Assembly (NCBI RefSeq): GCF_029338555.1
Contig: NZ_CP119989.1
Span: 1-64,000 of the forward strand
Direction: 5' to 3'
Source of the DNA: Halobaculum marinum
Lineage (GTDB): Archaea > Halobacteriota > Halobacteria > Halobacteriales > Haloferacaceae
DNA length: 64,000 nt
The position numbers and the translations under genes are program-made. Below are positions 1 to 64,000 of the stretch, piece by piece. Under the pieces are notes generated by a model. The model did no database searches, was not told the DNA's origin, and was given only the letters and a program-made list of their open reading frames with translations. Position 1 is the stretch's first letter. Every line of letters begins with the position of its first letter.

Positions 1-15
1 CGGGAGGACGGCGTT

Positions 16-64
16 CGAAAATCGCGGTGCGATTTTCGAGCTCACGAGACCAAAGGTCTCGTGA
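16..64. repeat. two adjacent perfect hairpins
   Basis: Two perfect inverted repeats lie back to back. The arms 16-25 and 29-38 (cgaaaatcgc/gcgattttcg) enclose a 3-base loop. The arms 42-51 and 55-64 (tcacgagacc/ggtctcgtga) enclose the loop aaa. They lie downstream of the minus-strand pcc1 stop and do not fall in a credible gene. They could be termination structures or the edge of a palindromic intergenic repeat family. The window edge hides what lies on the other side. Confidence 0.6.
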
Positions 65-104
65 ACGGCGAGGTCCGGTGGGCCGAGCCGCCCACTGAAG
101 GAAG

Positions 105-129
105 CGAGGCCGAACGGAGTGCGGCCTCG
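105..129. repeat. third hairpin of the edge cluster
   Basis: The arms cgaggccg (105-112) and cggcctcg (122-129) enclose a 9-base loop. A weaker stem, gtgggc/gcccac, lies just upstream at about 77-95. Together with 16-64 this makes a run of four hairpins in 130 bases, ending about 25 bases before the pcc1 stop. A terminator role for the L37Ae-RpoP-Pcc1 operon is possible. A dispersed haloarchaeal repeat is equally possible. Confidence 0.45.
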
Positions 130-153
130 TTCGAACGGCGAGCGACGCGCCGA

Positions 154-414
154 CTACGATTCCGCGTTCGCTGCGACCGTCTCAGCAGTCTCGACGAGGC
201 GCGTCCACGTGTTCACGCCGGCCCGGAGCGCGACGAGGTCGTGCGCGCGCACCGTCACCTCGACAGTCGCGTCGGTCAGCGTCGCGTCGGCGGTCGAGCG
301 GTCGTCGTCGATCTCGCCGACCTCGACGCCGATCGCGTCGTGGACGACCTGTGCGCGCCGCTGGTCGGGGTACGGAAACGAAAGCACGGCGCGGTGGTCG
401 TACGCGTCGGACAC
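154..414 (-). CDS. pcc1: KEOPS complex subunit Pcc1
   Basis: This 86-residue protein matches the small alpha/beta Pcc1/Cgi121-class subunit that forms the dimerisation platform of KEOPS. KEOPS is the complex that, with Kae1 and Bud32, makes the t6A base of ANN-reading tRNAs. The opening HRAVLSFPYPD and the later VEVTVRAHDLVALRAGVNTW segment are typical of haloarchaeal Pcc1. The start is a GTG at 412-414, 11 bases after the rpoP stop, so it is probably co-transcribed with rpoP and the L37Ae gene. Confidence 0.85.
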   Translation of the reverse strand: MSDAYDHRAVLSFPYPDQRRAQVVHDAIGVEVGEIDDDRSTADATLTDATVEVTVRAHDLVALRAGVNTWTRLVETAETVAANAES

Positions 415-425
415 GTCGACCGCGC

Positions 426-560
426 TCAGACGACGTCGACTTCCTTCACGTCGGGCGCGCGCTCCTTGAGGAGGACGCGGTGCCCGCAGTAGGGACAGCG
501 CACGCCGCCGTACTCGTCGAGTTCGACGTCGCGCTTACATCGGGAGCACTTGTAGCTCAT
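426..560 (-). CDS. rpoP: DNA-directed RNA polymerase subunit P (Rpb12-like)
   Basis: This is a 44-residue zinc-ribbon protein that starts [19 protein letters not shown] and carries a second CPYCGHRVL knuckle, giving the C-x2-C...C-x2-C zinc site of archaeal RpoP. RpoP is a small structural subunit of RNA polymerase that helps hold the D/L/N/P assembly platform. It is short, but the motif and the length fit the family exactly. It lies between the L37Ae gene (21 bases upstream) and pcc1, a common haloarchaeal gene order. Confidence 0.92.
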
Positions 561-581
561 CTGTGGTAGGGGTCGGGGGGA

Positions 582-860
582 TTACTCGTCGGCGCTGTCG
601 TCTTCGAGTGCCGCGCGGATGCTGCGGCGCACGGAGCGACCGCCGGGCGTCTGGGGGCGGTAGGCGCCGCCGGTGAACGTCTCGCCCGTCTCCTCGTTGA
701 CCCACACGCCGGTGCCGATCCGCTTGACGTCGTCGCCGTCGACCGTCGCGCTCTTCATCTGTGCTTCGATGTCGGACACCCGCTTGCGGGCGACGCGACC
801 GTATCGCGCGCCGAACCGGCCGGCGCTGCCGACCTTCCGCGCCTTCTTCTGTTCAGCCAT
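582..860 (-). CDS. rpl37ae: 50S ribosomal protein L37Ae, zinc-finger-less form
   Basis: This 92-residue basic ribosomal protein carries the family block [18 protein letters not shown] at the N-terminus and the block [22 protein letters not shown] at the C-terminus. Canonical L37Ae has two CxxC knuckles between these blocks. Here that segment contains no cysteine at all, and neither does the rest of the protein. The frame is open and clean, so the change is not a frameshift. The start is the ATG at 858-860, because the upstream 33 codons of the open frame are unlike the family. It is the first gene of a run with rpoP and pcc1. Confidence 0.9.
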
Positions 861-939
861 ATGCGAGTCGCTTCGCCGTTCGGCGTCAAAAACCCCGCGA
901 ATCTCCGGCGTCGCGTCTCGGGTCGGCGGATACGTGAAC

Positions 940-1000
940 AGGTGGCACAGCTTTATCACCGTGGGTGGACGGAATCAGACTAGGAGACAGCCGGTAATGC
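940..1000. promoter_or_regulatory. divergent promoter region of L37Ae and the BAT-like gene
   Basis: The 136 bases between the two divergent starts hold one A/T-rich element, ctttatcacc (about 949-958). It lies roughly 40 bases before the plus-strand ATG at 997 and is readable as a TATA box in either direction. No other structure is evident. The assignment rests on position and composition only. Confidence 0.35.
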
Positions 1001-1485
1001 TCATCGCTGAATTCCACCTATCGACGCCAGTGCTCCGGGACGCGCTCGCCGCCGCACCGGAGGTCACGGCCGACCTCGAACGGACGGTCGAGGGCGAGAC
1101 CACCCGCATCGAGTTCTTCGCCCGCGGCGACGACCTGACGCGCTTCGAAGACGCGCTCGGCAACGACGCCTCCGTCGACGACATTCGGGTGCTCGGCGAG
1201 GGCCCGGACTTCCGGTTCTACCGCGCGACGCTCGCGGAGGCGGCGACCCACCGGACGACGTACCACACCTTCGAGGAGACCGGGGCGCGACCAGTGTCGG
1301 CAAGCGGCGACCACGCCGGCTGGAACTTCCGCGTGCAGTTCCCCGACCGCGAGGCGTTGGCGACCTACCGCGACCGCTGTCGCGAGCGCAACGTCTCGTT
1401 CACGCTCCACGCGCTCTACGAGCGCGCCGACCCCCGAGCGGAGGCCGACGAGTACGGCCTCGCTGGCGACCACGGCGCCGTCTGA
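997..1485 (+). CDS. bacterio-opsin-activator-like protein lacking the C-terminal HTH
   Basis: This 162-residue protein resembles the N-terminal sensor/GAF-like part of haloarchaeal BAT (HTH_10) regulators. It opens MLIAEFHLSTPVLRDALAAA, then has the GWNFRVQFPDREAL and RNVSFTLHALYE blocks. It reaches the EYGL position, where the HTH_10 domain normally begins, and stops ten residues later. The opposing DUF2103 gene ends only 21 bases downstream, so there is no room for the missing domain. It may be a regulator partner or dominant-negative form rather than a DNA-binding protein. The start is the ATG after the TATA-like element near 950. Confidence 0.75.
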   Translation: MLIAEFHLSTPVLRDALAAAPEVTADLERTVEGETTRIEFFARGDDLTRFEDALGNDASVDDIRVLGEGPDFRFYRATLAEAATHRTTYHTFEETGARPVSASGDHAGWNFRVQFPDREALATYRDRCRERNVSFTLHALYERADPRAEADEYGLAGDHGAV

Positions 1486-1506
1486 GCGTCTCCGCTGCCC
1501 CGACCG

Positions 1507-2276
1507 CTACCGACGCCCGCCCTCGCCGAACCCCGACTCCTGCAGCACGTCGTTGAGGTCGTCGCGGACGCGCTCGCCCGTCTCGCGGTCGCCCGCGGTC
1601 GTGACGACGCGGTTCTCTTGGACGCTCGACCCGTCGCGGAGCAGCAGCCGCACGTTGCCGTGTTCGTCCGCTCGGGTGACCTTCGCGCGCAGGCCCGTGC
1701 GCGACCCGGAGCCGCCGGCGTCGATGGGGCCGGGAATCACCTTCTTCACGTGGGGGTGTTCGGCGGCGGTGAGGATCGCTTTCATCCCCGTGCGCTCGCC
1801 GATGAGCGTCGAGTGCGAGCCGCCGATCTTCGCCTCTGGCGGCGTTTCCACGACCTCCAGTGCCGGTTCGCCGCGCCGGGCGAGCACGGCACCGACGGGG
1901 TCGTCGTCGGGGACGCGGTAGAACTCGTAGTGGAGTTGCGCGCGCGCCTCTCGGAGCGGGTCGCGTTCGCCGGCGGCGTACACCGTCTCCGGGCGCTTGC
2001 GGCGCACCTCGTCGGCGACGCGACCGGCGAAGTTCCGCAGTTGGACCGGCGCCGTCTGCTCGCCGTCGTCAGGAATCGTCGTGACCGTCGTCTCCCGAGT
2101 ACGAGCGAGGTGGGGTCGAAGTCGTCCGACAGGTGCTCGGGTTCGAAGCCGAGCATGGTGAGCGTCGCGCGGTCGGTGCGGAAGTCGATCACGACGCTCT
2201 CGCAGTTGGCGGTGTCGCAGGAGAGACAGTAATCTCCGGGCTTGCGGAGGGGCGAACCACACCGCCGACAGTTCAT
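1507..2276 (-). pseudogene. DUF2103 domain protein, frameshifted as given
   Basis: The N-terminus (start 2276) is a zinc ribbon, MNCRRCGSPLRKPGDYC with LSCDTANC. It continues to about residue 60 and then leaves frame. The rest (ETTVTTIPDDG to the stop at 1507) continues in the neighbouring frame, with the conserved block GGSHSTLIGERTGMKAILTA. Joining them requires one extra base near 2094-2099, where a run of three C stands on the plus strand, giving about 256 residues as expected for the haloarchaeal family. The function of DUF2103 proteins is unknown; the zinc ribbon suggests nucleic-acid or protein contact. A one-base sequencing loss is the simplest explanation. Confidence 0.75.
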
Positions 2277-2363
2277 AGTCGCCGAAGGGTCGGTGTGTGG
2301 ATAAGCGCGTCCGTTTCGGTCCTCCGCCCCGCAGTCGGCTCCGCCGTCCGTGTCGGTCGGCTC

Positions 2364-2555
2364 CTACGCCGGCTTGTGGGCGGCCCACGAGACGGCGTAT
2401 CCGATGAGCACGCCGATGGCGATGAGGACCCACTCCTCGGAGACGATCGACGAGGGGCCGGTGATCCCGAACAAGGAGAGGTAGTTGATCACCACGAAGA
2501 ACACGAGGCCGGTCAACAGCGCCGCTGTCAGTCCCGAGACGTGCCTGAGACCCAT
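2364..2555 (-). CDS. small two-helix membrane protein
   Basis: This 63-residue protein has two hydrophobic segments, ALLTGLVFFVVINYLSLFGI and WVLIAIGVLIGYAVSWAA, joined by a short loop, and ends HKPA. It starts 5 bases after the truD stop and is probably translated from the same message. It resembles small uncharacterised haloarchaeal membrane proteins often found beside truD and pth2. No function can be assigned. Confidence 0.7.
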   Translation of the reverse strand: MGLRHVSGLTAALLTGLVFFVVINYLSLFGITGPSSIVSEEWVLIAIGVLIGYAVSWAAHKPA

Positions 2556-2560
2556 GTGCT

Positions 2561-3919
2561 TCAGAGCCGCTCCGGATCGCACTGCAGGTACTCCCGCAAC
2601 AGCGCCGTCGCGTACGACCCCGAGGGGCGCGAACTCGAACACGGGGTCGCCCTCGGTGTCAGAGACGGTCAACTCGGTCGGCACCGCGACCGCCCGGCGG
2701 GTGCCCCGCGACTGAAACTCGCCCGGCAACTCGAAGTCGCCCGGGTCGACGTCCAGTTCGGTCAGGATCTCGCGTTCGATCTCGCCGGGTTCGCCGTCGC
2801 CCAGCGTCGTCTCGGTCCCGACGAGCGGCGCGGTGACGAACGCCCGCCCGCGCTCACAGTGGCGCGCGAGCGTGTCGACGCGCCCGCCGGTCGCGCGCTG
2901 GAGGCGGTCCATGTCCGGCTTCGGGTACGGCACGTCGCGCTCGACGAACGCGACCACGTCGCCCTCGACGGGCGCGTGAACGGGAGCCCGCGGCGCAGGC
3001 GCTCGGAGAGGATCCGGTTGAACACGTACGACTGCGCGGCGTTGACGAACAGTCGCTGGAGGTTCGATGGGACCGCCTCCAGCGCCTCGCGCCAGTCGGC
3101 GCCCTCGTCGAGCCGGTGGAGCATCGAGCGCTCGAAGCGCAGGCGGCCCGGCATCGCGTCGAGCGCGGCGCTCCAATCCGGGTCGTCGCTCGCGGCCTGG
3201 TCTTCGACGACCTCGCGGGCGTGCTGGGAGTCCTCGGGCTCGGCCTCGTTGGGATTGCCGCAGTACGCGAGGACGGCGCCGCGCCAGTCGGCCCGCACCG
3301 CCGCGAGACCGACCTCGTGGGTGACCGGGCGACGGCTTCCGAAGCGCTGGTGGCCGAACCAGTTGGGCACCGCGACCTCAACCGACTCGCCTGCGTCGTC
3401 AGCAGGATCGATTTCGTCCGGGTCCTCACCCGCCGCGAACGCGCGGAGGTCACGGGTGATCGGTGCGGGGTCGCCTTCGGTCTCGCGCACCCGGATTTCG
3501 AACTCGTTGCCCGCGAGGTCGCCGAAGGAGAGGTCGCGACCCACCCGGCCCAGCACCTCGACGTCCGCGCCGTCGAGGTCGGGAATCTCGTCGGGGTCGG
3601 CGTCGCGCACCGTGAACAGTTGGGTCGTGACGGCGTGTTTGTCCTTCGTCCCGGCCCACGAGACGCGCTCTCGGCTCGCGCCCATCGCGTTCGACAGCGC
3701 GCTCGCGAAGTCGTTGGTGTCCCAGCCGCGCAGTGTGGCGCGCAGGAGGAGGAATGGGTACGACCCCTCGTGGGCGTCGAGCGGTTCGGGGTCCATCCGC
3801 TCGCGCTCGCGGACGCGGAAGTCCTCGGGGGCGACGCGGAGGCGCCCGCCGATCCCCTCTGCGTCGCTGACGTAGTAGTCGACGCCGGTGGCGCGCTCGC
3901 GGGAATGGGCCTCCCGCAT
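2561..3919 (-). pseudogene. truD: tRNA pseudouridine synthase TruD, two frameshifts as given
   Basis: TruD makes pseudouridine 13 in tRNA. The frame from 3919 carries the catalytic region ([14 protein letters not shown], the aspartate-lysine motif) and the NWFGHQRFG block. After [10 protein letters not shown] it shifts near 2963-2971 (CCGTCGAG where CCGGTCGAG would restore PVEGDVVAF). The next frame runs through GDFELPGEFQSRGTRRAV and shifts again at the gggg run 2624-2627, after which SYATALLREYLQCDPERL ends the protein at 2561. One loss plus one gain restores about 452 residues. The ATG overlaps the pth2 stop by one base. The gene is usually present in archaea, so error is more likely than decay. 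Confidence 0.85.
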
Positions 3920-4257
3920 CAGTACAGCGAGAGGTCGCCCGTCACCTTGTCGACGATGGCCTCGTCGCCGGGACCGACGGCTAGCGTCGTCACCGTCCCC
4001 GGGTCGAGTTGGGTGTGCCCGGCGTCGCGGATGACGGCGTTCGGGAGACCCTCGCGTTCGGCCTTGTCGGCCAACTCGAAGATCTGCGACTCGCCCGCCG
4101 CCTTCAGGACGACCTTCTTCTGTCCCTCGCCCTTCCACGCGCGGCGCGTCTTGGCGCCGGTGTCCTCGTACGCCGACAGCGACGCGTGGGCGACCTGCGC
4201 GGCCAACTTCCCCGTCCCCATCCCTAGGTCCGTGCGGACGACGATGGCCTGCTTCAT
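3919..4257 (-). CDS. pth2: peptidyl-tRNA hydrolase Pth2
   Basis: This 112-residue enzyme releases tRNA from prematurely dropped peptidyl-tRNA. It has the full archaeal Pth2 pattern: [20 protein letters not shown], then [11 protein letters not shown], and near the end [19 protein letters not shown]. The ATG at 4255-4257 is preferred; an in-frame ATG two codons upstream (4261-4263) is also possible. The stop overlaps the truD start, which implies coupled translation of the two tRNA-related enzymes. Confidence 0.95.
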
Positions 4258-4418
4258 GCTCATACCACGGAGTCGGGGAGGGCGACCGAAAGCGTGTCGC
4301 ACCGCCGGTAGGGAGGTCCATCCCACCCGCGTCGCTCGGTTTCCACCCGCGCTCCGGTCGGGTGCAACAGTCGCACAGGCGGCGCTTAGTAATGCTCCAG
4401 AACGGCGTAGTGTGTTCC

Positions 4419-4795
4419 ATGGTGACATACAGCAACTTTACCGGCGGGGCACGCGGCGACCCACGTACCTTCGCCGATCACGGCGTGGCGGACGCTCGTC
4501 TGCTGTACCGCGCGGTCGAGCGGGGCTGGACGCGCCAGCGGGGACGACGGTCCGCGTCGGCGCGCTCCCGCTGGGCGTCGTCGCCGCCGCCTACCGCGAG
4601 GCGTTCCGGTCGGTCGGCGAGCAGGTCCCCGACGACGTGGAGGCGGCGCTGGGCGACGCGGTCGCGTGTACCGCCGAGGAGTTCGACGGGCGGTCGGCCC
4701 GCGTCAGCGAGGAGTTGCTTCCGGCGTTCTACGGCCACTTCGTCGGGTTCCACGCCGCGTACCACGGGGCGAGCCAACCCGTCGTCGTGAGCTAA
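4419..4795 (+). pseudogene. uncharacterised haloarchaeal protein, frameshifted as given
   Basis: The N-terminal part ([14 protein letters not shown] to RAVERG) and the C-terminal part (LDAPAGTTVRVGALPLGVV to the stop at 4795) are in neighbouring frames. One missing G at the gggg run 4522-4525 would join them into about 125 residues. The restored protein is soluble and acidic with a helical middle (AAYREAFRSVGEQVPDDVEAA). I do not recognise a family or motif. It is divergent from pth2; a TATA-like ttagtaat lies about 30 bases before the ATG. Confidence 0.6.
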
Positions 4796-4853
4796 CCGGC
4801 GGACGGCACGCGCGACGAGAAGCTATTTGTCCGTCGACCGACACCGCCCGTCG

Positions 4854-5570
4854 ATGGCCGGTCCCCGGACGCCCCTCCTCCGCCCGCACCGCTACTTCGA
4901 GAACCACGACGGCTCACCGCCAGTCGCCCACGCCCTAGCAGCGGTCGCCGTCGTCGCGGTCGTCACCGCCGGCGCGGTCGCCGTCTTCCTCGGCGAGTTC
5001 GCCGCCGCGCTCGACGTGCCCGTCACCGTCGACAACCCCGCCTACCCCGGCGAGCCCTTCTGCGAGGACTCGGCGTTCGAGACGACGCCCGCCGGCTGTG
5101 GCGAACCCCCGACCGTGGAGCGCGAGGTGGGCGCGCTCGTCGCCGAGGAGTACGGGTGGCTCCCGGGCGCCGCGTTCCTGATCGTCCCCCTGTTCTGGCT
5201 CCTGCAGGGAGCGGCCCTCCACGCCGGGAGCGCGGTCGTGGGCGGCGAGGGCGCGTTCGGCGACACGCTCGTCGTCGCCGGCTGGGGACTGGTGCCGAGC
5301 CTCGCACGGGTCGTCGGCGTCGGTGCGCTCCTCGTGTACCGGATGCGGACGACGACACTCCCCGGTACTCCCGACGGTGCGGCAGACGCGTTGGCGACCG
5401 CGTTCGCCGGGCTCGACGCCGCGGGACTGTTCGCGGCTGCCGTCGTCGCGGTCTGGGCGGGCGCCGTCCGACTGTACGGGCTGGCAGAGGCGCGCGACCT
5501 CTCGACCGGCGAAGCCGGCGCGGTCGTCGGCGTGCTCACGCTGTTGGGGCTGCTCGCCGAACTGTTCTGA
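4854..5570 (+). CDS. Yip1-like integral membrane protein
   Basis: This 238-residue membrane protein begins with a cytosolic [16 protein letters not shown] stretch, then a first helix. An exported loop with two cysteines ([18 protein letters not shown]) follows, then three or four further helices. This is the pattern of haloarchaeal YIP1-family proteins. The substrate and role are unknown. The start is the ATG at 4854, about 30 bases after ctatttg (4823-4829), a plausible TATA box. Confidence 0.7.
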
Positions 5571-5641
5571 CTGTCCCGCGCGCCGCCACCCGTGCGAGCG
5601 GCATGGCCGCGTTTAAGCCGTCGGCCGCCGCGCCACCGATC

Positions 5642-6277
5642 ATGATACTCTCGGACACGGACATCCTCGCCCGACTGGAGACGGGCGACCTCGTCATCGA
5701 CCCGCTCGACGACGTCGACACGCAGGTCCAGCCGGCGAGCGTCGACCTCCGTCTCGGCTCCGAGTTCCTGGAGTTCCGCCGCACGAACATCCCCTGCATC
5801 CACCCGAACGACGCCCGCGAGGTGGGCGAGTACGTCGAGGAGACGCACGTCGACGAGGGCGACGACTTCATCCTCCACCCGGGCGACTTCGTCCTCGGCA
5901 CGACCAAGGAGACGGTCGCCATCCCCGACGACCTCGTCGCCCACGTCGAGGGACGCTCCTCGCTGGGGCGACTCGCCATCGTCGTCCACGCGACGGCTGG
6001 GCTCTGTGACCCCGGGTACGAGGGCCAGATCACCCTCGAACTGTCCAACCTCGGCAACGCCCCCGTCGCGCTCTCGCCCGGGATGCGCGTCTCCCAACTC
6101 ACCTTCACCGAGCTCACCTCGCCCGCCGACCGGCCGTACGGCGCCGAACGCGGCTCGAAGTACCAGGGCCAGCGCGGGCCGCAGGCGTCCCGCATCGGCG
6201 ACGACCCCGAGTTCGCTCCGGGAGCGGGCACCCCCGGCGAGGACGACGGCGACACCGGCGACGGGTCCGAGCGATGA
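5642..6277 (+). CDS. dcd: dCTP deaminase
   Basis: This 211-residue trimeric deaminase converts dCTP to dUTP for dTMP synthesis. It shows the start [15 protein letters not shown], the triphosphate-binding [11 protein letters not shown], and the catalytic-glutamate stretch [18 protein letters not shown] with HATAG before it. The tail after SKYQGQ is an acidic extension, as in halophiles. Some archaeal members also hydrolyse dUTP; the sequence alone does not decide this. Its stop overlaps the start of the next gene (ATGA). A TATA-like tttaag lies near 5611. Confidence 0.93.
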
Positions 6278-7218
6278 GGTTCGTCGAGGAAGTCGTCGTC
6301 GACGAGTTCCTCCCGACGGTGCGGTCGATGCTCGCCGAAGCGTTGCGCGAACGCGACCTCACCCAACGCGAGGTCGCCGACGCGCTCGGCATCAGCCAGT
6401 CGGCGGTGTCGAAGTACGCCCACGGCGAGGTCGCGACGAACGACCTCGTCGCCGGCGACGACCGCGTGCGCGAGACGGTCGCGCACGTCGCCGAGGGGCT
6501 GGCAGAGGGCGACCTGAGCCGCGTCGCCGCGCTCGTCGAGTTGGAGGTGCTGATCCGCCGCTTGGAGGCGGGCGACCTGCTCGCGGACCTCCACGAGGCG
6601 GCGATGCCCGAACTCGCGGGCGCCGACTACGACTTCGCCGTCCACGACCCCGACAGCGACCTGCGCGAGCGCGAGCGCACGCTGTCGTCGCTCCGGCGTG
6701 GCCTCCGCACGCTCACCGCCGTGTCGGGGTTCGCGGGGCTCATCCCGCACGTCGGGTCGAACCTCGTCGAGTGCGTGCCCGACGCCGTCGACATCGAGGA
6801 CGTGGCCGCCGTCCCGGGGCGCATCTTCGACGTGAAGGGGACCGCTCGCGTCCCGAGCGACCCCGAGTTCGGCGTCAGCGAGCACGTCGCCGGGGTCCTC
6901 CTGTCGGCCCGTGCCGCCGGACTCGACGTCCGTGGCGCCGTGAACGTCCGCTACGACGCCGCCCTCGTCGAGGCGCTCGCCGACGCCGGCCACCCGACCG
7001 TCGAGTTCAGCCCCCGGGAGTACGGTGAGACCGACCCCGGGGCCGCCGACGACCCGGTCCGGGCGGCGCTCGCGTCGGCGACCGTGGACCGCGACGCCGC
7101 CGACGCCCCCGAGACGGTCGTCGTCTACCAGACCGGCGGCGTCGGCGTCGAACCCGTCGTGTACGTGCTCGGCCCCGACGCGCCCGCCGTCGCGCGGACG
7201 GTCCGGGACCTCCTGTAG
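6274..7218 (+). CDS. HTH-ThiN transcriptional regulator (ThiR-like)
   Basis: This 314-residue protein has an N-terminal helix-turn-helix ([20 protein letters not shown], about residues 29-48), a helical linker, and a C-terminal ThiN-like domain ([39 protein letters not shown]). ThiN is the archaeal thiamine-phosphate synthase domain. Fused to an HTH it is known as the ThiR regulator, which senses thiamine phosphates. The usual GKEP motif near the end reads GVEP here, which favours sensing over catalysis. It is translationally coupled to dcd by ATGA overlap. No thiamine gene is in the window. Confidence 0.75.
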
Positions 7219-7229
7219 CCGTGGCGCCG

Positions 7230-7892
7230 ATGTCCGCACCGTCGTTCTACACCCGCGTCGCCCGCCTGTACGACGCACTCGCGCGGCGTGGACCGGGCGT
7301 CGACACCCTCAGGCGAACGCTCGCCGACACCCTCGACCCGGCGCCGGGGGCGACGGTCGTCGAGTTCGGCTGTGGCACCGCCGCGAACCGGCCGTACCTC
7401 GAACGGCGCGTCGGCCCCGCCGGCACCTACGTCGGCGTCGACTTCTCGCCGGGCGTGCTTCGGGTCGCTCGCGAACGCGGCGTCGCCCGCGGCGACCCCG
7501 GCCACCTCGTCCGCGGCGACGCGACGCGACCGCCCGTCCGGTCCGAGCGCGTCGACGCCTGCTGTGGCGCGTTCGTCGCCGGGATGCTCGCCGACCCGGC
7601 GGCGGCGGTGCGCGACTGGGCCGACCTCGTCGGGCCGGGCGGGCGACTCGGCCTCCTCGACCTCGCGGCGACGAGCAAGGCGGGGTGGCGGGCGCTGAAC
7701 CCGGCGTACCGCCTGTTCGTCCGCGCGGGGTCGCCGCCGGGCACCGCGGGGGCGCTGGCACAGTCGCCCGCGACCGTGCAAGACGAACGCGTCGCGGCGG
7801 CCCACCGGGCGCTCCGGGAGGTGTGTGTGGACGTTGAGTACCGGACGGTCGTGGGAGGGTTCGGTCGGGTGAGCGCGGGGACCGTGGAGTAG
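7230..7892 (+). CDS. class I SAM-dependent methyltransferase
   Basis: This 220-residue Rossmann methyltransferase has motif I VVEFGCGTAANRPYL, the acidic loop YVGVDFSPG, motif II RGDATRPP, and the post-core LVGPGGRLGLLDLA. It most resembles UbiE-like small-molecule methyltransferases, but no substrate can be named. The ATG at 7230 is chosen; an in-frame GTG at 7221 lies 3 bases after the previous stop and could be used instead. It probably follows dcd and the ThiR-like gene in one transcript. Confidence 0.8.
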   Translation: MSAPSFYTRVARLYDALARRGPGVDTLRRTLADTLDPAPGATVVEFGCGTAANRPYLERRVGPAGTYVGVDFSPGVLRVARERGVARGDPGHLVRGDATRPPVRSERVDACCGAFVAGMLADPAAAVRDWADLVGPGGRLGLLDLAATSKAGWRALNPAYRLFVRAGSPPGTAGALAQSPATVQDERVAAAHRALREVCVDVEYRTVVGGFGRVSAGTVE

Positions 7893-7915
7893 CGGTGCGT
7901 GCAGACACGACCGGG

Positions 7916-8074
7916 CTATCCGCGGTTGGCGCGCGCCTCGCGGACGCTCGCCCCGTCGCGCACGAGGTCGTCGCAGTTCGGGCACACTCGCGGTCCCGCC
8001 GTCGCGTCCGGTGCGAACACCCGCGCGTACCGCTCCGTCACCATCGACTCGCAGTTCTGGCACTTCCGTCCCAT
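7916..8074 (-). CDS. small zinc-finger protein
   Basis: This 52-residue protein has two CxxC knuckles, CQNC near the start and CPNC in the middle, separated by ESMVTERYARVFAPD. It resembles the many tiny zinc-finger proteins of haloarchaea (DUF7563-like). Such proteins are thought to bind nucleic acid or partners, but this one has no known role. The ATG at 8072-8074 is chosen over an in-frame upstream ATG because the family begins just before the first knuckle. The rc of a TATA-like cataattt lies near 8098-8105. Confidence 0.7.
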   Translation of the reverse strand: MGRKCQNCESMVTERYARVFAPDATAGPRVCPNCDDLVRDGASVREARANRG

Positions 8075-8215
8075 GGCGGCGCGTTCGACAGTGGCACACA
8101 TAATTTCTTCCCCAAAGTCAGGATTTCAATACAGGTGGTCGGTGTCGTCCACGGGTCGCGCGGCACTTCCGGCGCCACACGCCTTTAGCCGGTTGCGGCC
8201 CACTCGTGGACCACA

Positions 8216-9229
8216 ATGAGCGACGCGACGAACATGCTCGTCGACGGGGAGTGGCGCACGGACGTCCGCCGCGACACCGGCGACTCCGGCGAGTTCGAGC
8301 GGACCGAGACCAGTTTCCGAAACTGGATCGACGGCTCGGTGCCGGAGCCTGGCGCCGACCCCGTCGACAACCCCGATTTCCCCGCCGAGTCCGGGCGCTA
8401 CCACGTGTACATCTGTCGGGCGTGCCCGTGGGCCCACCGCGTCGCGATGACGCGCGCGCTCAAGGGACTGGAGGACGACATCTCGCTGTCGCTCACCCAG
8501 CCCGAGCGCTACGACGAGGGGTGGGAGTTCTCCGAGTCGGAACCGGACCCGCTGTACGGCGCCGACTACCTCCGCGACATCTACACGGAGGCGGACGACG
8601 ACTACACCGGGCGCGTCACGGTACCCGTCCTCTGGGACAAAGAAGCCGAGACCATCGTCAACAACGAGAGCGAGGAGATCATGCGGATGCTCGACACCGC
8701 CTTCGATGGCAACGGCGCCGACCTCTGGCCTGACGGTTCCCGAGAGACGGTCGACGACCTGATCGACGACATCTACCCGCGCATCAACAACGGCGTCTAC
8801 CGTGCCGGGTTCGCGAGCACGCAGGAGGCGTACGACGAGGCCGTGGACGAGCTGTTCGACGCGCTCGACGAGTACGACGACCTGCTCGCGGACCAGCGCT
8901 ACCTCGCGGGCGACCGTCTCACCGAGGCGGACGTGGCGATGTTCGCCACGCTCGTCCGCTTCGACCACGTGTACCACACCCACTTCCGGTGCAACCGCAG
9001 GGGGATCCACGAGTACGAGCACCTCTGGGGGTACACGAAGGACCTCTACCAGACGCCCGGCGTCGCGCAGACGGTGAACGTGGACCACATCACCCGACAC
9101 TACTACAAGTCCCACGAGAGCCTCAACCCGAAGCGACTCGTCCCGACCGGCCCGGACATCGACTTCAGCGACCCCCACGACCGCGACGACCTCCCGGGCG
9201 GGCCGCCTGCGGCGCTGCTCGACGACTGA
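8216..9229 (+). CDS. glutathionyl-hydroquinone-reductase-like GST family protein
   Basis: This 337-residue protein matches the YqjG/Ecm4 branch of the GST superfamily. It has an N-terminal thioredoxin-like domain with the nucleophilic cysteine in ICRACPWAHRVAM, followed by VTVPVLWD and the SEEIMRML block. A helical C-terminal domain follows (LAGDRLTEADVAMFATLVRF and DHITRHYYKSH). Bacterial homologues reduce glutathionyl-hydroquinones. Haloarchaea generally use gamma-glutamylcysteine, so the thiol partner may differ. It is monocistronic by spacing. Confidence 0.88.
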   Translation: MSDATNMLVDGEWRTDVRRDTGDSGEFERTETSFRNWIDGSVPEPGADPVDNPDFPAESGRYHVYICRACPWAHRVAMTRALKGLEDDISLSLTQPERYDEGWEFSESEPDPLYGADYLRDIYTEADDDYTGRVTVPVLWDKEAETIVNNESEEIMRMLDTAFDGNGADLWPDGSRETVDDLIDDIYPRINNGVYRAGFASTQEAYDEAVDELFDALDEYDDLLADQRYLAGDRLTEADVAMFATLVRFDHVYHTHFRCNRRGIHEYEHLWGYTKDLYQTPGVAQTVNVDHITRHYYKSHESLNPKRLVPTGPDIDFSDPHDRDDLPGGPPAALLDD

Positions 9230-9276
9230 CCGACCGCGACCCACCGCCGTCGGCGCGGACACGACGGCCACCGGAG

Positions 9277-9318
9277 TTATATAGGGGAGTCGACAACATT
9301 TATTCCGAGCAGAACGTG
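9277..9318 (+). promoter_or_regulatory. TATA box and leaderless GTG start for the DUF7344-like gene
   Basis: The element ttatatagg (9277-9285) is a near-consensus archaeal TATA box. The GTG at 9316-9318 lies 31 bases after its last base, which fits a leaderless or very short-leader transcript. This supports the GTG as the start, since there is no upstream ATG in frame. Confidence 0.6.
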
Positions 9319-9681
9319 ACAGAATCAGACCACGATTCCGACCGACAGTCGGTCTGGAGTGCAGAGGCCGGCCGACTCGACCGCGTGTTCGGCGTCCTCA
9401 GCCACCCGGCCAGACGGGTCGTCCTCGATCGGTTGGTGGAGCGGTCGCCGGACGAGGCGGATCCGCTCCGGGTCGACCGCGTGGTGTCCGGAGCGGACGC
9501 GCCCGAGGCGGGTCGACTGGAGTTGCACCACGTCCACCTCCCGAAGTTGGCCGCCCACGGGTACGCCGACTGGGACGCCGACGAGGAGACGATCCGTCGG
9601 GGGCCGTCGTTCGAGGAAGTCGCGCCCGTCGTTCGCCTGTGTCGGCGACGGGGCGAGGCGTTCCCCGCCGAGTGGCCGTGA
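9316..9681 (+). CDS. DUF7344-like wHTH domain protein
   Basis: This 121-residue protein has FGVLSHPARRVVLDRLVE at residues of about 23-40, typical of the haloarchaeal ArsR-like family annotated as DUF7344. It is followed by a charged loop and LEL-HHVHLPKLAAHGYADWD, which matches the recognition helix and wing of this family. It is probably a transcriptional regulator of unknown targets. The GTG start is decided by the TATA box at 9277. It lies between the GST gene and an aminotransferase with no overlap. Confidence 0.75.
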   Translation: MTESDHDSDRQSVWSAEAGRLDRVFGVLSHPARRVVLDRLVERSPDEADPLRVDRVVSGADAPEAGRLELHHVHLPKLAAHGYADWDADEETIRRGPSFEEVAPVVRLCRRRGEAFPAEWP

Positions 9682-9746
9682 GGGGCGCGGGGTGGCTCCC
9701 GTTCCTCCACACGTAGGTTGAACTCACTGGAGCCGAACCCGGTCGC

Positions 9747-10898
9747 ATGCACCAGCCCACGGCCCGCGTCAGCGCCTGCGAGCGCTCCCGCATCCGGGTG
9801 ATGTTCGACCTCGCACAGGAACTCGAACGCGAGGGGCGCGACCTCGTCCGCCTGGAGGTCGGCGAACCCGACTTCGACACGCCCGAGCACGTCGTCGACG
9901 CCGCCGTCGACGCCGCCCGGGGCGGCCACACCCACTACACGAGCAACGCCGGCCTGCCGGAACTGCGCGAGGCGATCAGCGACACCCTCGCCCGCGAGTA
10001 CGGCGTCGAGCACGCCGCCGACGAGGTTCTCACCACCACCGGCGGCATGGAGGCGCTCCACCTCGCGTTCCTCGCGACCGTCGACCCCGGGAGTGAGGTG
10101 TTGCTCCCGTCGCCGTCGTGGCCGAACTACTGGACGCAGGCGCGACTCGCCGACGCGACGCCCGTGGAGGTGCCCATGCCCGCCCCCGACTACGACCTCG
10201 ACGCCGACACGCTGGTCGCCGAGATGGGTCCCGACACCTCGCTCGTCGTGCTCTGCTCGCCGTCCAACCCCACTGGACGCGTCGCCGACCCCGACGAGGT
10301 GCGGGCGGTCGTCGACGCCGCCGCCGACCACGACGCGTACGTCATCGCCGACGAGGTGTACGCGAAACTCACCTACGACCGCGACCTGACGGGCATCGCG
10401 GCGCTGACGGGTCACCCCGAGCACGTGCTCACGGTCGGCTCCTGTTCGAAGACGTACGCCATGACCGGCTGGCGCGTCGGCTGGCTCGCGGGCCACCCGT
10501 CGGTCGTCGACGAGGCCACGAAGGTGCGCGAGTCGACCACCGCCTGCACGTCCAGCGTCGCCCAGCACGCCGCCATCGCCGCCCTGACCGGCCCACAGGA
10601 GCCGGTCGAGGAGATGTACGACGCGTTCCGCGAGCGTCGCGACTACGTCGCCGACCGCATCGCCGACATGGACGGCGTGAGCGCGCCTCGCCCCGAAGGG
10701 GCGTTCTACGCGTTCCTGAACCCCGACACCGACGAGGCGAGCCTCCCGCTGGCGAAACGCCTCTGCCGCGAGGCGGGCGTCGTGCTCGCCCCCGGCGACG
10801 GCTTCGGGGTGGCTGGCGAGGGGCAACTGCGGCTCTCGTTCGCCAACTCGATGGAGCGCCTGGCGGAGGGGCTCGATCGCATCGAAGCGGCGCTGTAG
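9747..10898 (+). CDS. PLP-dependent aminotransferase (aspartate aminotransferase family)
   Basis: This 383-residue fold-type I aminotransferase has the N-terminal VRLEVGEPDFDTPEHV, the cofactor-binding LCSPSNPTGRV and IADEVYAKLTY, and the Schiff-base lysine in GSCSKTYAMTGWRVGWLAG. The substrate-carboxylate arginine is in LRLSFANS. Aspartate or a broad range of amino acids is likely, but the exact substrate is not fixed by sequence. The ATG is the first in frame and lies 65 bases after the preceding stop. Confidence 0.9.
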   Translation: MHQPTARVSACERSRIRVMFDLAQELEREGRDLVRLEVGEPDFDTPEHVVDAAVDAARGGHTHYTSNAGLPELREAISDTLAREYGVEHAADEVLTTTGGMEALHLAFLATVDPGSEVLLPSPSWPNYWTQARLADATPVEVPMPAPDYDLDADTLVAEMGPDTSLVVLCSPSNPTGRVADPDEVRAVVDAAADHDAYVIADEVYAKLTYDRDLTGIAALTGHPEHVLTVGSCSKTYAMTGWRVGWLAGHPSVVDEATKVRESTTACTSSVAQHAAIAALTGPQEPVEEMYDAFRERRDYVADRIADMDGVSAPRPEGAFYAFLNPDTDEASLPLAKRLCREAGVVLAPGDGFGVAGEGQLRLSFANSMERLAEGLDRIEAAL

Positions 10899-10998
10899 CC
10901 GGCGGTGTATCCGGCCCGGACGCGCCGTGTCGACGGTTCCCCATCGTCGGGAACCGGCGAAAGGCCGATAGTCTTGGGTGACCTATGCACAACCAGAG

Positions 10999-11340
10999 AT
11001 GAGACCCATGACGACACCACTCGACGTGCTCGCACAGGTCGGCCCGCACACCCCGATGGGCCCACACGGCCCCATGGGCGGCGGGTGGAACGGCGGGTGG
11101 ATGGGCGGCGGCATGCTCCCCTGGCTCGGCCCGTGGGGTGGCCTCCTCGCGACGCTGCTGCTCGTCGGCGTGCTCGCGGTCGTCGTCTACGCCGCCGTAG
11201 CACGCACCGAGAGCGGCGGCGGCGGAACCGGCATCGCGCGTGAGGACGGCGCGCTCGCCGTCCTCGACCGTCGTTACGCTCGCGGCGAGGTCGACGACGA
11301 GGAGTACGAAACCCGACGGGAGCGGCTGACGGGGAACTGA
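10999..11340 (+). CDS. SHOCT domain membrane protein
   Basis: This protein of about 113 residues has an N-terminal Gly/Met/Pro/His-rich stretch (GPHTPMGPHGPMGGG), one transmembrane helix (LLATLLLVGVLAVVVYAAVA), and a C-terminal SHOCT motif (LAVLDRRYARGEVDDEEYE). SHOCT is a short helical module often tethered to membranes and thought to mediate assembly. Starts at 10978 (GTG), 10999 (ATG) and 11008 (ATG) are in frame. The TATA-like gatagtct near 10966 favours one of the ATGs. Confidence 0.7.
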   Translation: MRPMTTPLDVLAQVGPHTPMGPHGPMGGGWNGGWMGGGMLPWLGPWGGLLATLLLVGVLAVVVYAAVARTESGGGGTGIAREDGALAVLDRRYARGEVDDEEYETRRERLTGN

Positions 11341-11490
11341 TCGCGCGGGTCGACCGGGCGTCGACCCGGCGGTCTGGGGGACCTGTGTCGACTCGTCTCC
11401 GTCACGCGCCGCGACGCAGCCGCGGGGGGTGCCGCTGGCGCCCCGCTGATGGGTACCGCGACTCCCGCCGACGTCTCGGCGGCGCTCCGT

Positions 11491-12213
11491 TCAGTGACTG
11501 TCGTCGATCATCCCGTGGACAGTCTCGTTCAATCCGCGGATCTTCTCGCGTGCACCCGACGGGAGCGACGACTGTGGGTCGGTCAGGCCAGTTGCCTCGT
11601 GGGCGTCCGGGTGCCCGACGACCACCGTCGCGACCATCCCCATCGCCTCGTGGGGCGCGCAGTAGTAGTCGTACACGCCCGGGGTGTCGAGCGTCACCTC
11701 GTGTTCGGCGCCCGCCTCGGTGAGCATCCCGGTGTCGAACGCGGTGCCGCCCTCGGGGATGCGACCGGGCTTGTCGTTGGCCTCGGCGTACGCCGTCGCC
11801 GTGTGACTCCCCGACTCGTTGTGGAACGTGACGGTGCCGCCCGGCTCGACCCACACCACGTGCGGGTCGAAGTGGTAGCCGCCGTCCGCCGTGACGAGGT
11901 TCACCGTCGCCGACGCCGACGGCTCCTCGGGGACGCCGTGACCGTGGTCCGACGACTCGTCGGCGTGTCCCGTCTCCGTCTCCTCGCCGTGGTGGGTGTT
12001 CTCCTCGTGGTGCCCGTCGTCCTCGTGGTGGCCGTCCTCTTCGTGAGTCCCGGCGTCGCTGTGCGCCTCCGTCGCCGTCGCCGTCGCCGTCGGCGAGCCG
12101 CCTCCAGCACCAGCCGTCTCTTCGCGGCTACCGGCCACACACCCCGCTGTCCCGGTGACGGCGGCGGCGGTCAGTGCGACGAACGTCCGACGGGAGAGGT
12201 CGTGTTCCGACAT
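11491..12213 (-). CDS. halocyanin-like blue copper lipoprotein with His-rich linker
   Basis: This 240-residue protein has a Tat signal (SRRTFVALTAAAVTG) followed by a lipobox cysteine (TAGC, about residue 25). A His/Glu/Asp-rich linker follows at about residues 51-93, then a plastocyanin-type domain. Copper ligands are visible as the histidine in GYHFDPH and the Cys, His and Met of YYCAPHEAMGM. Halocyanins are outside-facing, lipid-anchored electron carriers. The long His-rich linker is unusual and could buffer copper or zinc. The ATG at 12211-12213 is preferred over one three codons upstream because it begins just before the Tat motif. Confidence 0.88.
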   Translation of the reverse strand: MSEHDLSRRTFVALTAAAVTGTAGCVAGSREETAGAGGGSPTATATATEAHSDAGTHEEDGHHEDDGHHEENTHHGEETETGHADESSDHGHGVPEEPSASATVNLVTADGGYHFDPHVVWVEPGGTVTFHNESGSHTATAYAEANDKPGRIPEGGTAFDTGMLTEAGAEHEVTLDTPGVYDYYCAPHEAMGMVATVVVGHPDAHEATGLTDPQSSLPSGAREKIRGLNETVHGMIDDSH

Positions 12214-12297
12214 TCGGGTCACCTACAGGTGGACCGAGGGCCCCCACCACCTTACAGCCGACACCACGTTCGCTGGCCCAGCGACTCACCCCCGACG

Positions 12298-12328
12298 TTT
12301 TATATAGTTGGATCCAACTGCCGGTGTG
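12298..12328 (+). promoter_or_regulatory. TATA box with a 12-bp palindromic operator
   Basis: The element ttttatatag (12298-12307) is followed directly by the perfect palindrome gttggatccaac (12307-12318). The GTG start is at 12326. The palindrome sits between the TATA box and the start, where a bound repressor would block polymerase loading. The next gene encodes a winged-helix protein, so autoregulation is a natural reading. This is inference from position and symmetry. Confidence 0.6.
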
Positions 12329-12679
12329 AGCGAGGACCGGTCCGCAGACGACGTGCTCGACCTGCTCGGCGACGAGTACGCGCGAGCCATCCTCGCGGCC
12401 GTGACGACGGACGCCATGTCGGCCTCGGAGCTCGGGTCCCACTGCGGGATGTCCGTGTCGACGGTGTACCGCCGGGCGGAGTCGCTCGTGGAGCGGGACC
12501 TGCTCGCCGAGCGAGTGCGCATCGACGCGGACGGCCACCACGAGTCGGTGTACGAACCGACCGTCGAAGCGCTGCGGGTCGAGATACAGGACGGCTCGTT
12601 CGACGTCGACGTCGAGCAGCCGAGCGAGGATGCGGTCGACCGCTTCACCCGCGTCTGGGAGGACATCAGAGACAGCTAA
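12326..12679 (+). CDS. winged helix-turn-helix regulator
   Basis: This 117-residue ArsR-like protein has LLGDEYARAILAAVTTDAMS, then ASELGSHCGMSVSTVYRRAES (the HTH with recognition helix) and an acidic tail. It has no cysteine pair for metal sensing, only one cysteine in the HTH. The GTG start is set by the TATA box 20 bases upstream. Its stop overlaps the start of the next gene (TAATG), which codes for a membrane protein, so the two are probably made together. The likely target is its own palindromic promoter. Confidence 0.8.
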   Translation: MSEDRSADDVLDLLGDEYARAILAAVTTDAMSASELGSHCGMSVSTVYRRAESLVERDLLAERVRIDADGHHESVYEPTVEALRVEIQDGSFDVDVEQPSEDAVDRFTRVWEDIRDS

Positions 12680-12955
12680 TGCACGTCGAACTCGTCATCG
12701 CGAAGGTCGCCACGGTGTTGTTGGGAACCGCCATCTCGGTTCAGGCGCTGCGCGGCTACCGCCGCCACGGGAGCGAGCCGATGCTGTACCTCGGCGTCGG
12801 CTTCCTGTTCGTCACGGTCGGCTCCGTCCTGGAGGGTGTTGTTCGACGTGCTCGGCTGGGACCTGTTCACCGCCGGCGCGGTCCAGACGTCGCTAGTCGC
12901 CGTCGGAATGCTCGTCGTCCTCTACTCGCTGTTCGGGGAGGTGTCGACGTCGTGA
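12679..12955 (+). pseudogene. DUF7521-like membrane protein, first copy, frameshifted as given
   Basis: From the ATG at 12679 the frame reads ELVIAKVATVLLGTAISVQA and YLGVGFLFVTVGSVLEGV, two hydrophobic segments. It then shifts at about 12837-12841. The neighbouring frame completes the protein with FDVLGWDLFTAGAVQTSLVA and a last helix to the TGA at 12953-12955. Comparison with the next gene, which has EGVLFQF at the same place, suggests that two bases are missing. The restored protein has about 92 residues and three helices. It is coupled to the wHTH gene. Its function is unknown; a membrane sensor for the regulator is one possibility. Confidence 0.7.
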
Positions 12956-13227
12956 CCGACGGTGCCCACCTCGCGCTCGGGGTCGTCCGCGCGCTCGTCC
13001 TCCTGCTCGGCCTCGGCGTCACGCTGACGGCGGCGCGGGCGTACCGGCGTGTCGGCGAACCGTACCTCCGCGACGCCGCCGTCGCGTTCGCCGTCATCAC
13101 CGCCGGCGTCCTGGTCGAGGGCGTCCTGTTCCAGTTCACCGACCTCGACCTGACGGCGGTCCACGTCGTCGAGTCCGTCGCCATCGGCGTCGGCTTCCTC
13201 GTCCTCCTGCGGTCGTTGCGCGCGTGA
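12952..13227 (+). CDS. DUF7521-like membrane protein, second copy
   Basis: This 91-residue protein with three hydrophobic segments (ALVLLLGLGVTLTAARAYRR, AVAFAVITAGVLVEGVLFQF, VVESVAIGVGFLVLLRSLRA) is a paralogue of the preceding gene with the same helix order. It starts with a GTG that overlaps the previous stop (GTGA). A tandem pair after a winged-helix gene suggests a heterodimeric membrane unit. The role is unknown. The DUF7521 label comes from resemblance to haloarchaeal proteins of this size and context, not from a search. Confidence 0.7.
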   Translation: MTDGAHLALGVVRALVLLLGLGVTLTAARAYRRVGEPYLRDAAVAFAVITAGVLVEGVLFQFTDLDLTAVHVVESVAIGVGFLVLLRSLRA

Positions 13228-13270
13228 CGCGCGAGGGGGACCTATACTGCTGGAGCGCCTCCTCCCAGCC

Positions 13271-14392
13271 GTGTCGAACCGCCCGGACGACGCCGACCGC
13301 TCGCGGGTCGGTGCGCAGATCGCGCGTGCTCTCCGTCGCGTCGAGCCCTCGCCCCGCGTCGTCGACTGGGCCATCGCCGCCTGTGTCGCCGTCGAGGTCG
13401 CCTCCGGCCTGTACTCGTTCACGCAGGGACGCCCGAGCGGCGCGTGGGTATTCTGGCTCCACTCGGTCGTCGGCCTGACGCTCGTCGCCCTCGTCGGCTT
13501 CAAACTGTACCGCGTCCGTCGCCGCGTCACCGCGCGGGCCGCGTGGGACCGCTTCACCCCGGTGTCCGTCCTCCAAGCGGTCGTCGCGCTCGCGGCGCTC
13601 GCGACGGGCGTGTTCTGGGTACTCGGTGGCAACGTCCCCATCTTCGCGTGGACGACGCTGAACCTCCACGTCGGCCTCGGCCTCCTGCTCGTGCCGCTCG
13701 TCCTGTGGCACCTCCGCGGGCGCTACCACTCGCCGCGGGCGCTCGACCCGGACCGCCGGAACGCCCTCAAAGTCGGGGCGCTCCTCCTCGCAGGCACAGT
13801 GGCGTGGCGCGCGACGGAGACGGCCGACCGCGCCCTCGGCGGCGCGAGTCGGCGCTTCACGGGATCGAAGCCCACGGGCGACCTGTACGACACCGAGACG
13901 GAGGGTGGGGGGTTCCCGGTCACCTCCTGGGTCGCCGACGACCCGGACCCCGTCGACCGCGACGCGTGGACGCTGTCGGTGAGAGGACTCGTCGACGAGG
14001 AACTCGCGCTCGACGGCGGCGAGGTTGGAGCCGAGCGGACGCTGGAGGCCACCCTCGACTGCACCTCGGGGTGGTACACGGTGCAGGAGTGGGGCGGCGT
14101 CCGCGTCGGCGACCTGCTCGACGCGGCGGGCGTCGACGAACGGACGCGCTACGTCCGGTTCACGTCGGTGACGGGCTACCGCTGGTCGCTCCCGGTCGAA
14201 GAGGCTCGCGACGCGCTCCTCGCGACCCACGTGGGCGGCCGACGGCTGAGCCACGGTCACGGCGCGCCGATGCGACTCGTGGCGCCGGGACGCCGCGGCT
14301 TCCAGTGGGTGAAGTGGGTCGAGTCGGTGGAGGTGCGCGAGCGCGCCGACCCGATGCAGTGGCTCGTGACGCTGGTGTCGGGGTTCGACTGA
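13271..14392 (+). CDS. membrane-anchored molybdopterin-dependent oxidoreductase (sulfite-oxidase fold)
   Basis: This 373-residue protein has an N-terminal membrane part of about four helices (residues of about 28-150, with histidines in LHSVVG and LHVGLG). A C-terminal sulfite-oxidase-type molybdopterin domain follows. Its signature is EATLDCTSGWYTVQEWGGV, where the cysteine would ligate molybdenum, with LSHGHGAPMRLVAPGRRGFQWVKWVE near the end. The membrane part could bind heme, as in cytochrome b561-like partners; this is inference. The start is a GTG at 13271. It lies 43 bases after the DUF7521 pair and faces the Nudix gene, with adjoining stops. Confidence 0.8.
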   Translation: MSNRPDDADRSRVGAQIARALRRVEPSPRVVDWAIAACVAVEVASGLYSFTQGRPSGAWVFWLHSVVGLTLVALVGFKLYRVRRRVTARAAWDRFTPVSVLQAVVALAALATGVFWVLGGNVPIFAWTTLNLHVGLGLLLVPLVLWHLRGRYHSPRALDPDRRNALKVGALLLAGTVAWRATETADRALGGASRRFTGSKPTGDLYDTETEGGGFPVTSWVADDPDPVDRDAWTLSVRGLVDEELALDGGEVGAERTLEATLDCTSGWYTVQEWGGVRVGDLLDAAGVDERTRYVRFTSVTGYRWSLPVEEARDALLATHVGGRRLSHGHGAPMRLVAPGRRGFQWVKWVESVEVRERADPMQWLVTLVSGFD

Positions 14393-14908
14393 TCAGGTGT
14401 CTGCGGCGCCGTCCACGGCCGCCGTGTCGGCCCCCCGCGGACTGACGAGGTGGACGTGGTCGTCGCTCGCGAGCGCGTCCGCGATGCCCGCCGGCAAGAA
14501 GGGTGCGTCTGCCTCGCGCAGTTCGGCGGGGGTCCGCCAGTACGCCTCGTACTCGACTGGGTCGCCGTCCTCGTCTGCGTCGTCGACGCCAGCGAACGTC
14601 GCCCGGTCGTACAGCGACACGTCCGCGAACGTCGCCTCGCGGACGACCGCGAGTTCGTGGTGTGCGTCCCCGCCGAACTCGAACAGGTTCTCGACGGTAC
14701 AGACGACGGGACCGGCGTCGACTGCGACGCCGAGTTCCTCGCGGAACTCGCGTTCGAGCGCCACGCCGCTCGGCTCGCCGTGTTCGATGCCGCCGCGGAT
14801 GAACCGGTGGAAGTGCGTCTCGTCGGTCCCCGAGAGCCGTTGCACGAGGTACGCGTCGGTGTCGGGATGGCGCACCGCGCCGAGAACGACGCCGCGGATG
14901 TCGGGCAT
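14393..14908 (-). CDS. Nudix hydrolase
   Basis: This 171-residue protein carries a clear Nudix box, GGIEHGEPSGVALEREFREELGV (about residues 39-61), whose acidic residues bind divalent metal for hydrolysis of nucleoside-diphosphate-linked compounds. It opens MPDIRGVVLGAVRHPD and has a variable acidic C-terminus. The substrate cannot be read from the sequence. The stop abuts that of the oppositely oriented molybdopterin oxidoreductase. Confidence 0.85.
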   Translation of the reverse strand: MPDIRGVVLGAVRHPDTDAYLVQRLSGTDETHFHRFIRGGIEHGEPSGVALEREFREELGVAVDAGPVVCTVENLFEFGGDAHHELAVVREATFADVSLYDRATFAGVDDADEDGDPVEYEAYWRTPAELREADAPFLPAGIADALASDDHVHLVSPRGADTAAVDGAADT

Positions 14909-14981
14909 GGATCAGTGACGATTTCGAGAGTGGGAGAAGTCGGTATCGGTTCGTTCGATGACGACCGCGGACACCGCCGCG

Positions 14982-15818
14982 TCAGTCCAAGTCGCCGCGC
15001 CGGATCGCCCGTTCCGCCTCCTCGAGCGCCGCCTCGCGGTCGAACGACTCGACGATCTCACGCAGTTCCTCGTCGCTCGCGTCCGCCAGGTCCTCGGCGT
15101 GGCGGGTGATGTTCGGCACGGCGCGGAGGATGTTGTCGACGATGGGCACCGCCGCGACTTGCGCCGACCGGCTCATCGGGTTGAGGTCGATCACGATTTC
15201 GGTCTTCCCCATCGCGCCGAGCGCCTCGGCGCGGTCGCCGTCCTCCAGCGGGACCACGACCACGTCGGCGTCGCCGATACCGTCGGCGTCGACCTTCGCG
15301 CGCTCGTGGCTGAGGCCGGGGATCCGGCCGTCTGCGGTCAGTCCCTTTACCTCGCTCGCGCCGTGCTCGCGGAGGTGGTCGGCGATCGCTTGCATCCGTT
15401 CTTCGGTGCGGTTGAACAGGTTCACTTCGACGTCCGCGCCCGTCGCCTCGGCCAACTCGACGATCTCGCCCGGCACCAGCGCCGCGACGTTGCCGTTCAC
15501 CGAGAGGACCGCGTGGTCGGCCAACAGGAGGTGTGCGGCGGCGGCGCGGGCCGCGGCGTCAGTGCTCGGGAGGGTCTCCTCGCCGAGCAAGTAGTCGAAC
15601 GCCTCGCCGCGCCCCTCCGCGATGAGGCCCTGCTGGGACGTGATGCCGATGTCCACGCCGTGTTCGATCCGGTGGCGGGTGAGCAGCGACTGGTAGCGCG
15701 GGTGGTCCTCGGGAATCTCAGACTCGTGGTCGACCTCGCTCGGCGCGTCCGGTGCGGTCGACGCGTCGCCGGCGGGGTCGCCCGCGTCGGCGGCGTCGGC
15801 GTCGGCGTCGTCGGTCAT
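14982..15818 (-). CDS. 4-phosphopantoate--beta-alanine ligase (phosphopantothenate synthetase)
   Basis: This 278-residue protein matches the archaeal PPS family (COG1701), which joins 4-phosphopantoate and beta-alanine with ATP in the archaeal route to coenzyme A. Visible family blocks are ITSQQGLIAEGRGEAFDYLLG, LLADHAVLSVNGNVAAL, EVNLFNRTEERM and IVIDLNPMSRSAQ. The first 35 residues are an acidic Asp/Ala extension typical of halophiles. The ATG at 15816-15818 is used. The pantoate kinase gene lies directly upstream on the same strand, so the two consecutive pathway steps are together. Confidence 0.9.
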   Translation of the reverse strand: MTDDADADAADAGDPAGDASTAPDAPSEVDHESEIPEDHPRYQSLLTRHRIEHGVDIGITSQQGLIAEGRGEAFDYLLGEETLPSTDAAARAAAAHLLLADHAVLSVNGNVAALVPGEIVELAEATGADVEVNLFNRTEERMQAIADHLREHGASEVKGLTADGRIPGLSHERAKVDADGIGDADVVVVPLEDGDRAEALGAMGKTEIVIDLNPMSRSAQVAAVPIVDNILRAVPNITRHAEDLADASDEELREIVESFDREAALEEAERAIRRGDLD

Positions 15819-15892
15819 ACCCGCCCGTCGTCGCCGCGGCGCGAAAAACGCATCCACTCGCGGACGGTGGCTGTGGTGGTCTCGCTCGTGTG

Positions 15893-16780
15893 CTACTCGA
15901 CGGCCCGCAGCGTCGCCCCCGTCGGGTGGATCGCACAGGCGTCGGCGTCGTAGCCGGCGTCAGAGAGCCCGGAGCCGAGCGCGTACACCGTCCGACCGAG
16001 CATCGCCATCGACGCCTGTCCGCCTTCGGCTTCGACCGCCTCGACCGCCTCGGCGACCTCCGGCACCAACAGGCCGGCCTCACTCGCGAACTCGCGGCCG
16101 GCGGCGAGCAACTCGTGTTCGTCGGGGGCGCGCATGAGTCGCCTGAGCGCCGTCTCGCCGGCCTCTTGCACTGGGTCGAGTTCGCCGCCGAGCACCCGCT
16201 CGGTCGACAGTTCGCCGAAGGAGACGTACTCCACGCGAGGGCGCGCCGGGACGCCGTCCATCCGCCCGTGCCCCGGTGCGCCGGGCTCCAAGCGGACCGG
16301 GAGGCCCCCGCGGAACTGCCCGACCACGTCGCCGAGTCCGGTACCTGCGGCGGCTTCAGCCGCGTGGGCGACGCGCACCAGGTCGTTCTCCGAGCGGCCC
16401 AACGCGAACAGCTCGTTGGCCGCCAGCGCCGTCGCCAGCGCGGCGGCCCCGGAGACGCCGAAGCCCGCGCCGACGGGAACGTCGCTGGTCACCTCCACGT
16501 CGGCGACGATACCCAGTTCGGCGAGCACGCGGTTCACCGGGTCCATCTCGGCGGGCGACCCGTCGAGGTCCAGCGCCGCGAGGCCGCCCTCCGTCGCCGC
16601 GGCCGCGGGGTCGCCAGCCACATCTGTGACGTCGCCGTCGGGCGGTCGGACCGTCACCTCGACGCCGTCCGACAGCGCGAGGCCGGCGCCACGCGAACCG
16701 GCGCGTACGGGGTCGTCGTCGGGGTACGGCGCGAAGAAGGCGGTGACGTGCCCCGGCGCGAACGCGGTCGCCTCGTCCAT
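15893..16780 (-). CDS. pantoate kinase
   Basis: This 295-residue GHMP-family kinase (COG1829) phosphorylates pantoate, the step before PPS in archaeal coenzyme A synthesis. It shows AFAPGHVTAFFAPY at the N-terminus and the GHMP ATP loop VPVGAGFGVSGAAALATALA. A late glycine-rich stretch (ALGSGLSDAG) is also present. The ATG at 16778-16780 is the one that begins the family pattern; the upstream part of the open frame is unlike it. It precedes the PPS gene by 74 bases. Confidence 0.9.
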   Translation of the reverse strand: MDEATAFAPGHVTAFFAPYPDDDPVRAGSRGAGLALSDGVEVTVRPPDGDVTDVAGDPAAAATEGGLAALDLDGSPAEMDPVNRVLAELGIVADVEVTSDVPVGAGFGVSGAAALATALAANELFALGRSENDLVRVAHAAEAAAGTGLGDVVGQFRGGLPVRLEPGAPGHGRMDGVPARPRVEYVSFGELSTERVLGGELDPVQEAGETALRRLMRAPDEHELLAAGREFASEAGLLVPEVAEAVEAVEAEGGQASMAMLGRTVYALGSGLSDAGYDADACAIHPTGATLRAVE

Positions 16781-16875
16781 ACTCGCGACAGCGCCGGGGT
16801 GAGAGTAGGGGTTTCGATCCCCGTCGAGCGGTCGCTGACCCGCGGGCTTTTGTCTCCAGCGCCGACCCACCGGGC

Positions 16876-17427
16876 ATGGACCACGTCGTCGTCGACGACC
16901 TCGACAACTCGCTGCAGCCTGCCGCGGTGATGCGTCACCTGACGGAGCCGCTGGGGTGTACGGATCTGGCGATCAACTACTACGAACTCGCGCCCGGCGA
17001 CTCGTTCGCCTTCGCGTACCACAACCACGAGGTCCAAGAGGAGGTGTTCGTCGTCCTGTCGGGGACGGCGACGTGGGTCGTCGGCCCCGAACCGGACGAG
17101 GCGCCGTTCGAGGAGGCCGGCGCGCCCGAGGAGCGTCGCGAGGTCGCGGTCGGGCCGCTGGAGGCGATTCGTCTCCCGCCGGGGCAGTTCCAGCGTGGGT
17201 GGAACCGCGGCGACGAGCGGGTGACCGCGCTCGCGCTCGGTGCACCGTTGGCGTACGGCGAGCAGTTGAAGCGCGACGACTGCCCGGCGTGCGAGGAGGA
17301 GGTCGCGGTGTCTATCGAGCGTGCTGGCGACGACGAGTCGCAGTTGATCACCGAGTGTGCCGACTGCGGCGCCGAGGTGGCACGGTGGCGACGCGGCGAC
17401 GACGGCGAGAACGAGCGGGTCCGCTGA
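16876..17427 (+). CDS. cupin protein with C-terminal zinc ribbon
   Basis: This 183-residue protein has a cupin metal-site motif 1, YHNHEVQEEVFVVLSGTATWV (about residues 49-69), and a second half with LPPGQFQRGWNRG. A short C-terminal ribbon follows with CPAC and CADC. Cupins are metal-binding beta barrels with many activities. The added zinc ribbon suggests a regulatory or protein-contact role, but no substrate can be named. It is divergent from the pantoate kinase gene across 95 bases. Confidence 0.75.
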   Translation: MDHVVVDDLDNSLQPAAVMRHLTEPLGCTDLAINYYELAPGDSFAFAYHNHEVQEEVFVVLSGTATWVVGPEPDEAPFEEAGAPEERREVAVGPLEAIRLPPGQFQRGWNRGDERVTALALGAPLAYGEQLKRDDCPACEEEVAVSIERAGDDESQLITECADCGAEVARWRRGDDGENERVR

Positions 17428-17430
17428 CGG

Positions 17431-17775
17431 CTACACGGAGCGGGCGGCCTCGTAGCTCGCGCGGAGATAGCGGTCCAGGTCACAGTCGGTGGCGGTCGCG
17501 GGTGGGAGCACCGCCCACCGGTCGACGGTGCGCGCCCCCGCCGCGAACGGTTCGACCGGGAACTCCGCCGCGAGGTGCTCGCGGTCGTCGTCCGGGAGGC
17601 GAGTGAGGGCGACGCCCTGCGTCGAGACCACCGCGAACAGCGTCCCGTCGGCGGTGTAGGAGGGGCAGCCGAACATCGTCGTGTGGGCGACGCCCGGCCA
17701 GTTCTCGATCACACGGTCACACTGCGCCCGGAGGTCCCCGGCGACCTCCTCGTCGTAGTACCCGCTCGGCGTCAT
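17431..17775 (-). CDS. TfoX N-terminal-like protein
   Basis: This 114-residue protein has WPGVAHTTMFGCPSYTADGTLFAVV, a pattern of the TfoX/Sxy N-terminal domain (the MFGG-like turn), followed by TRLPDDDREHLAAE and WAVLPP. In bacteria TfoX relates to competence; in archaea the role is unknown. The ATG at 17773-17775 (MTPSGYYDEEV) is preferred to further upstream starts. The stop is 3 bases from the cupin stop (convergent). Confidence 0.65.
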   Translation of the reverse strand: MTPSGYYDEEVAGDLRAQCDRVIENWPGVAHTTMFGCPSYTADGTLFAVVSTQGVALTRLPDDDREHLAAEFPVEPFAAGARTVDRWAVLPPATATDCDLDRYLRASYEAARSV

Positions 17776-17890
17776 GCCGTGGGGTACGCGGGAGCCGAAT
17801 CTATGTGTATCGGTACCGAAGATCACAGTCTATCGCGCGTCGGTCCGCTCCCGTCGGCGGAAAAATGGAGAATCCAGAGCGTCGCGTCGT

Positions 17891-19195
17891 CTACGGGCTC
17901 AGGCGCTGGCGGTCGCGCGGGAACAGGACGGCCTCGCGGATGTTGTCGAGGTCGAGCATCGTCATGAGGAGGCGCTCGGCGCCCATCCCCCAGCCGGCGT
18001 GGGGCGGCATCCCGTAGCGGAACATCTTCGTGTAGTAGTCGAACTCCTCGGGGTCGAGTCCCTGCTGCTCGAAGCCGGCGATGAGCTCCTCGTAGCGGTG
18101 CTCGCGCTGGCCGCCCGACACGAGCTCCATGCGCGGGTGCATCATGTCGAAGCCGGTCGACTTGTCGGGCTCGTCGTCGTGGTCCTTGATGTAGAACGGC
18201 TTCACCTCCGACGGCCAGTCGGTGATGAAGTAGTGCTCGCCGACCTCCTGCCCGAGCACGTGCTCGGCCTCCGTCGAGAGGTCGTCGCCCCACACCAGGT
18301 GGTCGTCGAGTTCGCCCGTCGCGTTGACGCGGTCGAGCGCCTCCTGGTAGCTCAGGCGCGGGAAGTCGCCCTCGGGGACCTCGAAGTCGTCGGCGAGGTC
18401 GAGCAGTTCGAGTTCGTCGGCGCAGTTCTCCTGCACCGCCTCGTAGGCCGCCTTCGTGACCGCCTCGGCGACGTCCATCGCCTCGGTGTGGTCACAGAAC
18501 GCGCCCTCGAAGTCGATGGAGTGGGCCTCGTTGAGGTGGCGCGGCGTGTTGTGCTCCTCAGCACGGAAGATCGGGCCGATCTCGAACACGCGCTCCAGGT
18601 TGGAGCCAGCCATCAGCTGCTTGAACAGCTGCGGGCTCTGGTTCATGAACGCCTCCTCGCCGAAGTAGGAGATGGGGAACAGCTCCGTGCCGCCCTCCGT
18701 CCCGGTGGCGACGATCTTCGGCGTGTTGATCTCGGTGGCGTCGTGGCTGCGGAAGGCGTCGCGGACCGCTCGGAGGAGTTCCGCGCGGATCTCGAAGATG
18801 GCCTGGACCTCCGGCTTGCGGAGGTCGAGCGTGCGGTTGTTCAGGCGGGTCGGCAGTTCGGCGTCGACCTTGCCGGAGGGGTCGAGCGGGAGTTCGGGGT
18901 CGGCGGGCGCGACGACCTCGATGTCGGTCGGGACGACCTCGACGCCGGTGGGCGCGCGGGGCTCCTCCTTCACGTCGCCCTCGACCTTGAGGACGGACTC
19001 GCGGTGGGCGTCGAGGCCGGTCTCGACCATCGCCTCGTCCATCTCGTCTTTCTCGAGTTTGACCTGGATCTTCCCCGTCTTGTCGCGGAGGATCAGGAAC
19101 GCGATACCGCCGAGGTCGCGGGTCTCGTGGACCCAGCCGGCGACGGTGACCGCCTCGCCGGGGGTCGCGTCAGCCGTGTAGGTTCGACCGTGCAT
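17891..19195 (-). CDS. aspS: aspartate--tRNA(Asx) ligase
   Basis: This 434-residue class IIb synthetase has an N-terminal OB-fold anticodon domain ([15 protein letters not shown]), motif 2 [15 protein letters not shown], and motif 3 [20 protein letters not shown]. The archaeal short form lacks the bacterial insertion. A GatB gene lies at 38.2 kb, so the synthetase probably also charges tRNA-Asn with aspartate for later amidation; this is inference from the gene pair. The rc of gtgttaaag (19217-19225) is a TATA-like element 22-30 bases before the ATG. Confidence 0.94.
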
Positions 19196-19216
19196 ACAGT
19201 GCGCTTCCGGCGCGAT

Positions 19217-19225
19217 GTGTTAAAG
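19217..19225 (-). promoter_or_regulatory. TATA box of aspS
   Basis: On the minus strand this reads ctttaacac, an archaeal TATA-like element ending 21 bases before the aspS ATG (19193-19195). The spacing suits a leaderless transcript. Confidence 0.45.
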
Positions 19226-19327
19226 TCGGTCGATCCCCGCTGTCACCCCTCGGGAAGGCTTAACACGGAGGATCGCCCGCCAGTCGTGAGTGTCGGTCGG
19301 CAGACGCGCGTCGGCCGACGGGGGTAC

Positions 19328-19360
19328 GCTTATCCCCCGGCATCGAATCGACCCGCAGTG
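19328..19360 (+). promoter_or_regulatory. TATA box and GTG start of the histidine kinase
   Basis: The element gcttatcc (19328-19335) lies 22 bases before the GTG at 19358-19360. It is the best-placed TATA element for the kinase gene and supports this start over the later in-frame GTG at 19399. Confidence 0.4.
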
Positions 19361-20620
19361 ACGAACTCGGGCGGACGTGAGGAACCGAGAGACGACGCCG
19401 TGACCCGCGGCGCCGCGACTCGCGACGGCGCCGACGCGCCGGCGGAGGTCGACGACGACGCCGGACCGGCCTGGTTCTCCACCGCACTGGCGGCCAGCGG
19501 CGTGTTCACGGGGGCGCTCGTCGTCGGGACGGCCGCCCTCGCGTTCACCTCCGCGGGGCGGTCCCCGGGGTCGATCGTGTTGGGTCTCGTCGGCCCGCTG
19601 TGTGCGGTGTGGGCGTACGGCGTCACCCTCGCGTGGGTGGCGCGCACGCGCCCGCCGCGCCACCACCACGCCCGTCTCGCCGGCTGGCTGGTGATCGGGG
19701 TGATCCCGCTGGTGGTCGGTGCGGTCGTGATGCAGGCGTACAGCGCCGCCGTCGGGGCGCTGTCGTCGTTCTCGCCGGCGGCCGCGGGCGGGTGGGCCTG
19801 CGGCGGGGTCGTGTTCGGCGCCGCCGTCGGCATCGGCGACGTCCGCGTCCGGATGCGCACGGCGGAGGCCGAGGAGGCGAACGCCCGCTTCGAGCGACTC
19901 GTCGAGGTGCTCACCGTCCTCAACCGGGTGTTGCGCCACGACGTGCGCAACGACCTCACCGTGATCGCGGGGTACATCGACCTCGCGCGCCGCGAGGGCG
20001 ACGCCTCCATCGCCGAGTACCTCGACGGCATCGAGGCACGCGCCGAGCGCATCGAGCGGCTGAGCGACCACGCGCGCCTCGCCGAGGACGCGGTGTTGGG
20101 CGACGAGACGATCGAGGGGACGACCGACCTCGCGCTCGTCGCCGAGCGCGTCGTCGGCACCATCGCCCGCGACTTCCCCGCCGCGGCGGTGTCGGTGCAG
20201 GTCAACCCCGAGGAACGAGCGCCCGCGTCCCCGGCCACGACCTGCTGGAGTCGGCTATCCACAACGTCGTCGAGAACGCCGTCGAGCACGCCGGGCGCGA
20301 GGACCCGACGGTCGACGTGACCGTGCGGGTGCGCCAGACCGACGCCGTCGACGACGACGCGACCCCGACTGCCGTCGGGGCGAGCCCCGGTCGGCGTCGT
20401 CGAGGTAGTCGTCGCCGACGACGGCCCGGGGTTCCCCGACCGCGAGCGGGCCGTGCTGGAGGAGGGCGGCGAGGACGCGCTGGAGTCGAGTTCCGGGATG
20501 GGGCTGTGGGTGGTCCACTGGATCGTCGACACCGTCGGCGGCGTCACGACCGTCGCGGACCGCGACGGCGGCGGCAGCGTCGTCACGCTCCGGTTCCCGC
20601 GAGTCGACGACGGCGAGTGA
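19358..20620 (+). pseudogene. membrane sensor histidine kinase, two frameshifts as given
   Basis: The first frame gives four hydrophobic segments (about residues 40-165) and then the DHp helix with the phospho-accepting histidine in NRVLRHDVRNDLTVIAGYID. After VNPEERA it leaves frame near 20219-20224. The next frame gives the N-box HDLLESAIHNVVENAVEHAG. A second shift at about 20376-20390 restores VVEVVVADDGPGF, GMGLWVVHWIVDTVGG and the end at 20620. The restored protein has about 420 residues and all ATPase motifs, which argues for sequencing error. The signal and the cognate response regulator are not in view. Confidence 0.75.
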
Positions 20621-20710
20621 ACTGAGTCGCTGGTGAGCCACGCGGCTCGACGGGGTGACGAGAACGGGAGGAGGGTGGCGGCAGGCTGGCGGTTCGTGAG
20701 TGACGTAGCC

Positions 20711-21433
20711 TCAGGCGTCGGCGAGGTCGGCGTGGGCGTCTTTCACGCCCTCGACGGTCTCACGGACCGCGTCGGCGCCCTCGTCGTGGAGGAGGTCGCC
20801 GACGACGACGGTGTCGGCCACCTGCCCCATCGCGTGGGCGTCATCGTAGTCGTGGATGCCGCCGCCGTAGAACAGCGTCGACTCCTCGAGTGCGTCATGG
20901 GCCGCCTTCACCGTCTTGCGGTCGCCGAGGGTGCCGGAGTACTCGACGTACACGATGTCCTGGCCGAACATCTTCTCGGCGACGCGGGCGTACGCGCCGA
21001 CCTCCTCGGGCGTGAGGTCGCAGTCGGCGCTGGTGAGCTGTGCGGCGGAGGCGTCGGGGTTGAGCACGATGTACGCCTCGGTGTGGGTGCGGTCCCAGTC
21101 GAGGTCGTCGGCGATGCGGACCCACTCCTTGTGGGCGCCGGTGATCCAGAACGGCTCGCCGGCGTTGAACACCGTCGGGATGAGGTAGCCGTCGAGCGCC
21201 TCGTCGTCGACGACGACCGCCGGGTTCGACGGCTCCTGGTACAGCGGCACGTCGTGGGCCTTGCACGCCTCGATGACACGGGTCGCCTTCTCGGAGGTCA
21301 CGTCGAGCGTGCCGCCGATCTCGATGGCGTCCGTGCCGGTCTTGCAGGCGTCTTCGAACGTCTCGTCGCCGTGGAGTTCCTTGTCGGGGTCGATCTTGAG
21401 GATGTGGTCCCACTCCTCCCAGGGCGCACTCAT
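20711..21433 (-). CDS. geranylgeranylglyceryl phosphate synthase
   Basis: This 240-residue TIM-barrel prenyltransferase joins geranylgeranyl diphosphate to sn-glycerol-1-phosphate, the first committed step of archaeal ether lipids. Typical blocks are [33 protein letters not shown], the [11 protein letters not shown] strand, [27 protein letters not shown] and [14 protein letters not shown], the last two forming the phosphate site. The ATG at 21431-21433 is preceded by the rc of gctaaaaag, a TATA-like element about 20-28 bases upstream. Confidence 0.93.
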
Positions 21434-21749
21434 ATTGGCTGTTGGTGGTGTGCAGAGGGCTAAAAAGGGCGCGGATGCGCGGTGTGACACCCGTAGATTC
21501 AACTCCCAGCTGTGGAGGACGGACACGAGGGGCCGGCGTGCGGCATCGAGACGGCGGCTCTGCCGATAGGGTGGAGGCACGGATCGAGCGCACCGACCAG
21601 AAGGTCGATATCGTGAGGAAGCGGTAGGGGGTAGTCGTCGCCGAGTCGCGCCGCGAACGACCGACCGATTCGCTCACGGTCGCGACCGCTCCACGCTCTC
21701 GTCCCTCGATCCCAACTGATACCCGTGGTCCGCGTCTCCACAGAGAGAC
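21434..21749. other. intergenic region without a recognisable gene
   Basis: These 316 bases separate the divergent GGGP synthase and small membrane protein genes. Short open frames on both strands have no family features and unfavourable composition. The only elements I see are the TATA-like gctaaaaag near 21452-21460 (minus strand) and the lower GC content near the right end. No tRNA or hairpin structure stands out. Confidence 0.5.
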
Positions 21750-21985
21750 ATGGGATTCTTAGACTCCTTCGGAGCCTTAGCGAGCAGCATCGTCGCGTCG
21801 ATCGTGCTGCTGGTGTTCGCCATCCTCAGCTTCTTCATCACGGTGTTCATCGTGCAGGTCGGCGCCGGCCTCGCGGGCTACTCGCCCACCGGCGACTTCA
21901 TCGTGCTGTCGGCAGCCATCCTCGCGACGGGCGCCATCGTCGCGGGGCGACGCCGCTGTCGGGACTCAGCGGCATCACGGAGTAA
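21750..21985 (+). pseudogene. small membrane protein, frameshifted near the C-terminus as given
   Basis: The frame from the ATG at 21750 gives two hydrophobic segments, ASIVASIVLLVFAILSFFIT and VLSAAILATGAIVAG. It then runs on at the gggg run 21944-21947 into an implausible Arg-rich tail. One added G switches to the neighbouring frame, which gives GATPLSGLSGITE and a stop at 21985, for about 78 residues. The restored form resembles small haloarchaeal membrane proteins of unknown role. The long unshifted continuation runs over the next gene on the other strand and should not be believed. Confidence 0.65.
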
Positions 21986-22007
21986 CGACGGGCAGTCGGC
22001 GCGCGAC

Positions 22008-22799
22008 TCAGTTCGTCAGCTCCCGATAGTACGACACCGAGAGCGTGCCGATGAAGCTCCCGAACAGCGTCCCGACGACGATCAGCACCGCCGACAGCGC
22101 CACGGCGCCCAGCGACGGGAAGCCGACGGCGAGCGGGTCCGTCGGGACCGCGGGCATCGTCAACACCGACGAGAGCCCGACAACGGCGCCGAACCCGCCC
22201 CCGAGCGCCCCCACGAGGAGCGTGTACCCGAGGACGCTCACGAGATTCCGGCGAACGAGCGCGTAGCTGTGTCTGAGCGCGTCGAGGGCGTCGTAGTCGT
22301 CGACGACGATGGCCTGCCCGTAGAACTGGACCACGAACACGAGCACCAGATACGCGAGCACCACTGCGAGCACGACGAGGCCGGCGGCGACAAGCAGCGG
22401 CGTGCTCGGCGTGCCGCCGCCCGGGTAGAGGCTCACGACCGCGACGACAGCGGCGACGAATCCGAACAGCCCGAGCGCGAGGTTGACGCCGACGAGCAGG
22501 AGGTACACGAGGAACACCTGCACGAAGTTCGCCTTCCCGGCGGCGACGAACGTCGACAGCGACGTGTGCCCGTCGAGCGCCTCGTCGGCCATGCCGATGA
22601 AGCCGGCCTGCACGAACGGGGTCACCACGAGGAACAGCGCCGAGACGGCGAGCGACACGACGCTCGCGAGGAGCGGCGCGCTCGATTGGAGGAGCAGTTG
22701 CGGCGTCTGCAACAGCGTCAACACGAGCACGGGCACGAACAGCGCGGGGTTGCGGACGAGCGTCGCGGGCGTCCGCCGGAGGGCGGTCTGGAGGGCCAT
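22008..22799 (-). CDS. DUF7847-like integral membrane protein
   Basis: This 263-residue, very hydrophobic protein has about six helices. They include LFVPVLVLTLLQTPQLLLQ, LLASVVSLAVSALFLVVTPF and LFGSFIGTLSVSYY, with a conserved-looking cytosolic block DDYDALDALRHSYALVRRN before the last pair. The arrangement matches a haloarchaeal membrane family that resembles the YciC/DUF975 fold. The function is unknown. The ATG at 22797-22799 begins the amphipathic N-terminus. Confidence 0.65.
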   Translation of the reverse strand: MALQTALRRTPATLVRNPALFVPVLVLTLLQTPQLLLQSSAPLLASVVSLAVSALFLVVTPFVQAGFIGMADEALDGHTSLSTFVAAGKANFVQVFLVYLLLVGVNLALGLFGFVAAVVAVVSLYPGGGTPSTPLLVAAGLVVLAVVLAYLVLVFVVQFYGQAIVVDDYDALDALRHSYALVRRNLVSVLGYTLLVGALGGGFGAVVGLSSVLTMPAVPTDPLAVGFPSLGAVALSAVLIVVGTLFGSFIGTLSVSYYRELTN

Positions 22800-22829
22800 G
22801 GCTGACCACTCGTTCAGCTTCTGATAAAC

Positions 22830-25401
22830 CTACTGACTGATCCGGCGCCGCGACGCCGCGGTCCGGCGCCGCTGATCCGCCTTCGCCTGCCAGTCGCGCA
22901 CGGTGTCGGGGCCGACGCCGTCCAACTCGTCGGCGAGCGCGTCCGGCTCCATCTCCTTGAGCGACGACACGTCGTCGACGCCGGCGTCTTTCAGCTTCTT
23001 GGCGGTCTTCTCGCCGACGCCCTCGATCGTCTCCAGTTCCGACCCCTTCTGGCGCGACTGGTACTCGCGGTAGTTGCAGATCGGACAGCCGAGTTCCCAC
23101 GGTTCGTCGCCCGAGTGGACGACGAGGTGCGGCAGGTCGTGCTCCTCGCACGTCTCGTCGGTCACCTCGATCTCACCGCGCCGGGGCAGCGGCAGCGAGT
23201 AGTCGCAGTCGGGATAGCGCGTACAGCCGACGAGCCGCGACCCGGAGCGCAGGCGCTTGATCGCCAACTCGCCGCCGTGCTCCTCGCCGCAGTCGGGGCA
23301 GACGCCGATGACCTCGTCCTCCTCCTCGTCGGCCTCGTCGGCCTTGCACTGCGGACAGCCGTGGACGAACGTCTTGCGCCCCGCGAGCATCTTCACCTCG
23401 TTCAGCCCGTGGTCCTCGCACACGTCGTCGAGGATGAGCGGCTTGCCCGTCGACGGGAGCGGCAGAGTGTACTCGCACTCGGGGTAGCCGTCACAGCCGA
23501 CGAAGTACGACCCCGCCCGCGACTTGCGCACGAGGAGCGTGTCGCCACACTCCGGGCACGGGCCCAACTGCTTGTCCGCCTTCAGCGACTTCTGGAGGTG
23601 GTCGCCGACCTCCTCGCGCGACTCGGCGAGTTCCTCGAACACCTGCGCCAGCATCTCGCGGGACTCGTCGGCGACCTCGTCGAAGTTCTTCTCGCCCGCG
23701 GCGATGGCCTGCATGTCCGCCTCCAGTTGGGCGGTCATCTCGTCGCTCACGATGCGGTCGGCGAACTCTTCGCTGGCCTCGACGACCGCCTTCGCGAGGC
23801 CGGTGGGTCGCGGCGGGTCGCTCTCGATGTAGCCGCGGTCGTACAGCTTCTGGATCACGTCGTGACGCGTCGCCTTCGTCCCGATGCCCATCTCCTCCAT
23901 CGTCTCGATGAGCCGCGACTGGCCGTAGCGACGCGGCGGCTGGGTCTGCTTGGCCTCGAACTCGGTGTCGGCCACCGCGAGCGCCTCCCCCTTCGACACG
24001 TCGGGGACGAAGCTCTCGTTGGTCGAGAAGTACGGGTACACGCGGTGGTACCCCTCCTCCACGAGGCGCTTCCCGTTGGACTTCAGGCGGAGCGGGCCGT
24101 CGTCGATGCCCACGCTCGCGTCGCCCTCCTCGACCTCGGTGACGACGCGCAGGTGCTCCCACTCGGCGTCGGGCGCGCAGGTCGCGAGGAAGCGCCGCAC
24201 GACCAGTTCGTACACCTCCCACTCGTCGTCGGAGATCTCCGACGGCGCGGGCAGTTCCCCGGTCGGGTGGATCGGGGGGTGGTCGGTCGTCTCCTCGTCA
24301 CCCTCGGTGGGCGTGATGTCGTCCAACTCCAGCAGCGACTCGGCGTCGTCGCCGAACTTCCGCCCCATCGACAGCTCGTCGAGCAACTCGCGCTCGTCGA
24401 GGTCCTCCGGGTAGACGGTGTTGTCCGTCCGCGGGTAGGTGATGAACCCGGCGGTGTACAGGTCCTCGGCGATGCTCATCGCCCGCTGGGCGGAGTAGCC
24501 GATGGAGGAGGCCGCGCGGATGAACTGCGTCGTGTTGAACGGCGCCGGCGGCTCGTCCGTGCGACTCCGGCGGCGGACCGAGGAGACGGTCGCCGACTCG
24601 GCCGACTCCAGTCGCTCGTAGACGGCCTCGGCGGTCGCCTCGTCCCAGACGCGCTCGGCCTCGGTGCCGTCGTCGTCCTCGTAGAAGTACTGCGCCTCGA
24701 ACGCCTCCTCGGGGTCGCTCTCCGACTTCAGCAGGTCGGCGAACAGTTCCCAGTAGTCCTCGGGGTCGAACGCCTCGATTTCGCGTTCGCGGTCGACGAT
24801 GAAGCTTCAGCGTCGGCCCCTGCACCCGTCCGACGGAGATGAAGTCGTTCCCCAACTGCCGCGCCGACAGCGAGAGGAACCGCGTCAGCGACGCCCCCCA
24901 GATGAGGTCGATGATCTGGCGGGCCTCGCCCGCGGCGGCCAGATCGAAGTCGATCTCGTCGCGGTTCTCGAAGGCGTTGGTCACCTCGCGCTGGGTGATC
25001 GACGAGAAGCGCACGCGGTCGACCGGCACGTCCTCGTTCACCTCGCGGATCAGTTCGTACGCCTCCTTGCCGATCAACTCCCCCTCGCGGTCGTAGTCAG
25101 TCGCGATGACGACGCGGTCGGCCTCCCGCGACAGCAGGCGCAGGGCGCGGACGATGCCCTCCTGCGTGGGGCGTTTGCGGACGGGCGCGTCGATCAACTC
25201 GACCGGCTCCACGTCGCGCCAGTCGTCGTACTCCGGCGGGAAGTCCACCGCGACGACGTGGCCGGACAGCCCGATACAGCGGGTGCCACCCCAGCGGTAG
25301 ACGTTGACGCCGGCGCGACGCTCGGTGTCGAAGTCCTCCCCCGAGAGGATCTCCGAGAGACGCCGCGCGGCGTTGTCCTTCTCGGTGACGATCAGTTCCA
25401 T
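22830..25401 (-). pseudogene. topA: DNA topoisomerase I (type IA), one frameshift as given
   Basis: The enzyme relaxes negative supercoils. The N-terminal part (start 25401) has the Toprim pattern (IVTEKDNAARRL, VIATDYDREGELIG) and the block FISVGRVQGPTLKL. There, at about 24802-24803 (gaagctt where gagctt would keep frame), one extra base shifts the reading. The next frame holds the active-site tyrosine in AGFITYPRTDN and then three CPxCG zinc clusters. A final CPIC site and a helix-hairpin-helix C-terminus (LETIEGVGEKTAKKLKDAG) end at 22830. The restored length is about 856 residues. The gene is core, so a base-calling error is likely. Confidence 0.85.
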
Positions 25402-25477
25402 CAGTTGCCCGGGGATAAGCCGAAACCCCGGGTAAAGCTTTCGCGGTCCGACCCGTCCGGCGACGACCCCCGCCGAC

Positions 25478-26925
25478 TCACTCCCGGCCGACAGCCTCGT
25501 CGGCCACTTTGTGGAGGTGCCAGCGGTCGTACAGCAGGTCGACCGCCGGGCCGCGAGTCCTTGGTCGACCGGCCCCACTCCCGTCGTCGCCGTCGCCAGC
25601 GGTGGTGCCCGTGTCCTCGCCCACGCGGAACTCGACGGGAACCGGTTCGCCGGCCTCGTTGGGCGTGTGGAACGTGTACGGGTCGTCCGACGCCACCAGC
25701 GGGAACGACTCGCCGCCCAGCGGCCCGACGAGTTGGAGGCGGAGCGCGTCGCCGTCGCGGGCGACGTACGCGCGCTTGGCGCCGCGGTAGGCGGCGTACT
25801 CGCCCGTCAGGCGGTCGAAGCGCCGGCGGCGTTCGACGAACGGCACGACCTCGGCTGGGTCCTCGCCGAGCGCGCACGCGAAGACGGCTTCTCCGAGTCG
25901 GACGAGCGGGTAGTCGGGCGCGGAGTTGGCCGCGACGGCGACGCCGACGCCCTCGTCGGGACAGAAGCCGGCGTACGCCGAGGAGACGGCGATAGAGCCA
26001 GAGTGCCCGACAAGTTCCCGACCGCACGACTCGCGGGTGCGCCAGCCGTAGCCGTACGGGCCGCTCGGGGTGTCGACCCGCGGGGCGGTCAGCGCCGCGA
26101 CCGAGTCGGGTGCGACGACTTCGCGACCGTCGAGCGTCCCCTCGTTGAGGAACAGGCGCAGGAACCGGCCCAACTCGGCGACCGAGGCGAGCAGTCCCCG
26201 GCGGGACGAGACAGTTCCCGGGTCGGCACCGACGCCGCCACCACGTCGCCCTCCTCGTGGAGGTACATCGTCGCGTGGTCGTCGTCCATCGCGAACGCCG
26301 CGTCCTCGAACGTCGCGCGGTCGAGGTCGAGCGGGTCGAGGACGTGCTCCTCGACGTAGCGGTCGTACGACCGCCCGGTGCACGCCTCCACCACGTCGCC
26401 GAGCAGGACGTACCCCTCGTTGCTGTAGGCGAATCGCTCGCCGGGCGCGCCGACGCGCTCACCCCGGGCGGCGGCACCCTCCACGTGGGCGCGGAAGTCG
26501 TCGCGACTCGCCAGCGCGATGGTGTCGGTCGCGCGCCGGAGTCGGCGTCCGATGAGCGCCTCGCTTGTACCCAGCGACGGGAGCCCCGACGAGTGCGACA
26601 GCAGGTGGTGCAGCCGAACCGGGTCGTCGTCGTCGCCGCCGAGGTCGACGTCGAGGTGGGTGGAGACGGGGTCGTCGAAGTCGAGCATCCCGGCGTCCCG
26701 CAGTTGCGCCAGCGCGAGCGCCGTCACCGACTTCGTGACCGAGCCGACGCCGTACAGCGTGTCGGGCGTCGCCGGGCGGTTGCCGGCGAGGTCGCGAGAG
26801 CCGAAGCCGTCGGCGTACACGACGCCGTCGCGGTCGACGACGCAGACGCTGACCGCCGGGAGCCGGTCGCGTCGCATCGTCCGCCGACACACGTCCGCCG
26901 CCAGCGCTCGCGCGTCTTCGTTCAT
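25478..26925 (-). pseudogene. serine hydrolase (beta-lactamase/esterase family), frameshifted as given
   Basis: The first frame (start 26925) gives the SxxK nucleophile in GVGSVTKSVTALAL, the block HHLLSHSSGLPS, the tyrosine motif RFAYSNEGYVLLG and PTRELSRPAG. At the cccc run 26196-26199 one base is missing. The neighbouring frame then gives GLLASVAELGRFLRLFLNEG, GPYGYGWRTRE, LVGHSGSIAVSSAYAGF and the end at 25478, for about 482 residues. It is a class C-like serine hydrolase; most archaeal members are esterases or peptidases rather than lactamases. The substrate is unknown. Confidence 0.8.
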
Positions 26926-27021
26926 GGTCGGGCGTCGCGCCGGACGGCCTTCAACCCGCCTCCCCGCTCGCGGGGTGCCGCTTCCCGAAGGGGTATGCCC
27001 CGGGAGGCCGCCGGAGGCGGT

Positions 27022-27765
27022 ATGCCCGAGACCGAACACGACCTCGCGACGATGACGTGGGAGGACGCCGGCGACCGCTTCCTCGGCGCCGACGGCGTCG
27101 TCGTCCCGACCGGCTCCACCGAACAGCACTCCGTCCACCTGCCGCTGTCGACCGACAGCCTCCGCGCCGAGCACCTCTCTGCGGAGTTGGTCGAGGCAGC
27201 GCCCGACCACGACCTCGACCTCCTGCGCGCGCCGACGCTCCCCTACGGCTACAGCGAACACCACATGCCGTTCCCCGGCACCGTCACGCTCTCGCAGGAC
27301 ACGTACAAGCAGGCGCTCATCGATATCGGCGCCTCCCTCGCGGAGCACGGCGCACAGCGCATCATCTTCCTCAACTGCCACGGCGGCAACACGCAGGCAC
27401 TGGCGCTCGCGAGCGACCGCCTCAGCCGCGACCACGACACGACCGCCCACGTCGTCCACTGGACGGACTACGGGCGCGACGAGTTGGAAGAGCACTTCGG
27501 CGAGGGGTGGGGCCACGCCGGCGACCACGAGACGAGTTTCGTCGAACTCGTGCGCGACGACCTCGTGAAGGCCGGCAAAAAGGAGCCCCAGAACGCGAAG
27601 GACCTGCCCGAGACGACCTCGTGGACGTACTTCTCGGACGTGACCGAGTTGGGCGGGATGGGCGACCCGACGAACTCCGACCCCGAGTTCATGGAGGGGG
27701 TCGTAGAGCGGACGACCGAGCGGATCCTGGAGGCGTTGAACGAGGACATCGCCGAGGGGTGGTGA
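27022..27765 (+). CDS. creatininase family protein
   Basis: This 247-residue metallo-amidohydrolase-like protein has GSTEQHSVHLPLSTD, LPYGYSEHHMPFPGT, IIFLNCHGGNTQAL and GDHETSFVELV, the metal-binding blocks of the creatininase fold. In archaea some members deformylate formamidopyrimidines in flavin and deazaflavin synthesis (ArfB-type). A role there is possible but not shown by context. An in-frame ATG at 26995 lies nine codons upstream in the direct repeat ggtatgccc (26992-27000 and 27020-27028), so the start is uncertain. Confidence 0.85.
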   Translation: MPETEHDLATMTWEDAGDRFLGADGVVVPTGSTEQHSVHLPLSTDSLRAEHLSAELVEAAPDHDLDLLRAPTLPYGYSEHHMPFPGTVTLSQDTYKQALIDIGASLAEHGAQRIIFLNCHGGNTQALALASDRLSRDHDTTAHVVHWTDYGRDELEEHFGEGWGHAGDHETSFVELVRDDLVKAGKKEPQNAKDLPETTSWTYFSDVTELGGMGDPTNSDPEFMEGVVERTTERILEALNEDIAEGW

Positions 27766-27849
27766 GCGAGGGCCAACCGGGGCCGAGGGTCGCGACTGCG
27801 GTCCCGTGGCTGCCGAAGAACTATCGGGTTCGAAGTGGTCCGACGATCC

Positions 27850-28263
27850 GTGCCCTCCTCGACCAGACTCGCCGAGTATCTGCTCCCCGACCGCGACCCG
27901 ACGTGGACTGACGTCGCGATGGCGGTCCTCGCGGTCGTGTGGCTCCCCGTCCAACTCCTCCAGACGACACCGCCGTTGCTCTGGATCGCCGTCGGTTTCG
28001 CCTCCGTGTGGGTCGCGCTCGGCCCGCTCGCGCGGACCGACGCCGGCGCGCGACTCGACGGGTGGTTCACCCGGATCGGTGTCGCCGGACGAGTCGTCGT
28101 GATCGCGGCGGTCGGTGTCGCTATCTGGACCGCCGTCACGGTGGTCGAGGCATCGAGAGGACTCGTGTTCGGCGTCAGCGTCGGCGTGTTCGCCGCGATA
28201 CCGCCGTTCGTCTGCCTTCACGTGCTGGTCGCTGGACGACCCCAGCGGTGGCGCACTGAGTGA
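27850..28263 (+). CDS. hypothetical membrane protein with three or four helices
   Basis: This 137-residue protein has hydrophobic segments at about WTDVAMAVLAVVWLPVQLLQ, LLWIAVGFASVWVALGPLA, GRVVVIAAVGVAIWTAV and LVFGVSVGVFAAIPPFV. I do not recognise a family. The GTG at 27850 is chosen because the TATA-like aactatcg lies about 25-32 bases upstream (27819-27826). A GTG at 27835 is also in frame. It is convergent with the following bactofilin-like gene. Confidence 0.6.
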   Translation: MPSSTRLAEYLLPDRDPTWTDVAMAVLAVVWLPVQLLQTTPPLLWIAVGFASVWVALGPLARTDAGARLDGWFTRIGVAGRVVVIAAVGVAIWTAVTVVEASRGLVFGVSVGVFAAIPPFVCLHVLVAGRPQRWRTE

Positions 28264-28288
28264 CCGACCCGAAAAACGAACCGCGAAG

Positions 28289-29383
28289 TCAGGCCGCGGG
28301 GTCGCCGCTGGAACCAACCTCGGGCTCCACCGGCTCCTCGCCGCGCTCGCCCGTCCGGCGGGCGTTGAGGGCGAGGAGGACCGCACCGGCACCGATCACG
28401 GTGAGCGCGAGCCGGAACAGACCGCCGCCGGGGACGAACCGCGAGATGCCCACGAGGAGCACGCCACCGAGCAGCGCGTACCAGCGGGCGTACTCGGCGT
28501 CCGCGCGGTCGAGTGCCCGGACGCCCCACGTCCCGAGGACGTAGGCGCCGAGCACCAAGCCGACCCACAGGAGGACGCCGTAGGCGACCGCACCCAGCAG
28601 GGCCAGCGGGATGCCGATGATCGTCACAGCGACGAGCACGAGCAGGACCGGGGCGAACACGAGCGCCGCGAGGCCGAACCCGCCGCTGCGGGCCGTCCGG
28701 GTGAGGCCGAAGTCGCCGACCTCCGAGACGAACCGCGGGAGCAGCGCCAGCAGGAGGCCACCCAGCGCGAGGTGGGCGAGCACGGTGTAGACGACGCTCA
28801 CCCACGACGGGACGGTGAACAGGGGACCGGGAGTCACCTCGGGCCCGAACTCCAGGTCGGTCGCGCGCACGTCGCCGGCGACGGTCGCGCCCTCATTCGT
28901 GAACTGCTCGGTGTCGTACAGGAGGTCGCCCCCGACGGTGGCGCCCGCGCCGACGACGACCGTGCCGGCGTCGAGCGAGAGAGTACCCTCGGTGGTCCCG
29001 TCGATCAGCGCCTCGCCGGCGCCGACCTCGGCGTCGCCGACGAGCACGCCGCCCTCACGGAGGACGAACGAGCCGGCGGCCACCTGCGTGGCGCCTTCGA
29101 CGCGTCCCTCGACGGTGATGGCGCCCGCGGCGCCGGTGAGGTCCCCCCGGACGACGCCGGTAGGCGCGATCACGACCGTCCCACCGACGGCGTTCACGCT
29201 GCCGTCGACGGTCCCGCGGATGATCACGGTGCCACCGACGGCTTCGAGGTCGTCGGCGACCGTCTCGCCCGCGGCGATCACGACGGTTCCGCCCACGCGG
29301 GAGTCGGCGGCTGCGACGGGTGCGCTCGCGATCACGAGGACCGCGAACAGCACCGCGAGGAGTCGCGCTGCTGTGGATGTCAT
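28289..29383 (-). CDS. bactofilin-like polymer-forming membrane protein
   Basis: This 364-residue protein has an N-terminal signal or helix (LLAVLFAVLVIASAPVAAA). A repetitive beta-helix follows at about residues 25-165, built of Gly/Val/Thr turns such as VGGTVIIRGTVDGSVNAVGG. Four hydrophobic segments and an acidic tail complete it. The beta-helix matches polymer-forming cytoskeletal (bactofilin/DUF583-like) domains. Here it follows a signal sequence and so is probably outside the membrane, with the helical part anchoring it. A cell-envelope scaffold is plausible. The start is the ATG at 29381-29383, because the upstream part of the frame is unlike a signal. Confidence 0.75.
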   Translation of the reverse strand: MTSTAARLLAVLFAVLVIASAPVAAADSRVGGTVVIAAGETVADDLEAVGGTVIIRGTVDGSVNAVGGTVVIAPTGVVRGDLTGAAGAITVEGRVEGATQVAAGSFVLREGGVLVGDAEVGAGEALIDGTTEGTLSLDAGTVVVGAGATVGGDLLYDTEQFTNEGATVAGDVRATDLEFGPEVTPGPLFTVPSWVSVVYTVLAHLALGGLLLALLPRFVSEVGDFGLTRTARSGGFGLAALVFAPVLLVLVAVTIIGIPLALLGAVAYGVLLWVGLVLGAYVLGTWGVRALDRADAEYARWYALLGGVLLVGISRFVPGGGLFRLALTVIGAGAVLLALNARRTGERGEEPVEPEVGSSGDPAA

Positions 29384-29504
29384 AACGATCACTAGGACGA
29401 CGTGTGAACGCATAAACACGTACGGAGCCGTGTCCACAAGCGACACGCAGAACCGGAAGACGAGAGCGAGGTCGGCGCGGGCTATCAAACGCGGGGGCGG
29501 CGGC

Positions 29505-31376
29505 TCAGACGTGCTCGTCCAGGAAGTCGGCGATCAGTTCGAACTCCGCGATCAGGTTCTCTCGACTCGTCGTGTGGTGGCCCTCGTCCTCGAAGATCAG
29601 TTTCTCGACCGGGACGCCCTGCTCGCGGACGGCGTCGACGACCTGTTCGGCCTCGCCGACGGGCACTCGCGGGTCGTTGGCGCCGTGTTGGACGAACAGG
29701 GGACTGCGTACCTCCTCGATGTGCGTCAGCGGCGAGATGGCCTTCAGGAAGTCGTAGTCGTCCGCCAAGGAGCCGTACTCGGCCTCGCGGTGGCTGCGGC
29801 GCCACTCGCCGGTGTTCTCGAGGAACGTCGTGAAGTCCGCGATGCCGACGAAGTCGACGGCTGCGGCCCACAGGTCGGGGTACTCGGTGATGGCCGCGAG
29901 CACCATGAACCCGCCGTACGAGCGCCCGTAGGCGACGACGCGGTCGTCGTCGACCGCGGGCTGGTCGGCGAGCCACTCGACGCCCGCCGCCACGTCGGCG
30001 ACCGAGTCCATCCGCTGCTCGACGTCGTCGAGGTGCGAGTACGCCGTGCCGTAGCCGGAGGAGCCGCGGACGTTCGGCTCCAACACGGCGTACCCCCTGT
30101 TGAGGAAGAACTGCTTCGTCGGGTAGAACCACGGGCGGCGCTGGTGTTCGGGGCCGCCGTGGATGTCGACGATGACGGGGACCGGGTCCTCGGCGCTCGC
30201 GCCCGGCGGGAGCGTCCAGTAGGCGGGGATGCCGCGCCCGTCGAACGTCTCGTAGTGGACCGTCTCCGGGTCGTGGAAGGCGGCGTCGGGGAGTCCGTTG
30301 CGACCGACCGGCGTCCAGTCGGTCGCCGCGTCGTCGCCGAACGCGACCGCCCGCACGCCGTACGGCGTCGTCGGCGACGTGTGCGTGAACACGAGGCGGT
30401 CGGCGTCGGGCCCGAACGTGAGGTCCGAGACGACGCCGTCGACGGCGGGCGCGGGCGTCGAGTCGAACGCGAACTCGCCGTCGGCGTCGGACGCGAGCGT
30501 GCCCGCATGCAGCGACGAGTAGCCCCCCTCGTTGACAGTGTACGCGAGGCGACCGGTGTCGGGGTCGAACGCGAGCGCGTCGACGTCCCACGCGTCGGTG
30601 CCGGGGTTGCCCGGCGCCTCGTCGTGACCAGCCAGTGGGGTCACGTCGCCGGAGTCGAGCGAGAGCCGGCCCACGTAGGCGGTGTCGCTCCCGCGGTTCG
30701 TGACGAACACGAGACCGCCGGCGCCGTCGAAGTGGACGTGCGAGTACGTCGCCTCGGCGTCGTCCGACAGGCGGGTCGTCTCGCCGGTGGCCAGGTCGAG
30801 GAGGGTGAGGTCCTCGTCGTAGCTGGAGTGGGCTTTGGTGAGCACGAGCCGGTCCCCCTCGGGCCCGAAGGCGGCGACAGAGAGGAACCCGCCCGGCCCC
30901 TCGAACACGCGCTCTGGCTCGCCCGCAGGGTCGTCTGGCGCCTCGACCGACTGCACGTACACGTCGAATCGGGCGTCGTCCGCGCGGTTGGCGGCGTAGG
31001 CGACGCGGTCGCCGTCGGGTCCCCACACACCCCACGAGTGGGTCGAGTCGGGGTCGGCGGTCAGCGCGCGCTCGACGCCGGTGGCGAGGTCGTAGTGGTA
31101 CAGTTGGTCGCGCTCGTCGCTCCCGGTGTCCATCGCGTACACGAACGCCTCGTCGGTGGGTGAGGCCGCCAGCGCGGAGACGCGCTCCTCGTGGGGCGTG
31201 AGGCGGTCGGGCCACGCCGCCGGCTCGTCGGTCGTCCACACCTGCGGCGTGCCGGAGGTGTCCGCGAGGAACAGGAGGCGCCCGTCGGGCGTCAGCGTCG
31301 GCGAGTCGACGTGGTCGACCGCGAGGAATCGGGCGACGCCGTAGCCCGCGTCGGCGGTGTCGGCGGTGTCGGTCAC
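29505..31376 (-). CDS. S9 family prolyl oligopeptidase-like peptidase
   Basis: This 623-residue protein has an N-terminal beta-propeller of repeats such as DSPTLTPDGRLLFLADTSG and LTFGPDADRLVFTH. A C-terminal alpha/beta hydrolase domain follows, with VIVDIHGGPEHQ (oxyanion region), the nucleophile in YGRSYGGFMVLAA, the aspartate in VQHGANDPRVPV, and the histidine in DEGHHTT. Acylaminoacyl or prolyl oligopeptidase activity on short peptides is expected. It is cytosolic, with no signal. It shares its strand with the M20 gene upstream (55 bases), which suggests a peptide-degrading pair. Confidence 0.9.
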   Translation of the reverse strand: MTDTADTADAGYGVARFLAVDHVDSPTLTPDGRLLFLADTSGTPQVWTTDEPAAWPDRLTPHEERVSALAASPTDEAFVYAMDTGSDERDQLYHYDLATGVERALTADPDSTHSWGVWGPDGDRVAYAANRADDARFDVYVQSVEAPDDPAGEPERVFEGPGGFLSVAAFGPEGDRLVLTKAHSSYDEDLTLLDLATGETTRLSDDAEATYSHVHFDGAGGLVFVTNRGSDTAYVGRLSLDSGDVTPLAGHDEAPGNPGTDAWDVDALAFDPDTGRLAYTVNEGGYSSLHAGTLASDADGEFAFDSTPAPAVDGVVSDLTFGPDADRLVFTHTSPTTPYGVRAVAFGDDAATDWTPVGRNGLPDAAFHDPETVHYETFDGRGIPAYWTLPPGASAEDPVPVIVDIHGGPEHQRRPWFYPTKQFFLNRGYAVLEPNVRGSSGYGTAYSHLDDVEQRMDSVADVAAGVEWLADQPAVDDDRVVAYGRSYGGFMVLAAITEYPDLWAAAVDFVGIADFTTFLENTGEWRRSHREAEYGSLADDYDFLKAISPLTHIEEVRSPLFVQHGANDPRVPVGEAEQVVDAVREQGVPVEKLIFEDEGHHTTSRENLIAEFELIADFLDEHV

Positions 31377-31431
31377 ACGCTCACGGCGTGGGGCCCGGGG
31401 CTAAAGCGTTCGGCAGGCGGCGAGGCGTGAG

Positions 31432-32886
31432 CTACAGGTTCGTCTCGGCGACTCGCTCCAGCACCGCCGCCGTCGTCCGGATCCCACGCTCGAAGCAGTC
31501 GAGGTCGAGGTGCTCGTTCGGCGAGTGGTTCCCCTGGTCGGGGTTCGCGTACGGCACCACGAGCACCGGTACGTCAGCGAGCGCGTCGACGCGACGGAAG
31601 AACGCCGCCGGGAGTGACCCGCCGAGGACCGGGAGTTCGACCGGATCGGCGTCCCAGACGGCCGCCAGCGCCGAGCGAACCGGATCGCTCGCTGGCGTGT
31701 CGACCGGCGTCTTCATCGGCGGGAACCCGGTCCCCTTCGTCACCTCGACGTCGGGGTGGACGCCGGCGACGTGGTCGCGGATGCGCTCGAACGCCCGGTC
31801 CGGGTCCTGCCCGGGGACGAGTCGCGAGTCGAGTTTCGCCGTCGCCGCGCGTGGGATGACGGTCTTACTCCCCTCGCCCTGATACCCCGCGTCGAGGCCG
31901 TTCACCGTGACTGTCGGCTCCAGCAACAGGCGCTCGTAGTAGTCCCGGTCGGTCGCGAAGTGGGTGAGGCCCAGTTCCTCGCGCACCGCGTCCGCGTCGT
32001 CGGGGAGCGCCGCGACCAACTCGCGGTCGGCGTCGGTGACCGCCACGTCGTCGTAGAAGCCGTCGACGGCGACCCGGTCGCCGCCGGAGGGGTAGCCGCG
32101 CTCGGGGTCCGTCCCCTCGCCGTACGCCGTGAGGGAGGCCACCACCTCCGCGAGTTCCGTCGCGGCGTTGGGGACGGGGCCGCCGAAGTTGCCCGAGTGC
32201 AGGTCCGCGTTCCCCGTCTCCAGGTCCAGTTGGAACGTGAGGATGCCGCGGTTGCCGTAGATGAGCGTCGGGCGCCCCGAACGGTGCTGCGGGCCGTCGG
32301 CGACGTACACTAGGTCCGCGTCGCGGACGGCGGCCGCGGGCGCGTCGGACTCGGCTTCGGGGTCCGCGACAGTGCCGTCGAGGTAGTCCTTCAGCCCGAG
32401 ACTTCCGCTCTCCTCGCCGCCCTCGACGAGGAGTTTCACCGTCACCTCGGGCACCGCGTCGGCGGCCCCGAGCGCGTCGAGCGCGAACGCGTGGGCGGCG
32501 AACTGCCCCTTGTTGTCGCCGGCGCCGCGGCAGTAGATGCTCCCGTCGCGCACGGTCGGCTCGAACGGTGGCGAGTCCCACTGCTCGGGGTGTTCGGCGG
32601 GCTGCACGTCGTAGTGACCGTAGAACAGCACCGTCGGCGCGTCGGGGGCGGCGGCGACGCGCTCGCCGTACACCAGCGGGTAGCGCTCGGTTTCGATGCG
32701 CCGCGCGTCGAGGCCGTGGTCGGCAAGGAACTCGCAGACCGCGTCGGCGCCGGCGTCCATCCCCTCGCCGGTCGCGCTGATCGTCGGCAGTCGGAGGAGG
32801 TCGAACAGCGAGTCGCGGTAGTCGTCGATGCGGTCGGCGACGACGGGGTCTGCCGCGCTCGCCGGTGCGGACTCGTCGGTGGACAT
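31432..32886 (-). CDS. M20 family metallo-dipeptidase
   Basis: This 484-residue zinc peptidase has TVLFYGHYDVQP, the bridging-aspartate region YCRGAGDNKGQFAAH, and VEGGEESGSLGL with the catalytic glutamate pair. A dimerisation domain lies in the middle and GNHSPNEHL at the end supplies another metal ligand. It belongs to the carnosinase-like dipeptidase branch. It lies upstream of the S9 peptidase gene on the same strand and is divergent from the metal-transporter operon. Confidence 0.9.
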   Translation of the reverse strand: MSTDESAPASAADPVVADRIDDYRDSLFDLLRLPTISATGEGMDAGADAVCEFLADHGLDARRIETERYPLVYGERVAAAPDAPTVLFYGHYDVQPAEHPEQWDSPPFEPTVRDGSIYCRGAGDNKGQFAAHAFALDALGAADAVPEVTVKLLVEGGEESGSLGLKDYLDGTVADPEAESDAPAAAVRDADLVYVADGPQHRSGRPTLIYGNRGILTFQLDLETGNADLHSGNFGGPVPNAATELAEVVASLTAYGEGTDPERGYPSGGDRVAVDGFYDDVAVTDADRELVAALPDDADAVREELGLTHFATDRDYYERLLLEPTVTVNGLDAGYQGEGSKTVIPRAATAKLDSRLVPGQDPDRAFERIRDHVAGVHPDVEVTKGTGFPPMKTPVDTPASDPVRSALAAVWDADPVELPVLGGSLPAAFFRRVDALADVPVLVVPYANPDQGNHSPNEHLDLDCFERGIRTTAAVLERVAETNL

Positions 32887-32987
32887 GCGTGGACGGGCGC
32901 GCTCGGGGGGCTTCGCTCTTGGGCCGGCGGCGCGGCGTGCCGGAACGACCAGGGCATTGCTAACTGAGACAAGCTATTGATGGCAAA

Positions 32988-33017
32988 GTTAATATTCTAA
33001 CCCAGGATGTTACTAAC
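32988..33017 (+). promoter_or_regulatory. promoter and GTTA/TAAC operator-like repeats of the metal transporter
   Basis: The A/T-rich gttaatattctaac (32988-33001) is bounded by gtta and taac and contains the TATA-like ttaatatt, about 25-33 bases before the ATG at 33023. A second element, gttactaac (33009-33017), a gtta-c-taac palindrome, sits between this TATA and the start. Two matching inverted sites overlapping a promoter suggest a metal-responsive repressor such as a DtxR/MntR-type protein. That link is inference. Confidence 0.55.
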
Positions 33018-33022
33018 TAGAG

Positions 33023-34069
33023 ATGGAACACACCCGACGCTCGGTCCTCGCGTCCGCCGGTGCCCTCACAGCGGGGGCGCTGGCCGGCTGTCTCGGCGAC
33101 ACGGACGCCGCGAACGCTGCCGAGTCGACCACCGGCCCCACGGCACAGGCGTCGTTCTTCGTCTTCGGCGACATCGCCGCCGAGGTGGCGGGCGAGGCGA
33201 CCACCACGGACCTCCTCGTGCCGGTCGGGCAACACGGCCACGGCTGGGAGCCGGGGCCGCGCATCCGCGAGTCGATCCGCGACGCCGACCTGCTCGTCCA
33301 CGGCATGACGGGGTTCCAGCCGTGGGTCGACGACGTGCTCGGCGACCTCGCGGCTGACGACAGCGGTGTGACGACGGTCGACGCCAGCGCCGGCGTCGAC
33401 CTCCTCCCCGCGAGCGCAGACCACGAGGACGGGCACGACAGCGAGGAGGAACACCACGAGGAGGAGACGCACACCGAAGCGCACAGCGAGGAGGAACACC
33501 ACGAAGAGGAGTCGGGCGACGAGCACGACCACGAGAACGTCGACCCGCACTTCTGGATGGACCCCCTCCGCGTGCGCGAGGCGACCACGACCGTCCGCGA
33601 GGCGCTCTCCGAGGTCGACCCGGACGCGGTCGACACCCACGAAGCCAACGCCGAGTCGTTCCGCGCGGCGCTGACCTCGCTGGACGAGCGCATCGCCACG
33701 CTGGTCGACGAGGCGTCGCGCGACACCGTCCTCGTCGCCGGCCACAACTCCTTCCGCTACCTCAGCGACCGGTACGGGCTCCACGTCGAGGCGCTCACTG
33801 GCGTCGGCCCGGACGACCAGCCGACGACGCGCGACGTCGAGCGCGCTCGCGAGGCCGTCGAGACCCACGACCTCCGGTACGTCTGTGCGGACCCCATCGA
33901 GTCCCAGCGCGCCGCCGACCAACTGGTCGCGGAGACCGCCGCCGAGGAGGTGCTCCCCCTCACCGCGATGCCCGGGCTCACCGACGAGTGGGCCGACGAG
34001 GACTGGGGCTACCTCGACGTGATGGAGCAAGTGAACCTCCCGACGCTGGAGCGCGTCCTCGGCGAATGA
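33023..34069 (+). CDS. znuA: zinc/manganese ABC transporter substrate-binding lipoprotein
   Basis: This 348-residue cluster A-I solute-binding protein has an N-terminal signal (RRSVLASAGALTAGALAG) followed by a lipobox cysteine (about residue 23). A long His/Glu loop follows at about residues 134-173, with metal ligands in QHGHGWEPGP, NVDPHFWMDP and the GHNSFRYL block, and a late aspartate region in ALTGVGPDDQPTTRDVERAR. The His-rich loop is characteristic of zinc-specific ZnuA. It is first in a three-gene operon; the stop overlaps the ATPase start (ATGA). Confidence 0.9.
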   Translation: MEHTRRSVLASAGALTAGALAGCLGDTDAANAAESTTGPTAQASFFVFGDIAAEVAGEATTTDLLVPVGQHGHGWEPGPRIRESIRDADLLVHGMTGFQPWVDDVLGDLAADDSGVTTVDASAGVDLLPASADHEDGHDSEEEHHEEETHTEAHSEEEHHEEESGDEHDHENVDPHFWMDPLRVREATTTVREALSEVDPDAVDTHEANAESFRAALTSLDERIATLVDEASRDTVLVAGHNSFRYLSDRYGLHVEALTGVGPDDQPTTRDVERAREAVETHDLRYVCADPIESQRAADQLVAETAAEEVLPLTAMPGLTDEWADEDWGYLDVMEQVNLPTLERVLGE

Positions 34070-34821
34070 GCGACGCCCGCGACACCGCCGTCAGCTTCGA
34101 CGACGTGTCGTTCGCCTACGGCGAGCGCTCGGTCGTCGAGGACGTGTCGCTGACAGTCGAGGAGGGCGCGTTCCTCGGCCTCGTCGGGCCGAACGGCTCC
34201 GGGAAGACGACGCTGTTGAAGCTCGCGATCGGCCTGATTCGACCCGACAGCGGCTCGGTCACCGTGTTCGACGACCCCGCCCACCGCCGGGGCGACGGGC
34301 GGCGCGTCGGCTACGTCCCGCAGGACGTCGGCGGCGCGAGCGACGGGATGCCGATCACCGTCGCCGAGGTCGTTCGGATGGGGCGCTACCCAGGACGACT
34401 GTACCGCCGGTTCGACGCCGACGACCGGCATGCGGTCGCCGCGGCGATGGACCGCGTCGGCATCGCCGACCTCGCCGACCGTCGGATCGGGCGGCTCTCC
34501 GGGGGGCAACGCCAGCGGGCGTTCATCGCGCGGGCGCTGGCCGCCGAGGCTGACCTGCTCGCGCTCGACGAGCCGACCGTCGGCGTCGACGCCGAGTCGC
34601 GCGAGGCGTTCTACGAGTTGCTGGGCGAGTTGAACGCCGAGGGGATCACGGTGGTGCTCGTCGAGCACGACATCGGCGTCGTCACCGCGCACGCCTCTGA
34701 GATCGCGTGTCTGAATCGGGAGCTGTTCTTCCACGGCGACCCCGACTCGTTCGTCGAGACGGACGCGCTCGCGGAGGCGTACGGCAACGCACACCACGTC
34801 GTCGCCCACGACCACCCATGA
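34066..34821 (+). CDS. znuC: zinc/manganese ABC transporter ATP-binding protein
   Basis: This 251-residue ABC ATPase shows the Walker A GLVGPNGSGKTTLLKLAIG, the Q-loop region GYVPQDVG, the signature LSGGQRQRAFIARAL, the Walker B DLLALDEPTVGVD and the H-loop VEHDIGVV. It energises the ZnuA/ZnuB importer. It overlaps both neighbours by four bases (ATGA), so the three are translated together. Confidence 0.93.
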   Translation: MSDARDTAVSFDDVSFAYGERSVVEDVSLTVEEGAFLGLVGPNGSGKTTLLKLAIGLIRPDSGSVTVFDDPAHRRGDGRRVGYVPQDVGGASDGMPITVAEVVRMGRYPGRLYRRFDADDRHAVAAAMDRVGIADLADRRIGRLSGGQRQRAFIARALAAEADLLALDEPTVGVDAESREAFYELLGELNAEGITVVLVEHDIGVVTAHASEIACLNRELFFHGDPDSFVETDALAEAYGNAHHVVAHDHP

Positions 34822-35849
34822 CCGGCGTCACCTCCCTCGCCGCGCTCGTGGTCGCGGTGCCGCTCCTCTTCGCCGGCGTCGCCGACGCCGGCGACCGCGC
34901 GCTCGGTGTCCTCCTCGACGACCTGTGGGGCGGCGTGCTCGACGTGCTCGCGGGCGCGACGGGCGTCGACGTGCTCGCGTTCCCGTTCATGCAGCGAGCG
35001 TACCTCGCGGCCGTCTGCGTCGCGGTGGTGGGCCCGCTCGTCGGGAGCTTCCTCGTCCATCGCGAGTTGGCGATGATCGGCGACACGCTCGCGCACGCCG
35101 CGTTCGCGGGCGTCGCCGCGGGCCTGTTCGTCAACAGCGTCTTCGCGACGAGCGTCCCGCCGCTGGCGACGGCGCTTGTCGTCGCCGCGCTGGCGGCGCT
35201 GGTCGTCCAGACGCTCGTTGACTACGCGGGCACCTCCCGCGACACGTCGCTGGCGATGGTGCTCACCGGATCGTTCGCCGTCGGGAGCGTCCTGATCACC
35301 GCGACCGACGGCGGCATCGCGGTCGGCATCAACGCCTACCTGTTCGGCTCGCTCGCGACCGTTTCGCGGGGCAACGCTGGCATCTTGCTCGCGATGACCG
35401 TCGTCGTCGGCCTCGCGGTTGGCGCGGCCTACCGCCCGCTCGTGTACGTCACCTTCGACGAGGTGGGCGCCCGCGCCGCCGGGATCGACGCCGGGTGGTA
35501 CACCCGCCTGCTGGCGGTGCTCACCGCGGTCGTGGTCGTCGGCGCCATGCAGATCATGGGCGTCATCCTCGTCGCCGCGATGTTGGTGGTCCCCGTCGCG
35601 ACCGCAGCCCCGGTCACGGGGTTCAAGCGGTCGATGGCCGCGAGCGTCGTCGCCGGCCTCGTCGCCACCGTCGGCGGCGTCACGCTGTCGTACTGGTTCG
35701 ACGTGGCCGCGGGCGGCACCGTCGTCCTCGTCGCGCTCGCGACGTACGTCGCCGTCACGGGCACCGTGCGGGGCCGCCGGCGGATCGCCGTCCGCCGGGA
35801 TTCGGAAGCGACGGGCGTCGCTGCAGACGGCGGCGACAACGGGACCTGA
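34818..35849 (+). CDS. znuB: zinc/manganese ABC transporter permease
   Basis: This 343-residue ABC-3 family permease has eight or nine helices, with the family block REIAM-like HRELAMIGDTLAHAAFAGVA after the first helices. FDEVGARAAGIDAGWYTRLL and VGAMQIMGVILVAAMLVVPVA follow, the conserved permease core. A short cytosolic tail ends DGGDNGT. It completes the zinc uptake system. Confidence 0.92.
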   Translation: MTGVTSLAALVVAVPLLFAGVADAGDRALGVLLDDLWGGVLDVLAGATGVDVLAFPFMQRAYLAAVCVAVVGPLVGSFLVHRELAMIGDTLAHAAFAGVAAGLFVNSVFATSVPPLATALVVAALAALVVQTLVDYAGTSRDTSLAMVLTGSFAVGSVLITATDGGIAVGINAYLFGSLATVSRGNAGILLAMTVVVGLAVGAAYRPLVYVTFDEVGARAAGIDAGWYTRLLAVLTAVVVVGAMQIMGVILVAAMLVVPVATAAPVTGFKRSMAASVVAGLVATVGGVTLSYWFDVAAGGTVVLVALATYVAVTGTVRGRRRIAVRRDSEATGVAADGGDNGT

Positions 35850-35897
35850 CTGCGTCCGAGCCACCGGCTTCTTGTGGAAACGCCGGCTGGTGCCGAT

Positions 35898-36596
35898 ATG
35901 GACACCCGCTCGCGAGTCCGCCTCGCGATCGCCCTCCTCCTCGTCGCCGCGCCGCTGTGGGGACCGGCGCTCGACGTGACCGGCAGCGACTACGTGTACC
36001 GCACCGCCGAGGTCGAGGTCGACGGCGGCGAGATCGCTGTCGACGCACCCGGCTTCTGGGCGGGACCGACCGACCAGATCGCGTGTCTCTCCGCGCTCGC
36101 GACCGCCGACCAGGACCCCGGCTGTTACCTCCAGTCGCGCCTCCGCGACGGCGACGTCAGCGTTGACTACCCGGGGATCGAGGCGTTCAACGGCGACCCC
36201 ACCACGCCGCGACCGCGGTACGTCGTCTTCGGCACCGCCGGCCCCGTCTACGAGCGGACCCTGACATACGACCACGCCAACGGATCGTTCGTGTACGGGC
36301 TCGACCGCGTCGACCCCGAGACCGCCCTCGGCGACGTGGCGTTGGACCCGGAACGCGCACCATCCGCCGTCGGCGAGGCGCTCGACACCGGCGAGGCACG
36401 CCGGAACGAACCGCTCGACCGGGTTGACAGCGGGCGCATCTACAGTCACGAGGGCGAGTACGTGCTCGTATACGAGGACCGGGTGAGCGGACCGTTGACC
36501 GCACAGCCGGTCACCGAGCGCGTGTTCGAAGTGGCCGCGGTGCTGCTCGGCGCACTCCTGCTGTTCCGCGTCGGGCGCGACACCGCCGCGGCGTAG
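35898..36596 (+). CDS. hypothetical exported protein anchored by two helices
   Basis: This 232-residue protein has an N-terminal signal-like helix (VRLAIALLLVAAPLWGPAL). An exported domain with two cysteines (ACLSALATAD and GCYLQSRL) follows, then a C-terminal helix (VFEVAAVLLGALLLFRVGR). I do not recognise the family. The ATG at 35898 is preferred to an upstream one because it begins the signal. It follows the zinc operon by 48 bases but may have its own promoter. Confidence 0.65.
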   Translation: MDTRSRVRLAIALLLVAAPLWGPALDVTGSDYVYRTAEVEVDGGEIAVDAPGFWAGPTDQIACLSALATADQDPGCYLQSRLRDGDVSVDYPGIEAFNGDPTTPRPRYVVFGTAGPVYERTLTYDHANGSFVYGLDRVDPETALGDVALDPERAPSAVGEALDTGEARRNEPLDRVDSGRIYSHEGEYVLVYEDRVSGPLTAQPVTERVFEVAAVLLGALLLFRVGRDTAAA

Positions 36597-36676
36597 CGCT
36601 CCCGGAACCCGGCCGCACCGACCGCCTCCACAACTCTTACGCGCCGACGCCACACCCGGACGGTAGAGACCCCTCC

Positions 36677-38139
36677 ATGGCGAACACCGACGCGCGCGTC
36701 GACATGACCGAGGGTGCGGTGACGCCACGGCTGTTCAGCCTCGCGTGGCCGCTCGTGCTCGGCAACCTCCTGCAGACCCTCTACAACCTCGCGGACGTGT
36801 TCTGGGTCGGCCGCGTCAGCCCCGAGGCCGTCGCCGCCGTCTCGCTGATGTTCCCCCTCTCGTGGATGTTCGTCTCCACGGCGATGGGGCTGACCGCCGC
36901 GACCATCGCGCTCGTCTCCCAGCACGTCGGCGCCGGCGACGACCGCGCCGCCGACAAGGTGGTCGCGCAGACGACGCTGCTGGCCATCGCCGTGTCGGTG
37001 ACGCTCGGGACCGCCGGCTTCCTCGCACGCCGGCCCCTGCTGAACTGGATCGGCGCGGAGGGCCTCGTGTTCACCGAGGCGCTCGCGTACATCGAGGTCA
37101 TCTTCCTCACCCTCCCGCTCACGTTCCTGTTCTTCGCCTTTCGCGCCTCCCTGCAGGGTGCCGGCGACACACGCACCGCGATGTGGATCGTCGCCGTCTC
37201 CGCCGGCGTCAACATCGTCATCGACCCCGTGTTCATCCTCGGCTTCGGTCCAGTCCCGGCGATGGGCACCCGCGGGGCCGCGCTCGCGACGTTCGTCGCC
37301 CGTGCGATCGCCGCCGCCGTCGGCGTGTACGTCCTGCTGAAGGGCGATTGGGGCATCCAACTCCACCCGCGCGATCTGAAACCGGACCCGACGGTGCTCC
37401 GGCGACTCGTCGACATCGGCTACCCCGGCACGCTCGACGGCTGGGCGCGCTCGTTCGCCGCGGTCGCGATGGCGGCGCTGGTCGCACGCTTCGGCCCCGC
37501 CGCGACCGCGGCGTACGGCGTCGGCGTCCGCCTCATGTCCGTCTCGTGGACCGTCGCCGGCGCGGTCGGGCAGGCGACCGCCACGGGCGTCGGGCAGAAC
37601 CTCGGCGCCGGCACGCCCGACCGCGCGGGCCGCGTGGCGTGGACGGCCACGGGTGGGACGATGGCGGTGCTGTTGGCGGTGGGTGGGCTCGTCTGGGTCT
37701 TCCCGGCGGTCGCCATCCGCGTGTTCGTCGCCGACGCCGCCGTCGTCACGGAGGGCGTCTCGTTCCTCCGGATCACGGCGCTCGCGTGGGCGGCGTTCGG
37801 CGGCCTGATGGTGTTGCAGGGGCCTTCCGGGGCGCCGGCGACACCCGCACCGCGATGGGGCTGTCGCTGCTGTCGCGGTGGGGCCTGCGCATCCCGGCGG
37901 CGCTGGTGCTGGCCTACTCGTTCACCGTCGTCGTCCCCGGCATCGGCCCGGTGTCGGGGCTCGGCCTCGGGCCCGACGGCCTGTGGTGGGCGTGGACGTT
38001 CGGCGCCGTCGGCTCGCTCGTCGTCGGCGCGCTGTGGTTCCTGCGAGGGACGTGGACCGAGGGTGTGGTCGAGCGAGAAAACGAGGAGACGGTGGCCGAC
38101 GACGGCGCGGACAGCGCCCCCGCGGTCGACGACGACTGA
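36677..38139 (+). pseudogene. MATE family efflux transporter, frameshifted as given
   Basis: The N-terminal two thirds are a clean MATE protein: FSLAWPLVLGNLLQTLYNLADVFWVGRVSPEAV, RASLQGAGDTRTAMW, and helices to GGLMVLQG. At the gggg run 37819-37822 one base is missing. The neighbouring frame then gives AFRGAGDTRTAMGLSLLS (the second internal repeat of the same motif), PAALVLAYSF and the stop at 38139. The restored length is about 487 residues with 12 helices. These proteins export organic cations with Na+ or H+ in exchange. Sequencing error is likely because every other feature is intact. Confidence 0.8.
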
Positions 38140-38172
38140 GCAGGCAGAAAAGAATCCAGAGCGTTCGGTCGG

Positions 38173-39690
38173 TTACTCGTCGAGTCGTTCGCGCAGCATC
38201 GCGTTCACGTCGTCCGGCGCCGCAGAGCCGCCCGTCTTCTGCATCACCTGGCCGACGAGGAAGTTGATCGCGCCGCCCTCGCCGCTGTGGTAGTCGTCGA
38301 CTGCGTCGGGGTTCTCGTCGATGGCCTCAGCGACCGCGGTGGCGACCTCGTCGTCGTCCGCGGTGCCCAGGCCCTCGCGCTCGACGACCTCGTCGGGGCC
38401 GAGCCCCTCGTCGAGCATCGTGCGGAGGACGACCTCCTCGGCGTTCTTCGTCGTCACCTCGTCGGTGGCGACGAGTTCGACGAGGCGGGTGAACTCGTCG
38501 AGGCGGTGAGTCACGTCCTCGATGGCCATGTCACGGTAGTTCAGTTCGCCCAGGAGCGTGTCGGCGACCCACGCCGCCGCCAGGTCCGGGTCGAACTGTT
38601 CGGCCACGTCTTCGTAGAAGTCGGCGACCGCCTTGCGGGAGGTGAGCTTCGAGGCGGCCTCGTCGTCGAGGCCGTACTCTTCGCTGAAGCGCTCGCGGCG
38701 TGCGTCCGGCAGTTCCGGGATGGCGATGCGCTGTTTCCAGTCGGACACCTGCAGCGCCGGCAGGTCGGCCTCGCCGAAGTAGCGGTAGTCCTTCTCCTCC
38801 TCCTTCGAGCGCATCGAGACGGTGTTGCCGTGCGTCTCGTTGAAGTGGCGCGTCTCCTGTTCGACGGCCTTCCCGCGGCGCAGGAGGTTCTCCTGCCGGT
38901 TGCGCTCGTAGCCCAGCGCCTTCTCGGCGCCCTTGTGGCTGGAGATGTTCTTCACCTCCGTGCGGTTCGCAGACTCCAGCACCTCGTCGGCGATGGAGCC
39001 GTCGTCGGCGACCTCGCTGGCTTCGACCATCGAGAGGTTCGCGTCGATACGCAGCGAGCCGTCGCGGCTCGCGTCGAACACGCCGAGGTACTCCAGCACC
39101 TCCTCCAGTTTCTCGAGGAAGGCGCGGACCTCCTTCGGGTGGCGGAAGTCGGGTTCGGTGACGACCTCCATCAGCGGCGTGCCGGCGCGGTTGTAGTCGA
39201 CCAGCGAGTAGTCCGCGCGGTCGACGGACGTGGTGCGCACGTCCAGATCCGCGGGGCCGTCGCGGACGTGGCGCAGGCTCCCGGGGTCCTCCTCCAGGTG
39301 AGCGCGGCGGACGTTCACCGTCCGACGGGTGCCCTCGTGGGAGAACTCCAGTTCGCCGTCGGCACACAGCGGCGCGTCGTACTGGGTGATCTGGAAGTTC
39401 TTGGGGAGGTCGGGGTAGTAGTAGTTCTTCCGGTGGAACCGGGTCTCCTCGGGGATGTCGGCGTCGAGCGCCTTCCCCACCTTCACGGCGGCCTCGACGG
39501 CCGCCTCGTTCAACACCGGGAGGGCCCCGGGGAGCCCGAGGCAGGTGGGACAGACGCGCGTGTTGGGCTCCTCGTCTTCGGCGGGGTCGGTCGAACACCC
39601 GCAGAAGATCTTGGTGTCCGTCTCGAGCTGGACGTGGACCTCCAGCCCGATGACGGGCACCAACTCGGCCCGCTCGGCTGCTCGTGCCAT
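38173..39690 (-). CDS. gatB: Asp-tRNA(Asn)/Glu-tRNA(Gln) amidotransferase subunit GatB
   Basis: This 505-residue protein opens VPVIGLEVHVQLETDTKIFCGC and has CPTCLGLPGALPVLNE, KNYYYPDLPKNFQITQYD, and the DYNRAGTPLMEVVTEPD and SMRSKEEEKDYRYF blocks. A C-terminal tail domain contacts tRNA. It is the kinase subunit of the GatCAB amidotransferase, which corrects Asp-tRNA-Asn and Glu-tRNA-Gln. The zinc cysteines are present. GatA and GatC are not in the window. Confidence 0.96.
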   Translation of the reverse strand: MARAAERAELVPVIGLEVHVQLETDTKIFCGCSTDPAEDEEPNTRVCPTCLGLPGALPVLNEAAVEAAVKVGKALDADIPEETRFHRKNYYYPDLPKNFQITQYDAPLCADGELEFSHEGTRRTVNVRRAHLEEDPGSLRHVRDGPADLDVRTTSVDRADYSLVDYNRAGTPLMEVVTEPDFRHPKEVRAFLEKLEEVLEYLGVFDASRDGSLRIDANLSMVEASEVADDGSIADEVLESANRTEVKNISSHKGAEKALGYERNRQENLLRRGKAVEQETRHFNETHGNTVSMRSKEEEKDYRYFGEADLPALQVSDWKQRIAIPELPDARRERFSEEYGLDDEAASKLTSRKAVADFYEDVAEQFDPDLAAAWVADTLLGELNYRDMAIEDVTHRLDEFTRLVELVATDEVTTKNAEEVVLRTMLDEGLGPDEVVEREGLGTADDDEVATAVAEAIDENPDAVDDYHSGEGGAINFLVGQVMQKTGGSAAPDDVNAMLRERLDE

Positions 39691-39762
39691 CGTTGAAGCG
39701 GGCTTTGCGACCGGACAGGTAAAGCCTGACGGGACGCCGATCCGTCGATTCGGTGTCCGTCG

Positions 39763-40125
39763 TCAGTCGTCGCGCTCGAACTGCGTCAAGAACACGCCCA
39801 GCGCGACGAGGAGCGCGAACGCCTCGACGGCGTCGCGGACGAGGGTCGTGAGATCGGCCCACGCCCGCCCGAACACGTCCCCGGGGACGGCGTAGAACAG
39901 GTCGGTGAACAGGTCGAACGCCGCGTACACCACTCCCGCGGTGACGAGGCCGAGCGCGTACACACCCATCGCGAGCACGGCGTATCGGACGATCCGTGCG
40001 ATCGGGAGCGGATCGTCGGGGAGGAGTCGGTCGACTGCCGATCGGACACGGATGGCGACCGGGACGAGCGGGCCGGGGACGACTCTGACGAGCGAACGAT
40101 CGGAGGGCATCGAGACAGAGGTCAT
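39763..40125 (-). CDS. hypothetical membrane protein with two helices
   Basis: This 120-residue protein has two hydrophobic segments, IVRYAVLAMGVYALGLVTAG and AVEAFALLVALGVFLTQF, with VYAAFDLFTDLFYAVPGDV between them. The end is QFERDD. The ATG at 40123-40125 is chosen; others lie three codons upstream and five codons downstream. It has no known family that I can name. Confidence 0.55.
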   Translation of the reverse strand: MTSVSMPSDRSLVRVVPGPLVPVAIRVRSAVDRLLPDDPLPIARIVRYAVLAMGVYALGLVTAGVVYAAFDLFTDLFYAVPGDVFGRAWADLTTLVRDAVEAFALLVALGVFLTQFERDD

Positions 40126-40173
40126 CGCAGGCACGGTAAGCCCCTTGTGGTCACCGGGAACCAGCGGAGGGCA

Positions 40174-40404
40174 CTACCGCGCGTACAACTTCGCGCCGAG
40201 CAATCCCGTCAACTGCGACCGGTCGGCGGGCGACACCGCGACGTACGGGTGCTCGACCGGGCCGAACACGTCGACGACGCGCCCGACCGTCGACAGCGAC
40301 TCGTCGACGACCTCGCTGCCGACGCGGGCCGGTTCGGTCCCCTCGGGGACGCGCACGACGGCCAGTCCCTGTGCGGTGCGGACGACGTCGCCGACGCGCT
40401 TCAC
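40174..40404 (-). CDS. gar1: H/ACA ribonucleoprotein subunit Gar1
   Basis: This 76-residue beta-barrel protein has KRVGDVVRTAQGLAVVRV, SEVVDESLSTVGRVVDVFGP, and VEHPYVAVSPADR, the Gar1 pattern that contacts the Cbf5 thumb loop in RNA-guided pseudouridylation. The start is a GTG (40402-40404), 9 bases after the SRP19 stop, which implies co-transcription. Confidence 0.9.
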   Translation of the reverse strand: MKRVGDVVRTAQGLAVVRVPEGTEPARVGSEVVDESLSTVGRVVDVFGPVEHPYVAVSPADRSQLTGLLGAKLYAR

Positions 40405-40413
40405 GGCGCCACC

Positions 40414-40695
40414 TCAGTCCCCGCGGATGACGCCGAGGTAGGCGCCGACCGCCTGCACGAGGTCGTTCTTCGCGGTCTCGTCGGTCCCCGTCACGACGAC
40501 GCTGCCGCGGGGCTCGTACTCCCGACTGTACGTCTTGTCGCGTTCGATCTTCGCGTCGTAGCCGACCTGCTGGACGGCCTTCGCGATCTCGTCGACCGTC
40601 GGCTCCGACACCGCGAGGTCTTCGGGGACGCGTCGCCCCTCGGCGCGGGTGTACGCCGCGTCGAAGTAGGCGGGGTAGAGGACGTTCTCGACCAT
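40414..40695 (-). CDS. srp19: signal recognition particle protein SRP19
   Basis: This 93-residue protein starts [20 protein letters not shown] and has [22 protein letters not shown] and [14 protein letters not shown], the RNA-binding parts of SRP19. It clamps the tips of helices 6 and 8 of 7S RNA so that SRP54 can bind. It precedes gar1 on the same strand. The start is the ATG at 40693-40695. Confidence 0.93.
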
Positions 40696-40772
40696 ACGGC
40701 GAACGCCGGCGCCCGCGCGGAAAAAGGGTGCTATCGTCGGGCGACCGCGACGACGCCAGCCGGACCGCGGTC

Positions 40773-41213
40773 TTATCGCCCGCGCTCGGACTCGCGCTCG
40801 CGCCGGCGGCGGTCCTCCACGTCCTCCAGCGACTCCGTCTCCAACAGGCGGTCGAGTTTGCGCTCGAACTGCTCGTCGGTCAACTCGCCGCGCGCGTAGC
40901 GCTCGCGGAGGGTGTCGAGGGCGTCGCGCGTGTCGGGGTCCGTCGGGGGTTCCGCGAGGTGGTCGTCCGCGTCCTCGTTCGATCCGCTGAGGCCGTCGAG
41001 CCCGTTCACCTCCTCGTCCCACCACTCCTCGATGTCGTCTTCGTCGCCGAACAGCATCGCCGTCAGCGGGACGACCACGACGTAGCCGAACAGCAGCGCC
41101 GCCAGCCACCAGTCTTGCCCGGAGAACAGCGCCGCCAGCCAGATCCCCGTGACGAGGGTGCTGACGACGGCCGTCGCGTTCTCGCGGAGGCGGTCGGCGG
41201 CGCGCTCGTTCAT
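40773..41213 (-). CDS. SHOCT domain two-helix membrane protein
   Basis: This 146-residue protein has two hydrophobic segments, [17 protein letters not shown] and [20 protein letters not shown]. An acidic linker and a SHOCT motif near residues 112-135 ([22 protein letters not shown]) follow, with an Arg-rich end. It has the same architecture as many haloarchaeal SHOCT proteins, whose role is unknown. The ATG at 41211-41213 marks the start of the amphipathic N-terminus. Confidence 0.75.
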
Positions 41214-41271
41214 GTGGGTTCGGTCCCCGTGGCGGGAGATAAAACCGAGGGAGGCGTCGATCGTCTGTCGA

Positions 41272-42507
41272 TTACTGCTCGCGGCGCGCCAGCAGCGCCG
41301 AGGCGAGCACCGCCAGCACCGCCAGCACGACGCCGAAGCCGGGACCGGACGTCTCGGTCGCCGGCGTTTCGTCGACGACGCTCGGCGACGTGGTGTCGGT
41401 GATCGGTTGACTCTCCGTGGCCGTCGGCGTCCCGGTCCCCATCGCCGCCACCGCCTCCGCGCGCGTCTCGAACTCGACGGTCGCGGTCGCGTCGGGGTGG
41501 AACCCACGCGTCAGCGTCCGTACGCTCATGACGACCGAGCGCGGCGCGGGCTGGTTCAGCCAGTTGCGGTTCACCCGCACGGTGTTGTTGTTCTGCACCG
41601 CGGGCGTGCTCGCGTACGGCTCCTGCCCAACGAGGTACGAGGAGAAGTCAGTGACGACGAGGTAGTCGGGCGCCAGTTCCAGCACGACCTCGTCGTTGAT
41701 CTGCGGGTAGCCGGTGAGGTCGCGCTCGGCGGCGACGTTCGTGCCGCCGGCGGCCTCGATCATCGCGGAGATGAACGTCCCCGACCCGGCGACGTAGCCG
41801 CCGCCGAGCGGGTACAGCGCGCGGACGTCCTCGGCGTCGGCGGTCGCCTCGCCCGCCGTCTCGACGTTCGCGGTCATCCACGCGTTCGCCTCGGCGGCGC
41901 CCTCGCAGTTGCCGGTCAGGCGACCGGTGCGCGTCGTCTTGGCCGCCACGTCGTCGACGGTCGTCGACTCGCGGAAGTGGTACACCGTCAGTCCCGCGTC
42001 ACGGAGCGACTGGATCGTCTCCGCCGAACTCGCGTTCGGCGCGAGCACGAGGTCGGGGTTCGTGCCGACGACCTTCTCGACGCTGACGCCGAAGCCAGAC
42101 GCAGAGACGTTCGTCCGCGAGTCGGCGCCGTCGAGGTACAGCGCGAACTGACTCAGGCCGACGACCTGCGCTTTCCCGCCGATCTCCCACATCGTCTGGG
42201 CCGCGCTGGGGTTCAGCGTCGTCACGCGGTCGGGTCGCTCGTCGAGCGTGACTTCGGTTCCGGTGGCGTCCGTGAAGGTCACCGGGAACTCGCAGGCCGC
42301 CGTCTGCGCGCTCGCGGCGCCCGTGGCGCTCGCTGGGTCCGTCGCCGGACCGGTCGGCCCCAGCGCGCTCGGCGTGCCTCCGTCGGTCGATACCGTTGAT
42401 GCCGTCGCTGGCGCCGTCGTCGCCGCCGCGGCCCCGACCGCGGGGACCGCCGCAGCGACGAGCAGCAGCGCCGCGACCACGAGTGTCCGTGTCCGTCGTC
42501 GTCTCAC
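41272..42507 (-). CDS. btuF: PGF-CTERM-anchored corrinoid ABC transporter substrate-binding protein
   Basis: This 411-residue exported protein has an N-terminal signal after RRRRTRT (LVVAALLLVAAAVPAVGA). A Ser/Thr/Ala-rich spacer follows, then a BtuF/FepB-type binding domain (VTLDERPDRVTTLNPSAAQTMW and ETIQSLRDAGLTVYHFRES). A Thr/Pro stalk leads to a PGF-CTERM tail (GPGFGVVLAVLAVL plus a basic end), the sorting signal cut and lipid-modified by archaeosortase A (gene at 61.9 kb). The start is the GTG at 42505-42507. It is divergent from btuC with 59 bases between, in a cluster that fits corrinoid uptake. Confidence 0.85.
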   Translation of the reverse strand: MRRRRTRTLVVAALLLVAAAVPAVGAAAATTAPATASTVSTDGGTPSALGPTGPATDPASATGAASAQTAACEFPVTFTDATGTEVTLDERPDRVTTLNPSAAQTMWEIGGKAQVVGLSQFALYLDGADSRTNVSASGFGVSVEKVVGTNPDLVLAPNASSAETIQSLRDAGLTVYHFRESTTVDDVAAKTTRTGRLTGNCEGAAEANAWMTANVETAGEATADAEDVRALYPLGGGYVAGSGTFISAMIEAAGGTNVAAERDLTGYPQINDEVVLELAPDYLVVTDFSSYLVGQEPYASTPAVQNNNTVRVNRNWLNQPAPRSVVMSVRTLTRGFHPDATATVEFETRAEAVAAMGTGTPTATESQPITDTTSPSVVDETPATETSGPGFGVVLAVLAVLASALLARREQ

Positions 42508-42524
42508 GTCACCAGGCAACCGGA

Positions 42525-42566
42525 CAAGACAATAAATATTTACCTAATGCAAACAGCCTTGAGTTC
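42525..42566. promoter_or_regulatory. shared divergent promoter of btuF and the cobalamin operon
   Basis: The 59-base gap between btuF (minus, start 42507) and btuC (plus, start 42567) has a central AT block aataaatatttac (42531-42543) containing the palindrome aaatattt (42534-42541). It lies about 25 bases before each start, so one symmetric TATA element may serve both directions. The rest of the region is too short for a leader RNA or riboswitch. Confidence 0.55.
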
Positions 42567-43706
42567 GTGACACGCATCTGGCGTCGAACCGCCGGCTACT
42601 CGGTCGCCCTCCTCGCGCTGTTGTGCGGGGTCGTCACCGTGAGCGCCGGCGTCGGGCCGGTCGCGGTGCCCGCGCGGTCGGTGGTGGCCGTCGTCGCCAA
42701 CGCCGTCGTCGTCCCCGCGGGCATCGACTGGGCCGCCGGCACGGCCACAGGGAGCCCGGCGACCGCGGGGTTCCCGCTACAGGTGCAGTTCGTCCACCCG
42801 TTCGCGTTCCCGGTGTCGCAGACCCACGAGGCCATCGTCATGCGCGTGCGCCTGCCGCGGATCCTGCTGGCGGCGTTCGTGGGCGTGGGCCTCGCGGCCG
42901 CCGGCACCGTGATGCAGGGGTTCTTCCGCAACCCGATGGCCGACCCGGGCGTCATCGGCGTCTCCTCGGGCGCGGCCGTCGGCGCCGTCTCGTGGATCGT
43001 CGCGCCCTCCGCGCTGCTGGCGTTGCTCGGACCGCTCCGCCCGCTCCTCGCCGGCGGCGCCGGCCTCCAGATCGCCGCCTTCTGCGGCGCGCTCGTCGCC
43101 GGCTTCGGCGTCTACCTGATCGCCAGCCGCGACGGTCGGACCCCGACGGCGACGCTGTTGCTGGCGGGCGTGGCCGTTCAGACGTTCCTCGGCGCCGTCG
43201 TCTCGTACCTGTTGCTCCACTCGGGGGAGTCGATCCGCCGGGTGACGTACTGGCTGATGGGCCACCTCAGCGGCGCAAGTTGGAGCGAGGTGAGCGTCGT
43301 CGCCGTCCTCGTGCCCGCGCTGACGCTCGTCCTGCTGGCGTACGCCCGCGACCTGAACGTGCTCCTGTTGGGGGAGACGGACGCGCGCGCCCTCGGCGTC
43401 GAGGCCGAACGCAGCAAGCGCGCGCTGCTCGCGGTGTCGTCGGTGCTCACCGGCGTCGCCGTCGCCGTCTCGGGAGTCATCGGCTTCGTCGGCCTCATCG
43501 TCCCCCACGCGGTCCGCCTGCTCGTGGGGCCCGACCACCGGATCCTCCTGCCGACGAGCGCGCTCGCGGGCGGGAGCTTCCTCGTCGTCGCCGACACGGT
43601 CGCCCGCGCCGGCGTCGCCGAACTCCCAGTCGGCATCGTCACCGCCGCCGCCGGCGCGCCGTTCTTCCTGTACCTGCTGCGCACCCGGGAGGTGTACGAC
43701 CTGTGA
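42567..43706 (+). CDS. btuC: corrinoid (vitamin B12) ABC transporter permease BtuC
   Basis: This 379-residue FecCD-family permease has about ten helices. It carries the blocks VRLPRILLAAFVGVGLAAAGTVMQGFFRNPMADPGVIGVSSGAAVGA, SGVIGFVGLIVPHAVRLLVG and LPVGIVTAAAGAPFFLYLLR, all diagnostic of FecCD proteins. The start is the GTG at 42567, 25 bases after the AT block. Specificity for corrinoids is inferred from the cluster; siderophore permeases look alike. Confidence 0.88.
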   Translation: MTRIWRRTAGYSVALLALLCGVVTVSAGVGPVAVPARSVVAVVANAVVVPAGIDWAAGTATGSPATAGFPLQVQFVHPFAFPVSQTHEAIVMRVRLPRILLAAFVGVGLAAAGTVMQGFFRNPMADPGVIGVSSGAAVGAVSWIVAPSALLALLGPLRPLLAGGAGLQIAAFCGALVAGFGVYLIASRDGRTPTATLLLAGVAVQTFLGAVVSYLLLHSGESIRRVTYWLMGHLSGASWSEVSVVAVLVPALTLVLLAYARDLNVLLLGETDARALGVEAERSKRALLAVSSVLTGVAVAVSGVIGFVGLIVPHAVRLLVGPDHRILLPTSALAGGSFLVVADTVARAGVAELPVGIVTAAAGAPFFLYLLRTREVYDL

Positions 43707-44521
43707 GCGACGACCGGTCGAGCGACCCCGAGGACTGCCCGATGATCGCCGTGCGCGACCTGGTCGTCTCCCGCGGCGGCGAGCGCGTCCTCGACGGCGT
43801 CTCGCTGTCGGTGGACCGGGGCGAACTCGTCGGCCTCGTCGGCCCGAACGGCGCCGGCAAGACGACGCTCGTCGCGGCGGTCAACGGGACCCTCACGCCC
43901 GAGGCGGGGACGGTCGAACTCGACGGGACCGACCGATCGACCCTCAGCCAACGCGAGGTCGCCCGCCTCGTGGCGACGGTGCCACAGGAGTCGAACACCG
44001 CCTTCGAGTTCTCCGTCGAGGCGGTGGTGGAGATGGGGCGGACGGCGTACGTCTCGCGGTTCGGGACGACCACCGAGGCCGACCGCGCCGCCGTCGAGCG
44101 GGCGATGGACCGGGCGGGCGTGACGGCGTTCGCCGACCGACCGGTGACGACGCTGTCGGGCGGCGAGCGCCAGCGCGTGCTGTTCGCGCGGGCGCTGGCC
44201 GGCGAGACGCCCGGCCTCCTGCTCGACGAACCGACCGCCAGCCTCGACATCAACCACCAACTGCGCACGCTCGAACTCGTCCGCGAAGTCGTCGACGACG
44301 GGAAGGCTGCGCTGGCGGCCATCCACGACCTCAACCTCGCGGCCCGCGTCTGCGACCGACTCGTCCTCCTGGCGGGCGGCCGGATCCGGGCGACGGGAAC
44401 GCCCCGCGAAGTGCTCGGCGACGACGCACTCGCGGACGCCTTCGGCGTGCGCACGGCCGTCAACGACGACCCCGCGGTCGGGTCGCCGATGGTGACGGCG
44501 CTGCGCGACGACGAGTCCTGA
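43703..44521 (+). CDS. btuD: corrinoid ABC transporter ATP-binding protein BtuD
   Basis: This 272-residue ABC ATPase has Walker A LVGPNGAGKTTLVAAVNG, the Q-loop ATVPQESNT, the signature TTLSGGERQRVLFARALAG, Walker B PGLLLDEPTASLDINHQ and the H-loop AIHDLNLAA. It starts with a GTG that overlaps the btuC stop (GTGA). It powers the importer with BtuC and BtuF. Confidence 0.9.
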   Translation: MSDDRSSDPEDCPMIAVRDLVVSRGGERVLDGVSLSVDRGELVGLVGPNGAGKTTLVAAVNGTLTPEAGTVELDGTDRSTLSQREVARLVATVPQESNTAFEFSVEAVVEMGRTAYVSRFGTTTEADRAAVERAMDRAGVTAFADRPVTTLSGGERQRVLFARALAGETPGLLLDEPTASLDINHQLRTLELVREVVDDGKAALAAIHDLNLAARVCDRLVLLAGGRIRATGTPREVLGDDALADAFGVRTAVNDDPAVGSPMVTALRDDES

Positions 44522-44538
44522 GCGCCGTCGCCCGCTGG

Positions 44539-44600
44539 ACAAGCGTGCTTGTTCTAACGCATCCACAATTGTTATGCTGGGCCGTCGGAGTTGTACGGCC
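44539..44600 (+). promoter_or_regulatory. inverted repeat and promoter-like region before cobT
   Basis: An inverted repeat acaagc-gt-gcttgt (44539-44552) and the palindrome acaattgt (44565-44572) precede the TATA-like ttgttatg (44569-44576). An ATG at 44601 lies 24 bases after the TATA element. This suggests a second promoter and an operator inside the cobalamin cluster, so the salvage genes may be expressed apart from the transporter. Confidence 0.45.
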
Positions 44601-44678
44601 ATGCAACGGGACCAGCCGAACGAGCGGACGGGCGCCGGGAGCGAGGGTGGCGATCCGAGTGCGGCGGGGCGGCCGTGA
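44601..44678 (+). CDS. 25-residue leader ORF overlapping cobT
   Basis: An ATG at 44601 opens a 25-codon frame ([11 protein letters not shown] to SAAGRP) whose TGA at 44676-44678 overlaps the cobT GTG (44675-44677). Its position just after a TATA-like element suggests it is the first translated frame of the message, with coupling into cobT. It has no family. It could instead be untranslated, so its reality is uncertain. Confidence 0.4.
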
Positions 44679-45697
44679 GGCTCGTCGTCGTCGCCGGGAC
44701 CACAGAGACGGCCCGGATCGACGGGATCAGCGCCGCGGGTGCGGACCCGGCGCTGATGCGACACACGCCAGGCGCCGACCTCGACGTGGTCGTCCACGGG
44801 GAGCCGACGCTCGCACCGGTGGTCCCCGTCAGCCCGACCGGCTGTCCGACTCCGGCGGTCGCCACCCGTGCTGCCTGCGAACTGCTCGGCTTCGACGCGC
44901 TCGCGGTCGACGCCGGCGTCGCCGGGCGCACCGGGGCGCCGACGGTCGACGTGGGATTCGGCCCCGGCGCGGACGTGCGCGAGGCCGAGGCGGTGTCGCG
45001 GGCCGCCGAGACGTACGCGAACGCCCGGGAACTGGGAGCCGCGCTCCCCGACGACCGGATCGTGGTCGGCGAGACCGTCCCCGGTGGGACGACGACCGCG
45101 CTGGGCGTGTTGACCGCTCTGGGCGAGGAGCCCACGGTGTCGTCGTCGCTGCCGGAGAACCCGCTCGACCTGAAGCGCCGGGTCGTCGCCGAGGGGTTAG
45201 ACGCGAGCGGCCTCGCCCCCGGCGACGCCGCGGGCGACCCCCTGACGGCGGTGCGAGCGGTCGGCGACCCGGTGCTCGCGGCGGTCGCCGGACTGACCGT
45301 CGGTGCCGTCGAGTCGGGCACCGCGGTGACACTCGCGGGCGGGACGCAGTTGGCGACCGCGGCGGCGCTCGTGCGCCACGCCGGCGTCGAGGCGCCGCTG
45401 ACGCTGGCGACCACCTCGTTCGTCGCGGACGACGACACCGCGGGCATCGCCGACCTGGCGGCGTCGCTGGACCTCGACGTGCGCGCGACCGACCCGGGGT
45501 TCGACGGGCGCGACCACCCCGCGATGGCCGCCTACGCCGCCGGGGAGGCGAAGGAGGGCGTCGGAATGGGCGGGGCACTGGCCCTCGTCGACGACGCGGA
45601 CACCTCGATGGCCGCGTTCCGCGACCGCCTCGTCGACGTGTACGACCGCCTGCTCGCCGACGACGGCGGTGACGCCGACGTAGACGCAGACCGATGA
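44675..45697 (+). CDS. cobT: nicotinate-nucleotide--dimethylbenzimidazole phosphoribosyltransferase-like protein CobT
   Basis: This 340-residue protein of the archaeal CobT branch (COG2038) would make alpha-ribazole phosphate from a base and nicotinate mononucleotide, giving the lower ligand of cobalamin. Visible blocks are [55 protein letters not shown] and [12 protein letters not shown]. The start is the GTG at 44675, which begins the conserved [14 protein letters not shown] strand; the upstream open frame is unlike the family. It overlaps cbiA by four bases. Confidence 0.85.
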
Positions 45698-46995
45698 AGG
45701 GGGTCGTGCTCGGCGGCACAGCGTCCGGCGTGGGGAAGACCGTGGCGACGCTGGCGACGATCACGGCACTCGACCGGGCCGGCCACGCAGTCCAACCGGC
45801 GAAGGCCGGCCCCGACTTCATCGACCCGAGCCACCACGAGCGCGTCGCGGGGCGTCCCTCCCGCACGCTCGACGTGTGGATGCAGGGCGAGGACGGACTC
45901 CGGCGCAACTACCACCGCGGCGAGGGCGACGTCTGCGTCGTCGAGGGCGTGATGGGGCTGTACGACGGCGGCGTCTCCAGCACCGCCCGGGTCGCGGCGG
46001 CGCTGGACCTCCCCGTCGTGCTCGTCGTCGACGCCAGCGCCGGGATGGAGAGCGTCGCCGCGACCGCGCTGGGCTTTCGCGAGTACGCCGCCCACGCCGG
46101 CGTCGACGCGGACGTGGTCGGCGTGATCGCAAGTCGCGCCCACGGCGGGCGCCACGAACGGGGGATCCGCGAGGCGCTGCCCGACGACATCGCGTACCTC
46201 GGCCGAGTACCGCCGGACCCGGATCTGGAGATTCCCGACCGCCACCTCGGCCTCCACATGGGCGCGGAGTCGCCGGTGCCCGAGTCGGCGCTGTCGGCCG
46301 CGGCCAACCACCTCGACGCCGACGCGCTGGTGGATCTGGCCCGCACCCCGCTGCGACCGACGGCGGCGGAACCGGCCCGCGAACGGACCCACGCGCGGGT
46401 CGCCGTCGCACGAGACGCGGCGTTCCGGTTCTGCTACCCCGCGACGCTGGAGCGACTGGCCGAGCGCGCCACGGTCGTCCCGTTCGCGCCGACGACCGAC
46501 GACGCGCTCCCCGACTGCGACGCCGTCTACCTCCCGGGGGGCTACCCCGAACTCCACGCACCCGCGCTGGCGGACTCCAGCGCGCTGGCCGACCTCGCGG
46601 CGCGCGCCGCCGACGGCCTCCCCGTGCTGGGCGAGTGTGGGGGGCTCATGGCCCTGGCGGAGTCGCTGACGACCGTCGACGGCGACACCCACGCGATGGC
46701 GGGCGTCCTGCCGGCGACGGTCCGAATGCACGAGCGGTACCAAGCGCTGGACCACGTGGAACTGCGTGCCCGCGACGACGCGCTCACGGCCGCCGCCGGC
46801 GGGATGCTCCGCGGCCACGAGTTCCACTACTCGTCGGCGGACGTCGCCGCCGACGCCCGCTTCGCCTTCGAAGTCGTCCGCGGCGACGGCATCGCCGACG
46901 GACTCGACGGCCTGCGGGAACACCGGACGCTCGGGACGTACGCGCACGTCCACCCCGAGAGCGGCGCGTTCGACGCCTTCCTGGAGGCGATCTGA
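45694..46995 (+). CDS. cbiA: cobyrinic acid a,c-diamide synthase CbiA
   Basis: This 433-residue enzyme has an N-terminal P-loop synthetase part ([41 protein letters not shown]). A C-terminal class I glutamine amidotransferase follows, with [11 protein letters not shown] and the nucleophilic cysteine in [13 protein letters not shown]. It amidates the a and c side chains of cobyrinate using ATP and glutamine. The ATG overlaps the cobT stop (ATGA). Confidence 0.93.
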
Positions 46996-46996
46996 G

Positions 46997-47704
46997 GTGC
47001 CGGGCGTGGACGGGACGAAGAACGCGGGTGACGACGTGACCGGAGACGAGGGAGCTGCCGGGCGGGTCGCCGCCGTCTCGTTCGACCTGTTCGGGACGCT
47101 CGTCAACGCCGACCGGCCCGCGGATCCGGCGACCGCCGTCGCCCGCGAACTCCGCGAACGCGGGGTCACCGTACCCGACGACTGGGCCGCCGCGTACGCC
47201 GAACCGCACCTCGACTACGACGACGGCGGCGAGCGCCCGCTCCACCACCACGTCGCCGCCGCGCTCGCGAGTCGGACCAGCCTCGCGGAGCGCGAGGTCG
47301 TCGACGACGCCGCCGTCGCGGTGCGAGCGGCGTTCGACGCACCGGTCGAGACGCGCGACGGCGCCGTCGAAGCGGTCGCCACCCTCGCCGAGCGCTACCC
47401 GGTCGGCGTCTGCTCGAACTGCAGCGTTCCGGGCCTCGTCCAGCGGACGCTCGACCGCTCCGCGCTCGACCCCGGGGCGTTCGAGACGGTGACCGCGAGC
47501 GTCGACTGCGGGTGGCGCAAGCCGGACCGGCGGGCGTTCGCGACCGTCGCCGACGGGTTGGGCGTCCCCGTCGACAGCCTCCTCCACGTGGGCGACGACC
47601 CGGCGACCGACGGCGCCGTCGCCGACCACGGCGGGGTCGCGCTGCTCGTCGACGACGTGCCGCTGCGCGACCTGCCGGCGACGGTGGAGGCACGATGGGG
47701 CTGA
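46997..47704 (+). CDS. HAD family hydrolase in the cobalamin operon
   Basis: This 235-residue haloacid-dehalogenase-like protein has motif I SFDLFGTLVNADRP (about residues 26-39), motif II VCSNCS, motif III lysine in CGWRKPDRRAF, and motif IV LHVGDDPATDGAVADHGG. A phosphatase role is likely. It lies between cbiA and cbiB in an almost gapless operon, where alpha-ribazole-phosphate dephosphorylation is otherwise unassigned. That role is inference. The start is the GTG at 46997, one base after the cbiA stop. Confidence 0.85.
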   Translation: MPGVDGTKNAGDDVTGDEGAAGRVAAVSFDLFGTLVNADRPADPATAVARELRERGVTVPDDWAAAYAEPHLDYDDGGERPLHHHVAAALASRTSLAEREVVDDAAVAVRAAFDAPVETRDGAVEAVATLAERYPVGVCSNCSVPGLVQRTLDRSALDPGAFETVTASVDCGWRKPDRRAFATVADGLGVPVDSLLHVGDDPATDGAVADHGGVALLVDDVPLRDLPATVEARWG

Positions 47705-48635
47705 CCGCGCTCGCCGCCGTCGCGCTGGCGGCCGGCCTCGACGCGACCGCCGAGGAGTTCCCGGGCCAGTCCACCCGGTCGCGCTGTTCGGTCGCGTCGT
47801 CGACCGAGTCAACCGCGAGTGGGCCAGACCCACAGCGGTGGGAGTCGCTGTCGCGGTCGTGCTTCCGCTGGCGGCTGCCGCGGTCGCGTGGGGCGTCGTC
47901 ACCGGCGTCGAGCGACTCGTCGCCGCGGTCGTCGTCGGCCCCGGCGGCGCAGTCGCCGCGGCGGTCGCGACGGCGGTCGTGGCGGGCCTCGCGCTGTTCG
48001 CGACGACGAGTCTGCGGATGCTCGTCGGGGCCGCCCGCGAGGTGGTCGCCGCCAGCGAGTCCGACCCCGCGGCCGCGCGGGCGGCGTCGCTCGCGCTGGT
48101 GGGCCGCGACACGTCGTCGCTGTCGCCCGCCGAACTCCGGAGCGCGGCCGTCGAGAGCGCCGCCGAGAACCTCGCCGACGGCCTCGTCGCCCCGTTGCTC
48201 GCCTTCGCCGTCGGCGCGCAGGCGTCGGTCGCGGTCGGCGTCGCCTGCGCCGCGTGGGTGAAGGCCGTGAACACGCTCGACTCGATGCTGGGGTACCCCG
48301 ACACGCCACACGGGACCGCCAGCGCCCGCCTCGACGACGCGGTTATGTGGGTCCCCGCCCGCCTGTCTGCCGTGTTGCTCGCGACCGCCGCGCGGTCACC
48401 GACCGCGCTGTCGACGGCCCGGCGCTGGGCGCGCGCCCCCGCCTCCCCGAACTCCGGGTGGCCGATGGCGACGACCGCCGCCGCGCTGGGGGCTCGCCTG
48501 CGAAAGCGCGACGCCTACGACCTCAACCCCGACGCGCCGCTGCCCACGCCGGCGACCGCCCGCACCGGCGTGCAGACGGTGTCGGTCGCGGGGTGGCTCG
48601 CGTTCCTGCTCGCGGGGGTGGCGGCGTGGCTGTGA
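47695..48635 (+). pseudogene. cbiB: adenosylcobinamide-phosphate synthase CbiB, frameshifted as given
   Basis: The frame from the ATG at 47695 gives LTALAAVALAAGLDATAEEFPG. It then leaves the family pattern at the ggg/cc run 47763-47767, where one base appears missing. The neighbouring frame continues VHPVALFGRVVDRVNREWAR and AVESAAENLADGLVAPLLAF, then VKAVNTLDSMLGYP and LDDAVMWVPARLSAVLL to the stop at 48635. The restored length is about 313 residues with several helices. CbiB attaches aminopropanol phosphate to adenosylcobyric acid. An intact operon makes real loss unlikely. Confidence 0.85.
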
Positions 48636-49399
48636 GCGCGGTGGCCGCCCTCCGGGGCGCGCTCGGCTTCCTCTCGCGCGTGCCAGTCGGCCACAGCGAC
48701 GCTGGCTGGGAGGCGTTCCGACGGACCCCGACGGCGATCCCGGCGGCCGGCTACCTCATCGGCGCGCTCGTCGCCGGCGTCGCCGTCGCCCCCGCCGTCG
48801 TGGTGGGGCTGCCGGCGCCGACGCTCGCGCTCGCGCTCGTCGCCGCCACGTACCTCCTCACTGGAATCACCCACGTCGACGGCGTCGCGGATCTGGGCGA
48901 CGCGGCGGTCGTCCACGGCGACGCCGACGCCCGCAGAGCCGTGCTGAAGGACACCACCGTCGGCACCGGCGGCGTGCTGGCGGTCGCGGTCGTCGTCGGT
49001 GGCCTCGCGCTCGGTGGCCTCGGACTGGCGTCGCTGCCGCTGGGCGCCGCCGTCGCGGTCGTCGTCGCCGCGGAGGTGGGCGCGAAGGCCGCGCTCGCGA
49101 CGCTCGTGTGCGTCGGCCAGTCGGCCCACGAGGGGCTCGGGTCGGCGTTGACGGCGGAGTCGTCGCCGAGGGCCGCCCTCGGCGTCGCCGTCGTGGCCGC
49201 GCCGGTCGTCGCGCTGACGTGGCCCCGTCCCGCCGTCGGCGTCGCCGTGTTGCTCGCGGCCGGCGCGGTCGCCGCGGGGACGCTCCGCTGGTCGCGCGCC
49301 CGCCTCGGCGGCGTCAGCGGCGACGTGTTCGGCGCGACGAACGAACTCGCCCGGGTCGCCGGGCTCCACGCGGGGGTGGTCGCGTGGACGCTCTCGTGA
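48632..49399 (+). CDS. cobS: adenosylcobinamide-GDP ribazoletransferase CobS
   Basis: This 255-residue integral membrane protein opens ALRGALGFLSRVPVG and has the block ITHVDGVADLGDAAVVHGD with the metal-binding aspartates. GGVSGDVFGATNELARVAGLHA lies near the end. CobS joins adenosylcobinamide-GDP and alpha-ribazole (or its phosphate), completing the nucleotide loop. The start is a GTG overlapping the cbiB stop (GTGA). Confidence 0.92.
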   Translation: MSAVAALRGALGFLSRVPVGHSDAGWEAFRRTPTAIPAAGYLIGALVAGVAVAPAVVVGLPAPTLALALVAATYLLTGITHVDGVADLGDAAVVHGDADARRAVLKDTTVGTGGVLAVAVVVGGLALGGLGLASLPLGAAVAVVVAAEVGAKAALATLVCVGQSAHEGLGSALTAESSPRAALGVAVVAAPVVALTWPRPAVGVAVLLAAGAVAAGTLRWSRARLGGVSGDVFGATNELARVAGLHAGVVAWTLS

Positions 49400-49968
49400 T
49401 GTGTGGCGGTCGAGGCAGTCGCCTCGGCGGCGACACGGAGAAGCCGCTGGTGCCCGTCGCCGGTGAGCCGATGGTCGAGCGTGTGCGCCAAGCGCTGGCG
49501 GCCAGCCGAGTCGAACGGGTGTTCGCAGCAGTCTCCCCGCACACGCCCACGACCCGCGAGCACCTCGCCGGTCGCGCAGACGTGACCGTGGTCGACACCC
49601 CCGGCGACGGCTACGTCGCCGACCTGGGGACGGCGCTGGAGCGGGTCGGTACGCCCGTCGTCACCGTCGCGAGCGACCTCCCGCTGCTGGCCGGCGACCA
49701 CGTCGACTGCCTCCTCGACCGCTTCGCCGCGGGCGACGGCGTCTCGCTGGCGACGTACGTCCCAGTCGGGGTGAAACACGAGGTCGGCGTCAGCGCCGAC
49801 ACGACGACGAACGTCGACGGGCACACGGTCGCCCCGACGGGGCTGAACCTCGTCGCCGACGGCACGGACGACGAGGCGGTCGTGGTCGCGGACGACCGCC
49901 TCGCGGTGAACGCGAACCGCCCGCGCGACCTGCAGGTCGCGGCGGCGCTGCTGGAGGGTGATCGATGA
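49384..49968 (+). CDS. cobY: adenosylcobinamide-phosphate guanylyltransferase CobY
   Basis: This 194-residue nucleotidyltransferase has the GTP-binding ALVMCGGRGSRLGGDTEKPL, and VTVASDLPLLAGDHVDCLL with the acidic metal site. CobY is the archaeal replacement for bacterial CobU and turns adenosylcobinamide phosphate into the GDP form used by CobS. The GTG start overlaps the cobS end by 16 bases, and its stop overlaps cobD by four. Confidence 0.9.
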   Translation: MDALVMCGGRGSRLGGDTEKPLVPVAGEPMVERVRQALAASRVERVFAAVSPHTPTTREHLAGRADVTVVDTPGDGYVADLGTALERVGTPVVTVASDLPLLAGDHVDCLLDRFAAGDGVSLATYVPVGVKHEVGVSADTTTNVDGHTVAPTGLNLVADGTDDEAVVVADDRLAVNANRPRDLQVAAALLEGDR

Positions 49969-50978
49969 AGTTCGACGCCGCGCGTGACGAGCCGCGAACG
50001 CCCCACGGCAGCAGCGACGACCCCGCAGTGCTCGACTTCAGCGCCAACTGCAACCCCGAGGTGCCCGACGGCGTCGAGGCGGTGTACCGGGAGGCGTTCG
50101 CCGACGCGCGGACGTACCCCCCGGAGCCGCCCCGCGACTACCGCGCCGCCGCGGCGGCCTACGTCGACTGCGCCCCCGACGACGTGGTCCCGACGCCCGG
50201 CGGGCTGGCGGCGATCCGACTGACGATCGATCTGGCCGTCGACCCGGGCGACTCGGTCGCCGTCCCGTTCCCGAGTTTCGGCGAGTACGCCCGCGAGGTG
50301 CGCCTACAGGGCGGAGTACCGACGTTCGTCCCGCAGGCGGAGGTCCTCGAAGTCGACCCCGCCGACCACGCGCTCGTGGTCGTGTGCACCCCGAACAACC
50401 CGACCGGGAACGCGTACCCGGACGACGACCTGCGCGCCCTCGCCGCGCGGTGTCGCGACGCCGGGACGCCGCTGCTCGTCGACGAGGCGTTCCTCGGGTT
50501 CACCGACCGACCGTCGCTGGCGGGCGCCGACGGCGTGGTCGTCGCGCGCTCGCTGACGAAGCTGTTCGGCCTCCCTGGGATCCGCGCGGGCTTCGCCGTC
50601 GCGACCGGTGAGTGGGGCGCGGCGCTGGCGAACGCCCGGCGCACGTGGAACCTCGGGGCGCCCGCGCTGGCGACCGGCGCCTACTGCATGCGACAGGACG
50701 CGTTCGTCCGGGAGACTCGCGACCGGGTCGCGAGCGAACGCACACGGCTGTCGACGGCGCTCGCGGACGCCGGCTACGGCGTCCACCCGTCGGACGCGCC
50801 GTTCCTCCTGCTGGACGTCGGCGACCGCGCGGTCGACGCGGTGCTCGCACACGCCGCCGACGCGGGCGTGGCGCTGCGCGACGCGACGACGTTCCGCGGA
50901 CTCGACAGCCACGTCCGGGTGGCCGTCCGCCTCCCCGAAGAGAACGACCGCCTACTGGAGGTGTTGCGTGGCGCCTGA
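49965..50978 (+). CDS. cobD: threonine-phosphate decarboxylase CobD
   Basis: This 337-residue fold-type I PLP enzyme has LDFSANCNPEVPDGV, VPTPGGLAAIRLTIDLAVDPG, VVVCTPNNPTGNAYPDD, LLVDEAFLGFTD and the cofactor lysine in VVARSLTKLFGLPGIRAGF. Histidinol-phosphate aminotransferases look similar. The operon context and the FSANCNP start favour CobD, which makes aminopropanol phosphate for CbiB. The ATG overlaps the cobY stop. Confidence 0.85.
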   Translation: MKFDAARDEPRTPHGSSDDPAVLDFSANCNPEVPDGVEAVYREAFADARTYPPEPPRDYRAAAAAYVDCAPDDVVPTPGGLAAIRLTIDLAVDPGDSVAVPFPSFGEYAREVRLQGGVPTFVPQAEVLEVDPADHALVVVCTPNNPTGNAYPDDDLRALAARCRDAGTPLLVDEAFLGFTDRPSLAGADGVVVARSLTKLFGLPGIRAGFAVATGEWGAALANARRTWNLGAPALATGAYCMRQDAFVRETRDRVASERTRLSTALADAGYGVHPSDAPFLLLDVGDRAVDAVLAHAADAGVALRDATTFRGLDSHVRVAVRLPEENDRLLEVLRGA

Positions 50979-51753
50979 CCTGCGCGTCCGCGACGGCGTC
51001 CTTGAACTCCGCCGCCCGGCCACGCGCTGGCTGTCGACGGGGTTCGCCGGCGGCTTCGTCGACGCCCCCGCCGCGTACAACGTCTCCGTCCCGGAGGGGT
51101 GGGAGCGCACCGACCTCGACGCGTACGTCGCCGAGCGACTCGCCGGCGCCGGCTTCGAGTCCCCGCCCGACGGCCCGGCGCTGTTGACGGGCGTCGACAT
51201 GCGCCACGCGCGGGCCGCCCGCTCGGGGCCCGTGCTCGCGGTCGCGACGGCGGGCGTCTCCAACCCCGCGGCGCTGCCGACGGCCGACGACCGACCGGTG
51301 GGCGTCGAGGCCGACGCGGTCGCGGGGGCGGATCCCGCCGGCGACTCGACCGGACAGGCGTCCGCCGGATCCCGGAGCGACGGCGCCGACGGGCCGGGTC
51401 GCGGCACGGTGAACGTCCTGCTCGCGACCGAGCGCCGCCTCGACGACGGCGCGCTCGCGAACCTCGTGAGCGTCGCCGCCGAGGCGAAGGCGACCACCCT
51501 GTTGGCGGCGACGGGGTTCCCGGGGACGACGACCGACGCGGTGGTCGCCGGGAGCGCCCGAGACGGCGAGCCCGCGCCGTTCTCCGGGAGCGCGACCGAC
51601 GTTGGGAGCGCCGCCCGGGCGTGCGTCCGCGACGCCGTGCGTGCGAGCCTCGACGCGCGGTACGCCGCCGGCGACCGCGCTTTGCCAGCGTCCGTCGCCG
51701 ACGCCGAGTACGGCGTGGTGACCGACCGTGAGACGGAGGTGTTCCGTCCGTGA
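50968..51753 (+). CDS. cbiZ: adenosylcobinamide amidohydrolase CbiZ
   Basis: This 261-residue protein removes the aminopropanol-linked tail of incoming corrinoids to give adenosylcobyric acid, so that cells can swap lower ligands. Blocks are RRPATRWLSTGFAGGFVDAP, ALLTGVDMRHARAAR, VAVATAGVSNPAALP-like stretches and LLAATGFPGTTTDAVVAGS. A long acidic insertion (about residues 100-147) is halophile-like. The GTG start overlaps the cobD end by 11 bases. Confidence 0.88.
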   Translation: MAPDLRVRDGVLELRRPATRWLSTGFAGGFVDAPAAYNVSVPEGWERTDLDAYVAERLAGAGFESPPDGPALLTGVDMRHARAARSGPVLAVATAGVSNPAALPTADDRPVGVEADAVAGADPAGDSTGQASAGSRSDGADGPGRGTVNVLLATERRLDDGALANLVSVAAEAKATTLLAATGFPGTTTDAVVAGSARDGEPAPFSGSATDVGSAARACVRDAVRASLDARYAAGDRALPASVADAEYGVVTDRETEVFRP

Positions 51754-51790
51754 ACCGACCGACTACCGAGACCACAGCCACGACACGACC

Positions 51791-52510
51791 ATGACCGACG
51801 ACACACACGAGACGACCGACGGCGACCGGACCGACGCGGACGACGACCGCCACGCGAACACGCCCGGGAAGGGCGTCGCCCCCGACGCGCGGGGGATCGA
51901 ACCGAGCGCCCCCGAGGAGTTCGGCCTCGTCCAGACGTGGTGGGGCGACGGCAAGGGGAAGACGACCGCCGCGCTCGGGATGGCGTTCCGCGCCGCGGGG
52001 CACGGCTACCGCGTCCACCTGCTCCAGTTCATGAAGGGCGGCGCCGCCAGCGTCGAGGACGTCCGCGGCGAGTACAACGCCATCGCGGCGATGCCGGGCG
52101 TCACCTACGAGCACTCGGGCCACTACGGCTGGCACGGGATGGCCGACGGCACCGACGAGGTCGACCACGCCGCCCGCGCCGAGGGCGGGTTCGAGCGCGC
52201 GCAGACCCTGGTCGACGGCTGGGCCGACGCCGACCTGACGGCGCCGCTGGCGCTCGACGGCGCTCCCGAGGCCGGCGCCCACATGCTGATCCTCGACGAG
52301 GTGGTGTACGCCGCCAACCGCGGGCTCGTCGACCCCGACGACCTCGTCGCGCTCGCGGAGTCGAAGCCCGACGCGCTGGAACTCGTGCTCACGGGCGGCC
52401 ACGAGGAGCCAGAGTACCTCTACGACGTGTCGGACCTGGTCACGAACGTCCGCAAGGTGAAACACCCGTTCGACGAGGGCCACCGCGCCCGGAAGGGCAC
52501 CGAGTACTGA
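51791..52510 (+). CDS. cobA: cob(I)alamin adenosyltransferase CobA (CobO/BtuR type)
   Basis: This 239-residue protein has an acidic N-terminal extension of about 45 residues, then the P-loop [32 protein letters not shown] and [11 protein letters not shown]. It continues with [29 protein letters not shown] and [19 protein letters not shown]. It transfers the adenosyl group of ATP to Co(I) corrinoid. The ATG at 51791 comes 37 bases after cbiZ. The stop overlaps the cbiP start by one base (TGATG). Confidence 0.93.
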
Positions 52511-54147
52511 TGGTCGACGGCACCGGCGGCGGCGAGCGGGTCGGCGGGCGCGACGAGCGCGGCGTGGTCGGCGACGACACAGACGACCCCGACGACGGCG
52601 ACGCCGCGACGCTGCTCGTCGCCGGCACCGCCAGCCACGTCGGGAAGAGCACCGTCGTCGCCGGGATCTGCCGCCGACTCGCGGACGCGGGCGTCGACGT
52701 CGCGCCGTTCAAAGCCCAGAACATGAGCAACAACGCCCGCGCCGTGGCGACGCCCGACAGCGGCTGGGGAGAGATCGGCGTCTCGCAGTACGTGCAAGCA
52801 CGCGCCGCCCGAATCGCGCCGACGACGGACCTGAACCCCGTCCTCCTTAAGCCCCGCGGCGACGGTGAGAGCCAACTGGTGATCGACGGCGAGGCCGTCG
52901 GCCACTTCGAGGCGGGCAGCTACTACGACGACCACTGGGAGCGGGCGCGAGACGCCGCCGAACGTGCCTACGAGCGCCTCGCCGCCGCTCACGACGTGAT
53001 CGTCGCCGAGGGCGCCGGCTCCATCGCCGAGATCAACCTCCACGACCGCGACCTCGCCAACGTCGAGACGGCACGCTTCGGCGACGCGTCGATCCTCTTG
53101 TTGGGCGACATCGAGCGCGGCGGCGTGTTCGCGAGCCTCTACGGCACGCTCGAACTGGTCCCCGACGACCTCCGCGAGCGCGTCGCCGCGACCGCGATCA
53201 CGAAGTTCCGCGGCGACGCGAGCCTGCTGGAGTCGGGCATCGCCGACCTGGAACGCCGGACGGGCGTCCCCGTCGACGCGGTGCTCCCGTACGACGACCC
53301 CGGCCTCCCCGAGGAGGACAGCGTCTCGCTCCCGCCGCCCGGCGAGCGTTCCCGCCTCGGCGACGACGACGGCGTCGCCGACGACCACGCGGTCACGGTC
53401 GGCGTCCCGCGCCTCCCCCGCGTGTCGAACTTCACCGACCTGTCGCCGCTGGCGCGGACGCCCGGCGTCCGAGTCGCGTACCGCCCGCTCGACGACGACC
53501 TCGCCGGCGTCGACGCGGTCGTCGTCCCGGGGACGAAGAACACCGTGGACGACCTGCTCGCGCTGCGAGCGGGGCGCCTCGGCGAGGCGATCCGGACGTT
53601 CGACGGGCCCGTGGTCGGCGTCTGCGGCGGCTACCAGATCCTCGGCGAGCAGATCACGAACGCCGCCGTCGAGGGTACCGGCGACGCCGAGACGGTCGAC
53701 GGGTTGGGACTCTTGCCGGTGGTGACGCGCTTCAGCGAACAGAAGCGCGTAGAGGCGGTCACGGTCGCCGTCGACGGCGGCGCGGGGCCGTTCGCCGGCG
53801 TCGAGGAAGTCGTCTCGGGGTACGAGATCCACATGGGACGGACCGAGCCGACCGGGGACGGCGACCCGCTCGCGACGCCGCTTGAGCCCGGGAGCGTCGC
53901 CGTCGGCGACGTGGCGGGGACGTACCTCCACGGCGCATTCGAGACCGACGCCGTCCGGGAGGCGTTCGTGGACGCGGTGTTCGCCCACGCGGGGCGTGCG
54001 CGCCCCGACGACGGTTGCGACGCCGACGACGACCCGTACGACGCGGCGGCGGCGCTCGTGGGTGAACTCGACTTTGGACGGCTGTTCGGCGGAGCGGCGC
54101 CGTCGACGGTGGGCGACGCCGACGGCGCGGTCGACGAGGACCGGTAG
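52510..54147 (+). CDS. cbiP: cobyric acid synthase CbiP
   Basis: This 545-residue amidotransferase has an N-terminal acidic extension. The synthetase part follows: [75 protein letters not shown] and [18 protein letters not shown] class I glutaminase domain ends the protein, with [13 protein letters not shown], the cysteine in [15 protein letters not shown] and [10 protein letters not shown]. It amidates b, d, e and g side chains to adenosylcobyric acid, the substrate of CbiB. It is the last gene of the cobalamin line. Confidence 0.95.
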
Positions 54148-54177
54148 CCCTTTTCGCGCGGCTCGCCGAGCGCGGGT

Positions 54178-55167
54178 ATGTCAACGCCGTGCGTCCGCGC
54201 CCCCGTCTCGGCGGGCGAGACGACGAGACAGGCGCTCGCCGAGCGCGACCTCCTCGACGGCGACCGCGAAATCGCCGTCGAGGACGGCGACATCTACCTC
54301 CCGGTCGTCGACGCCGACGCCGCCCGCGAGGCCGGCTACGAGGTGGTCGCCCGCGAGACGACCGAGCGCGACGGGCCGACGCCACCCGCCGAGATCCTCG
54401 GCGTCGAACCCTCCTACGAGCGCCTCGGCGACGTGGTGATCCTCGACGAGGACGACCCCGAGCGCGCCCGCGAGGTCGCCGACGCCATCGTCGAGTCGGA
54501 CGTGCCCTGCGAGACGGTCGTCAACCGCGCCTCGAAGGTCGCCGGCGAGTACCGCGTCCGCGAGTGGGACGTGCTGTACGGCGACGACACCGAGACCGTC
54601 CACCGCGAGTACGGCCACGAGTTCGCCCTCGACATCGCCGAGGTGTACTTCTCGCCCCGCCTCGCGACCGAGCGCCACCGCGTCGTCGAACAGGTCAGCG
54701 ACGGCGAGCACGTCGTCGACATGTTCGCCGGCGTCGGCCCGTTCGCGGTGCCGATGGCCGCCCGCGGCGCCGAGGTGCTCGGGTGCGACGTGAACCCCGC
54801 GGCGATCCGGTACCTGCAGGAGAACGCCCAGCGCAACGGCGTCGCCGACCGGATCACCGCGCTGGAGGGCGACGTGCGCGAGACGACCGCCGACTACGAC
54901 GACTGGGCCGACCGGATCGTGATGAACCTCCCGCACAGCGCCGACGAGTTCCTCGACACCGCGGTCCGCCTCGCGGGCGACGACTGCGTCCTCCACCTGT
55001 ACGACATCACCCACGAGGACGACCCGTTCGGTCCGGGCGAGCGTGCGGTCCGGGCGGCGGCAGAACCCGCGGGGTACACCGTGGCGGTGGAGACGCGTCG
55101 GGAGGTGCGGTCGTACGCGCCCCACGAGGTGAACGTCTGTCTGGACGTGCGGATCCGACGGGCGTGA
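54178..55167 (+). CDS. Trm5-like tRNA (guanine37-N1)-methyltransferase
   Basis: This 329-residue Rossmann methyltransferase has an N-terminal recognition part, then FALDIAEVYFSPRLATERHRV. Motif I is VVDMFAGVGPFAVPMAARG, followed by GCDVNPAAIRYLQENAQRNGV and the catalytic-site MNLPHSADEFLD. It matches the archaeal Trm5b/TYW2 group, which methylates G37 of tRNA or transfers the aminocarboxypropyl group in wyosine synthesis. The methyltransferase reading is favoured by NLPHSA. The ATG at 54178 is 30 bases after cbiP. Confidence 0.88.
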   Translation: MSTPCVRAPVSAGETTRQALAERDLLDGDREIAVEDGDIYLPVVDADAAREAGYEVVARETTERDGPTPPAEILGVEPSYERLGDVVILDEDDPERAREVADAIVESDVPCETVVNRASKVAGEYRVREWDVLYGDDTETVHREYGHEFALDIAEVYFSPRLATERHRVVEQVSDGEHVVDMFAGVGPFAVPMAARGAEVLGCDVNPAAIRYLQENAQRNGVADRITALEGDVRETTADYDDWADRIVMNLPHSADEFLDTAVRLAGDDCVLHLYDITHEDDPFGPGERAVRAAAEPAGYTVAVETRREVRSYAPHEVNVCLDVRIRRA

Positions 55168-55207
55168 GCGGCGTGCGACACGGGAACACGGCGAGGCGTA
55201 TTCGCAA

Positions 55208-55216
55208 CCCTTATTC
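55208..55216 (+). promoter_or_regulatory. TATA-like element of the tRNA-Thr gene
   Basis: The sequence cccttattc lies about 30 bases before the first tRNA base, the expected place for the TFB/TBP site of an archaeal tRNA gene. Confidence 0.4.
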
Positions 55217-55245
55217 CCGTCATGGCAGTACGACTGATTGCACGC

Positions 55246-55318
55246 GCCGGTGTAGCTCAGCTGGCAGAGCGATTCCTTCGTAAGGAATAGGCCGAGGGTT
55301 CAAATCCCTCCACCGGCT
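55246..55318 (+). tRNA. tRNA-Thr(CGT)
   Basis: The sequence folds as a standard 73-base tRNA. The acceptor stem is gccggtg/caccggc and the D arm is gctcagctggcagagc. The anticodon stem attcc/ggaat holds the loop ttcgtaa, and the T arm is gaggg-ttcaaat-ccctc. The anticodon at 55279-55281 is cgt, reading ACG threonine codons, and the discriminator base is T. No intron is seen and CCA is not encoded. Confidence 0.95.
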
Positions 55319-55450
55319 CTTCTGTCGCTTCGTTCCGTGAGACCGTACCGACACCCGTCACCGACGGATCTGGTCGCGACACCACCGTTTAGTGTGGGCT
55401 GAGAGTAGCTCGACGCGATACCCTCCAGATAGTCGCACCTCGCCGTCGGG

Positions 55451-55681
55451 ATGGTCGCCGCGCTCCTCGGACTGGCGCTGGCAACCGCCGGATTACTCGT
55501 CGGCGTCTGGCTCGGCTTCTACGCGCTCCTCTCGTTCTTCGGCGTCGGCGCCGCGGCGTCCGTCGCGGCGGGACGGTACCAGCCCGGGTCGGCGGTCAAT
55601 CAGACGCCGAAGAAGAACGCGATGCCGAGGGTGACGACGCCCGCGAGCAGCAGTTGGAGCGGCCCGCCGACGCGGAGGTAG
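55451..55681 (+). CDS. possible small membrane protein overlapping the SLC13 gene
   Basis: The first 50 codons (MVAALLGLALATAGLLVGV, WLGFYALLSFFGVGAAASVA) are hydrophobic with haloarchaeal codon use, so a small membrane protein is plausible. The tail from about 55600 runs antisense to the end of the SLC13 gene and looks non-coding, so the true end may lie earlier, perhaps behind an indel. No family is recognised. Confidence 0.35.
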   Translation: MVAALLGLALATAGLLVGVWLGFYALLSFFGVGAAASVAAGRYQPGSAVNQTPKKNAMPRVTTPASSSWSGPPTRR

Positions 55682-57438
55682 TCGGTGAACCGGTAGTTCC
55701 CGGGACCGTACACCATCAGGTTCGTCTGGTACCCGATGGGGGTCATGAACGCGCCCGAGGCCGCGAACGTCACCGCGAGGAGGAACGCGAAGCCGTTGGC
55801 CCCGATCCTGGAGGCGGTGTCGACGGCGATCGGGATCATCAACACCACGCTCGCCACGGGCGTGATGATACTCGCCAACAGCGCCGTCAGGACGTAGAAC
55901 AGCGCCACCACCCCGAGGACGGGGAGGAAGTCGGCGCTCCCGACGAGCACCGACGCGATGAGGGCGTCGCCTCCCGTTCGCTGCATCGCGACGCCGAGGG
56001 GGAGGACGCCCGCGAGCAGGAAGACGACGTTCCACGACACCGCGTCGTAGGCGTCGGCGGTCGTGACCGTGCCGGTGACGACCATCGCGACGACGCCGCC
56101 GAGTGCGGCGATCACGATCGGCACGACACCGAGGGCGGCGAGCGCGATGACCGAGCCCAAGATCCCGAGCGCCCACGGGGTCTTCGGACTCAGCGGCGCG
56201 AGCGGCTCGGCCGGCTCCGCCGTCGACGGCAGTTCGTCGGCGGAGCGGTGGGTGACCAGCAGGTCGCCGTCCGACACGAGGTACTCGATGGCCTCGTCGG
56301 TCGTCTGGAGGAGGAGCGTGTCGCCGGAGTCGAGCGCCACGTCGTCGAGCGACTCGCGGACGACGTGCTTGCCCCGCCGGATCGCCAACACGGTCGTGTG
56401 GAGGGCGCCCTCCAGTCCCGTCGCCGCCACCGTCTTCCCGACGAGCCCCGAGTCCGGGAGGACGACGGCCTCGACGAGGGTCCCGGGCCCCTCGACGAGT
56501 TCACCCTCCCCGACCTCGTCGCGGTGGAGGAGCCGGAGCCCCGGCGCCTCGGTTAGGCGGGTGATCGACTGGAGCGTTCCTCGGACGATCAACACGTCCC
56601 CCACCTGGGCGGTTTGGTCGCTCGCCGGCGCCAGGTACGATTCGCCGTTTCGCTTGAGTTGGAGCAGGTCGACATCGTCGTCGCCCGCGAACGTCGCCTC
56701 GACGGCGTCGAGCGGCTGGCCGAGGACTGTCGCCCCCTCGCCGACGCGGACGCGCGAGAGGTACCGGTCGAGGTCGAACTCGTCGGTGAAGTCCTGGTCG
56801 GGTGGGATCCTCGCCGGGGTCAGCCACCGACCGACGGTGAGCAGGTACGCGCCCCCGACGACCAAGACGACGAGCCCGAGCGGGGTGAACTCGAACATCC
56901 CGACCGGGCGGCCGAGCAACTCCCGGGAGAGGTCGCTGGCCAGCAGGTTCGTCGACGTGCCGATGAGGGTGAGCGTCCCCCCCATCATTGCCGCGTACGA
57001 CAGCGGGAGGAGGAGCTTCGAGGGGGAGAGTCCGGCCCGGTCGGCCAGCCCGGTGATCATCGGGATGAACACCGCGACGACGGGCGTGTTGTTGATGATG
57101 CCCGCGGCCACTCCGGTGGTCCCGACGGTGGCCGTGAGGAGTCGGCGCTCGTCGCCCCGCGTGACCCGCGCGAGCGCGACGCCGAGCCGCTCGACGATGC
57201 CCGTCTGCTGGACGCCCTCGCTCAGGATGTACATCGCGATGATCGTGACCGTCGCCGTGCTGGCGAACCCCTGGATGGCATCGGTCGCCCGGACGCCCGT
57301 CCACGGCTGGAGGACCGCAAGGGCGACGAGGACGGCGATAGCGGTGATGTCTGGGGGAACCGTCTCCGTGACGAAGAGGACCAGCGCGACCGCTACCAAC
57401 GCGAAGACGACGAGCATTCCCACCGCCGGCGCGGCCAT
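55600..57438 (-). CDS. SLC13 family permease with two central TrkA-C domains
   Basis: This 612-residue protein has two halves of membrane helices (residues of about 5-200 and 405-612) with typical elements IGTSTNLLASDLSRELLG, IINNTPVVAVFIPMI and MTPIGYQTNLMVYGPG. Between them lie two TrkA-C-like ligand-binding domains (LLQLKRNGESYLAPASD and GDTLLLQTTDEAIEYL). This SLC13-TrkA_C-TrkA_C-SLC13 order is common in transporters for dicarboxylates or sulfate. The substrate is not known. The ATG at 57436-57438 is the first in the frame. Confidence 0.88.
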   Translation of the reverse strand: MAAPAVGMLVVFALVAVALVLFVTETVPPDITAIAVLVALAVLQPWTGVRATDAIQGFASTATVTIIAMYILSEGVQQTGIVERLGVALARVTRGDERRLLTATVGTTGVAAGIINNTPVVAVFIPMITGLADRAGLSPSKLLLPLSYAAMMGGTLTLIGTSTNLLASDLSRELLGRPVGMFEFTPLGLVVLVVGGAYLLTVGRWLTPARIPPDQDFTDEFDLDRYLSRVRVGEGATVLGQPLDAVEATFAGDDDVDLLQLKRNGESYLAPASDQTAQVGDVLIVRGTLQSITRLTEAPGLRLLHRDEVGEGELVEGPGTLVEAVVLPDSGLVGKTVAATGLEGALHTTVLAIRRGKHVVRESLDDVALDSGDTLLLQTTDEAIEYLVSDGDLLVTHRSADELPSTAEPAEPLAPLSPKTPWALGILGSVIALAALGVVPIVIAALGGVVAMVVTGTVTTADAYDAVSWNVVFLLAGVLPLGVAMQRTGGDALIASVLVGSADFLPVLGVVALFYVLTALLASIITPVASVVLMIPIAVDTASRIGANGFAFLLAVTFAASGAFMTPIGYQTNLMVYGPGNYRFTDYLRVGGPLQLLLAGVVTLGIAFFFGV

Positions 57439-57522
57439 TAGATTGCATCCGGATTTCCACCAGGTGGTGTTATCCTTTGCTATGGCGTCGCCCGCACCGA
57501 GGGACGGGTGCCGTCGCCGCGA

Positions 57523-58281
57523 TCAGTCGTCGTCGGCGGTCGGGGCGCCCTCGCCCTCCATCCGGTCGCTGCGGGGGCTGGGCGTCGCGGACGACAGCCG
57601 ACCCGCCCAGCGACCGATGTTCTCCTGCACGTAGGTGTGCCCGCCCCACCCGACGGCGATGCCGACGCCGATGGCGATGGCGGCGGCGACGCCCCAGGCG
57701 ATGGCCTGCGCGAACACGGTGAGGATGCCAGTGTCGACGCCCATCGTCGACAGGCCGATCACGAGCACCGTGAAGTAGAGGAACAGCCGGGTCGCGGTGG
57801 CGAACCACCCGGTGTAGACGTTCTCGGTCGCCGCCTCCGTGCGGGTGATCGCGTCACCGATGAAGTCGGCGACGACGAACCCGAGGACGATCACCAGCAG
57901 GCCCGCGACGAACGCCGGGAGGTACGACACCGCAGTCTGGATCCACTCCGACAGCAGCGGGATCGCGAGCACGTCCGCCGCCGCGAGGATCGCGACCGCG
58001 TAGACGAACCACTTGCCGAGCGTGCCGATCGCTCGTGAGACGGCGTCTTCTGTCCCGCCGAGGATACTCCCGAGTGGCGTCGCCAACACGGCCCGGTCCA
58101 TCTCGACGCGGTCGGCTATCACGCGGACCACGCGGGCGACGCCGATGCCGATGAACCACCCGATCAGCAGGATGACCGCCGCCCCGAGGAGGCGCGGCAG
58201 GAACGCGATCGTCTGTGCGACAGTCTCCTGGAGGAACTCCGGGATCCCCACCTGTAGTAGCAGTTCGGACTGGGTGAACAT
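57523..58281 (-). CDS. mechanosensitive-channel-like TM-helix-repeat protein
   Basis: This 252-residue protein has about five helices with the repeat blocks LPRLLGAAVILLIGWFIGIGVARVV and YLPAFVAGLLVIVLGFVVADFIG. These are characteristic of the conserved TM helix (CmpX/MscS-related) family, and the protein lacks the cytosolic MscS beta domain. A late IGVGIAVGWGGHTYVQENI precedes an acidic tail. A mechanosensing or accessory channel role is possible. A TATA-like gctaactaaacc (minus strand) lies near 58309-58320, upstream of the ATG. Confidence 0.75.
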   Translation of the reverse strand: MFTQSELLLQVGIPEFLQETVAQTIAFLPRLLGAAVILLIGWFIGIGVARVVRVIADRVEMDRAVLATPLGSILGGTEDAVSRAIGTLGKWFVYAVAILAAADVLAIPLLSEWIQTAVSYLPAFVAGLLVIVLGFVVADFIGDAITRTEAATENVYTGWFATATRLFLYFTVLVIGLSTMGVDTGILTVFAQAIAWGVAAAIAIGVGIAVGWGGHTYVQENIGRWAGRLSSATPSPRSDRMEGEGAPTADDD

Positions 58282-58478
58282 ATCCGGGTCGAACTGACGC
58301 GTCCGTTCGGTTTAGTTAGCAACTCCGGTCAGATCGGCGCCGAGAGCGGCGCAGTCGGCCAATCTGGCCTTACCGACGCCGACGGCGGCGAGGAGACGGT
58401 GACGAGAAGACGACGACGACCGCGACCCGTCGGGCGGTAGGGGAACCGTGTCGGAGAGCCGACGTGTTCGGGCGAGCG

Positions 58479-59615
58479 TCACCGGCTGTCGCGGTCGCCG
58501 AGTCCGAGGGTCCACCCGTCGAGCGACGACAGCGCCGGCGTGTCGAGCGCGTCGTCGAGGGGGTACGCCACGAGCGTGCTCGGCGTCGACACCCACGACA
58601 GCGGCGGTGCAGTGTCCGGGAGGAACCCGAATCGCGCGAGCACCGACGGGGAGAACGCGCCGTCGGCGACGCCGAGCACGTCCGCGTCGACTGCCGAGAC
58701 GACGCGGTCGAGCAGCGCCACCTCGGCCGCGGTCCGGTCGGTGTCCCCTGCGGCGGGAGCGTCGCCGTCGTCGCTGTCTCCGCGGTCGCGCATCGGGAGC
58801 ACGTCGACAAGCGACGCCCGTCGGATACCGTCGGCGTCGCCGCACCCGACGACGGCTCCGAGCACCGGTCGTCCCGCGCGCTCGACGGTGAACGCGGTGT
58901 ACTCCCACTGGGGATTGTCGTACCGCCAGTCGAGGTACGTCTCGTCGCGAACGACGTGGAGGGTGTCGGGGACGGCCGACCGGTAGAGGTCCGCGAGCGT
59001 CCCGACCGGGACGTCGTCGTGGCGCCGCACCAAGAACCGGTCGGCCACTCGCGTTCCGAGACGGGGGAGTCGGAGGAGGCCGTCGGCGACCGTCCGTGCG
59101 AGGCGGTCGAGCGCCGCGTCGAACCGGCCCGCGTCGACGCCAGCGAGCGCCGCGGGGTTGGCGACGCGGTAGCGGGTCGTCACTTCGCCCACCTCCCGCC
59201 AGCCGTGTTTGAGGCTCCCGGGGAGCGTCGCGTAGTTGGGATAGTTGAAGAACAGCGCCTGCGGCGCCGTCGCGTACGCCGACTTCATGTACTCCGTCAT
59301 CCGGGAGTAGATGCCGCGGCGACGGTGGTCGGGGTGGACCATCGTGTCTCCGGGCTGGAGCGCGAGGAACCGTTCGCCGCCGCGAGCCACCTCGAACCCC
59401 ATGCCGGACTTCGTCCCGACGACGCGGGTGCCGTCGGTGGCGACGACGACGGCCACGTGGTCGGTGTACGGGTTGTCGACGTACTTCCAGTCGAACCACG
59501 CCTCGCTCCCCCCGTCGAGCACGCGTCGGTGGAGCGCGAGGTAGTCGTCGCGGTCGCTCGGTTCGAACAGCCGCACCGCGTAGCCGTCGGCGTCGTGGCG
59601 GGTCGCGTTGATCAC
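58479..59615 (-). CDS. GNAT family N-acetyltransferase
   Basis: This 378-residue protein has the acetyl-CoA loop in TMVHPDHRRRGIYSRMTEYM (about residues 93-112), after LFEPSDRDDYLALHRRVLDGG and EAWFDWKYVDNPY. The C-terminal half has LDWRYDNPQWEYTAF, a second GNAT-like repeat also seen in haloarchaeal two-domain GNATs. The substrate is unknown. The GTG start (59613-59615) overlaps the stop of the CoA-transferase gene upstream (GTGA), so the pair is coupled. Confidence 0.8.
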   Translation of the reverse strand: MINATRHDADGYAVRLFEPSDRDDYLALHRRVLDGGSEAWFDWKYVDNPYTDHVAVVVATDGTRVVGTKSGMGFEVARGGERFLALQPGDTMVHPDHRRRGIYSRMTEYMKSAYATAPQALFFNYPNYATLPGSLKHGWREVGEVTTRYRVANPAALAGVDAGRFDAALDRLARTVADGLLRLPRLGTRVADRFLVRRHDDVPVGTLADLYRSAVPDTLHVVRDETYLDWRYDNPQWEYTAFTVERAGRPVLGAVVGCGDADGIRRASLVDVLPMRDRGDSDDGDAPAAGDTDRTAAEVALLDRVVSAVDADVLGVADGAFSPSVLARFGFLPDTAPPLSWVSTPSTLVAYPLDDALDTPALSSLDGWTLGLGDRDSR

Positions 59616-60823
59616 GAGTCGTCCTCCGTCGGAGAGTCGCCGGAGCCGTCGGTCTGCGCTCGCGCCTCCACCTGCGGTCGGTCGCTCCCGAGTACAGCCG
59701 CCCGGTGTTCGTCGAGGAGCGGCGCACGACCCTTCGGGCCAGTCGGCGTCGCCGTCATCTTGATCGGCGACCCGGCGACGGTCGCCGACTCGCCGGTGCT
59801 CGGGTGGGGGAGGTCGACCAGCATCTCCCGTCGGTCGGCGATGCCCGCCTCGAACACGTCCGCCACGTCCTGGACGGGGGCACACGGCACGACCGTGTCG
59901 AGCGTGTCGAGCACCTGGTCGACGGTCCGCTCGCTGGTCCAGTCGGTGATCTGCTCGGTCAGATACTCGCGGTTCGCGAGGCGAAGCGACTGCTCGCGGT
60001 ACTCGACCAGGTCGGGGCGGTCGATGGCGCGACACAGCGCGTCCCACTGCGTCGGTCCGATGGCCGCGACCACGACGAGGCCGTCTGCCGCCTCGAAGGC
60101 GTCGTACGGGAACAAGATCGGGTGGGCGTTGCCGACGCGCCCGGGGACCTCGCCGGTGTAGGAGTACTGGTAGACGGTCCGCTCGCACATCGACAACATT
60201 GCGTCGTACATCGAGGTGTCGACGAACTGCCCCTCGCCGGTGCGCTCGCGGTGGTGGAGCGCCGAGAGGATGCCGACGGCGCTGAGCACGCCCGTGAACA
60301 GGTCGCCGATGCCGACGCCGATCTTCGTCGGCGGATCGTCGGGCTGGCCGTTGATCTGCATGACGCCGGCCATCGCCTGCACGACGAGGTCGTAGGCTGG
60401 GCGGTCCTGCTCGGGGGTCGCCCCAGTTCGCGGGTCGCCGAAGCCGCGGATCGCCGCGTACACCAGCCCCGGGTTGCGGTCGTGGAGTCGCTCGTAGGAG
60501 AGGTCGAACTTCTCCATCGTCCCCGCGCGGTAGTTCTCGACGAGCACGTCCGCGCGGTCGACGAGGTCGAGGAAGTCCGCCCGGTCGTCCGGGTCGGTCA
60601 AGTCGAGTTCGAGGCTCGATTTCCCTCGGTTGATGCTCTGAAAGTAGCCGCCGTACGGTTCGTCCTCGCCGTGGAGAAACGGCGGCGTCCGGCGAACCCA
60701 GTCGCCTCCCGGCGGTTCGATCTTGAGGACGTTCGCCCCCATGTCCGCCAAGAGCATGGTACAGTACGGACCCCCGAGGACGCGAGTGAGGTCGAGTACC
60801 GTGAGATCGTCGAGGGAACCCAT
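59612..60823 (-). CDS. CaiB/BaiF family CoA-transferase
   Basis: This 403-residue family III CoA-transferase has LTVLDLTRVLGGPYCTMLLADMGANVLKIE, the block FDLSYERLHDRNPGLVYAAI, and the catalytic aspartate in KIGVGIGDLFTGVLSAVG. The C-terminal VPCAPVQDVADVFE and DLPHPSTGE complete it. Family members move CoA between carboxylic acids through a covalent aspartyl intermediate. The substrates are unknown here; a mesaconate role is possible but has no supporting neighbours. The rc of gttattaagg (about 60852-60861) is a TATA-like element before the ATG. Confidence 0.87.
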   Translation of the reverse strand: MGSLDDLTVLDLTRVLGGPYCTMLLADMGANVLKIEPPGGDWVRRTPPFLHGEDEPYGGYFQSINRGKSSLELDLTDPDDRADFLDLVDRADVLVENYRAGTMEKFDLSYERLHDRNPGLVYAAIRGFGDPRTGATPEQDRPAYDLVVQAMAGVMQINGQPDDPPTKIGVGIGDLFTGVLSAVGILSALHHRERTGEGQFVDTSMYDAMLSMCERTVYQYSYTGEVPGRVGNAHPILFPYDAFEAADGLVVVAAIGPTQWDALCRAIDRPDLVEYREQSLRLANREYLTEQITDWTSERTVDQVLDTLDTVVPCAPVQDVADVFEAGIADRREMLVDLPHPSTGESATVAGSPIKMTATPTGPKGRAPLLDEHRAAVLGSDRPQVEARAQTDGSGDSPTEDDS

Positions 60824-61078
60824 AGAACGACCATCCCGACCCGCGGGTAATGTTATTAAGGTTGGATTTCTCCGTAAGCAGTCGATATGCACACTGCCAG
60901 ACCGTGACGGCGTCCGACCGAACTGGCGCGACCGACGCTGGCCGCGACGACGCGGTCGGTTAGTCCGACCGAACCGACCGACTGCGCCGAGTTCACGTCG
61001 CGGTCGACGGGGGGAGCACGGCGGTCGCGCGCGTCGGCGGAGCGAAACCCGGAAGCCGTTCACCCGTCAGGTACGGAT

Positions 61079-61891
61079 ATGCTCACGTTCATCGGCCTCG
61101 GCCTGTGGGACGAGCGCTCGGTCACCGTCGAGGGCCGAGAGGCACTTCGGGCGGCCGACCGCGTCTTCGCGGAGTTCTACACCAGTCGCCTCGTCGGTAC
61201 GACAGTCGAGGCGCTCGAATCCCACCACGGCGTCGACGTCGAGGTGCGCGACCGCGCGGGCGTCGAACAGGACCCCGCTCCGATCCTCGACGCCGCCGAG
61301 GAGGGAGACGTGGCCTTTTGCACCGCTGGCGACACGATGATCTCGACCACCCACGTCGACCTCCGGGTGCGCGCGGCCGAGCGCGGCATCGACACCCGCG
61401 TCATCCACGGCGTCACCGCCCAGTCGGCGGCCTCCTCGTTGACGGGGCTGCAGAACTACCGCTTCGGCAAGGCGGTCACGCTCCCGTTCGAGTACGCTCA
61501 CGGCGCCGACGGCACGCCGCAGTCGGTGATCGACGGGATCGAGGCGAACCGCGAGCGCGGTCTCCACACGCTCGTGTACCTCGACATCAAGGTCGCCGGC
61601 TCCTCGCCCGCCGGCCCCGCCGAGGGGGAACCCGACGAGTACATGACCGCCGACCACGCCGCCGCGGCGCTGGCGCGCGACTGGGACGCCGACGCCGTCG
61701 GGGTCGCGGTCGCCCGCGCGGGCAGTCCCGACCCGGTCGTCGAGGCCGACACGCTCGCGGCGCTTGGCGAACGCGACTTCGGCGACCCGCTCCACATGCT
61801 CGTGGTCCCCGGGGAGTTGCACCACCTCGAAGCCGAGGCGCTGGCCGAGTTGGCGGGCTGTCCAGAGTCCGCGTTACCGGACTTCGACTGA
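61079..61891 (+). CDS. dphB: diphthine synthase DphB
   Basis: This 270-residue tetrapyrrole-methylase-fold enzyme methylates the modified histidine of elongation factor 2 on the way to diphthamide. It shows MLTFIGLGLWDERSVTVEG, VFAEFYTSRL, VAFCTAGDTMISTTHVDLR, VIHGVTAQSAASSLTGLQNYRFG and HMLVVPGELHHLEAEAL. The ATG at 61079 begins the family pattern. It is convergent with the archaeosortase gene, with 17 bases between stops. Confidence 0.94.
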   Translation: MLTFIGLGLWDERSVTVEGREALRAADRVFAEFYTSRLVGTTVEALESHHGVDVEVRDRAGVEQDPAPILDAAEEGDVAFCTAGDTMISTTHVDLRVRAAERGIDTRVIHGVTAQSAASSLTGLQNYRFGKAVTLPFEYAHGADGTPQSVIDGIEANRERGLHTLVYLDIKVAGSSPAGPAEGEPDEYMTADHAAAALARDWDADAVGVAVARAGSPDPVVEADTLAALGERDFGDPLHMLVVPGELHHLEAEALAELAGCPESALPDFD

Positions 61892-61908
61892 CCCACGGGC
61901 GAACAGCG

Positions 61909-62910
61909 TCAGCGACTCGTCTCGTCGCCCGGTCGACGGCCACCGTCGGTCTCGACCGGGTCGCGCGGGAGGTCGAGCGCCGACAGCAGGTCGTGCTCCT
62001 CCTTGGTGATCATGTAGAGCACGTCCTCGATCACGGTGACGAGTTCGGGGAGTTGCCGGACCACGAGGTAGGTGATGCCGACGAGCGCGACGACCGCGAG
62101 CACCTGCGAGATGACGCGGTCGGAGAGGAAAAACGACACCATGTACGGGTCCGAGGAGCCGAACAGCAGCAGCACCTCGTCGACGAACACCTGGAGGTAC
62201 TGGTTGCCGAAGGTGATGCCGATGAACGTCGTGCGCAGGACGTTCAACAGCCAGATGATCGGGATAGACACCGCGAGCGCGCGGAGTTTGCGCCCCAGCG
62301 GCGCCCGGACGGCGGCGATGAGGCCGACGAAGATGGCCATGCTCCCGAGGCCGGTGCACGCGAGGACGATTTCGAACAGGAGGCCGTGCCCCTCCGGCGT
62401 CGTGAACAAGTACGCGTTGTCGTAGCCGAGGATCGGACCGGCGACGCGCTCCGGCTGATACCCGAACTGCGCCATGAGCCAGCCGGTCTGCTCGGTGACG
62501 ATCATGATGAGGCCGTGCTTGAGCGGCTCGACCGTCTCGAACGGGAAGTAGACGACGCCCATCGCCGCCACCGCTCGCGAGAGGACGTGCAGCGAGTCGC
62601 GGCCGTTCCACAGGAGCCAGCCGGCGTACAAACACGCCGGTACCGCGGCCAGCGAGAGGATGCCCTCGACGTAGCTCTGTTGGGTGAACGCGAAGTGCGG
62701 GAACAGGAGGAGCCAGAACACCGCGAACAGGCCCCACCCGCCGGTCGCGAGCGCGCGCTCGGGGGCGACCGCGAGGCCGTCGAGGCGGCGACGAAGCGGC
62801 GCCAGCGGGCCGGTTCCCGCGCGGCCGCGACGGAGGGCGTCGACGGCGGCCGACGAGAGGAACGTCGCGATCACCACCCACCCGAGCAGGTCGGTGAAGG
62901 GACTCGCCAT
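61909..62910 (-). CDS. artA: archaeosortase A
   Basis: This 333-residue membrane protein has eight or more helices. The exosortase/archaeosortase catalytic residues are the cysteine in FEIVLACTGLGSMAIF (about residue 185), the arginine in LNVLRTTFIGI (about 226) and the arginine in FFLSDRVISQV (about 265). ArtA removes the PGF-CTERM tail of surface proteins and supports their lipid attachment. Two PGF-CTERM proteins in the window (the BtuF-like protein and the glycoprotein just upstream of this gene) are likely substrates. The ATG at 62908-62910 starts the first helix. Confidence 0.92.
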   Translation of the reverse strand: MASPFTDLLGWVVIATFLSSAAVDALRRGRAGTGPLAPLRRRLDGLAVAPERALATGGWGLFAVFWLLLFPHFAFTQQSYVEGILSLAAVPACLYAGWLLWNGRDSLHVLSRAVAAMGVVYFPFETVEPLKHGLIMIVTEQTGWLMAQFGYQPERVAGPILGYDNAYLFTTPEGHGLLFEIVLACTGLGSMAIFVGLIAAVRAPLGRKLRALAVSIPIIWLLNVLRTTFIGITFGNQYLQVFVDEVLLLFGSSDPYMVSFFLSDRVISQVLAVVALVGITYLVVRQLPELVTVIEDVLYMITKEEHDLLSALDLPRDPVETDGGRRPGDETSR

Positions 62911-63072
62911 TCACTCTGAGAACGGCGCTGGCGGGTAAAGCCCTTGTCGTTCAGTGTATCGGTCACGCATCGCCAACGCGCGACGGCGCCGTCGCTCGTC
63001 GGTGTGGCGCGTCGAAAGAAAGTCCGCGTGAAGCGGAAACGACCGGGTTACGCCCGGTCAGTCGTGGTTCGC

Positions 63073-64000
63073 TTAGTTGTCGCGGCGGACTGCCAGCAGC
63101 GCAGCGCCGATGAGGGCGATGACTGCGAGGACAGCGCCGAAGCCGGGCGTCGACGTCGAGGTCGGCTCGGCCGTGGTGGCCGGCGGCTCGGACGTCTGGG
63201 CCTCAGTCGTCTGAGCCTCAGTCGTCTGAGCCTCAGTCGTGGTGGCCTCCGTCGTGGAAGCCTCCGTCGTGGCGGCCTCCGTCGTGGCGGCCTCCGTCGT
63301 AGCGGCAGCGCCGACGACCTCGCCGTCAGCGGAGGCGACCTGCGTGCCACCCTTGCGGACGGTCACCGAGAACTCGTCGCCCTCGGCCTGATCCGAGAAG
63401 TCGAACGAAGCGTTGTAGGTGCCGTCAGCCTGGACGGTCACCGTCTGCGTGTTGAAGAACCGCGGCTGGGTCTCGCCCGTGGAGCGGACGCGGACCGTCA
63501 GCTCGGTACCGGGCGCAGAGTTAGCCTCGCCGGTGATCATCTGGTCGGCAGCGGCCTCGACCTGAACCGGGTCGTTGTCGAGGGTGATGTCCTCGGACTC
63601 GACCTCGAAGGTCGCGTTGACGGACTGCTCGTCATCCTCCTCGGAGGAGCCGAGCAGACGGTCGTCGGCGACCGTGAAGGTCGCCTCGAACTCGTCACCG
63701 TCAGCCAGGTCGACCTGGTTGCCGTTGCGCGAGACGTTGAGCGCGCTGTCGCCGGTGTCGACCGCGATGTAGTAGGCACCGTCGCCCTCGACGAGGGTGA
63801 CAGCGCTACCCGAGTCGGTCACGTTGATGACCTTGGGGTCGCGGTTCTGGACCGGATTCGTCTGCTCGACGGTAACCTCGAGCGCACCGCTCTGGAGCGC
63901 GTTGGTGAGGCTACCCTCGGAGTCGACGACACCCGTCAGGCCGGTCGCGGTGACCTGGTGGATGACGTAGTCACCCGAGGTGATGGTGTCGTCCTGCGTC
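63073..64000 (-). CDS. PGF-CTERM surface (S-layer-like) glycoprotein, C-terminal part
   Basis: The frame is open from the right edge of the window to a stop at 63073, so only the C-terminal part of about 309 residues is seen. It contains beta-rich domains (GSAVTLVEGDGAYYIAVDTG, NGNQVDLADGDEFEATFTV and GTELTVRVRSTGETQPRFF). A Thr/Glu/Ala stalk with seven TTEA repeats follows, then a PGF-CTERM tail (TPGFGAVLAVIALIGAALL plus VRRDN). The design matches the haloarchaeal S-layer glycoprotein and relatives. The acidic, Thr-rich stalk is probably O-glycosylated. The true start lies beyond the window. Confidence 0.88.
   Translation of the reverse strand, partial: TQDDTITSGDYVIHQVTATGLTGVVDSEGSLTNALQSGALEVTVEQTNPVQNRDPKVINVTDSGSAVTLVEGDGAYYIAVDTGDSALNVSRNGNQVDLADGDEFEATFTVADDRLLGSSEEDDEQSVNATFEVESEDITLDNDPVQVEAAADQMITGEANSAPGTELTVRVRSTGETQPRFFNTQTVTVQADGTYNASFDFSDQAEGDEFSVTVRKGGTQVASADGEVVGAAATTEAATTEAATTEASTTEATTTEAQTTEAQTTEAQTSEPPATTAEPTSTSTPGFGAVLAVIALIGAALLAVRRDN
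63199..63300 (-). repeat. seven tandem TTEA-coding 15-bp repeats
   Basis: The stalk of the surface glycoprotein has seven copies of TTEA at a spacing of five residues, with A, S, T or Q as the fifth residue, followed by a degenerate TSE. On DNA this is a 15-base tandem repeat (cctccgtcgtggcgg and variants on the plus strand). Such stalks space the folded domains from the membrane and carry O-linked sugars in related proteins. Confidence 0.75.

What the first reader, a model, noticed from the sequence alone, without database searches (positions are those of the whole stretch)
46997..47704. HAD phosphatase as a candidate alpha-ribazole-phosphate phosphatase
Nucleotide-loop assembly needs a phosphatase to remove the phosphate from alpha-ribazole phosphate or from the CobS product. 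Bacterial CobC and archaeal CobZ are not seen here. The HAD gene lies between cbiA and cbiB in a nearly gapless operon and keeps all four HAD motifs, making it a strong candidate for this missing step.
Basis: inference. Interest (0 to 1): 0.6.

Follow-up and report, generated by a model that had tools for sequence, protein, structure and literature searches.

The report
Haloarchaeal HAD enzyme for B12 assembly
Salt-loving archaea carry, next to their vitamin B12 genes, a phosphatase-like gene that probably removes the last phosphate when B12's lower loop is built; this was predicted in 2003 and never tested, and its active site lacks one residue that such phosphatases usually have.

Summary
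The gene is real. A 235-aa HAD-IA protein (46997-47704) lies 1 nt after cbiA and overlaps cbiB in a cobamide operon of a Halobaculum-type haloarchaeon.

The idea is not new. Gene order equates it with HVO_0586/VNG_1577C, for which EC 3.1.3.73 was predicted in 2003 and is listed as open in 2021 (PMC8305020). No test of it was found.

New comparative evidence supports a role in nucleotide-loop assembly. In 67 of 80 named haloarchaeal loci the gene directly precedes cbiB. In a 343-genome phylum sample it occurs in 77 of 87 Halobacteria and 0 of 256 others, whereas CobZ occurs in 0 of 87 and 175 of 256 and sits directly upstream of cobS (80 of 82). Four cobS-less Halobacteria lack it, and a fifth holds it as a pseudogene.

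Three points weaken the claim. Motif I is an invariant D-x-F, not the phosphatase D-x-D. Seven Halobacteria keep cobS without an active copy. A CobC-like histidine phosphatase (110 bits, cut-off 163) is encoded elsewhere in the genome.

Best reading: a third, unrelated alpha-ribazole-phosphate / cobalamin-5'-phosphate phosphatase (confidence 0.6), activity untested. In passing I saw a catalytically dead, apparently constrained second copy.

The parts
46997..47704 (+). HAD-IA family hydrolase, candidate alpha-ribazole-5'-phosphate / cobalamin-5'-phosphate phosphatase (GTG start; alternative GTG start at 47036)
   Evidence: AlphaFold model mean pLDDT 94.2; PDB neighbours all HAD fold
47084..47092 (+). 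Motif I: nucleophile Asp30 (47084-47086) and Phe32 (47090-47092) where D-x-D phosphatases have the acid/base Asp
   Evidence: D 44/44 and F 44/44 in alignment A2; F 51/51
47231..47251 (+). Invariant cap residues Glu79 (47231) and His85 (47249), candidate substrate-binding or acid/base residues (inference)
   Evidence: E 44/44, H 44/44
47414..47422 (+). Motif II: Ser140-Asn141-Cys142
   Evidence: invariant in A2
47519..47521 (+). Motif III: Lys175 (in RKP)
   Evidence: invariant in A2
47594..47611 (+). Motif IV: G-Asp200-x4-Asp205 (Mg-binding acids)
   Evidence: D200 43/44, D205 44/44
45694..46995 (+). cbiA/cobB, cobyrinate a,c-diamide synthase
   Evidence: NF010471 777 bits
47695..48635 (+). 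cbiB, adenosylcobinamide-phosphate synthase; frame broken near 47759 by a likely assembly error
   Evidence: PF03186 3.6e-55; second copy restores the frame
48632..49399 (+). cobS, adenosylcobinamide-GDP ribazoletransferase
   Evidence: TIGR00317 130 bits, over cut-off
49384..49968 (+). cobY, adenosylcobinamide-phosphate guanylyltransferase
   Evidence: NF045495 E 2e-29, below cut-off
44591..45697 (+). cobT, archaeal NaMN-dependent phosphoribosyltransferase (makes alpha-ribazole phosphate)
   Evidence: TIGR00303 243 bits, over cut-off
49965..50978 (+). cobD, threonine-phosphate decarboxylase
   Evidence: TIGR01140 282 bits, just below cut-off
50971..51753 (+). cbiZ, adenosylcobinamide amidohydrolase
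   Evidence: PF01955 4e-40
51728..52510 (+). cobA, corrinoid adenosyltransferase
   Evidence: PF02572 3e-45
52507..54147 (+). cbiP, cobyric acid synthase
   Evidence: PF07685 and PF01656; gene order

Best explanation
The protein is the haloarchaeal phosphatase of nucleotide-loop assembly, a third type unrelated to bacterial CobC (histidine phosphatase fold) and methanogen CobZ (PgpA-like). CobT makes alpha-ribazole-5'-phosphate, CobY makes AdoCbi-GDP, and CobS joins them. The HAD removes the 5'-phosphate, either from alpha-ribazole phosphate before CobS or from adenosylcobalamin-5'-phosphate after it. Proposed chemistry: Asp30 attacks phosphorus, held by Ser140, Lys175 and a Mg2+ bound by Asp30, Asp200/205 and the backbone of residue 32, and the aspartyl-phosphate is then hydrolysed. 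Because residue 32 is Phe, the acid that protonates the leaving 5'-oxygen must come from elsewhere; invariant cap residues His85 or Glu79 are candidates. Shown: fold (predicted), conserved residues, gene linkage, class-wide distribution. Inferred: catalysis, substrate, and the acid residue.
For: Directly upstream of cbiB on the same strand in 67 of 80 named haloarchaeal loci, with cobS and cobY following, and within 2 kb of cobS in 44 of 50 HAD-bearing genomes of the 59-genome sample. Mutually exclusive with CobZ at class level: HAD 77/87 Halobacteria and 0/256 others, CobZ 0/87 and 175/256. CobZ directly upstream of cobS in 80/82 genomes, a comparable position. HAD tracks cobS within Halobacteria: Fisher p 0.001, active copies only 1e-4, relatedness not corrected. 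cobS- and CobT-less genomes G010, G020, G047, G318 lack it and G042 has it as a deleted, frame-shifted pseudogene. Nucleophile, Ser, Lys and Mg acids kept; motif IV is of the phosphatase GD type. Independent published prediction for the syntenic orthologue.
Against: Phe, not Asp, at nucleophile+2 in every active copy; haloarchaeal RuBP 5-phosphatase-type HADs keep D-x-D, and nearest solved structures include dehalogenases. Six Halobacteria with cobS and a CobT lack it (G001, G002, G007, G044, G050, G299), and G026 has only a dead copy. G302 keeps an intact copy without cobS. A CobC-like histidine phosphatase exists in this genome. The constant neighbour is cbiB, so linkage does not single out the phosphatase step.
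Confidence: 0.6

Rival explanations
1. It is a cobamide-pathway HAD phosphatase acting on another phosphate, for example adenosylcobinamide phosphate, aminopropanol phosphate or threonine phosphate, or damaged intermediates made around CbiB.
For: Its constant neighbour is cbiB rather than cobS or cobT. HAD phosphatases are commonly promiscuous (own knowledge). Seven lineages make do without it although they keep cobS and CobT.
Against: No essential phosphatase step is known around CbiB, whereas the step after CobT/CobS has no other assigned enzyme in haloarchaea.
Confidence: 0.17
2. The phosphatase step is done by the CobC-like histidine phosphatase encoded elsewhere (C1:530435-530974) or by other general phosphatases, and the HAD has an accessory role.
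For: TIGR03162 E 1.3e-31 in this genome; similar genes occur in the HAD-less genus g27 (G044, G299). General phosphatases must suffice in G001, G002, G007, G050 and G026.
Against: Score 110 against a cut-off of 163, and nearly the same score for the RNase H/acid phosphatase model; present in only 16 of 63 genomes and absent from most that have cobS; not next to cob genes in the five loci inspected. Pfeiffer 2021 states no CobC homolog in haloarchaea.
Confidence: 0.13
3. It is not a phosphatase: with D-x-F in motif I it acts like dehalogenase-type HADs on carbon bonds, or as a regulatory or structural protein in the operon.
For: Invariant D-x-F; NCBIfam haloacid dehalogenase type II and DREG-2 models among the best matches, all below cut-off; dehalogenases and related carbon-bond HAD hydrolases among fold neighbours. 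Inactive copies that look constrained exist in Halobaculum.
Against: Motif IV is GD-x4-D, the Mg-binding phosphatase form, rather than the S-S-N-x-x-D of 2-haloacid dehalogenases (the latter from own knowledge). YihX-type HADs also lack the +2 Asp yet are phosphatases (own knowledge; YihX appears among matches).
Confidence: 0.1

Closest known systems
HVO_0586 / VNG_1577C (Haloferax volcanii / Halobacterium salinarum), predicted EC 3.1.3.73
   Same: Same place in the same gene order: HVO_0586-0592 corresponds to HAD-cbiB-cobS-cobY-cobT-cobD-cbiZ; VNG_1576G cbiP - 1577C - 1578H cbiB corresponds to Halobacterium loci L106 and L159.
   Different: Equated here by gene order only; their sequences were not compared directly. 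Neither has been assayed as far as found.
CobZ of Methanosarcina mazei (TIGR03161)
   Same: Proposed same reaction, and encoded beside the nucleotide-loop genes, directly upstream of cobS.
   Different: Unrelated protein family; absent over cut-off from all Halobacteria sampled.
CobC of enterobacteria (TIGR03162, histidine phosphatase)
   Same: Proposed same reaction.
   Different: Different fold and chemistry (phosphohistidine); the window protein is a HAD.
HAD-IA hydrolases, DREG-2 group (TIGR02252, HDHD3) and PH0459
   Same: Best family and structure matches; same fold and motif layout.
   Different: 35 bits against a cut-off of 155; functions of that group unknown to me.
Haloarchaeal ribulose-1,5-bisphosphate 5-phosphatase (NF053830)
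   Same: HAD from the same organisms acting on a pentose 5-phosphate; 37 of 44 relatives match weakly.
   Different: Has canonical D-x-D in motif I; a separate gene in the same genome (C1:2693777).

Membership tests
HAD superfamily, subfamily IA | Rossmann-like core with helical cap; motif I Asp nucleophile, II Ser/Thr, III Lys, IV acidic pair | tested here: met
   PF00702 4e-11 and TIGR01549 over cut-off; residues invariant; AlphaFold model and PDB search
HAD phosphatases of the D-x-D type | Second Asp at nucleophile+2 as general acid/base | tested here: not met
   Phe at this place in 51/51 and 44/44 sequences
CobC (TIGR03162) | Histidine phosphatase fold with RHG motif; model score over 162.9 | tested here: not met
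   Not among the family matches of the window HAD; a separate gene in the genome scores 110
CobZ (TIGR03161) | PgpA-like domain, model score over 152.5 | tested here: not met
   Window HAD does not match; genome best 24 bits over half the model
Predicted haloarchaeal alpha-ribazole phosphatase (HVO_0586 family) | Gene directly upstream of cbiB-cobS-cobY in haloarchaea | tested here: met
   67 of 80 named loci; Halobacterium order matches VNG_1576G-1578H
Alpha-ribazole-5'-phosphate phosphatase (EC 3.1.3.73) as an activity | Release of phosphate from alpha-ribazole phosphate or cobalamin-5'-phosphate | not testable with these tools
   needs an enzyme assay
2-haloacid dehalogenases (TIGR01428) | Model score over 125.4; motif IV without Mg-binding pair | tested here: not met
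   28 bits; motif IV is GD-x4-D

The most novel reading that the evidence does not exclude
A third, independently evolved phosphatase of cobamide nucleotide-loop assembly that works with a D-x-F HAD active site, using a cap residue instead of the usual acid/base aspartate, and that took the place of CobZ in Halobacteria; a relocated copy has since become a conserved non-catalytic protein in Halobaculum.
Probability: 0.4. Interest if true: 0.55.

Novelty: already known. Interest (0 to 1): 0.36.

Why it matters
The phosphatase is one of two steps of haloarchaeal cobamide nucleotide-loop assembly and salvage still without an experimentally supported enzyme (the other is threonine kinase). A proven HAD would make this step a case of three unrelated enzymes (CobC, CobZ, HAD) for one reaction, and would show whether D-x-F HADs can be efficient phosphatases. 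The distribution data give clear genomes for testing: with HAD, without it, with a dead copy, and with a pseudogene.

Tried and rejected
PF01966 (HD domain) search was an ill-chosen first query and says nothing here. The CobZ-like ORF at C1:2255578 (L007) was rejected as CobZ: 24.7 bits against 152.5, half the model, no Pfam match, next to a Nudix gene. A true CobC was rejected for C1:530435: below cut-off and not near cob genes, kept as a rival. A replacement phosphatase beside cobS or CobT in HAD-less genomes was looked for and not found among the ORFs read. Loss of HAD explained by loss of CobT was rejected: all seven cobS+ genomes without active HAD have an archaeal or bacterial CobT. A real cbiB pseudogene was rejected in favour of an assembly error. 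The viral structure library gave one strong HAD match (2.4e-10) and nothing informative for function. Rodionov 2003 itself is not held; its prediction is taken from PMC8305020.

Full report
WHAT IS THERE. The window is the first 64 kb of a 2,929,000-base contig of a haloarchaeal genome. The genome shares its genus with G269, whose contig 5 has the length of Halobaculum gomorrense NZ_FQWV01000001.1, so it is Halobaculum-like. The ORF 46997-47704 encodes a 235-residue HAD-IA hydrolase. It starts 1 nt after the cbiA stop codon and overlaps the start of cbiB. The operon reads cobT-cbiA-HAD-cbiB-cobS-cobY-cobD-cbiZ-cobA-cbiP. The first 13-23 residues are not conserved, so translation may begin at GTG 47036. 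The cbiB frame is broken near 47759. The end of the contig repeats window 35933-48951 in the 13 kb compared, with 15 differing sites, mostly short indels in G/C runs; that copy has one more C and an open cbiB. The HAD itself differs by one synonymous base.

ACTIVE SITE. Among 44 haloarchaeal relatives Asp30, Phe32, Tyr67, Glu79, His85, Ser140-Asn141-Cys142, Arg174-Lys175 and Asp205 are invariant and Asp200 is 43/44 (similar in the 51 sequences). The residue two after the nucleophile, Asp in D-x-D phosphatases, is always Phe. Motif IV (GD-x4-D) is of the Mg-binding phosphatase type. The AlphaFold model has mean pLDDT 94.2. Its PDB neighbours are HAD-IA proteins, both phosphatases (NANP, YfnB) and dehalogenases. 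No NCBIfam equivalog reaches its cut-off. Haloarchaeal RuBP 5-phosphatase-type HADs keep D-x-D. From general knowledge, the Mg site uses the main-chain oxygen of the +2 residue, and YihX-type HADs are phosphatases without the +2 Asp, so D-x-F does not exclude a phosphatase but requires another acid. His85 or Glu79 of the cap are the invariant candidates (inference).

GENE NEIGHBOURHOOD. In 80 named haloarchaeal loci, 67 have cbiB as the next gene on the same strand, usually followed by cobS and cobY. What precedes the HAD varies (cbiA, cbiP, cobT, or no cob gene). In the 59-genome sample 44 of 50 HAD-bearing genomes have it within 2 kb of cobS. The six exceptions are five members of genus g2 (Halorubrum) with an active relocated copy and G026 with a dead one. 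The Halobacterium order cobT-cbiA-cobA-cbiP-HAD-cbiB equals VNG_1572C ... 1576G-1577C-1578H, and HAD-cbiB-cobS-cobY-cobT-cobD-cbiZ equals HVO_0586-0592.

DISTRIBUTION. In 343 genomes across the phylum, a profile of the family (E <= 1e-20) hits 77 of 87 Halobacteria and none of 256 others. CobZ (TIGR03161, E <= 1e-10) hits 175 of the 256 and none of the 87. CobZ lies directly upstream of cobS on the same strand in 80 of 82 genomes for which both positions were printed, median gap 41 nt. This is the pattern of a non-orthologous replacement, though one split between clades explains much of it. Within Halobacteria the association with cobS is significant by Fisher test (p 0.001; 1e-4 for active copies), without correction for relatedness. 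Of six genomes without cobS and without either CobT type, four lack the HAD, G042 has a pseudogene with an internal deletion and frame shift, and G302, of the same genus, keeps an intact unlinked copy. Against the claim, G001, G007, G002, G044, G299 and G050 keep cobS and a CobT without the HAD, and G026 has only a dead copy. No phosphatase was seen beside their cob genes. The HAD is therefore not the only solution even within the class.

OTHER CANDIDATES. No CobZ reaches its cut-off in the genome. A histidine phosphatase at C1:530435-530974 matches the CobC model with 110 bits (cut-off 162.9) but matches an RNase H/acid phosphatase model equally well and is not near cob genes. Such genes are in 16 of 63 genomes, including the HAD-less G044 and G299. 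This is the strongest rival for the step itself.

A DEAD SECOND COPY. The genome carries a second, 58-59% identical HAD at C1:2798227, away from cob genes, in which Asp30 is Gly, Ser140 Ala and Asp200 Thr. G269 (Asp30 to Ala, Ser140 to Ala, Asp200 to Ala) and G026 (Ala, Ala, Ala) have similar dead copies. In the tree these group with an intact relocated copy from MAG QS_6_71_20 inside the Haloferacaceae part, whereas the operon copy of Halobaculum branches outside it. A reading that fits is that Halobaculum acquired its present operon copy from elsewhere and the older copy lost catalysis (inference). dN/dS between the two Halobaculum dead copies is about 0.21 (0.143/0.69), no higher than for the operon copy (0.234/0.61), so the dead copies may still be under constraint, though selection before the loss of catalysis contributes to that figure.

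WHAT IS KNOWN. Pfeiffer and Dyall-Smith 2021 (PMC8305020) list HVO_0586 as a prediction for EC 3.1.3.73 after Rodionov et al. 2003 (PMID 12869542, for VNG_1577C) and note no CobC homolog in haloarchaea. A search for HVO_0586 found only that paper. MA0940/Mm2058 CobZ is the methanogen enzyme (PMC3223730). The finding is thus a published, untested prediction. What this work adds is the class-level complementarity with CobZ, the co-decay case, the exceptions, the D-x-F active site and the dead copy.

VERDICT. Best explanation: phosphatase of nucleotide-loop assembly, confidence 0.6. Which of the two substrates is used cannot be decided from sequence.

Noticed in passing
G000:C1:2798227-2798790 (L038:8228-8788); L181:8722-9282; L062:8775-9380: Second HAD copy lacking the nucleophile Asp, motif II Ser and motif IV Asp, intact ORF in two Halobaculum genomes and G026; dN/dS about 0.21, a possible conserved pseudoenzyme.
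   Followed up: partly
window 35933-48951 vs C1:2916000-2929000 (L039): The contig end repeats the window (terminal redundancy of a circular replicon); over the 13 kb compared the two copies differ at 15 sites, mostly short G/C-run indels.
   Followed up: partly
window 47752-47760: cbiB is frame-shifted in the window by a missing C; the second assembled copy is in frame.
   Followed up: yes
window 37818: The MATE-type transporter ORF 36677-38293 changes frame at its C-terminal part; the contig-end copy has one more G there, so this is also likely an assembly error.
   Followed up: partly
G000:C1:530435-530974 (L193:6337-7011): CobC-like histidine phosphatase, 110 bits to TIGR03162 (below cut-off), not near cob genes; patchy in Halobacteria.
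   Followed up: partly
L007:1303-1806 (G000:C1:2255578): 167-aa ORF next to a Nudix gene with a half-length weak match to CobZ/CbiS (24.7 bits); no Pfam family.
   Followed up: partly
L057:8404-8828 (G042); L179:7693-8256 (G302): Two genomes of one genus without cobS or CobT: one keeps an unlinked intact HAD, the other a deleted and frame-shifted remnant.
   Followed up: yes
L058, L060, L066, L089, L092 (genus g2; named Halorubrum loci L136, L160-L167 likewise): In many Halorubrum genomes the HAD has moved away from cbiB but keeps all its catalytic residues where the sequences were aligned.
   Followed up: partly
window 44591-54147: The operon HAD of Halobaculum branches outside the Haloferacaceae part of the HAD tree, hinting that the operon copy was acquired horizontally; trees of the other cob genes were not made.
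   Followed up: partly
G001, G007, G008, G015, G017, G021, G054: These haloarchaea have a bacterial-type CobT (TIGR03160) in place of the archaeal one, away from the cob cluster in the loci read.
   Followed up: partly
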